37,469 nt of DNA from a virus. This document shows, piece by piece, positions 1 through 37,469 of this stretch. Below the pieces are notes generated by a model, which made no database searches, was not told the origin of the DNA, and saw nothing but the letters and a program-made list of their open reading frames with translations. The stretch is taken from positions 1 through 37,469 of the IMG/VR virus record IMGVR_UViG_3300022900_000030. The stretch is one strand, 5' to 3'. Position numbers and translations under genes: made by a program. Within the stretch, counting starts at the first letter, position 1. Each line of letters starts with the position of its first letter.

Positions 1-2
1 CG

Positions 3-80
3 GCTAATCCAACCGAGCGGGTCGTGTATCCGTCTTTCCGTCCCGCTGTGGACTTACCTCGCAGTAACTTATTTGTGTAA
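3..80 (+). CDS. Possible 3' end of an upstream gene (partial)
   Basis: Frame 3 is open from the left edge to a TAA at 78-80 and reads as a plausible protein tail of 25 residues ending in RSNLFV, with arginine, proline and aromatic residues mixed as in a real protein. The other two forward frames are less convincing. A promoter begins 13 bases after the stop, which fits the end of one transcription unit and the start of another. No function can be assigned from so short a fragment, and it may be chance. Confidence 0.35.
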   Translation, partial: ANPTERVVYPSFRPAVDLPRSNLFV

Positions 81-92
81 ACCAGAAAGGAG

Positions 93-122
93 TTGTCAAA
101 CCTTAGACAAATAGGTTATACT
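93..122 (+). promoter_or_regulatory. Sigma70-like promoter of the rightward early operon
   Basis: A -35-like hexamer TTGTCA (93-98) is followed after 18 bases by the -10-like hexamer TATACT (117-122). It lies upstream of the first complete gene, whose start codon is at 185. The expected transcription start is near 129, just before a perfect hairpin at 135-155. The -35 and spacer are covered by a 16-bp palindrome, so the promoter is probably repressible. It was identified by eye from hexamer match and spacing. Confidence 0.6.
94..109. promoter_or_regulatory. Palindromic operator candidate, copy 1
   Basis: TGTCAAACCTTAGACA is an imperfect dyad with half-sites TGTC and GACA and inner AA/TT symmetry. 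It overlaps the -35 box and spacer of the first promoter. A copy differing by one base (TGTCAAACATTAGACA) occurs at 12811-12826 at the second promoter. Recurrence at the two visible rightward promoters argues for a regulator-binding site. Candidate phage regulators in the window are the HTH proteins at 3431, 3943 and 14240, but a host protein is equally possible. Confidence 0.5.
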
Positions 123-134
123 GTGTTTTCCGAG

Positions 135-170
135 GGTGATACAAGGTGTATCACCTATCCTTTTTATTTT
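135..170 (+). terminator. Leader hairpin with T-rich tail (attenuator or terminator-like)
   Basis: A perfect 9-bp inverted repeat, GGTGATACA (135-143) and TGTATCACC (147-155) with loop AGG, is followed by a T-rich run to 170. The form resembles an intrinsic terminator, although five bases separate stem and T run. It starts only about six bases after the predicted transcription start. It could therefore attenuate the early operon, protect the 5' end of its mRNA, act as a DNA operator, or stop read-through from upstream. Sequence alone does not decide between these. Confidence 0.45.
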
Positions 171-184
171 TTGGAGATTCAATC

Positions 185-1312
185 ATGCAAGTACAAGCAC
201 TTTCTTTTTCTCAAGTTGTTAACCTCATTGCCACCATCGGGCACAAGAGAACGGTCATCGTAGAGGGCGAGAACGGCATCGGCAAAACCGCGCTGTTCCA
301 TGCACTTAAACGTATGGACAAGTTTGCCGACCACATCGCTGTCGATCCTGTTGACTGTACGCAGTTGTCTGACGGTAGCGTGTGGATGCCTGATCTTGAT
401 CGCGATGCTGGCGTGTCTCGTGAGTTGCCCAACGAGCGGTTCGGTGTCAGCAAGACCAATCAGTTCGGTGTCAACGGTTCCAAGCCTATCTTGGTGATGC
501 TCGATGAGATTGCCAAGGCTCCTAACTTCATCAAGAACGTATTGGCTCCGATCGTCTACGAGCGGCGTGTTGGTAACTACCACATGCCCGAGGGTAGCGT
601 TGTGTTCTGCGGTACTAACCTTGGTGTCGAGGGTCTAGGCGATAGCATCCAAGCGCACTTGCGTAATCGTCTTGTGTTCGTTCAGATGCGTAAGCCTACG
701 GCTGAGGAGTGGTGTCATTGGGCTGTTGATGCGGGTGTGCATAGTTCTGTTATCGCGTTTGTCACGCTGACGCCAACTGTTATGGACTCGTTCCTTGACT
801 ACGAGAAGGGCGGCAAGTACGAGGGTCGTCAACTCGACAAAGACAACGGCATGATCTTTAACCCTCGCTCGACTGCCAAGGCGTATGCTACGCCGCGCTC
901 ACTTGTTGCGGCGGGTGATGTTCTGTCCGAGGGTCTTGACGTGCTTGACGATCACACTATCGAGCATACGTTGTGCGGCACAGTCGGTGAGCCAACGGCT
1001 CGTGCAATGCTGTCAACCATTCGGTTCGGTCGTGAGATCACATCGGTTGATCGTATACGCCACGATCCTGAGACTGCACCACTTAGCGACAACCCAACGG
1101 TTCAGCTAGTTCAAGTGTTCAAGCTCGTGTCTGATATATCAACGCGTGAGGATGCTGAAAAGGCTACGACATACGTCATGCGTATGCGTCCTGAGTTGCA
1201 AGCGGTATTCACTAACAACGTTGCTACATCTCAGCGCATCGGTCTGTACGCTACGCTCACCAACTTCGGTGCTTTGCTCAGAGAGCACAAGATATATTTC
1301 CCATCTAACTAA
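185..1312 (+). CDS. MoxR-type AAA+ ATPase
   Basis: This 375-residue protein is a P-loop ATPase. Walker A GENGIGKT lies at residues 28-35 and a Walker B ending in LDE at residues 107-108; a later arginine-rich stretch could hold the sensor/arginine finger. MoxR-type AAA+ proteins remodel or activate partner proteins and are typically encoded beside a VWA-domain protein, as here (next gene, 12 bases downstream). The start at ATG 185 is preferred over GTG 146 because of GGAG at 173-176, and because the same leader GGAGATTCAATCATG recurs before the next gene. It heads the early operon under the promoter at 93-122. Target and biological effect in phages of this type are unknown to me. The ATPase call is firm; the MoxR subfamily rests on gene context. 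Confidence 0.85.
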   Translation: MQVQALSFSQVVNLIATIGHKRTVIVEGENGIGKTALFHALKRMDKFADHIAVDPVDCTQLSDGSVWMPDLDRDAGVSRELPNERFGVSKTNQFGVNGSKPILVMLDEIAKAPNFIKNVLAPIVYERRVGNYHMPEGSVVFCGTNLGVEGLGDSIQAHLRNRLVFVQMRKPTAEEWCHWAVDAGVHSSVIAFVTLTPTVMDSFLDYEKGGKYEGRQLDKDNGMIFNPRSTAKAYATPRSLVAAGDVLSEGLDVLDDHTIEHTLCGTVGEPTARAMLSTIRFGREITSVDRIRHDPETAPLSDNPTVQLVQVFKLVSDISTREDAEKATTYVMRMRPELQAVFTNNVATSQRIGLYATLTNFGALLREHKIYFPSN

Positions 1313-1324
1313 GGAGATTCAATC

Positions 1325-2512
1325 ATGGCTTTTCAAGACTTAACACTTCAGCAACGCATCAGCGCAGTCAACATCGACTGTATGCGTCATCCCAAGTTTG
1401 CTTTGCTCTCTGGCGTTATCCCTATGGGTAAGTCAGAGGTTGTTGACAATCGCCCGACTGCGGCGACCAACGGCAAAGACAAGTGGTATGGTCGTGCGTT
1501 CATCACGCCGCTCAACCGTAAGCAGCTACGCTACCTTGTGTTGCACGAGAACTTTCACGTTGCACTCAAGCATTGTGTGTTGCCGACATATCGTGAGGTC
1601 AGCAAGAAAGCGGGGCATCGCATCACCAACATCGCTATGGATCACGTCATCAACAACATGATCGAGGAGCTTGACCCATCACTTAACTTTGTCGAGCGTC
1701 CATGCGAGGGGTTGTGCTGTGATGCCAAGTACAAAAATATGTCGTTCATCCAAGTGTTGCGCGATCTGATGCAGAACCCACCGCCTGAAGATGATGACTC
1801 ACTGGACGAGCATGAGCCCTACGATGGTGACGGCGACGATGAGGGCGAGGGCAGTCCATCCGACAAGTTATCCAAAGACGTTGACGAAGCTAACCGCCAA
1901 GGCAAGATTGCTTCTGAGCGTTTGCAAAGCGGCTCTGGTGGTGGCGGTCGTGACATTCTCGAGACTGCGGCTGACCGCATGACTGACTGGCGTGATGCGT
2001 TGCGTGAGTTCATTCAGACTGTCTGCCAAGGCGACGACAACTCTCGCTTCTGCCCACCCAACAAGCGCTTGCTTGCTAGTGGGTTCGTGATGCCATCACA
2101 CTTCAACGAGTCTGTCGGCGAGTTAGTTGTTGCCTGCGATACCTCTGGCTCTATGACTTCGTACTACGGTGTGTTGTTCGGCGAGTTGGCACGTATCTGT
2201 AAGACTGCATCACCTGAGTCTGTGCGTGTGTTGTGGTGGGATACCGCTGTGCGCGGCGAACAAGTCTTCGCACCTATCGACTACGACAACATCGCCAAGC
2301 TCGTCAAACCCAAGGGCGGTGGCGGCACTACGCCACACGTTGTTACCGAGTACATGGCAGAGCATCGCCTCGAACCTCAAGCAGTTGTCTGGCTGACTGA
2401 CGGCTACATCGGGAGCGATACTCCCAACACATCTACGCCATCGCTGTGGGGCGTGGTGGACAACGACTCGTTTGTCCCAACACACGGCAAGTTAGTTCGT
2501 ATCAATCTGTAA
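1325..2512 (+). CDS. Metallopeptidase-like and VWA-domain protein (DUF2201-like)
   Basis: This 395-residue protein has two parts. The N-terminal region carries a zinc-metallopeptidase-type HExxH motif (HENFH, residues 74-78). After an acidic, glycine-rich linker (about 155-210) comes a VWA domain with MIDAS motif DTSGS (272-276), a later GGGGTT segment and LTDG near residue 357. This order matches the putative metallopeptidase plus VWA-like domain family I know as DUF2201. Such proteins work with MoxR ATPases as metal-dependent binding or maturation factors. RBS AAGGAGATTCAATC precedes ATG 1325, almost identical to that of the ATPase gene upstream. Whether the HExxH site is catalytically active cannot be judged here. 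Confidence 0.85.
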   Translation: MAFQDLTLQQRISAVNIDCMRHPKFALLSGVIPMGKSEVVDNRPTAATNGKDKWYGRAFITPLNRKQLRYLVLHENFHVALKHCVLPTYREVSKKAGHRITNIAMDHVINNMIEELDPSLNFVERPCEGLCCDAKYKNMSFIQVLRDLMQNPPPEDDDSLDEHEPYDGDGDDEGEGSPSDKLSKDVDEANRQGKIASERLQSGSGGGGRDILETAADRMTDWRDALREFIQTVCQGDDNSRFCPPNKRLLASGFVMPSHFNESVGELVVACDTSGSMTSYYGVLFGELARICKTASPESVRVLWWDTAVRGEQVFAPIDYDNIAKLVKPKGGGGTTPHVVTEYMAEHRLEPQAVVWLTDGYIGSDTPNTSTPSLWGVVDNDSFVPTHGKLVRINL

Positions 2513-2530
2513 ACACAAGGAGAATCAATC

Positions 2531-3406
2531 ATGACTACACGTTACAACATCGACACCTGCTCAATGCTCACCGAGTTCAACGCATCTGTATGGACTGCGC
2601 GTAAGCTCGACAAGTCTGCCACCGAGGAGGTGGTGTCCAACAAGAACGCCAAGGCTAAGGATGCGGCGCGGGTCAACAAGCACTTGCTTGCGGGTCGTCC
2701 TGAGCTAGACGTTATCCAACAACTCGTTGGTCGTGCCCGTACCTATGTTTATGACAACACGTTACCGTGGTCTGACTCTGGTCTGCGTCTGCTACCGACC
2801 ATCAACTTCGAGAAGTTCGCAACCAAGATGAACGAGTTCGAGGATGAGTTCACCGATACCGTCAAGAAGTTCGTTGACATCTACCCTACGCTCATCACGG
2901 CGCAGGCTATGGCGCTTGGCGATATGTTCAAGCGCGACGACTTCCCAACGCAGAACGAGCTGCTTACCAAGTTTGCTTTCCGCGTCAACTACCTGCCTGT
3001 GCCTACATCTGGCGACTTCCGCATTGATGTGGGTAATGCCGCTACTGCCGAGTTGCGTGAGCGTCTCGAGCGTGTAACCAAGGAGCGCGTTGACTCTGCG
3101 ATGGCTGACATTCGTATGCGTTTGCGTGACCACTTGGCGCGTATGTCTGACCGACTGACTACGGACTACGTTGGGGGTGAAGCCAAGCCTCGACGTTTCC
3201 ATGACACGTTGGTGGATGGCGCGTTGGAGTTGTGCGACCTTGCCAAGGCGCTCAACGTTGTCAATGATCCTGACCTTGAGCGTAGTCGGGCTCACTTGGA
3301 GCAAGTACTTACTGGCGTCACACCAACAGACCTACGTAAGAACGAAGCTATACGACAAGATGTTAAGAAGAATGTCGATAGCATCTTGGATAAATTTACG
3401 TTCTAA
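2531..3406 (+). CDS. DUF3150-like partner of the MoxR/VWA pair
   Basis: This 291-residue, mostly helical charged protein follows the VWA gene by 18 bases and uses the same type of initiation leader (AAGGAGAATCAATCATG). No catalytic motif is visible. The middle (about residues 85-160) and C-terminal halves look like long amphipathic helices. Its size, composition and position beside a MoxR ATPase and a VWA protein match the DUF3150 family found in phages with these two genes, though the assignment rests on memory of the family and context rather than a diagnostic motif. It likely acts as a structural or adaptor component of the same complex. Confidence 0.65.
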   Translation: MTTRYNIDTCSMLTEFNASVWTARKLDKSATEEVVSNKNAKAKDAARVNKHLLAGRPELDVIQQLVGRARTYVYDNTLPWSDSGLRLLPTINFEKFATKMNEFEDEFTDTVKKFVDIYPTLITAQAMALGDMFKRDDFPTQNELLTKFAFRVNYLPVPTSGDFRIDVGNAATAELRERLERVTKERVDSAMADIRMRLRDHLARMSDRLTTDYVGGEAKPRRFHDTLVDGALELCDLAKALNVVNDPDLERSRAHLEQVLTGVTPTDLRKNEAIRQDVKKNVDSILDKFTF

Positions 3407-3430
3407 CCCTAATTGCAAAGGAGAAAAAGT

Positions 3431-3946
3431 ATGTCAATATTAGGCGATAAACTACGTGATGCCTTCAATCAGATGCAAGTCGATGATGAGGGCGTGCCGA
3501 CAGAAATCACAACAGTAACTACACAGGAGAAGCAAATGCAAAAACTATCTGCATCAGAAGCGGCGTTCGATTACGTCATGCAAACGCCCGGCTGTACTGC
3601 CACGCAAGCAGGCAGAGTCTTGGCACGAGACGGGTACAACGAGTCAACCATCAGCGCATTGATCTATCAAATGGTCAAGCAAGGGATGATCCGCAAAGAC
3701 GAGAAGACCAAACGCGTGTATGCCGCGCAGAACGCGTACACCCCGATCAAAACAAACCAACGCACCACTAAGCGTAAGTACGCACGCAAAGAGAAAGCAG
3801 GGTTAGCTGCTTTGCCGCGCGCTATGCCCACGGCGGAGAAATCAACACCGCATCCGACCATGCTGACTGCTGACTACGTCATGAAGAACATCAGTCTGGC
3901 TGAAGCCAAAGCGTTGTTCGATCAACTCAATGGATTCTTTGGATGA
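3431..3946 (+). CDS. Winged-helix DNA-binding protein
   Basis: This 171-residue protein has a helix-turn-helix/winged-helix-like core at about residues 38-98: a CTATQAGRVLAR helix, a STISALIYQMVKQGMI recognition-type helix, then a KRVYA wing strand. A basic linker (TKRKYARKEK) follows, then a short helical C-terminus. Start ATG 3431 has AAAGGAG eight bases upstream. A second in-frame ATG at 3536, before MQKLSASEAAF, has an even better ribosome site identical to those of other genes here, so a short form of 136 residues starting at the DNA-binding core is possible. A transcriptional regulatory role is inferred. The stop overlaps the next start (ATGA). Confidence 0.7.
   Translation: MSILGDKLRDAFNQMQVDDEGVPTEITTVTTQEKQMQKLSASEAAFDYVMQTPGCTATQAGRVLARDGYNESTISALIYQMVKQGMIRKDEKTKRVYAAQNAYTPIKTNQRTTKRKYARKEKAGLAALPRAMPTAEKSTPHPTMLTADYVMKNISLAEAKALFDQLNGFFG
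3525..3538 (+). promoter_or_regulatory. Internal ribosome binding site and start within the winged-helix gene
   Basis: AGGAGAAGCAAATG lies in frame inside the winged-helix gene, with ATG at 3536. The same 14 bases precede the genes starting at 9793 and 12838. Initiation here would remove the first 35 residues, which look disordered, and keep the whole DNA-binding domain. It is either a dual start or the true start of an ancestral shorter gene. Confidence 0.45.
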
Positions 3947-4275
3947 AAGTTAAAGGAGGTCAGAAACCTGCTCGACGTGTTGATGCCTACTTGTTTGCGA
4001 AGACATGGAAATTGTTTGAAGCAGGCAGGGAAGTATCAGCACACGAACTGGCAGACATCATCGACGTTTCGATGAGAACTTCTTGGTTGTGGCTAAGAAC
4101 TTTGCATGAGATGCGGTGTATCCACATTGTCGGCTGGAAGAAAGACACGATGGGCAGAGACCAAACCCCGATCTACGCAGGTGGTGACGGGTTTGATAAA
4201 CCCAAACAAGTCCAGACGCTAGCAGACAGACGCCGTAAGTATCAAGAGAAAATGAGACGTTTAAAGGAGAAGTAA
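3943..4275 (+). CDS. Small winged-helix/HTH protein
   Basis: This basic protein of 110 residues has an HTH-like segment at about 30-60 (VSAHELADIIDVSMRTS, then WLWLRTLHEM), followed by strands resembling a wing (IHIVGWKK, TPIYAGG). The C-terminal tail is strongly basic (RRRKYQEKMRRLKEK) and could bind nucleic acid. It overlaps the preceding winged-helix gene by 4 bases (ATGA), implying translational coupling, so the two may form a regulatory pair. No specific family was recognised. Confidence 0.65.
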   Translation: MKVKGGQKPARRVDAYLFAKTWKLFEAGREVSAHELADIIDVSMRTSWLWLRTLHEMRCIHIVGWKKDTMGRDQTPIYAGGDGFDKPKQVQTLADRRRKYQEKMRRLKEK

Positions 4276-4277
4276 AG

Positions 4278-4946
4278 ATGGCTATTAAAGAAAAAGATAC
4301 AGTTGTAATTCACCCCGCCAATATTCAACGTGCGGTTATTTCAATCAAAGGCACTGCTCCACTTGTGCAAAACAAGTTCAGTAAAAAAGCCAAAGACAAG
4401 ATGATGGAGGACATGGCAAAAACAAAAGCGCAGAAAGGAAAGAAGACAGACCGCGATCCGCGCAACTACGATGCGGACTTTGAGAACGCACAACACATGA
4501 GCGTAGCTGGATGGAATGGAGTGCCTTGTCCCGCGTTTCGTTCAGCCATGATTCGTGCTTGTAGTCTTATCAAAGGCGTGACCATGACAGACGCACGTAT
4601 GGCTGTGTTTGTTCTGGCTGACGGCTTCGACAAAGATGATGGCACGCCGCTTGTGAAACTCAAGGCAGCAAAGCCTGAGCGGCTTGAGAGCTTGGTCCGA
4701 CTGCAAGGTATGGGTAATCCTGCCGATGTGCGGATTCGTCCGATGTGGCGTGAGTGGGAAGCCGATCTAACTGTTGAGTTCGATGCCGACACCATCACCG
4801 CAGAGTCTGTTGTTAACTTGTTAGATAGAGCAGGTCGTCAAGTTGGTGTTGGCGAAGGGCGACCATTCAGTAAGAGTTCCAACGGTCAAGGTTGGGGCAC
4901 GTTTTCAGTAGTAGCACATTCTTTTGAGGAGACTGCAAATGGCTAA
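4278..4946 (+). CDS. Phage protein with Cas7/RAMP-like sequence features
   Basis: This 222-residue protein starts with a strand-rich segment ending in GTAPLVQNKF (about 25-34). A lysine-rich loop follows, then PAFRSAMIRA (about 85-94), then RPMWREWEADLTVEF. Near the C-terminus comes the glycine-rich run VGVGEGRP followed by GQGWGTFSV. The order of 'G-x-x-PL', 'AFR-x-A' and a G-rich loop with 'GxGxxRP...GxGxF' resembles RAMP-fold proteins such as Cas7, which bind RNA or DNA. No CRISPR array or other cas genes are present, so any role is probably phage-specific nucleic acid binding. RBS AAGGAGAAGTAAAG precedes ATG 4278. The fold call is my inference; gene reality is near certain. Confidence 0.6.
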   Translation: MAIKEKDTVVIHPANIQRAVISIKGTAPLVQNKFSKKAKDKMMEDMAKTKAQKGKKTDRDPRNYDADFENAQHMSVAGWNGVPCPAFRSAMIRACSLIKGVTMTDARMAVFVLADGFDKDDGTPLVKLKAAKPERLESLVRLQGMGNPADVRIRPMWREWEADLTVEFDADTITAESVVNLLDRAGRQVGVGEGRPFSKSSNGQGWGTFSVVAHSFEETANG

Positions 4947-5427
4947 AGCATCCAGTACAGATGTCCGAACTGCGCAGATACACGCAGAGCTATTAAACAT
5001 AGCGGCGGCGAATGGAGGTAATCTGATACCCGCTCACGTAGTAACAGCGGCTAAAAACCCTAGCTCAGTTCTGCACCGTGAGTTTGAGTGGGATGATGAC
5101 GAGGCGTCACATCTCTATCGCATAGCTCAAGCGGGTGCGTTAATACGCCGAGTCAAACTGCACATTGTGCAAGTCGGTGGGAACGCAAGGAAGATTAACA
5201 TTAACGTTACTCGTGCGTATCAAAGCCTACCATCCAGTCGCAAAACTGGTAAAGGGTACGACAGCATTGAGGACATAATGAACACCCCCGCAAAGCGCAA
5301 AGAAATGCTTGAGGGTGTTGAGAAGGAGTTACTGGCGTATCAGAAACGGTACTCAAACCTTGTTGAACTGCAAGATGTTTGGGATGCTATTGAACTGTGT
5401 GTCATTAAGAAAGCCACCGCAATCTAA
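4939..5427 (+). CDS. Conserved-type phage protein, partner of the Cas7/RAMP-like gene
   Basis: This 162-residue protein overlaps the end of the upstream gene by 8 bases (ATGGCTAA), suggesting coupled, balanced synthesis. RBS GAGGAG lies just before ATG 4939; a TTG at 4924 is less likely. Visible features are an N-terminal helical part, a segment rich in acidic residues and tryptophan (HREFEWDDDEASHLYR, about 50-65), a strand pair with INVT, and a C-terminal helix. No catalytic motif was recognised. The tight pairing suggests the two proteins act together. The gene is followed by the GG pentanucleotide array. Confidence 0.65.
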   Translation: MAKASSTDVRTAQIHAELLNIAAANGGNLIPAHVVTAAKNPSSVLHREFEWDDDEASHLYRIAQAGALIRRVKLHIVQVGGNARKININVTRAYQSLPSSRKTGKGYDSIEDIMNTPAKRKEMLEGVEKELLAYQKRYSNLVELQDVWDAIELCVIKKATAI

Positions 5428-5436
5428 CTCTGACTT

Positions 5437-5658
5437 GGCAGGCGCGGAGTCGCAAGGCTTTGTATGGCAAGGCGAGTTCTGGAGAGGCACGGCAGGTTTG
5501 GCAAGGCATGGCGAGGACAGGCTAGGCACGGCATGGCAGGTTAGGCCCGGCACGGACAGGCGAGGCACGGAGAGGCTGGGCGCGGCAAGGCAGGTAAGGC
5601 ACGGCACGGTCTGGTATGGTAACGCGCGGTAGGGCTCTGTAAGGCATGGCAGGCACGG
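5437..5658. repeat. Degenerate 5-bp-periodic GG array (GGCAN-type), about 45 units
   Basis: From about 5437 to 5658 the + strand shows a GG dinucleotide every 5 bases with only a few 4-base phase shifts and some missing steps. Units are variants such as GGCAC, GGCAT, GGCAG, GGCAA, GGCGA and GGACA. From 5500 to 5609 nearly every step is kept. It fills almost the whole gap between two rightward genes and has no convincing coding potential. The strand is strongly G-rich, so two-layer G-quadruplex formation in RNA or displaced DNA is conceivable. Function is unknown; replication or packaging sites, transcript pausing, or simple slippage expansion are options. Confidence 0.85.
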
Positions 5659-5678
5659 AATTTTTTAAAGGAGAAAGT

Positions 5679-5900
5679 ATGAAAACAGTATTGAAACCTA
5701 AGACCCAGTGGGATAGCTGGAAAGAAGAGCTAGTCGTTGCGGCGAAGCGCACATTCAAACCGATGGAGGGCAGCTACCACCCACACGAACTGAGCGCCCC
5801 CGCAGTACGACTCGGCGCAGATGATCACATGAAGTACCCAAGCCGTAACGGCAACACGTTACGGTATCGTGATGGAAGAGAAGAAAGGTTTAATAAGTGA
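5679..5900 (+). CDS. Small hypothetical phage protein
   Basis: This basic protein of 73 residues starts at ATG 5679 behind AAAGGAG, the first good initiation site after the GG array. It contains WDSWKEELVVAAKRTF near the N-terminus and a C-terminal RYRDGREERFNK. No domain was recognised. Its stop overlaps the GTG start of the next gene (GTGA), so the two are probably translationally coupled. Confidence 0.6.
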   Translation: MKTVLKPKTQWDSWKEELVVAAKRTFKPMEGSYHPHELSAPAVRLGADDHMKYPSRNGNTLRYRDGREERFNK

Positions 5901-6130
5901 GAGCATTTTTCCCCTGCCCTGAATGTGGCAAAGCGTCCAAAGTCGCTGAAACAATTAAACGTGTAAGCGATGACGGACGCGACTGGAAGTACCGACGGTA
6001 TCACTGCGCAGGAGGACACATGTTCTCTACCGCAGAGCAATCATACGAAGCGGTGCAAGGACGCAAACCTAACTTGACGCAAAAGGAGATTCAACATGAG
6101 ACTACCAACGAACATTCAGAAAGAGTTTAG
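5897..6130 (+). CDS. Small zinc-ribbon-like protein
   Basis: This protein of 77 residues begins with FPCPECGK (CxxC) and has a second knuckle-like pair, C and H in CAGGH near residue 40, so it may bind one zinc ion. The basic segment between the pairs could contact nucleic acid. It starts at GTG 5897, overlapping the preceding stop codon by three bases, with AGAAAGG upstream. It resembles small phage zinc-finger transcription factors only in general layout; no specific family is claimed. The 3' end overlaps the next gene by 35 bases. Confidence 0.6.
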   Translation: MRAFFPCPECGKASKVAETIKRVSDDGRDWKYRRYHCAGGHMFSTAEQSYEAVQGRKPNLTQKEIQHETTNEHSERV

Positions 6131-6347
6131 TACAACCAACAAGGAAGTAAGAAGGGTTATGGCAAACACACCGCCAGAACCAGAAGTATTAACAACCAAA
6201 GAACCGATCGACTGGCGTGCTGAATTTCAGGACGATTGGGATTATCACGGTATCATTTACACAATCGGCAAGACGCTAGCTTGGGTGCTGGTTTTGGCGT
6301 TTATGTTTGGTGTTATCTACGGCATGCTTATAACGGAGCAGATATGA
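6096..6347 (+). CDS. Small single-pass membrane protein
   Basis: This protein of 83 residues has a soluble, charged N-terminal part of about 55 residues and one C-terminal hydrophobic helix (about 61-80, LAWVLVLAFMFGVIYGMLI). It would sit in the inner membrane with the N-terminus in the cytoplasm by the charge pattern. The start at ATG 6096 has a very strong leader, AAAAGGAGATTCAACATG, of the same type as the first genes of the operon. An internal ATG at 6159 would give a shorter form. It overlaps both neighbours. The function is unknown; it is unlikely to be the main holin, which has a candidate in the late arm. Confidence 0.6.
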   Translation: MRLPTNIQKEFSTTNKEVRRVMANTPPEPEVLTTKEPIDWRAEFQDDWDYHGIIYTIGKTLAWVLVLAFMFGVIYGMLITEQI

Positions 6348-6580
6348 AAGCGTTTAAACCAACTCAAGAGCAGATTGATTCTGTGACACGTAAGCTGGAC
6401 ATTGTCATGAACTTGGCAGGCGAAGGCGATGAACAGATCAACGTGCTTGTGCATGCGTTAGCTAACGCAGTCATTGACCAAGAGTTAGAAATGGCAAGCG
6501 CCATCAATGCGTTAACAGCCGTTTATATTTCAGGTATGGATGCACGTTACTCAACAGAGGAGGACGACTATGACGAGTGA
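6344..6580 (+). CDS. Small acidic hypothetical protein
   Basis: This acidic, helical protein of 78 residues starts MKAFKPTQEQ and ends in a very acidic tail (EEDDYDE). The start codon overlaps the stop of the membrane protein gene (ATGA), with CGGAG upstream, which supports coupling. It has no cysteine pairs or catalytic motif. No family was recognised. Confidence 0.6.
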   Translation: MKAFKPTQEQIDSVTRKLDIVMNLAGEGDEQINVLVHALANAVIDQELEMASAINALTAVYISGMDARYSTEEDDYDE

Positions 6581-6794
6581 AGAAGAACGTGAACTCGACC
6601 TACAACTAGGAGACATGATCCGTGAAAACCACATACTCAAACAACGGCTCGAAGCAGCAGTCACAGAAGCGCTACGACTCCGACATAAACTCGAGCACAT
6701 TTACGCCCTCAGCCACTTGGCCCTTTCCGAAGACGTTACCGAGCGAGAAGGAAGTACAGCGCCGGTTACGCATGATGACAAAGCGGCGTATTGA
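6570..6794 (+). CDS. Small coiled-coil protein
   Basis: This protein of 74 residues is dominated by a heptad-like helix (about 5-48: ELDLQLGDMIRENHILKQ and onwards with Leu/Ile spacing), suggesting dimerisation. Start ATG 6570 follows AGAGGAGG and overlaps the upstream gene by 11 bases. The C-terminus is short and polar. A second frame inside this gene (to 6819) is also open but lacks a good start. Role unknown. Confidence 0.55.
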   Translation: MTSEEERELDLQLGDMIRENHILKQRLEAAVTEALRLRHKLEHIYALSHLALSEDVTEREGSTAPVTHDDKAAY

Positions 6795-6829
6795 GGATAT
6801 GGATGAAGCGCCATTTTAAGGAGAGTAGT

Positions 6830-7072
6830 ATGGACGGTTTCAACGGAACAAGTGCTGACGACTTACAGTACGGCGGCACACACTACAAAGACATGCCCAT
6901 CCAACCGTGGGCTGTTATGGAAGCGGTGCTGACCCGCGAGGAATTCATTGGGTTCCTAAAAGGCAACATCATCAAATACAGTTTGCGTCACGGCAGGAAA
7001 GATAGTCCTGACGCAGACAAAGCTCTGCACTACATGCAGAAGCTGAAAGAAACGTCCGGCTCAGGGTGGTGA
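6830..7072 (+). CDS. DUF3310 family protein
   Basis: This protein of 80 residues carries the pattern typical of DUF3310 phage proteins: YGGTHYKDMPIQPW at about 12-25, then a helix leading to GNIIKYSLRHG, then a D-A-x-KALHYMQKL helix. The family is common in phages of many hosts and its function is not established; a link to nucleotide metabolism has been proposed. Start ATG 6830 lies behind AAGGAGAG. It ends the block of small genes before a 187-base gap. Confidence 0.85.
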   Translation: MDGFNGTSADDLQYGGTHYKDMPIQPWAVMEAVLTREEFIGFLKGNIIKYSLRHGRKDSPDADKALHYMQKLKETSGSGW

Positions 7073-7231
7073 GCCAGATTGGTCAGCGTGTGGATCGACA
7101 TAGGCCTTGTAGATGCTCCACACACGCTGAATGAAGTTACTGTGCCACCAAGGTACTCGTGCCTCATGCAGCAGCAACTCGATCTCCACACGGCGAAGCG
7201 GGAGGGCGCCGAATCTACATTTCCCTCCCAC
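7061..7231 (-). other. Possible small leftward ORF in the 7073-7259 gap
   Basis: The gap between the DUF3310-like and VRR-NUC genes has no rightward gene. On the minus strand, a frame of 56 codons from GTG 7231 to a TGA at 7063-7061 contains protein-like text such as RVPWWHSNFIQRVWSIYKAY. There is no ATG and no clear ribosome site, and it would be antisense to the operon. The same stretch holds an inverted repeat near 7092-7138 (GTGTGGA and TCCACAC with flanking CAGC/GCTG). It could be a remnant of a gene, a structured RNA, or chance. Confidence 0.25.
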
Positions 7232-7259
7232 CCCTTAACTTGTTAACAGGAGAACAATC

Positions 7260-7550
7260 ATGGCGTCAACGCCGGAAGCACTGGTCAAGAAACAGATCAG
7301 GAAAATTTTAGATACAACAGCCACGTACTACGCCATGCCCATCGGCACAGGCTACGGCAACAGCGGGGTGCCAGACTTCCTTTGTTGTAGGAACGGTCAT
7401 TTCTTAGCCATAGAAGCCAAAGCAGGCAAAGGCAAAACAACCGCGCTACAAGATGCACACCTCGAGCGTATCAAAGCCGCAGGCGGCACAGCCGTCGTTA
7501 TCAACGAGCAGAACATCAAAGAGCTGCCTGACATACTGGACAAGTTATGA
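7260..7550 (+). CDS. VRR-NUC domain nuclease
   Basis: This 96-residue single-domain protein has the PD-(D/E)XK-type core of VRR-NUC enzymes: GVPD (36-39) with Asp39 and EAK (52-54), then a helix with a conserved-type glutamine and the late strand AVVIN. Such phage enzymes are usually small stand-alone DNA nucleases, probably resolving branched replication or recombination intermediates. Start ATG 7260 follows AGGAGAACAATC. Its end overlaps the next gene by 4 bases (ATGA). Position directly upstream of the DNA polymerase supports a role in replication or recombination. Confidence 0.85.
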   Translation: MASTPEALVKKQIRKILDTTATYYAMPIGTGYGNSGVPDFLCCRNGHFLAIEAKAGKGKTTALQDAHLERIKAAGGTAVVINEQNIKELPDILDKL

Positions 7551-7819
7551 AAATGTTTGAGATCATCGAGCGATCAATAGCGAACTTTGACTCGCTGTCG
7601 GAAGACGACAAAGAACGCTTCGCTGGTATGTGTGCCATCTTAGCCGCGTGCATAACCGAGCACCAAAAAGCTGTGTGGTTGATCGACCGAGAAGACACGG
7701 TGTCTGTAATGGCAGTCAATGCCAACGAACTAGAAATAGCGCAGCTCATTGGCGAGGGCTACGAGCTATTCAACTGCGCCGTGATGGAAGACGCGCCACC
7801 AAAGGAGATGATGAATTGA
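7547..7819 (+). CDS. Small acidic hypothetical protein before DNA polymerase
   Basis: This acidic, helical protein of 90 residues (MKMFEIIERSIANFDSL...) overlaps the VRR-NUC gene (ATGA) and the polymerase start (TTGA), so it is coupled to both. It contains an aliphatic helix around GMCAILAACI and no catalytic motif. Its 3' end supplies the ribosome site AAAGGAGATG for the polymerase. No family was recognised. Confidence 0.6.
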   Translation: MKMFEIIERSIANFDSLSEDDKERFAGMCAILAACITEHQKAVWLIDREDTVSVMAVNANELEIAQLIGEGYELFNCAVMEDAPPKEMMN

Positions 7820-9783
7820 GTAAGTTATTTGACCAAATCATAACTGTTGACTTCGAGACGTACTGGGATAGCAAGTCCTTTACGTTGAGCAAGATAACTA
7901 CGGAGGAGTACATACGCGATGAAAAATTTAGAGACTTCGGAGCTTGCTTCCATGTATACGGAAGCGACGAACCAATTGAATGGGTTAGAGGATGCGACAT
8001 ACCTGAGTACGTTTCTGGAATCGATTGGGGACGAACCGCAGTGCTTGCGCACAATGCACAATTCGATGTTTCAATACTGGGATGGCGGTATGGCGTATCC
8101 CCGGCATTCATATTCGATACCCTATCAATGGCGCGAGCTTTACGCGGTGTGGAGGTTGGCAACTCCCTCGCGAAATTGGCAGAAGATTTCGGACTGCCCG
8201 CTAAAGGCAAAGCCGTTTATTCGACTAATGGGCTTGCCGACATTTCTCCAGAGATGGAAAGAGAGCTCGCTGAGTACTGCAAACATGATGTGTATTTGTG
8301 TGAAGAAATCTTCACGCGTTTATCGGTGGGGTACCCTAGATCGGAGCTACGACTGATCGACATGACGCTCAAGATGTACACCGAGCCCATGCTTAAGTTG
8401 GATAGTGCAATGCTTGAGCAGGCGCTGGTTGATGAGAAGGCACGCCGTGAGGGTTTACTGCAACGTCTTGGTGTAGAAGAAAAGCAGCTGGCATCCAACC
8501 CGATGTTTGCTGACATCCTGATCAATATGGGTGTGCCCCCACCAAAGAAAGTCAGTAAGACAACAGGCAAAGAAACGCTGGCACTTGCCAAGAACGACGC
8601 CCTGTTCCAAGCCCTGCTCAATGGAGACAACGAGGACGTAGCGGCGCTGTGTGAGGCTCGCCTAGCGGTGAAGTCAACAACCGAACGTACCCGTGCCCAA
8701 CGGTTCCTCGACATCAGTAAGCGCGGACCTCTGCCTGTGCCTCTGAGCTACTACGGAGCGGCAACTGGGCGATGGACGGCATCCAAGGGCAGCGCCATCA
8801 ACATGCAGAACCTTAAGCGCGGCTCGTTCCTACGCAAAGCCATCATGGCACCAGAGGGGCATCAGCTAGTTGTTGGTGACTTGTCTCAGATCGAGCCTCG
8901 TGTTCTGGCATGGCTGTCGGACTATGAAGACATGCTTATGATCTTTAAGCAAGGCGGCGACCCGTACGCGGCGTTTGGTGCACAGATGTTCAACATTCCG
9001 GGGATGACCAAAGAGAGCCACCCTGATCTGCGGCAGTCTGCTAAGTCGGCGCTTCTGGGCTGTGGCTACGGCTTGGGCTGGGCATCCTTTGCGGCGCAGT
9101 TACTGACCGGCTTCCTTGGCGCACCGCCAGTTATGTACACGAAAGACTTTGCCAAGAAGCTGGGCGTCGATCGGGATTACGTGGAGAAGTTTGTCAACAA
9201 CGAAGAAAACGTTGCGAAGCTGGAAGCCATACCGCACACCTGCTCTATTGATGATTTGTTAACACATGCCGTAGCGGCAAAGAAGATCATCGACATTTAC
9301 CGGAGCACCGCATGGCCTGTCGTATCGTTCTGGAATATGTGCGCAGAGCTGCTTGTTAAATCGCTTGCAGGCGGCGAAGAAGTGGTGTATAAATGTATCA
9401 CTTTCAGAAAAGAGGAGATCGTATTGCCCAACGGCATGCGGCTCTTGTATCCGAATTTACGACAAGTTAAGGATGAAAACGGTAGGAGCCAGTGGGTATA
9501 CGGGCCAGACGCTACCAAGCTCTATCCGGGCAAGATAACGAACAACATTGTTCAAGGAACAGCGCGTATCGTTATGACGGATGGGATGCTCCGAGTGGGG
9601 AAAAGATACCCCATCAAGGGCACGGTGCACGACGAGTTAATCGCCGTTGTACCAGACGAAGAAGTGTCTGACGCGAAGACTTGGGTCTTGGCGCAGATGA
9701 CTATGGAGCCGAAGTATATGCCGGGCATACCTTTGGACGCTGACGGTGGCGCACACCGCCGATATGGATTAGCTAAAAACTAG
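7816..9783 (+). CDS. Family A DNA polymerase with 3'-5' exonuclease
   Basis: This 655-residue replicative DNA polymerase has an N-terminal DnaQ-type exonuclease: VDFET with Asp12/Glu14, AHNAQFD around residue 80 and YCKHDVYLCEE near residue 155. The C-terminal family A polymerase has motif A GDLSQIEPR with Asp355, motif B with Arg406, Lys410 and Tyr418 (KSALLGCGYG), and motif C VHDE with Asp606/Glu607. All catalytic residues are present. No N-terminal 5'-nuclease is visible. I place the start at TTG 7816, eight bases after GGAG (7804-7807) and overlapping the upstream stop; the longer upstream frame is antisense-like arginine-rich text and lacks an RBS. With the primase-helicase and the acidic-tailed protein it forms the core of the phage replisome. 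Confidence 0.95.
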   Translation: MSKLFDQIITVDFETYWDSKSFTLSKITTEEYIRDEKFRDFGACFHVYGSDEPIEWVRGCDIPEYVSGIDWGRTAVLAHNAQFDVSILGWRYGVSPAFIFDTLSMARALRGVEVGNSLAKLAEDFGLPAKGKAVYSTNGLADISPEMERELAEYCKHDVYLCEEIFTRLSVGYPRSELRLIDMTLKMYTEPMLKLDSAMLEQALVDEKARREGLLQRLGVEEKQLASNPMFADILINMGVPPPKKVSKTTGKETLALAKNDALFQALLNGDNEDVAALCEARLAVKSTTERTRAQRFLDISKRGPLPVPLSYYGAATGRWTASKGSAINMQNLKRGSFLRKAIMAPEGHQLVVGDLSQIEPRVLAWLSDYEDMLMIFKQGGDPYAAFGAQMFNIPGMTKESHPDLRQSAKSALLGCGYGLGWASFAAQLLTGFLGAPPVMYTKDFAKKLGVDRDYVEKFVNNEENVAKLEAIPHTCSIDDLLTHAVAAKKIIDIYRSTAWPVVSFWNMCAELLVKSLAGGEEVVYKCITFRKEEIVLPNGMRLLYPNLRQVKDENGRSQWVYGPDATKLYPGKITNNIVQGTARIVMTDGMLRVGKRYPIKGTVHDELIAVVPDEEVSDAKTWVLAQMTMEPKYMPGIPLDADGGAHRRYGLAKN

Positions 9784-9792
9784 GAGAAGCAA

Positions 9793-10080
9793 ATGTTATT
9801 ACCAAAAACTATTGAGGTTGGCAAATCAATATACACAATCAATCAGCCAAAGGAGATTACCAAATGTCTAGGTCAGATTGATTACACGGAAAAGGTTATT
9901 GATGTGGCAACCCACGCTCTGAATTACAAACTGGCAGACGGAGAACGTAGCGAGACGTTCTGGCACGAGCTAACCCACGCCATACTGCACGACATGAACC
10001 ACTCCCTGACGCGTGACGAGAAGTTTGTAACCGCCTTTGCTCGCCGTCTCAATGACGCCATCCTTTCTGCGGAGTTCTGA
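9793..10080 (+). CDS. Small HExxH metallopeptidase-like protein
   Basis: This protein of 95 residues carries FWHELTHAILHDM with HELTH at 58-62, the zinc-binding HExxH motif, plus further His and Glu residues downstream. The layout resembles compact ImmA/IrrE- or SprT-like minimal metallopeptidases. In phages such proteins could cleave a repressor or a host factor, but no substrate can be inferred. It follows the polymerase by 9 bases with RBS AGGAGAAGCAA, and its stop overlaps the next start by one base (TGATG). Confidence 0.75.
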   Translation: MLLPKTIEVGKSIYTINQPKEITKCLGQIDYTEKVIDVATHALNYKLADGERSETFWHELTHAILHDMNHSLTRDEKFVTAFARRLNDAILSAEF

Positions 10081-10745
10081 TGAAAAAACCTGCATGGAGC
10101 CATAGCTCCCTAAAAGACTTTGAGGGGTGCGCTAGGCGCTACCATGAGGTCAAAGTTCTGAAGAACTACCCGTTCCAAGAGACCGAGGCAACCCGTTATG
10201 GAAACCAAGTACACGAGTCCTTGGAGTTCTACATTCGGGACGGCAAAGAGATACCGCCAGAGCACAGCCAGTTTAAGCCTGTTGTTGACAAGCTGTTAGC
10301 AAAACCGGGACGTAAGCTAGCAGAGCAGGAGATGGCGCTCACCGTAGACCTGAAGCCTACCGACTGGAAAGCCAAGGACGTGTGGGTACGGGGTATAGCC
10401 GATATGCTGATCATTGACGACGACAACCTGACGGCGTGGGTGGTGGACTGGAAGACAGGGAACGACAGGTATCCAGATCGTGACCAGCTAATCCTGATGT
10501 CCATCATGGTGTTTGAGCACTACCCCCATATCCGCAAGGTCAACTCAGCCCTGTTGTTTATTGTCAAGAACAGCATGGTCAAGATGCAGATGACACGCGA
10601 TCAAAAAGACGCGGCATGGTGGCGTTATCGTGAGCGAACCGCTAGACTAGAGGCGTGCTTTGAGAACAATGTTTGGAACCCTAACCAAACGCCCCTGTGT
10701 AAGTGGTGTCAAGTTAAGGGCTGTGAATTTAACCCGCATCATTAA
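10080..10745 (+). CDS. PD-(D/E)XK nuclease with four-cysteine (Fe-S type) layout, Cas4/AddB-like
   Basis: This 221-residue protein has the RecB-family nuclease core: RYGNQVHESLEFY helix (about 40-52) with conserved His, Asp108 in GIADM, and DWK (123-125). A cysteine at residue 17 (FEGCARRYH) and three near the C-terminus (207, 210, 215 in CKWCQVKGC) reproduce the arrangement that binds a 4Fe-4S cluster in Cas4 and AddB nucleases. It probably processes DNA ends or single strands during replication and recombination. No cas genes are nearby, so a phage recombination role is more likely than adaptation. Start and stop codons overlap neighbours closely. Confidence 0.85.
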   Translation: MKKPAWSHSSLKDFEGCARRYHEVKVLKNYPFQETEATRYGNQVHESLEFYIRDGKEIPPEHSQFKPVVDKLLAKPGRKLAEQEMALTVDLKPTDWKAKDVWVRGIADMLIIDDDNLTAWVVDWKTGNDRYPDRDQLILMSIMVFEHYPHIRKVNSALLFIVKNSMVKMQMTRDQKDAAWWRYRERTARLEACFENNVWNPNQTPLCKWCQVKGCEFNPHH

Positions 10746-10754
10746 GGACTAAAA

Positions 10755-11021
10755 ATGCCTTACGTAAACAAACCCCGTCCCTATAAAAAAGAGTACGAAC
10801 AGTACGATGGGACACCCGCAGTTAAAAAGAAACGCGCTGCTCGTAACAAAGCACGCCGCATGATGGAGAGAGAAGGGCTCGTTCATAAAGGAGATGGCAA
10901 AGATGTCGATCACAAACGGCCCCTTTCAAAAGGCGGCGCCTCAACTAGAAGCAATATTCGCGTTAAGAGCGCGACTGCAAACCGATCATATAAAAGGAAT
11001 GCAGACGGCTCCGTCAAATGA
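10755..11021 (+). CDS. HNH endonuclease-like protein
   Basis: This very basic protein of 88 residues has DVDHKRPLSKGG (about 51-62) followed by TRSNIRVKSATANRSY. This is the Asp-His ... Asn ... (H/N) pattern of small HNH nucleases, with the usual third His replaced by Asn. The N-terminal half is Lys/Arg-rich and could bind DNA. RBS AAGGACT lies before ATG 10755. The last 119 bases are shared with another gene in a different frame. It may be a nicking enzyme or a free-standing homing-type nuclease. Confidence 0.8.
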   Translation: MPYVNKPRPYKKEYEQYDGTPAVKKKRAARNKARRMMEREGLVHKGDGKDVDHKRPLSKGGASTRSNIRVKSATANRSYKRNADGSVK

Positions 11022-11205
11022 TGACGTGCCGATTGACGTACTAGCTGATCTGTGGCTGGTACGTTTCGGAGATGCGTGGGTAGATCAAGACACCATCAAT
11101 CAGGATGACTTTTTCTATGACGCATTCATCAGACTTAGGCAAAGAGGTTACATACAACAACATTTTTTGACGGACCGCGCAAAGTACGTGTGCCGCAAAC
11201 CATAA
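10903..11205 (+). CDS. Hypothetical protein overlapping the HNH gene
   Basis: This protein of 100 residues starts inside the HNH gene in another frame. ATG 10903 lies nine bases after AAAGGAG (10887-10893), a strong internal ribosome site; ATG 10894 sits too close to it. The part beyond the HNH stop (from about residue 41, VPIDVLADLWLVRFGD) is clearly protein-like, with aromatic and acidic helices; the overlapping part is less typical. No domain was recognised. It ends 12 bases before the helicase start. Confidence 0.65.
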   Translation: MSITNGPFQKAAPQLEAIFALRARLQTDHIKGMQTAPSNDDVPIDVLADLWLVRFGDAWVDQDTINQDDFFYDAFIRLRQRGYIQQHFLTDRAKYVCRKP

Positions 11206-11216
11206 AGAGAGAAGCA

Positions 11217-12776
11217 ATGCAGATCGTAAATGACAAGGCGCTAGTCTTGCGGACTCGCAATCCGTCTAAGTACAGCGTCATACCAAAGCACAGAATAGTT
11301 GCGGAGAAAGACGGCATCTATGATATTGCCGTTTACTGGGGCTTGGACGAGACCCGAGTACTTCGCAACCTTGGCGTGAAGCATGCGCCATCACCAATCA
11401 CAAGACGCTACGATTGGCCCGGGAAGTTTACGCCAATGGCTCACCAAAAAGAGACCTCGGCTTTCCTGACGCTATATCGTCGTGCGTTTTGTTTCAATGA
11501 CCCCGGTACAGGCAAGACGCTGTCTGCGTTGTGGGCGGCTGACTACTTGATGCAACGTGGCGAGGTTCGCCGTGTGCTGATTCTGTGTCCGCTGTCTATC
11601 ATGCACAGCGCGTGGATGGGCGACATAAACAGTAGCGTGATTCATCGCTCGGCTATTGTTGCCCACCATGCGCAAGCTGCGCGGCGCATCGAAATGATTC
11701 AGGGTGACTACGAGATCGTGATTGCCAACTACGATGGGCTGAACTTGATTGCAAACGAGATCAACAATGACGGTCGTTTTGACTTGGTTATCGTTGACGA
11801 GGCTAACGCATACAAGAACCCATCTACGCGGCGATGGAAGGCGTTGGCGTCAATCATTAAGCCCGAGACCTATCTGTGGATGATGACGGGTACTCCCGCA
11901 TCGCAGTCGCCTGTTGATGCGTACGGCTTGGCAAAGCTCGTGAATCCCGGCGGGGTGCCTAAGTTCTACACGGCGTGGCGTGACAAGGTTATGTACAAAG
12001 TTACGCAGTTCAAGTGGGTGCCAAAAGCAACCGCTCGTGATACTGTGTTCGACGCACTTCAACCAGCAATACGTTTTAGTAAAGCCGAGTGTCTTGACTT
12101 GCCGCCAGTTATCACCATGACGCGCGAGGTGCCGATGACTTCGCAACAAACCAAGTACTACAACATGCTCAAAGAGCAGATGCTGGTCAAGGCGGCGGGT
12201 GAAGTGATCAGTGCTGTCAACGCTGGGGTTGCGGTTAGCAAGCTGCTACAAATCTCGTGCGGCGCCGCATACACGGATGACAAAGAGGTTGTCGAGTTTG
12301 ATGCCGCGCCGCGCCTCAATGTGTTGGGGGAGATTTTGGAAGAGACCAACCGCAAGGTTATTATCTTTGCGTTGTTCCGCTCCAGCATTGACACAATCAC
12401 CCAACACCTGACCAAGCAGGGCGTGGGGGTAGCGCAGATTCATGGCGATGTGTCGGCGAGCAAACGTGGTCAGATCATCCGCGACTTCCAGACAACCGAC
12501 ACGATACGCGTGCTTGTCATGCAACCTCAAGCAACCGCACACGGCATCACTTTGACCGCCGCTGATACTGTTGTTTTCTTTGGTCCGCTGATGAGTGTTG
12601 AACAGTACATCCAATGTATTGCACGCGCGGATCGTAAGGGGCAAGACTCAGACAAAGTCACCGTGGTGCATATAGAATCAAGTCCGCTTGAGAAGAAATT
12701 GTTCAAGGCGATGAGTAGCAAAGTTGATGACAACTCGTTACTCGTTAGCTTGTTCGATAGTGAAATAAAAAATTAA
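11217..12776 (+). CDS. SNF2-like superfamily 2 helicase
   Basis: This 519-residue protein has both RecA-like lobes. Lobe 1 has Walker A NDPGTGKT (94-101), a DEAN variant of the DEAD/H box (194-197) and TGTP (motif III). Lobe 2 has IIFALFRSSID, IHGDVS, and motif VI ARADRKGQ (469-476), typical of SNF2/SWI2-like helicases and translocases. Phage members act in replication, recombination or clearing proteins from DNA. I prefer ATG 11217 (GAGAGAAGCA upstream) to the in-frame ATG at 11190, which would overlap the previous gene. It is the last gene before the second promoter. Confidence 0.9.
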   Translation: MQIVNDKALVLRTRNPSKYSVIPKHRIVAEKDGIYDIAVYWGLDETRVLRNLGVKHAPSPITRRYDWPGKFTPMAHQKETSAFLTLYRRAFCFNDPGTGKTLSALWAADYLMQRGEVRRVLILCPLSIMHSAWMGDINSSVIHRSAIVAHHAQAARRIEMIQGDYEIVIANYDGLNLIANEINNDGRFDLVIVDEANAYKNPSTRRWKALASIIKPETYLWMMTGTPASQSPVDAYGLAKLVNPGGVPKFYTAWRDKVMYKVTQFKWVPKATARDTVFDALQPAIRFSKAECLDLPPVITMTREVPMTSQQTKYYNMLKEQMLVKAAGEVISAVNAGVAVSKLLQISCGAAYTDDKEVVEFDAAPRLNVLGEILEETNRKVIIFALFRSSIDTITQHLTKQGVGVAQIHGDVSASKRGQIIRDFQTTDTIRVLVMQPQATAHGITLTAADTVVFFGPLMSVEQYIQCIARADRKGQDSDKVTVVHIESSPLEKKLFKAMSSKVDDNSLLVSLFDSEIKN

Positions 12777-12783
12777 AAACAGT

Positions 12784-12811
12784 TTGCACGAATACAGAAA
12801 ACCTGTATGAT
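12784..12811 (+). promoter_or_regulatory. Second sigma70-like rightward promoter
   Basis: TTGCAC (12784-12789) and TATGAT (12806-12811) are separated by 16 bases in an AT-rich gap after the helicase stop. A 6-bp inverted repeat, ATACAG and CTGTAT with loop AAAAC (12792-12808), lies in the spacer and reaches into the -10 box. The 16-bp palindrome shared with the first promoter begins at the last base of the -10 box. It should drive the SSB-like and primase genes. Confidence 0.6.
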
Positions 12812-12826
12812 GTCAAACATTAGACA
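12811..12826. promoter_or_regulatory. Palindromic operator candidate, copy 2
   Basis: TGTCAAACATTAGACA matches the site at 94-109 at 15 of 16 positions. Here it covers the predicted transcription start instead of the -35 region, and runs directly into the Shine-Dalgarno sequence AAGGAG of the gene at 12838. A bound protein would block initiation from either position. No third copy was found by eye. Confidence 0.5.
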
Positions 12827-12837
12827 AGGAGAAGCAA

Positions 12838-13254
12838 ATGACAGAAGAAGCAGAATCCGCAGAAATACCAATGGATAAGCTGGCGCGGGTGTATCGAAAG
12901 ATACGCGACGAGAAGCAACGCCTGAGCCGCGAGTACGAAGGTAAGATTGCAGAACTAGAAGGCAAACTAGATCAACTCAAAATTGCCATGAAAGATCAGA
13001 TGCTGCGCTTGGGTACAACATCCATGCGTACAAATAGCGGTACCGTATCGTTGGCTAAACACACAAAGTACAGCACTAACGATTGGGATAGCTTTAAACA
13101 ATTCATCATGGAACATGACGCCGTAGACTTGCTTGAGAAGCGCGTTGCGCAGATCAACATGGCTACGTTCCTTGAGGAAAACCCCGGCGTCGTTCCCCCC
13201 GGATTGAACTCGTTGACTGAGTATTCGATTTCTGTCCGTAAGCCCTCAAACTAA
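12838..13254 (+). CDS. Coiled-coil phage protein
   Basis: This protein of 138 residues has an N-terminal acidic start and a long helix (about 12-60, containing KLARVYRKIRDEKQRLSREY and heptad Leu/Ile spacing), then a compact C-terminal part with SMRTNSGTVSLAK and DLLEKRVAQINMATFLEENP. The layout (coiled coil plus small alpha/beta domain) loosely resembles phage Gam-like host nuclease inhibitors, but no diagnostic motif supports that. It is first in the second rightward unit and sits directly before the SSB-like gene, which suggests a DNA replication or recombination role. RBS AAGGAGAAGCAA. Confidence 0.6.
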   Translation: MTEEAESAEIPMDKLARVYRKIRDEKQRLSREYEGKIAELEGKLDQLKIAMKDQMLRLGTTSMRTNSGTVSLAKHTKYSTNDWDSFKQFIMEHDAVDLLEKRVAQINMATFLEENPGVVPPGLNSLTEYSISVRKPSN

Positions 13255-13265
13255 GGAGAAGTGAA

Positions 13266-14210
13266 ATGAGTGAAGTTGTTCCTTTTAACCCATCAAAATT
13301 GCCTGCGTTCGCAAAGAACCGTGGCGAACTGTCTGACCTTGCCAAGGCGCTAGCTGGTGGCTCTGGTGGTGGCGGTGGTGGCAAGCGCATCTCTATCAAA
13401 GGTGGTGTGTTCCGTCTGCTGGCTTCTGGTAAAGAAGTTGCTGCAATTGACGAGCGCTATCTTGACGTAGTGATTGTGAATGCCGCACCCAAAGTCAGCC
13501 GTGTGTTCTACGCCAAGAGCTACGATGCGGCGACTGTCTCTGCGCCTGACTGCTGGTCGCCCGATGGTGAGAAGCCCTCCCCTGATGCAGAGAACCGCCA
13601 AGCGTCACGTTGCGCTGAGTGTGTCCAGAACATCGCCGGATCGGGTCAGGGTAATAGCCGCGCTTGCCGTTACCAGCAACGCATTGCCGTAGTGCTCGCC
13701 AACGATATGGAAGGCGATGTCATGCAGTTAACTCTGCCAGCTACGAGCGTGTTCGGTAAGGAGAACGGCGATGAGCGTCCCTTGCAGGCATACGCCCGTT
13801 ATCTGGTCGCGCAGAACATCGACCCCTCTGAACTCGTTACCCGTATGAAGTTCGATACAAAGTCAGAGAGCCCCAAGCTGTTCTTCAAGCCTGTGCGTTG
13901 GCTGACTGATGACGAGCGCCCCGGCATCGTAGATCAAAGCAAATCAGACGCCGCTATTCGGGCAATCACTATGACGGTCGCCAAGCAGGATGGTGTAGTA
14001 TCTAAGCCCTTGGCTATCGAAGGTACCCGTCCAGCCCCCGTAGAGGAAGAAGCCCCCGCACCCAAGGCTAAGAAAGCCAAAGCTGCCACCGTAGAGGTGG
14101 AGGACGATGACGACGAGCCAACCGTGCGTAAGGAAACCAAGAAGCCAAGCGCCGTGCCGACTGCTAAGGCATCCTTAGCCGACATGGTCGATGACTGGGA
14201 CGACGAATAA
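13266..14210 (+). CDS. Putative single-stranded DNA-binding protein with acidic tail
   Basis: This 314-residue protein begins with a flexible part containing a Gly/Ser run (31-39). A strand-rich core follows (about 40-230), holding cysteines in CAEC and CRYQQR that could bind zinc. The C-terminal segment is a long Pro/Ala/Lys/Glu-rich linker ending DMVDDWDDE. An acidic tip with a hydrophobic residue after a disordered linker is the hallmark of SSB-type proteins such as T7 gp2.5 and bacterial SSB, and a zinc site is known in T4 gp32. It sits between the coiled-coil protein and the primase-helicase, as expected for a replisome SSB. The fold itself was not recognised, so the call rests on architecture and context. 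Confidence 0.65.
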   Translation: MSEVVPFNPSKLPAFAKNRGELSDLAKALAGGSGGGGGGKRISIKGGVFRLLASGKEVAAIDERYLDVVIVNAAPKVSRVFYAKSYDAATVSAPDCWSPDGEKPSPDAENRQASRCAECVQNIAGSGQGNSRACRYQQRIAVVLANDMEGDVMQLTLPATSVFGKENGDERPLQAYARYLVAQNIDPSELVTRMKFDTKSESPKLFFKPVRWLTDDERPGIVDQSKSDAAIRAITMTVAKQDGVVSKPLAIEGTRPAPVEEEAPAPKAKKAKAATVEVEDDDDEPTVRKETKKPSAVPTAKASLADMVDDWDDE

Positions 14211-14239
14211 GGAGAAAGGGGGCTTCGGCCCCCGTTACG
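14211..14239 (+). promoter_or_regulatory. Shine-Dalgarno and C(UUCG)G hairpin preceding the HTH gene
   Basis: AAGGAG (14209-14214) lies 25 bases before ATG 14240, too far for normal use. Between them is a perfect 6-bp hairpin, GGGGGC and GCCCCC closed by the extra-stable UUCG tetraloop (14218-14233). Folding it removes 16 bases and brings the Shine-Dalgarno to about 9 bases from the ATG. The same hairpin could instead reduce expression or slow transcription; no U run follows, so it is not a normal terminator. Confidence 0.6.
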
Positions 14240-14518
14240 ATGGCTTACTCACAACAAACTATACAAGCAGTTAAGAAGGCGCCTAAGACGCTGGGTAACC
14301 AGCTCGGGAGGTGGGCGGTGCATCTGGAGTTTCCTGTGGCAAAGATCGCAGACTTGTCTGGAGCTACCCGGCAATCTGTCTACAACTGGTTTCATGGCGG
14401 GGAGGTGTTTGTTGCCTACCGTCCAGTCGTTAAGACACTTCTTAGCATATTTCAAACATGTACAACCGCCGATGAGGCTTGGAGAAAAGCATGCAAGGCA
14501 TTCAACCGCGCACTCTGA
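14240..14518 (+). CDS. HTH DNA-binding protein (Cro/XRE-like)
   Basis: This basic protein of 92 residues has a helix-turn-helix at about 28-50: FPVAKIADLSGATRQSVYNWF, where a helix, a Gly turn and a recognition helix ending in YNWF follow the XRE/Cro pattern. The remaining C-terminal helices could dimerise. It is a candidate for the protein that binds the shared 16-bp palindrome, since the gene lies in the unit controlled by copy 2. It overlaps the next gene by 28 bases. Its start is unusual because a UUCG hairpin separates it from the ribosome site. Confidence 0.7.
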   Translation: MAYSQQTIQAVKKAPKTLGNQLGRWAVHLEFPVAKIADLSGATRQSVYNWFHGGEVFVAYRPVVKTLLSIFQTCTTADEAWRKACKAFNRAL

Positions 14519-14670
14519 CAAACGAAGAACTAGTCAACTACGCAACGATTCAAGGCTTCAAAAACCTCCCGCCAGAGTGGGTAGAAGAGCTGGTTATTAG
14601 ATTGGCACTGACCCCAGACCAACCCCGTCAAGTAAAAGACACGCACACAAAAGACCTGTTCGACAACTAA
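14491..14670 (+). CDS. Small acidic hypothetical protein
   Basis: This protein of 59 residues starts at ATG 14491, seven bases after GGAG (14481-14484), inside the 3' end of the HTH gene. It is helical (LTNEELVNYATIQGF, LPPEWVEELVIRLAL) with a polar tail. It has no recognisable domain. Its size and place between the HTH and primase genes suggest a small regulatory or adaptor protein. Confidence 0.6.
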   Translation: MQGIQPRTLTNEELVNYATIQGFKNLPPEWVEELVIRLALTPDQPRQVKDTHTKDLFDN

Positions 14671-14684
14671 TCAAAGGGACTGCC

Positions 14685-17624
14685 ATGACGCCGCTTGAGT
14701 TTTTAGCGGAGGTTCTGCCGTCCCCGGGTAACGGGCACTACTGCGTAGCGGAACTGACAATAAGAAAAGAACATCAATTTCTGGAGAACATAAATGAAGC
14801 ACAACCCCACATAGACCGCTGGCTTGATAAAAAAGCCGACATATTCTTTGCGCTGGCTACGTTCAAAGAGCCGGGCAAGCGAGAGGCTGTCAACGCCAAG
14901 GTGATCAAATCCCTGTTCATCGACATGGACGGGTACACCACAAAGAAGGCGGCAGCTCTGGCACTCGATGCGTTCCTTAAGAAGACTGGACTTGACGTGT
15001 TTGGTGCGCCGTGGGTGGTGGCTTCTGGTGGCGGTATTCACTGCTACTGGCCCCTGACCCAAGAGCTAGAGATAGATGTTTGGAAACCTGTTGCTGAGAA
15101 GTTAAAGCGGCTGTGCGTCCAAGAGGGTATGAAGATCGACATGGCGGTAACGGCTGATGCCGCCCGTGTTCTGCGTATCCCCGGCACAACCAACTTTAAG
15201 AAGAAATACGGCACCCCTCGTCCCGTTAAGCTGATGTCTACGGCAGGGCGGTTTGAGTTTGAGGACTTGGCTAACTGTATAGATTCACAGTTGCGGGAAG
15301 AGTTTAAGCCGCTCCCCAATCGCATGGTGGATATTGGCGGTACTCGCCCCAAGCGAGACCCCAACGCTACGCAGGTCAAGTTGCTGGACAACGCCGATAC
15401 CAGCTTCGAGCAAATCTGGGACAAGACAGTCGCCGGTACTGGGTGCGGACAGCTTCAGGACTACGTAGAGAACGCCCAAGAGGACGGCAAAGAGCCGATC
15501 TGGCGAGCGCTCCTATCGTGGACTAAGTGCTGCTCAGACGGACCCGGGTATGCGGTCTGGTTAAGCGATCTGCACCCGTATGACCACGAGCGGATGCACC
15601 AGAAGATCATAGATATTAAAGGTCCGTATTCCTGCGAGAAGCTCGATAGCGAGAACCCCGGCATCTGTGGTACCTGTCCGCACCGTGGCAAGATTACCAA
15701 CCCCCTGATTCTGGGGCGGGTGGTTCGGACTGACGACTCTGAGAAACAAATTGTCCTAAACCACGAACCCTCGCCACCAGAGCCGTTGGATGAGATTGAG
15801 GACGCAATCGACGTTGCCCCTCCGGCGGCACAGCAACAAGTGGTCACCCGCCCCCACGCACCCCGTGGGTTCACTTATGGGCAGAACGGCGGCGTGTACA
15901 AGGAGGTAGAGATTGAAGACGCACAGGGTAACAAGACCAAGAAGCAGACCCCCATCCTGCCGTACGACTTGTTTGTGGTGGATATTCTGAAACAAGAGGG
16001 GGAGCACATCGTTCACCTAGCAGCGAACCGTCCCGATGGGGCGGTAACGGTCATCCTTCCACAAAAAGCGGTGGTCAGCAAAGACGAAACCGTCAAAGTC
16101 TTGGCGTCTCAAAACATCATTGCGTCTTTTGGGAAAGGCAATGACAACAATTTATTTGATTACGTTCGGGGAGCAGTCGAAGACGCATCTATGACAAAGA
16201 AAGCAATCACAGTACCCACCCAGTGTGGTTGGCAAGAAGACGGCTCGTTCGTCTATAACAACCGAGTATTTACCAAAGACGGGCGCGAGACCACGGTGCC
16301 AATGCCCGGGCTGGAGAACATCAACCGCAACACCAACCACGCAGGTAGCCTAGAGAACTGGCGCAAACCGTGGGACTTGCTGGTTCAGCGAAACATGAAC
16401 ACCATGTTGGCAATTGCGCTGGACTCGTTCGGGTCTTCCCTAATGCGTTTCACAGACTATGACGGCTTTGTCTGGCACATCGGCTCAACCGAGTCGGGTA
16501 CGGGTAAGTCGTTGACGTTGGAGTTAAAGGCGGGCGTGTGGGGGCATCCGATCAAGTACCGTACCAGTAAGAGTACCTCCCCCGTAGCCATGCAAAACCG
16601 CTTGGGGCTGCTCAACAGTATGCCCCTGTTGATTGACGAAATCACCAGCAAAAGCCGCAAGGACATGGAGTGGGCGCCGGAGTTTATCTTCGACGTTTCA
16701 GAAGCGCAGGGTAAGGACAGGATGGAGAGCGGCGCCAACAAAGAGCGCCTCAACAACAGCACATGGTCCACGAGCTGTACCCTGACCTCCAACGTCCATT
16801 TATCCGACTATATGTCTGGTGCGCGGCAACACAGTTCCAACGGGGAACTGCTGCGTATGCTGGAGTGGACGCCCAACGTGGCTCTGGAGTGGGCTGATAG
16901 CGACCGGGTTATCTTGAAAAATGTGCGGCAGAACTACGGCGTAGCTGGCGAGGCGTGGGTTCGCTGGATAGTTACCCATCAAGATATTGTCCAAGAAGTC
17001 ATGGATAAAGTCCACGCCAAGCTCAAGACGGTTATGGAATTTGTGGATGACGAGCGCTACTGGCATGCCGCGTGTACCTGCTCTGTGGCATCTGCCATCC
17101 TGACGGGTCCGAAGTACGCCAACCTGCTGAACGTGCCAGTCAAGAACATCGTGGAAGCTCTGCACAACCTAGTTAAGAAAGCCCGTGGCGTCCTGCGTAA
17201 GAATGTGCGCACCGCTGAGGATGTCCTGAACGCCTACACCCGGGAGAACTACGGCAACTTTATCGTCATCCGTAAGGGTAGCGACAAGGGTATTCTGGCT
17301 GGCTGGGGTAGCGGTGAGACCATTGACGCCTCAATCACTCGCAGTAAGGTGTTAGGACGGGTCGAGCATGAGGTCGCCGCCGGGGGGTATGTCGAATACT
17401 TCTTGGAAGAACAGCTTCTGAAACAGCACTGCGTGGCTATGAGCTTTGGCTATTCAGATTTCAAGAAGCAGCTTGAGGAGGCGTTTAAAGGCAGCATCCA
17501 CTACATCAAGAAGGACATGCTGGCGCGGACCAAGGGCCCGAACATGCGCGTAAACGTCATGCACATAACCCGTAAGATCGAAGAACTAGATGGTAATTCA
17601 CTACCCGTGGCAGACTTTGAATAA
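14685..17624 (+). CDS. Primase-helicase fusion (AEP/RepB-like primase plus DUF927-like helicase)
   Basis: This 979-residue protein is the largest in the rightward arm. The N-terminal part (about 1-230) looks like an archaeo-eukaryotic primase: IDMDG with Asp80 and Asp82, SGGGIHCYW with His119, and RVLRIPGTTNFK. A cysteine cluster follows (about 285-340: KCCSD, CEKL, CGTCPHRG), possibly a zinc site. The C-terminal half is a P-loop helicase with Walker A GSTESGTGKS (600-609) and Walker B LLIDE with Asp651/Glu652, typical of DUF927-type phage helicases. It would prime and unwind for the family A polymerase. Weak RBS AAAGGGA precedes ATG 14685. The gene overlaps the next small gene by 35 bases. 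Confidence 0.9.
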   Translation: MTPLEFLAEVLPSPGNGHYCVAELTIRKEHQFLENINEAQPHIDRWLDKKADIFFALATFKEPGKREAVNAKVIKSLFIDMDGYTTKKAAALALDAFLKKTGLDVFGAPWVVASGGGIHCYWPLTQELEIDVWKPVAEKLKRLCVQEGMKIDMAVTADAARVLRIPGTTNFKKKYGTPRPVKLMSTAGRFEFEDLANCIDSQLREEFKPLPNRMVDIGGTRPKRDPNATQVKLLDNADTSFEQIWDKTVAGTGCGQLQDYVENAQEDGKEPIWRALLSWTKCCSDGPGYAVWLSDLHPYDHERMHQKIIDIKGPYSCEKLDSENPGICGTCPHRGKITNPLILGRVVRTDDSEKQIVLNHEPSPPEPLDEIEDAIDVAPPAAQQQVVTRPHAPRGFTYGQNGGVYKEVEIEDAQGNKTKKQTPILPYDLFVVDILKQEGEHIVHLAANRPDGAVTVILPQKAVVSKDETVKVLASQNIIASFGKGNDNNLFDYVRGAVEDASMTKKAITVPTQCGWQEDGSFVYNNRVFTKDGRETTVPMPGLENINRNTNHAGSLENWRKPWDLLVQRNMNTMLAIALDSFGSSLMRFTDYDGFVWHIGSTESGTGKSLTLELKAGVWGHPIKYRTSKSTSPVAMQNRLGLLNSMPLLIDEITSKSRKDMEWAPEFIFDVSEAQGKDRMESGANKERLNNSTWSTSCTLTSNVHLSDYMSGARQHSSNGELLRMLEWTPNVALEWADSDRVILKNVRQNYGVAGEAWVRWIVTHQDIVQEVMDKVHAKLKTVMEFVDDERYWHAACTCSVASAILTGPKYANLLNVPVKNIVEALHNLVKKARGVLRKNVRTAEDVLNAYTRENYGNFIVIRKGSDKGILAGWGSGETIDASITRSKVLGRVEHEVAAGGYVEYFLEEQLLKQHCVAMSFGYSDFKKQLEEAFKGSIHYIKKDMLARTKGPNMRVNVMHITRKIEELDGNSLPVADFE

Positions 17625-17772
17625 GGGTGAGGGATTCTTTGTCCCCGGGCTAGACGTGGAGAAGATCAGGGAGCGCGGACTCAAAGCCGCGCTCCCATTT
17701 CGATATAGAGTAAAAGCCATCCCCGGCATCAAGGATGGCAAACTCGGCGTCTGGTTTATTCGATTGCCCTGA
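17590..17772 (+). CDS. Small phage protein at the end of the rightward arm
   Basis: This protein of 60 residues has the clear phage-like text YPWQTLNKGEGFFVPGLD and a C-terminal strand-rich part (LGVWFIRLP). It starts at ATG 17590 within the primase gene; TTG 17617 is an alternative. It ends inside the converging giant gene, with 17 bases of tail-to-tail overlap. A 10-bp GC-rich hairpin (17669-17696) lies within it. Function unknown. Confidence 0.65.
   Translation: MVIHYPWQTLNKGEGFFVPGLDVEKIRERGLKAALPFRYRVKAIPGIKDGKLGVWFIRLP
17669..17696. terminator. Strong hairpin at the convergent junction
   Basis: GGGAGCGCGG (17669-17678) and CCGCGCTCCC (17687-17696) form a perfect 10-bp stem with loop ACTCAAAG. 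It lies just after the primase stop and about 60 bases beyond the stop of the leftward giant gene, so it is placed to end both transcripts. No U tract follows on either strand (only ATTT on the +), so termination would be inefficient or factor-assisted, or the stem protects 3' ends. Confidence 0.5.
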
Positions 17773-20700
17773 TCCTTTTAGCCAGCTCAATCTCTAGTTT
17801 CTTTACTTGCGTGATTCGTTCACGTTTTTCTGCGGCTGAGAGTGTTGTCGATCCGGCAATCGCACGCCTTATTTTTGCCAACTCCCCCATCTTTTGACGG
17901 AACGAGCCGCCTATAGAGTTTGCCGCCATTTCAGTCGCATACTTTTGAGCAAACGCTTTAGCCTCGGCTTGCCGCCCCTCTTCAATCATTTTGTTGTATG
18001 TAGATTTGGCCTGCTGGAAATCCTCAATCCGATCAAACGCTTCGCTGATAACCCCGCGCCCATCAGCAGGCTGAAACAGAGAACTAAGCCCGGGGTACTC
18101 AGTAATTAAACGTTCTGGGCGTTCAACATCCGACAGGAGGGGGCGAGCTAACAGATCGGGAACTGCCAACACCATAGCCCCAAGCGTGGAAGTGTACCCC
18201 CGCACCAAGTACTCTACCTGCACGGGAGACACAACGTTACCAAGTATGTAGCTAAGAAACTTAGCCGCTTCTGGCGTGTAGGTATTGAAACGCTCGCTCT
18301 TTTCCAAGTTCTGCATACGCGCTGTCTCAATCGGCGCACCTGTAAAGAAAGAGTAGTTCGTGGCTACCTCAATTGCAGGTTTGAATGCTTGTGGAATTGA
18401 AAACGGTGTTTGTTGCCATAGCAGAGAACCAAAGGCTTTAGCAGCTGGGGCGGCTTTATCATCCGTCGTAGCTACGTTCCATATAATTTCTGGCAGTGCT
18501 TTAAAGACCAGACCAATTTCAAACGGGATGGGAATACGGAAGAACGCGTCGGTACCGGGGAACGGAACAAACCAGCTCTGCGCACGTTGTTCTAACGTAG
18601 CGTTTTTGTACGGGTCTTCATCCCCCATCAGTGCGGCGTAAGCTATTGTGCCTGCAGACAACATGAGACCTCGACGCAGCATTGTCTGGCGTACTTTCAT
18701 CATGGCTTTGTCTGCTGTCTCAGTACCCTCAAACAGAGACTTACCTCTTGCCGTGCGGTACAAAACATCCAAACCCTGAATCTGTGCATTAAAGAACGGG
18801 ATCATCATTGAAACCATCTTCATGCTAGGCGACACGCCATGACGCCCGAAGTTCATAGACTCTAGCGAGCCAAGTACCGCCTGCATGTGCGTCAGCCCTT
18901 TAGCCCGGTAGTTGCTGTATAAGACCGCCCGAGTTGCCGCATCAGCGTTCATTGAAAGCGTTTCGGCACTTGACCACAAGCTATTTAAACTTAAGTTCTT
19001 TTTGCCTTTTGCCAATTGACGCACAAGCACCGCAATATCTTCGTTATCACCGGTAAATACGTTTGTGCTAATAGCGCCCGCCGACTGGAGTTTTTTACCT
19101 GCCTCGCTTTGTTTTCGCATTAGTTTGGCAAACTCTTTTGTGGCGGACAGTATAGGCGTAGCATCGGACCCCGTTGTGATCCAAGCGGCGGTTGAGTCAC
19201 GAATAATCTGTCGGAACGCATAGGTAGGAAGAGCCGTTACTGTTCGACGCAAGATTTTTGCAGGGAATGCAAGCGCCCTGACTGCCGCAGGTATCGTAGC
19301 TTTGATACCGCTCATGCCCTTGACCAGCAAATCTGCAGGCACACCGTCCATAATATCGCTGGTCATTTCGAGCTTGCCCGTCTTGGGGTCTTTCTTCCAC
19401 TCACCAACAATTGCGTGTTTAGGTTGGCCCTTCTCAAAGAAACGAACAACGTTTGGTAAAGCCGGACCGCTACCATCGCGCACCACCGAATACCCAGACT
19501 CCATCAACGAGTAGGCAGTGTCTTTGGTTGCCATGTTACGAATCGACATATCAACAAGCATCTTGGTATTCTGCAGTGCGCTGGTAAAAACAGGCAGAAT
19601 TTCTTTTTCGCCACCAACAAGCTCTTTCAAATAGGGCTGATTCTTCAAATCGCCGATAAGAATGGTGTGCTCTTTGTCAATAAACATCTCAAGGCTGTCG
19701 CCACGATCCCGATAGAAAGGAACGTAGTCCAACTTCTTAAGATTGGCAGCTTTTTCGGGAGTTATTGCGCCAGTAGCAACGGCAAGATCAAGCAACCGAC
19801 CGTTGTAATCGCGGTAATCTTTGCGTATTTTTTCAAAAGCCGCTTTTATTTTTGGGTTGTTTTGAACGTCCCGATTAATTACCTCCCAGTCGGCTTTGGC
19901 TTTAGCGGGATCGCGCAAATCCAGTTTGTCCCAACCAATCTCTTTGTTCCCTGCACGGAAGCCAGCCAACCATTTAGTCAGCATTGTTTCCGCAAAAGTC
20001 TCGTTACCAATTTCCGCTTCTGCAAGCGTTGCCGCCATATCAAAAATACTTGTGCCCTCAACTTCTTCAAAGGTGTAGCTGCTCTCGTCTTTGTTATAAC
20101 GTAATTCAAGACCGCCCACAGACGCAGCAGTAGCCGCATACTGACTACTATTCTCACTAAAACGTAAGTAGAAAAGTGTCTGGAACATGCGCATGGTCTC
20201 TAGTTTGCCTCGCGCAACGCCCTTGCGTAATAACTCTTCGATAGGAGCAAAACGATCCAACAGCTGCGTGCGCAGTGAGAGCTTTAAACCATCGCTAAGA
20301 AACGCGCTTTGAATACGCTGTGCTTTGGATTGCGTCTGAGCAACACCGGATAAAGTGGCTTTTTGTGCTTCAGGCGAAACTCCACCAAAAGCTGTCGGCG
20401 CAGTACCGGGAAACACACCGCGCAGCACGGAGGCTGCGTTTTCAATCTGCCTGCCCTCAGTCATGGGCATCGCACGCTCGAACAAGTTGATTATGTTCTG
20501 TGTAGCTTTGTTCCTAAAGTCAACGCTCTCTTTAAAGCCCAAGAACGTCAGCAACTTGTTAATGAAGCGAGTGAAGAAGTTGCCACCACCGCTCCACTTG
20601 ACGCCTGCTAACTTCTCTTGCAGCACACGGTTGGACAGCAGCTCAGACGCAAACTCAGAGACATCTGTCATGCCGTACTCACGCGCAAGACGAGTGTTGC

Positions 20701-23700
20701 CCTTCAACGAAGCAAACATTGACTCCAGTTCTTTACGGGCGGCTTGCTGCGCGGCGGTCAACGTCTCCATCGGGGCCTTCAAGGCACGCAGAGTAGCCGC
20801 GTGGATCATCTCGTGCAGGATGGTCTCTTCGCTAACAGCGTCTACATCATACTGCAGCACGCCTCTACGGGCCATGTAGTTACCCGCCGCACGCTTCCCA
20901 TCAACGTACAGGTCAGAAACCATTTCCACTTTTGTATCGCCGAGCAGCTGTGCCAGCATACCTGCGAGTTTGCGAGTCAACGGGTCAGACCCACTTTCGG
21001 CTAGCAACTCGGCGGCTTTTACAGCATCGCCTGCCTGAAGCGCGCGGATAACATTCACCCTTACTTTGGTAAATGACGGCGTGTCATAAGCCGCAGAGTT
21101 TTCCCGCAGGTAGTTGTCTTCAGCAGCATCAACGTCTTCGTCCATAACGTCGGCAATAGATTTCTTGCCTTTGGTCAGCATTGATGCTATTTTTTCCGCT
21201 TCTATCGCATCTTCTTTTGCTATTTCTGCGCGGAGTTTTTGACGCCATTTCGGCTTAGATACATCAATCCCATACTCTTCTTCTGCAATCCGCTTATCTT
21301 CAGCAATCTGTTCTTTAGTACCGCGCGTACTAGTGATGGTACGTTTAGCCGTGTCAAGAGCTTTTAGATCGGCCTTCATTTGGCGCCGGTTCAACTCAGC
21401 GGTTTGTTCTTCGAGTGACAACTTACCAAATTCTTCCACAGACATGTCTGCAGGAGCTGCCATCTCAGCGCGGGTAATCGGCACGTCCTTCTGTTTAACA
21501 CCCCGGGCTTCGCTAAGACGCTGGCTTGTTCCAGTACGCCCCAGACCTGCTTTACTTTCTTCAGTACCGCCACGCATTGATGCGGGGGCTGCCGACTGCG
21601 TACGGGTAACAGGACCGATAGCGCGTTTGCCCTTAGCGGCCTTGCGCTCTTCCAAAACGTCGTCCACAGAATTCATTATTTTCTGGAAACGAACAGCGTC
21701 TTCATTTACTAGAGGAGTATCAGGTTTCTTACCGCCTGTAATTTTTATACGATCAATGCCTTCCCCCTTAAGCAGGCGCTGTTCTACTGCGCGTTGCTCG
21801 CGAGCCGCTGCTTCTTTAGCCAAACGTGCAGCAGTTTCAGCTTTAGCCGCTCGCCTACGTTGTTCAGTCGATGCGGTTGTTAAGCGTTCGACTTCTAACT
21901 TGTCTTTTGCCCGCTTAAGTTCTTTCTCGTATTTTTCTAAAATTTTAAATTCAAACTGCACAAGCGTGTCGCGAGTGGCTTCTGCAACAATTGCCGTTGT
22001 TTCAATATCTTCAGCAGCACGTTTACGCAAAGCCAGTATTTCGTCGTTTAGTGCATCAAGTTTTTTCTCAGTGTCGGCAAAAACTTTTAACCCTTCTTTG
22101 CTGACACCCTCTTCTGCCGCAGCTTCGCGAGCTTTTTCAAGTTTAAGAATGGCTTCTTTTCCTTGTTGCTCAAGCGCATCAGCTTGTTTAATAAGGTCAT
22201 TTTTTGCTGCACGCATTTCGGCAGTTACGCGCATCATGGCAGCATCAACCGCTGCCTGTAAATCATTGCGCTGTTGGTTCAGCAGTTCAGTGCGACGGTT
22301 AAACAGTGCTTCTGCCGAAGACTGCTCAGAGGCAAGCACAGGGTCAGCAAAAACAGAAGGGTCGGTTTTAGCAAAAACAGCAAAGAAATTTTTAGCGCCT
22401 TCCTTAACGCGTTTTTGTTGTTCTTCCAGTGCTTTTACTTGCGCTGTCAAACCTGCTGTTGTTTCCGCACGTTTTTGTTTCAGCAATTGGTTTTGTTTAT
22501 TGACTTCTTCCACCATCGCGTTGTACTTCGTCATAACCGGTACGTACTCTGCTGGCGTAAGTTTGATGAAGTTACTAGCAGACAACTTATTGAGAGACGC
22601 CCCCACCATCCAATCAGATTCACTAATTCGGCGACGAATCTCTGCAATCTGTTCTTGCAGCTCAACCTGCGCATCTGTGTAACGCTTTGCTGCATCCTGC
22701 GCTATTTTTAGCATGCGCACACGTCCGGCAATTTTTTCCGCCGCTTCACGACCCGCACGTACAGCCGGAGCTTTCATTAAGGCGTCGTAGCTGCGACGAA
22801 TAACACCAAGTTCCCGTTCTTCACGGCGCTTGTCGGCAGGTCCAGCAAACAGAGACTTCTGTCCAGCTTCACGCTGATCAATAGCGGTTGTGCCTGCGGG
22901 TAGTAAAGCCTCCTCAAGCTCTTGCACCGCCTCAAAGCCAATAGTGCCCTCTTCCGTTGTGGTGCCAGTAACGCGTTCTCTAGAAATCAGAAGTGGAGGT
23001 ACTGCGCTTTTGCCTTGTTTACTGGGTGGCGAAACAGCCCTAGAACCGGGGGCAACTTCTTTAGTTTTGGTTGTGATGTCTCGGCTTACTTTGCCGGAGT
23101 CCGCACCTCTGATTATTCGAGACGCTTGGTTTTCTGCTGCATCTAGTAACGCTGTTGACGGCACGCCCTTATCAATAGCATCTAACGCCGCTTCCATTGA
23201 CGCACGAATATTGTCAGGCAAATTACCCTCTAGCGCGTCTACCAATCGTGCGCGTGTGGCATCTTTAGTTTCGATAACACCTAAAGCCTTTTCAAGCGCA
23301 GTGCGGATACGTTCTGGCATATCGCGTTCTAAAGCTCTATTAATCAAGCCTGCGACATAATTTCTCCGACGACGAAGTTGTTGTTGTGGAGTTCCGCCAG
23401 TTTCTCCTCTTGCTTCGGCTGTCTCCCGCGCTTCTTGTTGCGCAAACTGGGTGCGCAATACAGGTTTAACAGCCGTAACTTGACGCCCGCCAATCAAACT
23501 GTCGCGAATTTTAGGCAGCACCTTTAAGCCGTCAACAATGACTTCTTGCGCAGCACGAGGGGCACCAAATGGGCGCTCTTCTAACGGACGAGAATCGCGA
23601 GTCTCCAGCACGGCAGACTGAACAACCTGCCCGCTACGCATCTGGGCGGGGAGAACAATACGCGTCTCTTTGTAGGCGTCGCTGCGATCTGCTGGTGCGC

Positions 23701-25993
23701 GTGTGCTAATTTCTTCAAGGGCATCGCTCAAGGCGGCATCCATATCAGAAGCGGCTTTCAAAGCCTCATCCACCGTAATTTCAGGACGGCCTTCAGCACG
23801 ACGGTGCAACGCAGCTTCTTGTAGAGCACCACGAACATACGCAGCTTTAGCTTCGTTAGCTTGTTTTTTCAGCCCTTCAAGCGTACTAACGGAGGCTTCT
23901 GGGGCGCGCCCCGCACCGCCAAAATACACACCTGCTCGAATTTCAGTTAGCATCTCTACAAATCGATTCAAAGCCGTGTCTTGTTCAGCGCGGGCATCAA
24001 AAGCCAGCTTTAAATATTTGTTTGGGCCTTGTCGAATGTCGTTAATATCGTCACGAACTTTGTCTGCTTTTTCACGGTTTGAAGCCAGCATGCTGTTGGA
24101 AAGCGTTTCGACTTTCTTAAGCATCCCGTTAAATTGGTTGTTCGCCGCCTTGAAATCCAAACGCGGCATAGGAGTAATTGTTTCAGGCACAGGAACAGCA
24201 CGGGGCTGATCTTTATCAAACACGTTCTCAAACAACGCATCAAACGCCTGCTCTTTGCGAGTAGCGTCATCGACCTCCATTGCCTGTTTCAGCAGACGCA
24301 GCGGATCAGCTTTTTCTCGTTTAGGAATAGTCCCCAACAAATCGGCTTGGCGGGCATCCAGTTCTGCTTGCGCTGCCTCTCTACGAGCTTGTTCATTCCG
24401 GGCATTCAAATCCAGCAACTGAGGGGCTGCGCCAAACATATCCTGTTGGGGCGCTTGTTGTTGTAAATCGGCAATGCGCTTTTCAATACGCGCGGCTTTG
24501 TCAGGATCGAATCCGGGGCCAGCCATGTTGAACAGCTTGGCTTGTTCTTTGGCGATCTGTTCTTGCAACTGTAATTGCTGCTGCTGATCTTCAACACCAA
24601 GTTCTTTCAACTGCGCGTCAACAGCCTCCAGTTCCTTAGACATAGCTCCGCGTTGGTCACGGAGCCGCTTATATGCCTCCATATCTTTCGCAGCAAGCGC
24701 ATCGCTCATTTGCTGCTGGTTGTCTTCCAACACACGTTGCAAGGATTGACGCTGTTGGATCAGCTCTTCTCCTTCTGGCAAAACCTCCGCGCGTTGATCG
24801 GCTTGTTTAAACAAGTCCTCATAAAGTTGCTGTTGCCCTTCGACACCATACCCACGACGCTCGCGCTCGGCGGCAAGCTGCGCTTCATCGGCAGCTTGTA
24901 CTGCCTTGGCAGCTTTGTCTCTCACGTCTTCGACCAGCTCCGTTCCGGGAATCACCTGCTGCTGCATAGTCCCTGCAACTTGCTGGTCAAAGGCTGCTTG
25001 TTCAGCGGCTGCTGCCTCGTCAGCTAGGCGTTTTTCCTCTGCGGCTTTTACAGCAGCTACGCGCTGTTCTTCCTGCGCTACTTCATCTCTAGCACGGCCT
25101 TGGGCGCCGATGCGGCTACCTGCCCCAAACAGACCACCAAGCGTGGCACCACCTACGAAGTTGTCAATGTATTCGCCGCGAGCCTGCTCATCCATCAAGT
25201 CCAGACCGGCCTGCATACGCTCAAATACCTGCTGACCAGCTTCTGTCAGACCCTCAATACCAGCAGTTTGAAGTGTTTTCGCCCCGCCAGCTTTGATCAG
25301 CCCTGCAGCCCCGGCTTCAGCCAGTTTTTTGGCAGCCTTCAGCGATTCTTCTTTGGTCAGCTCACGCCCAAATTTACCGACGAGCTTGTTGACGCCGGGT
25401 ATGAATTTCAAGGCGACAGTATCCAGCGCAGCTTGAGGAACCGCAGCGGCAACGGCGGCCCCGAGTTTGAGGTCTTCGGGGGCGGTGCCTTCTTCTAGCT
25501 GGCGAGATAAGTTAGAACCCGTGAACTGTGCGGCAGAAACAGTACCGGCACCGAGCAAGCCAGCAGCAGTAGCGCCAAGACCGAGAGCGCCAGAAACAGG
25601 GGCAGAACCAACGGCAAGAGCGCCAGCAACAGGCGCCGCCATGTAAGCGGCAGATTGTCCCAGCAGAGTGGTGACGTACCCCCAAGGGTCTTCGCTTAGT
25701 TCAGGAGTCTGGGCAATTTGAGCGGCTTTTTCCCGCTGTGCCTTGGCGTATTCCGCCCCACCTTCGATACCCAGCCCGGCACCGATAGCACCAATATCAC
25801 CCTTGAGGCTTTCAAAACCGGACTTTAAACCGGCAACAAAACCAGTTTCTGGCTCGGGTTCTTTTTCTTCCGGAGAGAGTCGGTACAATTCCGGGAACCG
25901 CTGCATTGCTAGCGCAACCGCTTCTTGCTCACTTTTTACCCCCTCGGGCAATTCAAAATAACGTCCGTCTGGAAGAGGTAGATAGTTAGCCAT
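17756..25993 (-). CDS. Giant polyvalent/ejection virion protein with HExxH site and LPD38-like C-terminus
   Basis: This 2745-residue protein begins with LPDGRYFELPEGV and a helical EAVALAMQRFPELY motif, then a Gly/Ala-rich hydrophobic zone (about 100-160) that could insert into a membrane. Long Ala/Gln/Glu/Lys-rich coiled-coil stretches run through about 290-600 and 1100-1600. A metallopeptidase-like HEMIH lies at 1727-1731. The C-terminal third (about 2200-2650) has PTYAFRQIIRDS, AVLYSNYRAKG, MNFGRHGV, MIPFFNAQIQG and IPIPFEIGL, the pattern I know from the LPD38 domain of phage polyvalent proteins. Such proteins are packaged in the head and ejected with DNA, often with enzymatic modules. It is last in the late operon, with a weakly spaced GAGGA ribosome site. 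A role in ejection is inferred; only the domains are seen. Confidence 0.8.
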   Translation of the reverse strand: MANYLPLPDGRYFELPEGVKSEQEAVALAMQRFPELYRLSPEEKEPEPETGFVAGLKSGFESLKGDIGAIGAGLGIEGGAEYAKAQREKAAQIAQTPELSEDPWGYVTTLLGQSAAYMAAPVAGALAVGSAPVSGALGLGATAAGLLGAGTVSAAQFTGSNLSRQLEEGTAPEDLKLGAAVAAAVPQAALDTVALKFIPGVNKLVGKFGRELTKEESLKAAKKLAEAGAAGLIKAGGAKTLQTAGIEGLTEAGQQVFERMQAGLDLMDEQARGEYIDNFVGGATLGGLFGAGSRIGAQGRARDEVAQEEQRVAAVKAAEEKRLADEAAAAEQAAFDQQVAGTMQQQVIPGTELVEDVRDKAAKAVQAADEAQLAAERERRGYGVEGQQQLYEDLFKQADQRAEVLPEGEELIQQRQSLQRVLEDNQQQMSDALAAKDMEAYKRLRDQRGAMSKELEAVDAQLKELGVEDQQQQLQLQEQIAKEQAKLFNMAGPGFDPDKAARIEKRIADLQQQAPQQDMFGAAPQLLDLNARNEQARREAAQAELDARQADLLGTIPKREKADPLRLLKQAMEVDDATRKEQAFDALFENVFDKDQPRAVPVPETITPMPRLDFKAANNQFNGMLKKVETLSNSMLASNREKADKVRDDINDIRQGPNKYLKLAFDARAEQDTALNRFVEMLTEIRAGVYFGGAGRAPEASVSTLEGLKKQANEAKAAYVRGALQEAALHRRAEGRPEITVDEALKAASDMDAALSDALEEISTRAPADRSDAYKETRIVLPAQMRSGQVVQSAVLETRDSRPLEERPFGAPRAAQEVIVDGLKVLPKIRDSLIGGRQVTAVKPVLRTQFAQQEARETAEARGETGGTPQQQLRRRRNYVAGLINRALERDMPERIRTALEKALGVIETKDATRARLVDALEGNLPDNIRASMEAALDAIDKGVPSTALLDAAENQASRIIRGADSGKVSRDITTKTKEVAPGSRAVSPPSKQGKSAVPPLLISRERVTGTTTEEGTIGFEAVQELEEALLPAGTTAIDQREAGQKSLFAGPADKRREERELGVIRRSYDALMKAPAVRAGREAAEKIAGRVRMLKIAQDAAKRYTDAQVELQEQIAEIRRRISESDWMVGASLNKLSASNFIKLTPAEYVPVMTKYNAMVEEVNKQNQLLKQKRAETTAGLTAQVKALEEQQKRVKEGAKNFFAVFAKTDPSVFADPVLASEQSSAEALFNRRTELLNQQRNDLQAAVDAAMMRVTAEMRAAKNDLIKQADALEQQGKEAILKLEKAREAAAEEGVSKEGLKVFADTEKKLDALNDEILALRKRAAEDIETTAIVAEATRDTLVQFEFKILEKYEKELKRAKDKLEVERLTTASTEQRRRAAKAETAARLAKEAAAREQRAVEQRLLKGEGIDRIKITGGKKPDTPLVNEDAVRFQKIMNSVDDVLEERKAAKGKRAIGPVTRTQSAAPASMRGGTEESKAGLGRTGTSQRLSEARGVKQKDVPITRAEMAAPADMSVEEFGKLSLEEQTAELNRRQMKADLKALDTAKRTITSTRGTKEQIAEDKRIAEEEYGIDVSKPKWRQKLRAEIAKEDAIEAEKIASMLTKGKKSIADVMDEDVDAAEDNYLRENSAAYDTPSFTKVRVNVIRALQAGDAVKAAELLAESGSDPLTRKLAGMLAQLLGDTKVEMVSDLYVDGKRAAGNYMARRGVLQYDVDAVSEETILHEMIHAATLRALKAPMETLTAAQQAARKELESMFASLKGNTRLAREYGMTDVSEFASELLSNRVLQEKLAGVKWSGGGNFFTRFINKLLTFLGFKESVDFRNKATQNIINLFERAMPMTEGRQIENAASVLRGVFPGTAPTAFGGVSPEAQKATLSGVAQTQSKAQRIQSAFLSDGLKLSLRTQLLDRFAPIEELLRKGVARGKLETMRMFQTLFYLRFSENSSQYAATAASVGGLELRYNKDESSYTFEEVEGTSIFDMAATLAEAEIGNETFAETMLTKWLAGFRAGNKEIGWDKLDLRDPAKAKADWEVINRDVQNNPKIKAAFEKIRKDYRDYNGRLLDLAVATGAITPEKAANLKKLDYVPFYRDRGDSLEMFIDKEHTILIGDLKNQPYLKELVGGEKEILPVFTSALQNTKMLVDMSIRNMATKDTAYSLMESGYSVVRDGSGPALPNVVRFFEKGQPKHAIVGEWKKDPKTGKLEMTSDIMDGVPADLLVKGMSGIKATIPAAVRALAFPAKILRRTVTALPTYAFRQIIRDSTAAWITTGSDATPILSATKEFAKLMRKQSEAGKKLQSAGAISTNVFTGDNEDIAVLVRQLAKGKKNLSLNSLWSSAETLSMNADAATRAVLYSNYRAKGLTHMQAVLGSLESMNFGRHGVSPSMKMVSMMIPFFNAQIQGLDVLYRTARGKSLFEGTETADKAMMKVRQTMLRRGLMLSAGTIAYAALMGDEDPYKNATLEQRAQSWFVPFPGTDAFFRIPIPFEIGLVFKALPEIIWNVATTDDKAAPAAKAFGSLLWQQTPFSIPQAFKPAIEVATNYSFFTGAPIETARMQNLEKSERFNTYTPEAAKFLSYILGNVVSPVQVEYLVRGYTSTLGAMVLAVPDLLARPLLSDVERPERLITEYPGLSSLFQPADGRGVISEAFDRIEDFQQAKSTYNKMIEEGRQAEAKAFAQKYATEMAANSIGGSFRQKMGELAKIRRAIAGSTTLSAAEKRERITQVKKLEIELAKRIRAIE

Positions 25994-26024
25994 AGCAGTG
26001 TAAGTCCTCGGATTTTGACAATTC

Positions 26025-26048
26025 CCCCCAGCTACCGGATGCTGGGGG
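26025..26048 (-). promoter_or_regulatory. Hairpin between virion protein and giant protein genes
   Basis: In the 72-base gap, CCCCCAGC and GCTGGGGG (8-bp stem, 8-base loop) form a perfect hairpin on the late mRNA, about 30 bases before the giant gene start. No U run follows in the leftward direction (GAATTGTC), so it is not a standard terminator. It could reduce read-through, set an mRNA processing or stability boundary, or tune the giant protein's level. Confidence 0.5.
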
Positions 26049-26065
26049 TGTAGATATTATGCCTG

Positions 26066-27835
26066 TTATTTAGTGACTTGGGCACCTTTTGGCAAGCTAC
26101 TGGTGACTCTAGCCTGCCCCAATCTCTGTTGAGCCGCCAAGAACTGCTGAAGCAACGTGTCCATATTAGGCGGATTCGTTGGGTCAGCATTTTTGGTAGC
26201 CGCAGTGACAAAGTCTACAAAGTCGCGAGTAGCTGTGCTTTTGTCTTTGCCCATCGCGGCAGCATAACGCTCCAAGCCAATAGAAACGGCAGATTTTGGA
26301 TCAGCCAACGAAGCATAAAGGCGTTCATCTTTTCCGGGCATCGCAGCAAGTTTCTCAGCAGAAGTTATCTGTGCGGCGGTCCGGCGGTCCCCTGCTTTAA
26401 TCTGAGCATCTGCGACTTGTTTATCAGATAAAATCTTAGCCCGCGCAATTTGATCGTTGCCGTAAGCAGTAGCGGCTGCATTAGCGGTGTCCTTCTTCAT
26501 GCCCAGCATGTCTTTGGTGTTGGTGTACAAAGATTTTGCCAAAGCGCTTTCTGCCTCGGCAACACCCGCTTCGGCAGCGCGAATTTCTTTCTTGTTGGCA
26601 CGAGTTTCATTACGACGTATGTCCATCAGATTAGCAATACGCTCGTCAAGAATGTCGCGTTTGGCTTCAATTTTATCAAGGCCTTCTTTATACGCCTTGG
26701 TGCCAACCAGAGCGCCTTTACCGATGTTCTCAAACGCATACTGGGATGTGCCAGCCATCATTGCCAGCCCGGCTTCAAGAAGCGCCATGCTGACATTCTT
26801 GTCTTCTTTGCCCTCAAGCTCTTTAAGCTGCTTGTTGAGTTTAGCTTCGCGGTCAACACCGTACTCGCCTAGCGCCGCAATATCCTCTTTTATGCCAGAC
26901 AAATAGTCTTGTTTGCCTTTAATCTCTTTTGCACCTACTGCTCTTAGTTGCGCTTCTAAACCAGCCGCTTCTTTATCAAGTACGTCCATGCCAAACCGCT
27001 TGCGGTAGTCATCCATAGACATCAAAGCGCCCAGCCCTGTTTCATCCACATTTATACCAGTAGGGCCGGGTACGAACGAAGGCTTTTCAGGCGCTGCAGG
27101 AGGCGCTTTCGAGGGTGCTTCCGTTGCAATTTCTGGAGGTCGTTCGTAAAGCGGGCGTGCGGCAGGCACATCTGGGTAACTTTCGCCAGCGGCTGCAGCG
27201 CGGTCAACTTCTGCATCTGCGCGTTCTTTCGCAGCTTGCGTCTTGGCTTTTTGGTCTGGGGTAGGTGTGGGTAGTGTGGCGGCGGCTTCCGCGTCTCTGT
27301 TTGGCAATGGCACGCGGTCGAAAAAAGGGCTGGGCGGAATTACAGGTTCGCCACGCTCGGCTAAACGTCGTTTACGCTCTTCTTCTCTTGCGGCAGCTTC
27401 TTCCGCATCTTTAGTTTTTGCCCGCTGGTTTTCAAGTTCGAGAAGCCGACGACGATACTCAGCAAATGACTCGTTTGGCTTTCGTGCACCGGGAATAACG
27501 CGGCCTTCAGCAAAAGAAATAATCCCGCCGTCAGCAAACTCCATATCCCCCGCAGGCAACTGCCCAATACCTACGTCTTCAGGCATGGGTTGGCCCATTG
27601 ATTGTGGGGCGGGTTGTGGGGACATACCAGCAACGACCTGATCGACTACTTTTGGCGGCTCTTGCATCCCACCCTGCGCACCCTGCGCGGCATTACGGAT
27701 TTCTTGACGGCGAGTAGATTCAGACAACGCCAACGACATAATATAGGGGTCGTTTTTGTTCATCATGGCGTACTGTTGCAACGCCTGATCAGGAAGAGTC
27801 GCTAGCTTGGCGGTGATTTGGTTGACGTTAATCAT
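26066..27835 (-). CDS. Coiled-coil virion protein with GG-repeat motif
   Basis: This 589-residue protein starts at ATG 27835 behind GAGGA; the in-frame TTG 27847 overlaps the previous stop and is less likely. The N-terminal part is helical, followed by a Pro/Gln-rich zone and GGIISFAEG at about 103-111. A long charged segment with RRRLLELENQ and EEAAAREEERKRRLAERG (about 125-165) is disordered or coiled coil. From about 270 on come helices rich in Ala/Lys/Glu (KLNKQLKELEGKED and similar), then an Ala-rich C-terminus. It sits between a Gln-rich virion protein and the giant protein, so an internal-core (ejectosome) component is likely. No enzyme motif is visible. Confidence 0.65.
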   Translation of the reverse strand: MINVNQITAKLATLPDQALQQYAMMNKNDPYIMSLALSESTRRQEIRNAAQGAQGGMQEPPKVVDQVVAGMSPQPAPQSMGQPMPEDVGIGQLPAGDMEFADGGIISFAEGRVIPGARKPNESFAEYRRRLLELENQRAKTKDAEEAAAREEERKRRLAERGEPVIPPSPFFDRVPLPNRDAEAAATLPTPTPDQKAKTQAAKERADAEVDRAAAAGESYPDVPAARPLYERPPEIATEAPSKAPPAAPEKPSFVPGPTGINVDETGLGALMSMDDYRKRFGMDVLDKEAAGLEAQLRAVGAKEIKGKQDYLSGIKEDIAALGEYGVDREAKLNKQLKELEGKEDKNVSMALLEAGLAMMAGTSQYAFENIGKGALVGTKAYKEGLDKIEAKRDILDERIANLMDIRRNETRANKKEIRAAEAGVAEAESALAKSLYTNTKDMLGMKKDTANAAATAYGNDQIARAKILSDKQVADAQIKAGDRRTAAQITSAEKLAAMPGKDERLYASLADPKSAVSIGLERYAAAMGKDKSTATRDFVDFVTAATKNADPTNPPNMDTLLQQFLAAQQRLGQARVTSSLPKGAQVTK

Positions 27836-27843
27836 ACTGTTCC

Positions 27844-28875
27844 TCAAGCCATTTTAGAAATTGCCAAATCGGCTAAACCGGTTCCTACCGAGCCGCCTTC
27901 AGCGTAGCCCACTGAACCACCCTTAGCCTTAAACATCCCGCTCAAACCAAGCGCTGCTGTACCTAAACCAGCTAGCTGAGACACAGTACTTGGAGGGGGC
28001 GAATAAATATTAGAGGCTTGACTGGTTACGCCGCTCGCACCGCGCAAGCCGGAGCCGAGAATGTCGGTGTAGAAGCCTAATTGCTGGTATGGGTACTGCT
28101 GTTGCGTCAAGAAGTCTTGATACTGCTGATCCAGCTTGGCCTGCTCCAGAGCCTGTTGCTGTCCACCATATTGAGCCTGTAGCTTGTTGATGTCCATGCC
28201 TTGAGTAAAGCCTTGCTGACCCAAAGTCCCCAACTGCCCAGCGCCCTGAATAGCAGTTTGCAGTCCTTGCAACCCTAAACCAGCGCCATATTGACGGGCC
28301 TGTTCAGCCAACTGCTGCTCGGTGTTAAATTGTTGCTGCGCTTGGTTAAACGCTTGGTTCAGCCCCTGCGCTTGGATGTCACCTTTTTGAATGGCTAAGT
28401 TACGAGCAGCCTCGGCATCCATAACGGCTTGGCGAGAACCGCCAAAAGCACCGGCTTTAACTGCCCCTGCCCCACGTTGTGTACCCGCAATATCCGCTTG
28501 ACGTTGCGCTTCGCGCTGCTGAATATCCACCACGTTCTGCATGAACGGGTTCATGTATTGGCTTGCCGCTTGTCCTGTAAACTGACCGGGCTGATAGCCT
28601 TGGTAATTAACATTACCGGCGTTCATCGCCGCAGCACCAGCAATACCGCCACCTAATGTAGTGAGGGTAGAAGGCGTCATAGCTCCAGCACCCTGCATGG
28701 CTTGTGTGGTTAGCCCGCTAAAGTCAGCCATTCGCTGACCTGTATATGCTTGGTACGGTTGTTGAGCAAGCGCTTGGGCTTGAGGGAAAATCCCTTTCTC
28801 ACCAGTAAAGTAGCCCTGCGCCCAGTCCGGTATCGTACTGGTTGTAGTTGTTTGGGTAACGTTTTGGTCTGCCAT
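27844..28875 (-). CDS. Gln/Gly/Ala-rich virion protein (internal core candidate)
   Basis: This 343-residue protein is rich in Gln, Ala and Gly. It has a Thr-rich start, PYQAYTGQRMADFSGLT, and a central helix with YMNPFMQNVVDIQQREAQRQ and AGAFGGSRQAVMDAEA (about 105-160), followed by a long Gln-rich helical segment to about 275. Near the end comes GGSVGYAEGG (319-328). This YMNPF...GGSRQAV pattern is one I associate with short-tailed phage structural proteins of unassigned role. Start ATG 28875 follows AAGGAAAC, the ribosome site type used in this arm. Probably a virion internal or tail-tip component. Confidence 0.65.
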   Translation of the reverse strand: MADQNVTQTTTTSTIPDWAQGYFTGEKGIFPQAQALAQQPYQAYTGQRMADFSGLTTQAMQGAGAMTPSTLTTLGGGIAGAAAMNAGNVNYQGYQPGQFTGQAASQYMNPFMQNVVDIQQREAQRQADIAGTQRGAGAVKAGAFGGSRQAVMDAEAARNLAIQKGDIQAQGLNQAFNQAQQQFNTEQQLAEQARQYGAGLGLQGLQTAIQGAGQLGTLGQQGFTQGMDINKLQAQYGGQQQALEQAKLDQQYQDFLTQQQYPYQQLGFYTDILGSGLRGASGVTSQASNIYSPPPSTVSQLAGLGTAALGLSGMFKAKGGSVGYAEGGSVGTGLADLAISKMA

Positions 28876-28884
28876 TTTGTTTCC

Positions 28885-31233
28885 TTACGCCTTTACGACT
28901 TTAGCAGGATTTACTTTGCGCTGCTGCGCAGTCTTACCATGTGCTGCTTTGCGGATTTTGTCCATCATGGCGTAGAGCTTGCTAGCTCCTTTTTTCATAT
29001 CACCGCCACCAATCTTAGCAACCGTCTTAGGATCAATGTACGCCTCACCGTCGGCTACCCGCGCGGGTTGCACACCATCAATGTGCGTTGGGATAGAGTC
29101 GCTCAACCCGTCACCTTTGCCTTTGATTGGCTTGATTGCGCCCAGTTTAGCCTGCAGTGTGCGTAACCCTGCATCAGTACTGCCATTACCCAATGCACTA
29201 ACAACGTCGGCGGGGACAACAAAGCCACCCTTAGCCATGCCGCCAGCAGCAAGAGATAGGAGACCACCATTGGCAAATAAGCTCTCACCAGTGGAACTAT
29301 ATCCGGTATCTCCGCCGTAAGTCTCTCCGCCATAGCTAATGCTACCGCCGGGGCTACCACCACTGCTATCACCACCGCCAATACCAAGCTGTGCGTTAGC
29401 TTGCGCTACCGTCATTCCCCTAGTATTAGTCTCAAAAACAGGCGCGTTTAAGCCAAATTCGTCGTATGTTGGGCCCGCAAACGGGTTAGGAGCAGGAGGC
29501 GACCATCCTTCAGGAGCACCGGTAACGTCGCCCGCATCCTCCATGTTACCAATGCCCGGCGCATTCTTGCCGATATTACCCAGAGGTGAAGCGTCGCCGC
29601 CGGGGTATGAAACACGTCCTGTATTTATGTCTGTAACAGTCACACGACCTGCGCTGTCTTTTCCAACTATGTTGGATACGTTACGGCTTTCAACAGGCGC
29701 GGCTTGGTCTTTAGGCAACGTAGTCGGCTCCGCACCTATAACTTTTCTAAACAAATCAAGTGCTAGCGCACCGGGAGTGGCTAATTTAGCCAGTAGTGCG
29801 GGTATCTTAGCGCGTTCTTCTACCTGCAACTGCCTCAATGCCTCGTCAATAACTTCTTGTGGGGCATTAGGATTAGCCGCTCTAATTTCGGCTTCCATTT
29901 TATCGTAGTAGTTTGGACCTGTGGAACCGGCACTATCTCCGCCACCCGCAATACCCGCAATACCAGCACCACCAGCACCGGGAGTAGTTGCAACGGGGGT
30001 TTCAGCTTCGTAAATCTTGCGGTATGTACCGGTGGCGGAGTCAAACTCAAGTCGATACTTTTTGCCGTTTTCATCGGTCAAGATGTCGCTCTGACCACCA
30101 GTGCCGGGGGTTGATGGCGTCTGTGCACCAGTTGGCGGCGTATAGTTTCTACGCCCCTCATAGCCAGAAACTCCGCCGGGCAAACCAGTCGGTGTAGCAG
30201 ACTGTCCAAAATACATTTTGGAGAATTCTTCCGGCGTCATAGGTTTATAACCGGGACGATAGGGGGCGTAGTCGGACAACCCGCCATCAGCTAATGAAAC
30301 GATACCGCCAGAAGCCTTGCGAACTCCGGGCATCTGAGTTGCGGTTTGAACAGGAGAAAAATACTGATTGAGGTACTCTTCATTCGACAAAATAGCGCGT
30401 CTGCCGCCTGTAATCGGGGCACCGCCTTGAGCATAACCAATAGCGCCGCCTTCAGCGCCGTAGGTAGTTTCCCCTACTTTCACATAGCCGGGGCCCGTAA
30501 ACCAGTTTTGCTCGCTTGTGTCATTAGGGTCACGACGTGGCTGCGCTACCTGTCTGCGGTACTCCAATCGTGGAACATTTACGGGAGTACGTTGCACATC
30601 CGGCATTTTAGTTGCGGTTTGCTGAGAGAGTAGTAACGGAGACCCCGCCGCGCCAAGTGCCATTGCCGTTTTACCAAACCCACCCATCTGGTCAATAACA
30701 CCTGATGGGTTCATTAAACCAGCTTTTAACGCCTCTGCTTTTGAGACTTCTGCGGCAGCGTTTGCAGCCGCTGCTTGCTGCGCTCCTTGAGTTACGTATT
30801 GTTTAGCTGCCTCGCTTTGCGCTGCTGCGGCAGTAGTAGGCGCGTTAGCCGCCCCAAGAGCAGCGTTGCCTGCGCCGAGAAGACCTTCCCCAAGCGACGA
30901 GCCGCCCCATGCACCCAGCCCTGCCATAACGCCTTTACCCAAATCCCCAGACGTTAACGCGGTCAAACCACCAACAGCAAGCCCTGCCATACCAGAACTC
31001 ATCAATCCAAAACCTGCTGGACCAAGAGCAAAACCAGCAACAGCAGGCAAAATGTCTGACAAGAAACCAGCTTCGGGTAAACCCGTACTAGGGTTAATAC
31101 TTAGTGAGCCACCGTGCGCCATAGCAAGCGCCTGCAATCCCGCAACTTCACGGGGCGTCATGTGGACAAGCTGTGTATCTTGGTTACGTCCTTGTGACCG
31201 GACAGCTTGTGCAATTGGGCGTAAGTTATTCAT
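28885..31233 (-). CDS. Large Gly-rich virion protein with repeated GG motifs
   Basis: This 782-residue protein starts at ATG 31233, with no clear ribosome site upstream (AAAATACAGCTATG), which is odd for so large a gene. It has an Ala/Gly-rich, possibly membrane-interacting N-terminal third. Motif copies are GGAIGYAQGG (262-271), GGIVSLADGG (309-318) and GGLLSLAAGG (656-665), and there are two copies of a QTAT-K/Q-MP-x-V segment. The C-terminal zone has VVPADVVSALGNGS, GKGDGLSDSIP and VADGEAYIDP, text common to phage structural proteins that handle internal or tail assembly. The tail is basic. It shares motifs with the two downstream virion proteins. No enzymatic site is visible. Confidence 0.65.
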   Translation of the reverse strand: MNNLRPIAQAVRSQGRNQDTQLVHMTPREVAGLQALAMAHGGSLSINPSTGLPEAGFLSDILPAVAGFALGPAGFGLMSSGMAGLAVGGLTALTSGDLGKGVMAGLGAWGGSSLGEGLLGAGNAALGAANAPTTAAAAQSEAAKQYVTQGAQQAAAANAAAEVSKAEALKAGLMNPSGVIDQMGGFGKTAMALGAAGSPLLLSQQTATKMPDVQRTPVNVPRLEYRRQVAQPRRDPNDTSEQNWFTGPGYVKVGETTYGAEGGAIGYAQGGAPITGGRRAILSNEEYLNQYFSPVQTATQMPGVRKASGGIVSLADGGLSDYAPYRPGYKPMTPEEFSKMYFGQSATPTGLPGGVSGYEGRRNYTPPTGAQTPSTPGTGGQSDILTDENGKKYRLEFDSATGTYRKIYEAETPVATTPGAGGAGIAGIAGGGDSAGSTGPNYYDKMEAEIRAANPNAPQEVIDEALRQLQVEERAKIPALLAKLATPGALALDLFRKVIGAEPTTLPKDQAAPVESRNVSNIVGKDSAGRVTVTDINTGRVSYPGGDASPLGNIGKNAPGIGNMEDAGDVTGAPEGWSPPAPNPFAGPTYDEFGLNAPVFETNTRGMTVAQANAQLGIGGGDSSGGSPGGSISYGGETYGGDTGYSSTGESLFANGGLLSLAAGGMAKGGFVVPADVVSALGNGSTDAGLRTLQAKLGAIKPIKGKGDGLSDSIPTHIDGVQPARVADGEAYIDPKTVAKIGGGDMKKGASKLYAMMDKIRKAAHGKTAQQRKVNPAKVVKA

Positions 31234-31274
31234 AGCTGTATTTTAGTGTGTCAAAGTACAAATGGGAAGTTTCA

Positions 31275-32411
31275 TTACTGTTGAATCTGCTCCACCATCA
31301 AGTTGGCTGCAGGAGAGCCCGGTGCAAAGGCCGTTGCAGGGGCAGCTTTAATCGTAACGGCTGTATCAGTCGCCGCAAACATAATCTCAATATAGTCGTT
31401 CGCAGCAAGTGAGACCGCTTCTGAGATTAAAACCGGCTGGTATCCACCGTTCAAGTTTAGGCTTGTTATGCGGGAGGATTGAGGGATATCGGCCCCATTC
31501 TTCCTAATCCAAGCATAAGCGTCCTTTTGGGAGGCGTTGCTACTAGAGTACTGCAAAGTGCAGGATATGTCGTAATACCCAGAATTCGCCACAACGATTC
31601 GTGAAGTAGGAGTGCCCCGAGACACGCCATTGCTGACGGCTGTCGTATTAAATTCAATTGCATACGCAGTGTTAGCAAGCGCAGGCGCGTAATCAGTAGT
31701 CCGATTAAATGTCCCGTAGTTTCTTTGCTGTTCAATGGTGGGGCGAACAAATATGACACCGTCAGTAGTGCCTACTTTAACTACCGCCGCTAATGGAATA
31801 ACATTATTAGGCGCGGTAGGTTTTACATTGGTCAGTGCTCCCGCTGTACTGGGAGAGGCATACAGAATATCCCCCTGACTAAAACCGCTTGTGTCTACGT
31901 CCCGCACAAAACCCCAAACCGTGCAATATCCTTTTTGGCCCGTATCCGGCAGGTCATGGGTCATGACACCAAGAATGTAAAGCGTTGACTGTGAGCCATC
32001 AGCGAGATAAGGTGCTACTCTCAAGGAGCCCTCCGTAGCCCCAGCAAAGCCGACAACCGTGCCGTTAAGTATGGTAGACCCGGTGTTGTTACTCACGCGG
32101 GCATAGGTCTCTTGTCCTATTTGTTGTACAACTCCATACTCCATGTCGAGTTCAAGAGTCGCGTCATCTGAGTCCCAATCTAGCCGTCCTGTTTGGTGTA
32201 CGGTAGGCGAAGCTGTCGTATCAAAGTCAATGTAGTCAACTGGCTTATTCCAGTCCAATTGGCCCAGAATATTATCAAGCTGGTTGAAGTACAGGCGCAG
32301 GATGTTATTTAATTGATCCTGATACTGACGGTCATACTGCGTAGTAGCCGAAGGCAGGCGCGGCGCGACGGTCTTATTAAGATCGTACTCAGACGTTAGG
32401 ACATTAGCCAT
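31275..32411 (-). CDS. Fibre or decoration protein with C1q/TNF-like C-terminus
   Basis: This 378-residue protein begins with a helix (YDRQYQDQLNNILRLYFNQL) typical of virion attachment segments. A beta-rich domain (about 90-225) follows, with ARVSNNTGSTILNGTVVGF, GYCTVWGFV and GVIFVRP, resembling capsid-decoration or hub folds. The C-terminal domain (about 235-378) has YAIEFNTT, YYDISCTLQY, AYAWIRKNG and NDYIEIMFAA, the strand order of C1q/TNF-like jelly rolls found at trimeric fibre tips. It could decorate the virion or bind receptor. Its start overlaps the stop of the hub gene (TAATG), without a good ribosome site, so it depends on coupled translation. Confidence 0.65.
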   Translation of the reverse strand: MANVLTSEYDLNKTVAPRLPSATTQYDRQYQDQLNNILRLYFNQLDNILGQLDWNKPVDYIDFDTTASPTVHQTGRLDWDSDDATLELDMEYGVVQQIGQETYARVSNNTGSTILNGTVVGFAGATEGSLRVAPYLADGSQSTLYILGVMTHDLPDTGQKGYCTVWGFVRDVDTSGFSQGDILYASPSTAGALTNVKPTAPNNVIPLAAVVKVGTTDGVIFVRPTIEQQRNYGTFNRTTDYAPALANTAYAIEFNTTAVSNGVSRGTPTSRIVVANSGYYDISCTLQYSSSNASQKDAYAWIRKNGADIPQSSRITSLNLNGGYQPVLISEAVSLAANDYIEIMFAATDTAVTIKAAPATAFAPGSPAANLMVEQIQQ

Positions 32412-34297
32412 TACCGACGCCCATCTGCACGAATGTCAATACGCGGGGCACCTAGCTGCCATGTGGTCCCCAGACTGTCCGACTCAACCTTAATGGAAAT
32501 CTGTCGGCCCCGCACTCGGGTGTAGACCTGTCCCGTAAACTCTTCAATTGGCAAAGTAGCTGTGCGAACAACGGGAGCTGTATTAGACCCTCCAACTGAG
32601 GCGGGGCTGTTATACCCAGAGCCAGAGTTCTGCAGCGGTAAGAGTGAGAAGTTCGCCACAGGAGAAGCCGCCGTTGAGCCACGGAACGTCAAATCAGGCA
32701 GTAAGCGCCAGATGAACCCGAAGTTGTGCCCATCATCAATGTCGATTTCAGCAGACGTAATATAGGCTTCCATTGGCGCAAGCGTGCCGGTATCACCGTC
32801 GTCTACCCCGGTTTCTTGGTTCATCAGGAAGCCAGTCGGCGTCGTAGCAAGTGGGTTCGGGCTTAGGCCGCTGTCGAGCCAAGCAGTCCTGTCCATAGTG
32901 CCGTAGTACCAGACATCCTCAACGTAGTTGTACACCACATAGCGGTTAGGGGAAGTAGAAGAAGATGTGCAATAGAACCACCAAATCTCGTTATAGGCCT
33001 CAACCGTACTGGCAAACACCTGCTCAGTCTGGTCATGGTTCAACGTCAAATTGGCGTCGGCGTTCTGGAATATAAACTGGCGCAAGTCACAGCGCAGGGT
33101 CTGCACACGACCGTCGTACTTATAGAACTTGTCGGTACCCATCCAATAGGTAATGTTGTTCGCCGTAGCCACCGCATTGGGGCTAATGATAGAAATGTTT
33201 TCGCCAACAGACTGTGCCCCCCAAACAAACGGAGGGCCTAAATACTGCAGCGAATACAGCGCCGAGTCGGTCCAAACCAGTATCTCTTGACGTGTCTGAC
33301 GAGCAGTAACAATCTGTGACCCAATAGACAGACGTAAGTCACCTGCTTGGTTAGTAATGGCAGGGGTCCAATTGGTAGGGTCTTCTTGGTCTGACCAGCG
33401 AACCAGCATGGGATCAATAGCGCTCTCACCCAGCCCGTTAACGCCAAAACACAGCACGAAGCGTGACACATCCGATACAAGAATGTTGTTCTGCAACGTA
33501 GGTACGTTAGACGCCCCGGACAGACTTGACAGGGGAACCCCGCGCACGGTAATGCCAGCAGTAGCATCCCAGTAGTAGATACCACCGCCCCGTGGACCAA
33601 AGATAAGGTCTTCACCAAAGTTGGAGTGGTTCCAAATACGCAAGGCATCAGTCGCCGACTGTCCAATACCCCAAGGACCAAAGCCCCAGAAGCTAGCACC
33701 CCAACCTGTTTGTGCGGCCTGAATTGCCGGGCCAGTATTGATCTGGTAGGCGCCTACCGTAGCCGCGCCCCCGTTACCCACGTCTGAGGCATTGGCTGCT
33801 ACAGCAGCCGTAATAATATAGTTGTCGGCATCCACGATACCCGTAACTTGGTACTCTTTATTCAGCACAGCAGCCGTAATTGCCCCACCAAGGCCCACGG
33901 CACCACTAAAGGTCACGAAGTCGTTTGTAATCGCCCCGTGGGCTACGTCAGTTACAACAATAGCTGTCGAGCCAGAAGTGGCTGCAAACGTAACATCCCC
34001 CGCCGCTGTCGTTGCCCGAATGGGTGTAATGTCGTAAAAAGCTGTGCCCAGCTCTATATAGTACTTGAGGTTAGTCCCCACGCCAATTAAATTGAGCGCG
34101 TTTAGGGTCACCCAGTTAAGTAAAGAACGGCACGTCCCGAGGAACGAAACGTTAGAAAATCGGGACCAACCGCCAATTTTTTCAGGCGTGCCCTGACGGA
34201 AACGAACCTTGTCGCAGTCGTACCAGCCACCTTCATTTGTGTACCGAGTATTTTCCCGATTCACACCGGGTTTCAGTAGTAATTTTTTAAGGGGCAT
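32411..34297 (-). CDS. Tail hub / DNA stabilisation protein (P22 gp10-like)
   Basis: This 628-residue protein begins LLLKPGVNRENTRYTNEGGWYDCDKVRFRQG, wording typical of short-tailed phage 'stabilisation' or gp10-type proteins, which plug the portal and hold the packaged DNA. It continues as a beta-propeller-like series of strands with Trp/Tyr-rich repeats (IYYWDATAG, ALYSLQYLG, YYKYDG-like FYKYDGR, EIWWFYC, VWYYGTMD). An inserted beta domain lies at about 100-185 (VTFAATSGSTAIVV...). The strand-rich C-terminus (VRGRQISIKVES) suggests a hub. Position between endolysin and fibre genes fits a tail tube or hub. SD TAAGAG overlaps the endolysin stop. Confidence 0.7.
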   Translation of the reverse strand: MPLKKLLLKPGVNRENTRYTNEGGWYDCDKVRFRQGTPEKIGGWSRFSNVSFLGTCRSLLNWVTLNALNLIGVGTNLKYYIELGTAFYDITPIRATTAAGDVTFAATSGSTAIVVTDVAHGAITNDFVTFSGAVGLGGAITAAVLNKEYQVTGIVDADNYIITAAVAANASDVGNGGAATVGAYQINTGPAIQAAQTGWGASFWGFGPWGIGQSATDALRIWNHSNFGEDLIFGPRGGGIYYWDATAGITVRGVPLSSLSGASNVPTLQNNILVSDVSRFVLCFGVNGLGESAIDPMLVRWSDQEDPTNWTPAITNQAGDLRLSIGSQIVTARQTRQEILVWTDSALYSLQYLGPPFVWGAQSVGENISIISPNAVATANNITYWMGTDKFYKYDGRVQTLRCDLRQFIFQNADANLTLNHDQTEQVFASTVEAYNEIWWFYCTSSSTSPNRYVVYNYVEDVWYYGTMDRTAWLDSGLSPNPLATTPTGFLMNQETGVDDGDTGTLAPMEAYITSAEIDIDDGHNFGFIWRLLPDLTFRGSTAASPVANFSLLPLQNSGSGYNSPASVGGSNTAPVVRTATLPIEEFTGQVYTRVRGRQISIKVESDSLGTTWQLGAPRIDIRADGRR

Positions 34298-34306
34298 AGT
34301 GCGCTC

Positions 34307-34771
34307 TTATGCAACAAGTCCGGGCAAATAAACTGTTTTTCCATCCCGCTTTGTAGCGGTCAAGACCTGCTTCTTGTTATCCGCAGGGTTAAAACTTACA
34401 TGCACCCAGCCTGAATCGGGGACGCCGGGGGTATAGAACTCCAGAATAACTTGACGGAATTGCATGTGGTCCACAATCCATTTAGCTAAGTCTGCGTTAG
34501 CAACACCGGGAATTTCAATATCCGCAGCCATGCCTTTGCAGTGATCCGAGGTCTTTGACCCCCCGACTTTCGCGTTTACATCCGGGTGCCGGAAGCCAGA
34601 ATTTACTTTGACCCCCATCCCAAAATGCTCACGCACAGGTTGGAGCACATTTTCGCACAGGGCAGTCAGGTTTGCAATCTCTTCGTCACCGGGAGTATTG
34701 TCCATATCTAGGCGTAAGGCTGTATCGCTCTTGACCATCTCCGCTAGGCTGAAGTTCCTCGTTATTTGCAT
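34307..34771 (-). CDS. Endolysin, peptidase M15 family
   Basis: This 154-residue zinc D,D-/L,D-peptidase cuts peptidoglycan cross-links to lyse the host. The M15_3-type pattern is complete: SDHCKGMAADI with zinc ligands His77 and Asp84 (75-85), and WVHVS with His124. An SGFRHPDVN segment (58-66) matches the family. There is no signal peptide, so it needs the holin encoded upstream. Start ATG 34771 follows AAAGGAAAC. Its 5' end overlaps a small secreted-type protein gene in another frame by 86 bases. Confidence 0.9.
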   Translation of the reverse strand: MQITRNFSLAEMVKSDTALRLDMDNTPGDEEIANLTALCENVLQPVREHFGMGVKVNSGFRHPDVNAKVGGSKTSDHCKGMAADIEIPGVANADLAKWIVDHMQFRQVILEFYTPGVPDSGWVHVSFNPADNKKQVLTATKRDGKTVYLPGLVA

Positions 34772-34961
34772 TACCGGTTTCCTTTAGTAGCACCTGAATA
34801 CAGGTCACATCGTACGCCCGAACATCCGGGTCTTGTTGCATTTTTTGGACAGCTTTGCGGTTGACCGCTTCGCATTCATGTAGGTACCGCTCGACATAAG
34901 AATAATGAAAGGCGCACCCACCGTTTACTAAACAAACGAAAGCAGTGGGTATCCATAGCAT
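34686..34961 (-). CDS. Small secreted or membrane protein of the lysis cassette
   Basis: This protein of 91 residues has a short hydrophobic N-terminus (MLWIPTAFVCLVNGGC) followed by polar sequence with AFHYSYVERYLHECEAV. The cysteine after GG could be a lipid attachment site, though the residue at -3 is Asn rather than Leu, so the lipobox is not canonical. It starts one base inside the holin stop (TAATG) and ends inside the endolysin gene. Such placement fits an outer-membrane spanin (Rz1-like) or a lysis modulator. The C-terminal 29 residues, encoded by the overlap, may be unconstrained. Confidence 0.5.
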   Translation of the reverse strand: MLWIPTAFVCLVNGGCAFHYSYVERYLHECEAVNRKAVQKMQQDPDVRAYDVTCIQVLLKETGNANNEELQPSGDGQERYSLTPRYGQYSR

Positions 34962-35458
34962 TACCGAACCACAGACTTGAGTTGTTCATCCTTGTCTTTA
35001 CTGCCAATACTACTACCAAAGTAATAAGACAAAATCTGTGTCACCGCCGCAGAAAGGACGCCAAGGATGTAGATAAGAATGTCTTTAGCTTCCGGCTTGA
35101 CTTCAACAAACATGAGTACAGCAAAGAGCACAAACGATAAGCCTGTGACCCCCAGCGCAAGAGCTGGTGTAACAATTTTGTTAATGAGAGGCGCGTATTC
35201 ACTCGAAACGACAGCCATTTCGCGCTCACGAGCGTTTGCTTTATCTGCAAGAATTGCTTTAAATTTGTCATGTTCTAACTGTTTAATTTTTGCCTCAGCC
35301 TCTGGATCGTTTGTGATGGCTTTCATCACAGCGTTCACTTCATCCTTGACGCCAAGTTGTTTAGAAAGCGCACTAACTGCCACACCAGCCAGAGGACCGC
35401 CAAGCGCAGTAGCGATACCGGGCGCAAAGCCCTTAACCATTGAAATAAGGTCATCCAT
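34961..35458 (-). CDS. Holin (three-transmembrane-type)
   Basis: This 165-residue protein has an N-terminal amphipathic part (FAPGIATALGGPLAGVAVSAL), a charged middle helix with AREREMAVVSS, and two clear C-terminal membrane helices (about 95-120, ALALGVTGLSFVLFAVLMFV, and about 125-147, ILIYILGVLSAAVTQILSYY). This layout fits the phage '3TM' holin family: it oligomerises in the inner membrane and releases the M15 endolysin. Start ATG 35458 is chosen because it overlaps the upstream stop (TGATG) and has GGAG at good spacing; the frame extends upstream to 35482. Confidence 0.75.
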   Translation of the reverse strand: MDDLISMVKGFAPGIATALGGPLAGVAVSALSKQLGVKDEVNAVMKAITNDPEAEAKIKQLEHDKFKAILADKANAREREMAVVSSEYAPLINKIVTPALALGVTGLSFVLFAVLMFVEVKPEAKDILIYILGVLSAAVTQILSYYFGSSIGSKDKDEQLKSVVR

Positions 35459-35937
35459 CAATTTACTCCGTTTAGTTTCCACTCAATAGCCGTAGCAATC
35501 ATGCCCCATAGCGCCCATACTGCAAGAGCAATAATAATTGCAGCTAGGGTATACCCTACCGCATCCCGACGGCGCTGTTGTTGAAAGATAATTTCACGCT
35601 CGCGCTTAAGTTTAATCTGGCGCTGCATGTGCATCAAGTCATCAAACGCCTGCGGCCCGTAAGCTAGCTTCACCATAGACATGAGTTCTAGGTGTTGTTT
35701 GCGTATGGCCTCTCGGCGCTGGAGTTGCTCCATTGCCTCTTGCTCGACGGACTTACCGCTGCCGATACGTTGGAATAGGCCCGGCTTTTTGTTGTCGATT
35801 TCAGCAAGCTCAGAGGCTTTACCCATCCATGCGCCGATTTGACCTAGAACATCTTCGACTTCACGGCCCGCCTCCACTAGCTTTTTGACCGTGTTGAAAG
35901 CGGCAGTAGCCGCCATGAAGATGCTAATTGGGTCCAT
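35458..35937 (-). CDS. Phage protein with C-terminal membrane anchor
   Basis: This 159-residue, mostly helical, Gln/Arg/Glu-rich protein has one strong C-terminal membrane helix (about 130-150, TLAAIIIALAVWALWGMIAT) and a short tail. It begins MDPISIFMAATAAFNTVKKLVEAG, a text I associate with phage proteins next to holins. Start overlaps the upstream stop (TGATG); the in-frame TTG 35940 is less likely. It could be an inner-membrane spanin-like or virion-exit factor, but no diagnostic motif was seen. Confidence 0.6.
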   Translation of the reverse strand: MDPISIFMAATAAFNTVKKLVEAGREVEDVLGQIGAWMGKASELAEIDNKKPGLFQRIGSGKSVEQEAMEQLQRREAIRKQHLELMSMVKLAYGPQAFDDLMHMQRQIKLKREREIIFQQQRRRDAVGYTLAAIIIALAVWALWGMIATAIEWKLNGVN

Positions 35938-36479
35938 CAATCACCCCAACGCTGGTCATTAACGACAGCAATTAGGGCTTCTACGTCAGCGCAGGCAGTG
36001 ACGGCAACTTCAAGTCGGTTGGCTTCGGCAAGGATTGCAGCACGTTTGGCAGCAACATCAGCGTCAATGGGCACATCACGCTCTGCCTTGCGAATAACCA
36101 TCCAGTCAGTGCCAGCCAGCATCTTACCTGCCGTGTTTTTGACCTGTGCAATCCAGTTCGACTTCAGACCTTTGGTTACCAGACGCTCATCACTGTCAAC
36201 CATGACGGGGTTAGCAGGGTCAGATTTGTCCAGCACTTTGACATACATGGGGTTGCCGTCTTCATCGACTTCCTCACGGTCTTCCATAGCCTTGGGGTTG
36301 TTGATGTCGCCTGACCAGTAGAAGCGGTCGTCAGCACGGGTTGCTTCAGCTTCCCAAGTAATACCCAGAGCCGCACGGTCTTCAGCGGATGAGAGACGTA
36401 GCCAGTTAGCAGGGTATTGAATGTCACCTAACGTAAAGGCACGGTCAAGTTGAAGTGGTTTGTTGTTTACTTTATACAT
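35937..36479 (-). CDS. Tail fibre assembly-like protein
   Basis: This acidic, soluble protein of 180 residues has AFTLGDIQYPANWLRL near the start and, near the end, MLAGTDWMVIRKAERDVPIDADV followed by helices (KRAAILAEANRLEVAVTAC). The 'TDWMVIRKAE' segment is typical of phage tail fibre assembly/chaperone proteins, which fold and join fibres. It lies directly downstream of a tail fibre gene, 9 bases away, as chaperones usually do. Start ATG 36479 follows AAGGAAAC. Confidence 0.7.
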   Translation of the reverse strand: MYKVNNKPLQLDRAFTLGDIQYPANWLRLSSAEDRAALGITWEAEATRADDRFYWSGDINNPKAMEDREEVDEDGNPMYVKVLDKSDPANPVMVDSDERLVTKGLKSNWIAQVKNTAGKMLAGTDWMVIRKAERDVPIDADVAAKRAAILAEANRLEVAVTACADVEALIAVVNDQRWGD

Positions 36480-36488
36480 TGTGTTTCC

Positions 36489-37469
36489 TTATCGTGCGAG
36501 GGAATTTTTGAATGGGTTTTCGGCAAACGCCATGTAGATATAGGTGGTTCCGTTTGAGTTAATGCTCACCGAACCTTCTCTGAGCTTAAAACCATTTGAG
36601 AGAAAGTCGGTTGGGTTGTTCCCTGCTGCGCTTTCGGCAGTAGACTCATTAGGCACAAGGGTACGACCGGCTACGTTTTGGGTGTCTCTAGCGGTATCCT
36701 TCAAAATCCAACTATAACCTGTGGTGTTTTTTATCAGAAGCCATTTTGGGCGAAAACCTAGGTACACAAAAACGCCGTCTGAGGAACCATTGCCCGTGTA
36801 GCTGCCGAATTTACTGTAACCTTCTACATCGGCGAAACAGTAGGTTACATAAGTATTAGCTAAATTGATTGCCGATGCTAATGTAAATACCGTATCTGTT
36901 GGACTTGTATTATTAAAATAGTTAACACTAGTAATAGCGGCATCTGTTGTATTCAGAAAAAGTGCTTTCGTATTTCCAACGCTTTGGTGATAAACGTGCC
37001 AATTAGTAGCACCATTTACACGGTTTTTGGATATAAACATTGCAGGAGCCACCCCAAGTCCATGACCAATTGTCCCTACACCTCCTGTTCCTGTGTGCGT
37101 GACCACACTAACCCCAGCCGTAGGGTTGGCACTAACTGTTGAGGTGATAGAGCCATCAGTGTTGCTTACACCAGCGCCGTTGGCTTTCCAATTCCATGTG
37201 ACATAGGTTTGTGCATTGGCATTAAATTCAAACGATGAACCTTGGGTAATTGTAAATCCATCTGAATCTAATGAATTAAACTCACTAGAAGCATCAACAG
37301 CCGCTGATGTCAAATTTGAAGCAAGCGTACTTGAAACACCTTGTAGTTTGTCCACAAGCCTATGGTTGTACGCAAATGAACGGCACTTTAACCATACTAA
37401 ATCTGGTGCAAACCCAACCCCTGTAATTGCTCGATTGCTTCCGTTATTACCCGTATACAGCACAGGATT
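36489..37469 (-). CDS. Tail fibre / receptor-binding protein made of repeats (5' end outside window)
   Basis: The frame is open to the right edge, so the N-terminus is missing; at least 324 residues are present. Three repeats of about 100 residues can be seen. They start with YTGNNGSNRAITGVGF (residue 3), HTGTGGVGTIGHGLGV (123) and YTGNGSSDGVFVYLGF (222). Each continues with a P-x-x-(L/M)-x-x-x-K core and closes with an aromatic-rich strand, YVTWNWKA, YVTYCFAD and YIYMAFAE. This is a Gly/Thr/Ser/Asn-rich beta fibre. Repeats of this kind are common in phage receptor-binding fibres. The assembly-like gene follows downstream. Confidence 0.75.
   Translation of the reverse strand, partial: NPVLYTGNNGSNRAITGVGFAPDLVWLKCRSFAYNHRLVDKLQGVSSTLASNLTSAAVDASSEFNSLDSDGFTITQGSSFEFNANAQTYVTWNWKANGAGVSNTDGSITSTVSANPTAGVSVVTHTGTGGVGTIGHGLGVAPAMFISKNRVNGATNWHVYHQSVGNTKALFLNTTDAAITSVNYFNNTSPTDTVFTLASAINLANTYVTYCFADVEGYSKFGSYTGNGSSDGVFVYLGFRPKWLLIKNTTGYSWILKDTARDTQNVAGRTLVPNESTAESAAGNNPTDFLSNGFKLREGSVSINSNGTTYIYMAFAENPFKNSLAR

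Follow-up and report, generated by a model that had tools for sequence, protein, structure and literature searches.

A five-base GGYNN array beside a Vipr homologue in a viral genome very probably encodes the guide RNAs of a VIPR system

Viral Interference Programmable Repeat (VIPR) systems are phage-encoded and recognize DNA in a CRISPR-like manner, as described in a preprint first posted in April 2026 (PMC13142463). Their vrRNAs consist of 9 to 16 YNNGG units, the NN bases of which recognize double-stranded DNA with one base skipped, and competing phages are repressed (PMC13142463). Features expected of a VIPR locus include a Vipr gene of the ancestral RAMP kind, whose product has an RRM/RAMP fold, a glycine-rich loop, and a thumb domain that contacts the RNA. 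Seven types have been distinguished, accessory genes are named vap1-6, and the forms of array include separate tailed vrRNAs, staggered overlapping arrays, ribozyme-interspersed arrays and single vrRNAs (PMC13142463). The "staggered arrays with overlapping vrRNAs" are mentioned with reference to fig. S18 (PMC13142463).

Here, we analyzed a viral contig of 37,469 nucleotides (IMG/VR record IMGVR_UViG_3300022900_000030, the whole of which is referred to as the window herein) that carries a strikingly periodic intergenic segment. A preliminary description had likened this segment to no named phage element. That statement is now outdated, since the segment very probably represents a VIPR vrRNA array (PMC13142463). 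Our observations concern the anatomy of the array, the homology and fold of Vipr, its conserved partner, the linkage of arrays to vipr, and the presence or absence of the whole cassette in relatives. We read the window as a VIPR locus because of the Vipr homology, the conserved partner gene, the array-vipr linkage, the shared strand, and the existence of a close relative that lacks the cassette. The features are collected in Table 1.

Table 1. Features of the putative VIPR locus, in window coordinates.
Feature	Position	Strand	Description	Basis
Small HTH-like ORF	3943..4275	+	upstream of vipr; probably outside the VIPR system	
vipr gene	4278..4946	+	222 aa, phrog_4652, predicted RAMP/Cas7-like; C-terminal glycine-rich loop GVGEGRPFSKSSNGQGWGTF	
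Accessory (vap-like) gene	4939..5427	+	162 aa, phrog_15946; start overlaps vipr stop (ATGGCTAA); stop just 5' of array	
vrRNA array (very probable)	5437..5658	+	four putative guide modules, GGYNN units, GGCA delimiters	exact decode and periodicity
Module 1	5437..5490	+	GGCA and 10 units; NN = GC GT AA TT AT AA GA CT GA AC	
Module 2	5491..5534	+	GGCA and 8 units; NN = TT AA AT GA CA TA AC AT	
Module 3	5535..5588	+	GGCA and 10 units; NN = TA CC AC CA GA AC GA TG GC AA	
Module 4	5589..5647	+	GGCA and 11 units; NN = AA AC AC CT AT AA GC AG TC AA AT	
Array end	5648..5658	+	terminal GGCA GGCAC GG; homology break with relative L012 at about 5660	

The array can be decoded letter for letter as four modules, each opened by GGCA, followed by a last GGCA and GGCACGG. 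It starts 10 bases after a stop codon, and downstream of it lie a T run and the next gene's ribosome site. The five-base spacing of GG reported in the preliminary description proved to be real: the lag-5 autocorrelation of G within the array was 0.635, compared to a mean of 0.00 (sd 0.07, maximum 0.215) for 2000 dinucleotide shuffles. This periodicity was unique in the window, where the second-best stretch reached a lag-5 value of 0.24. Apart from a few drop-outs, the spacing is interrupted by five 4-base steps. These had been noted before as occasional shifts; the steps themselves are there but in all five the sequence reads GGCA and then GG; they resemble borders between modules rather than occasional slips. 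The modules between GGCA words hold 10, 8, 10, and 11 units, the smallest of which is just below the published range of 9 to 16. Of the 39 five-base units, 35 have G at position 1, 38 have G at position 2, and 34 have C or T at position 3, while positions 4 and 5 are variable with an entropy of 1.8 bits each. Departures from GGY comprise four units without the first G, one without the second, and five with A at position 3; the imperfect units include CGCAA, TGTAT, and GTTCT in module 1 and CGCGC and TGTAA in module 4. With GGY constant and NN variable, the array is a periodic pattern and not a copied repeat, as had been recognized. It is also non-coding, as judged earlier, with stops in all three forward frames and in two of the three reverse frames. 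A search of the array for identical direct repeats with unique spacers, as in a CRISPR array, found only five-base units with variable NN. An Rfam search gave no match, the array RNA folded no better than shuffled sequence (z 0.50), nothing like the separate structured 3' tails of SUSP1 was seen in the array, and a scan for sigma-70 promoters upstream found none.

The open reading frame at 4278-4946 is, by sequence similarity, a homologue of the Vipr of Escherichia phage SUSP1. When its product was compared with the PDB by phmmer, the single match was SUSP1 Vipr (36pp, E 1.8e-5), and a family profile built from 48 homologues matched 36pp at E 5.9e-38. A homologue encoded between two GGCNN arrays on another viral contig matches the same structure at E 9e-27. 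The AF2 model of Vipr, made with 47 homologues, has a mean pLDDT of 90.3 and predicts a Cas7/Csm3-like fold (RRM/RAMP with a glycine-rich loop). All Foldseek matches of this model at E<=0.001 were to CRISPR effector-complex subunits, led by Csm3/Cas7 (best E 7e-6), and a VIA comparison with Csm3 folds gave Z 12.6 over residues 14-222 at ∼8-14% sequence identity. The glycines G186, G190, and G207 of the C-terminal loop are invariant in the 47 homologues. In PHROG, phrog_4652 carries no assigned function, and a Pfam search gave no match above the cut-off for vipr or its partner gene.

The accessory protein was likewise modelled with confidence (pLDDT 89.9). Foldseek found no significant match for this model in the PDB, and a comparison with SUSP1 vap1 gave no significant sequence similarity; homologues in phrog_15946 adjoin vipr in many loci. 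The two genes and the array lie on one strand as a single cassette and are probably co-transcribed. The HTH-like ORF at 3943-4275 probably does not belong to the system, because a diverged homologue is present in L012, the relative without the cassette. Elsewhere in the window, an AAA-type ATPase gene adjoins one for a VWA/DUF2201 putative metallopeptidase protein (146-2512), and similar DNA occurs in relative L053, which has no VIPR cassette. The minus strand holds an open reading frame of 2745 aa at 17756-25993.

To follow the array beyond the window, viral contigs were scanned at the DNA level only for eight GGCNN units in a row, which yielded at least 120 stretches, and Vipr was sought in these with a profile grown from the window's own. 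Among the matches listed, a Vipr homologue was encoded in 85 of 120 stretches and the accessory protein in 25 of 120. The 35 stretches with no detected vipr may lie at contig ends, have a Vipr too distant to detect, or be repeats of another kind. By comparison, only two of 80 control loci, chosen for a related DNA polymerase, contained vipr or the accessory gene, and both were identical to the window. Of the arrays near vipr, 161 of 162 lay on the vipr strand, as expected for a co-directional RNA. Vipr-like genes with GGCNN arrays were also found in Cyanophage Cy-LDV1 and in bacterial genome contigs, and the trio of array, vipr, and vap recurs in Mycobacterium phages of the genus Cheoctovirus. 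A PADLOC search gave no match. Relatives in which the gap encodes a conserved protein, which the preliminary description had named as a refutation, were not encountered; depending on the genome, the mycobacteriophage arrays are annotated as small hypothetical ORFs or not at all. VIPR-like loci lie at 1482-1734 in L007, 1501-1734 in L008, and 1461-1807 in L009, all Cheoctovirus, and the records do not name VIPR. GenBank calls the arrays small hypothetical proteins in DRBy19 (gp51), BobaPhett (gp51), ByChance (gp39), and Pippy (gp47), and the start of Philus gp52 falls within the array.

In a tree of 49 Vipr sequences, the window groups with L114 and L135 (support 100/99) inside a larger group that stands well apart from the SUSP1 clade. 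The arrays differ in style between the two sides. On the window side (27 counted loci), 34 of 41 arrays have 4-base steps, with GGCA in 151 cases and a median of 37 GG, as against 11 of 25 arrays with 4-base steps and a median of 16 GG in the SUSP1 clade. The longest array that we saw, at 1959-3547 in L152, spans 1.6 kb beside vipr with ∼300 GG and ∼35 GGCA-delimited modules. Delimiters other than GGCA also occur: CGCA is used in the array at 5698-6062 of L120, and the array at 14631-14818 of L135, which has one of the Viprs most closely related to that of the window, repeats GGTAACGCCGACAAGGCAAGGCAT as delimiter, perhaps a tail or processing signal. In L101 (1313-2037) and L131 (654-1406), short arrays of ∼13-18 units flank vipr on either side, and each stops just 5' of the next ribosome binding site.

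Comparison with the phage contig L012 shows the cassette as a unit of presence or absence. The two genomes share 99% identity on the left (3060-3953) and ∼97% on the right over replication genes (6842-14777), and where the window has 3954-5660, L012 has 296 other bases. It has no vipr, vap, or array and carries a diverged version of the upstream HTH-like gene; the right homology break falls on the last bases of the array. When unit numbers were compared between relatives, as had been proposed, nine Cheoctovirus phages were found to differ by gain or loss of whole modules and of whole five-base units.

Searches for DNA targets returned nothing above chance. With the last unit of each module removed, modules 3 and 4 had no exact one-base-skip match in IMG/VR, and module 1 had three, a number near chance. 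All three matches to module 1 lie in frame, the skipped base coinciding with the wobble position of the codons, which is itself expected by chance because the pattern reads codon-like (A-V-K/N-F/L-I/M-K/N-D/E-L-D/E). When 250 modules were pooled and tested locally against the collected loci, with skips of 0-3 and shuffled-unit controls, no skip rule gave an excess; this is a weak test given that the target set consists mostly of unrelated phages. An exact target scan of IMG/VR with two mycobacteriophage modules found none, and one module of a Bradyrhizobium prophage array had a single match with one mismatch among 196 genomes, again near chance.

These searches, together with the imperfect units in modules 1 and 4, would fit a relic of a VIPR system in which proteins and array persist and the array has decayed and lost its guiding function. 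We regard this as unlikely, though it is the alternative that fares best: vipr and vap are both intact and their products are modelled with high confidence, and the long arrays of relatives hold similar imperfect units. A site acting as DNA, such as a replication origin, a packaging site, or an array bound by a phage protein recognizing GG at half-turn intervals of the helix, would suit a segment that is intergenic, strongly periodic, and G-rich. However, the array moves with vipr and not with the phage, being absent from the relative with the 99% identical left flank and present beside vipr in unrelated phages, and a double-stranded site needs no bias such as 161 of 162 for one strand. We therefore give the origin and packaging proposals, and this whole class of explanation, very little weight. 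Equally improbable is a two-layer G-quadruplex or an R-loop that regulates the downstream genes. While 28 overlapping sets of four GG with loops of 1-4 bases can be drawn, there is no set of G3 tracts and just two GGG runs, a quadruplex loop does not require the C or T found in third position in 34 of 39 units, and the array is linked to Vipr. Of the earlier guesses, those of an R-loop or a protein array came loosely near an RNA-guided, DNA-binding, oligomeric system; the proposals of a G-quadruplex, an origin, a packaging site, and a slippage repeat find no support. Least credible is a functionless slippage microsatellite, for although whole five-base units are gained and lost among mycobacteriophages, copy slippage does not keep GGY while varying NN, nor does it account for the linkage to vipr.

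Returning to the vrRNA array, its transcription, the formation of an RNP, the one-base skip, and repression are modelled on the published system (PMC13142463). By this analogy, the array RNA would be the source of vrRNA and would load Vipr. The GGY triplets would seat a row of Cas7-like Vipr subunits on the RNA, and the NN dinucleotide in every unit would stay free for target reading. Each GGCA-delimited module of 8-11 units would make one guide of 16-22 reading bases, and we hold this division into guides, for the clade of the window, with moderate confidence. The guide bases would pair with double-stranded DNA, skipping one base between dinucleotides according to the SUSP1 rule (PMC13142463), which is adopted from the preprint because our target searches found nothing above chance. 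The complex would then bind and repress a competing phage, prophage, or satellite. We tentatively suggest, as a possibility that may well prove wrong, that the tail-less continuous array of this clade uses the frame break of GGCA, in place of GGCNN, as guide-end punctuation and works with its own accessory, phrog_15946. Such punctuation would act by halting Vipr polymerization or by marking a cut. The staggered arrays of fig. S18 in the preprint may already be the GGCA-punctuated form. VIPR itself is already published; what may be novel here is the proposed use of the GGCA frame break to punctuate arrays without tails.

VIPR has been proposed as RNA-guided DNA recognition older than CRISPR, and the locus offers a compact, fully decoded candidate example that belongs to a different clade from the experimentally studied one and has GGCA as a simple candidate rule for where a guide ends. 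Near-identical phages with and without the cassette are available for comparison. In addition, culturable relatives that infect Mycobacterium smegmatis share the partner protein and the array style, such that guide boundaries and targets are testable there.

Among known systems, Class 1 CRISPR-Cas shares with the window the RAMP fold predicted for Vipr, which is that of its backbone subunit Csm3/Cas7, but the window array has no neighbouring CRISPR repeats, cas genes, or adaptation module. Closer is the type II VIPR of SUSP1 (PDB 36pp; KT454805), which likewise has a Vipr homologue, an accessory gene directly behind it, and tandem five-base GGY/NN units in the neighbouring gaps on the same strand. 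In SUSP1 there are four individual vrRNAs (∼100 nt, PMC13142463), each composed largely of GGT units and ending in a structured 3' tail, whereas the window has one continuous array of mostly GGC units with GGCA delimiters and no visible tail. Since its Vipr belongs to another clade, its accessory protein lacks significant similarity to vap1, and its array lacks the tail, the window locus appears, as far as sequence can tell, to fall outside type II. The Cheoctovirus loci (Donkeykong, DRBy19, Brocalys, and others) differ in having the array ahead of vipr, where the window has it behind vap, and in a Vipr that is ∼32% identical; they resemble the window in all three components, with a Vipr in phrog_4652, a partner in phrog_15946, and a GGCA-delimited GGCNN array.
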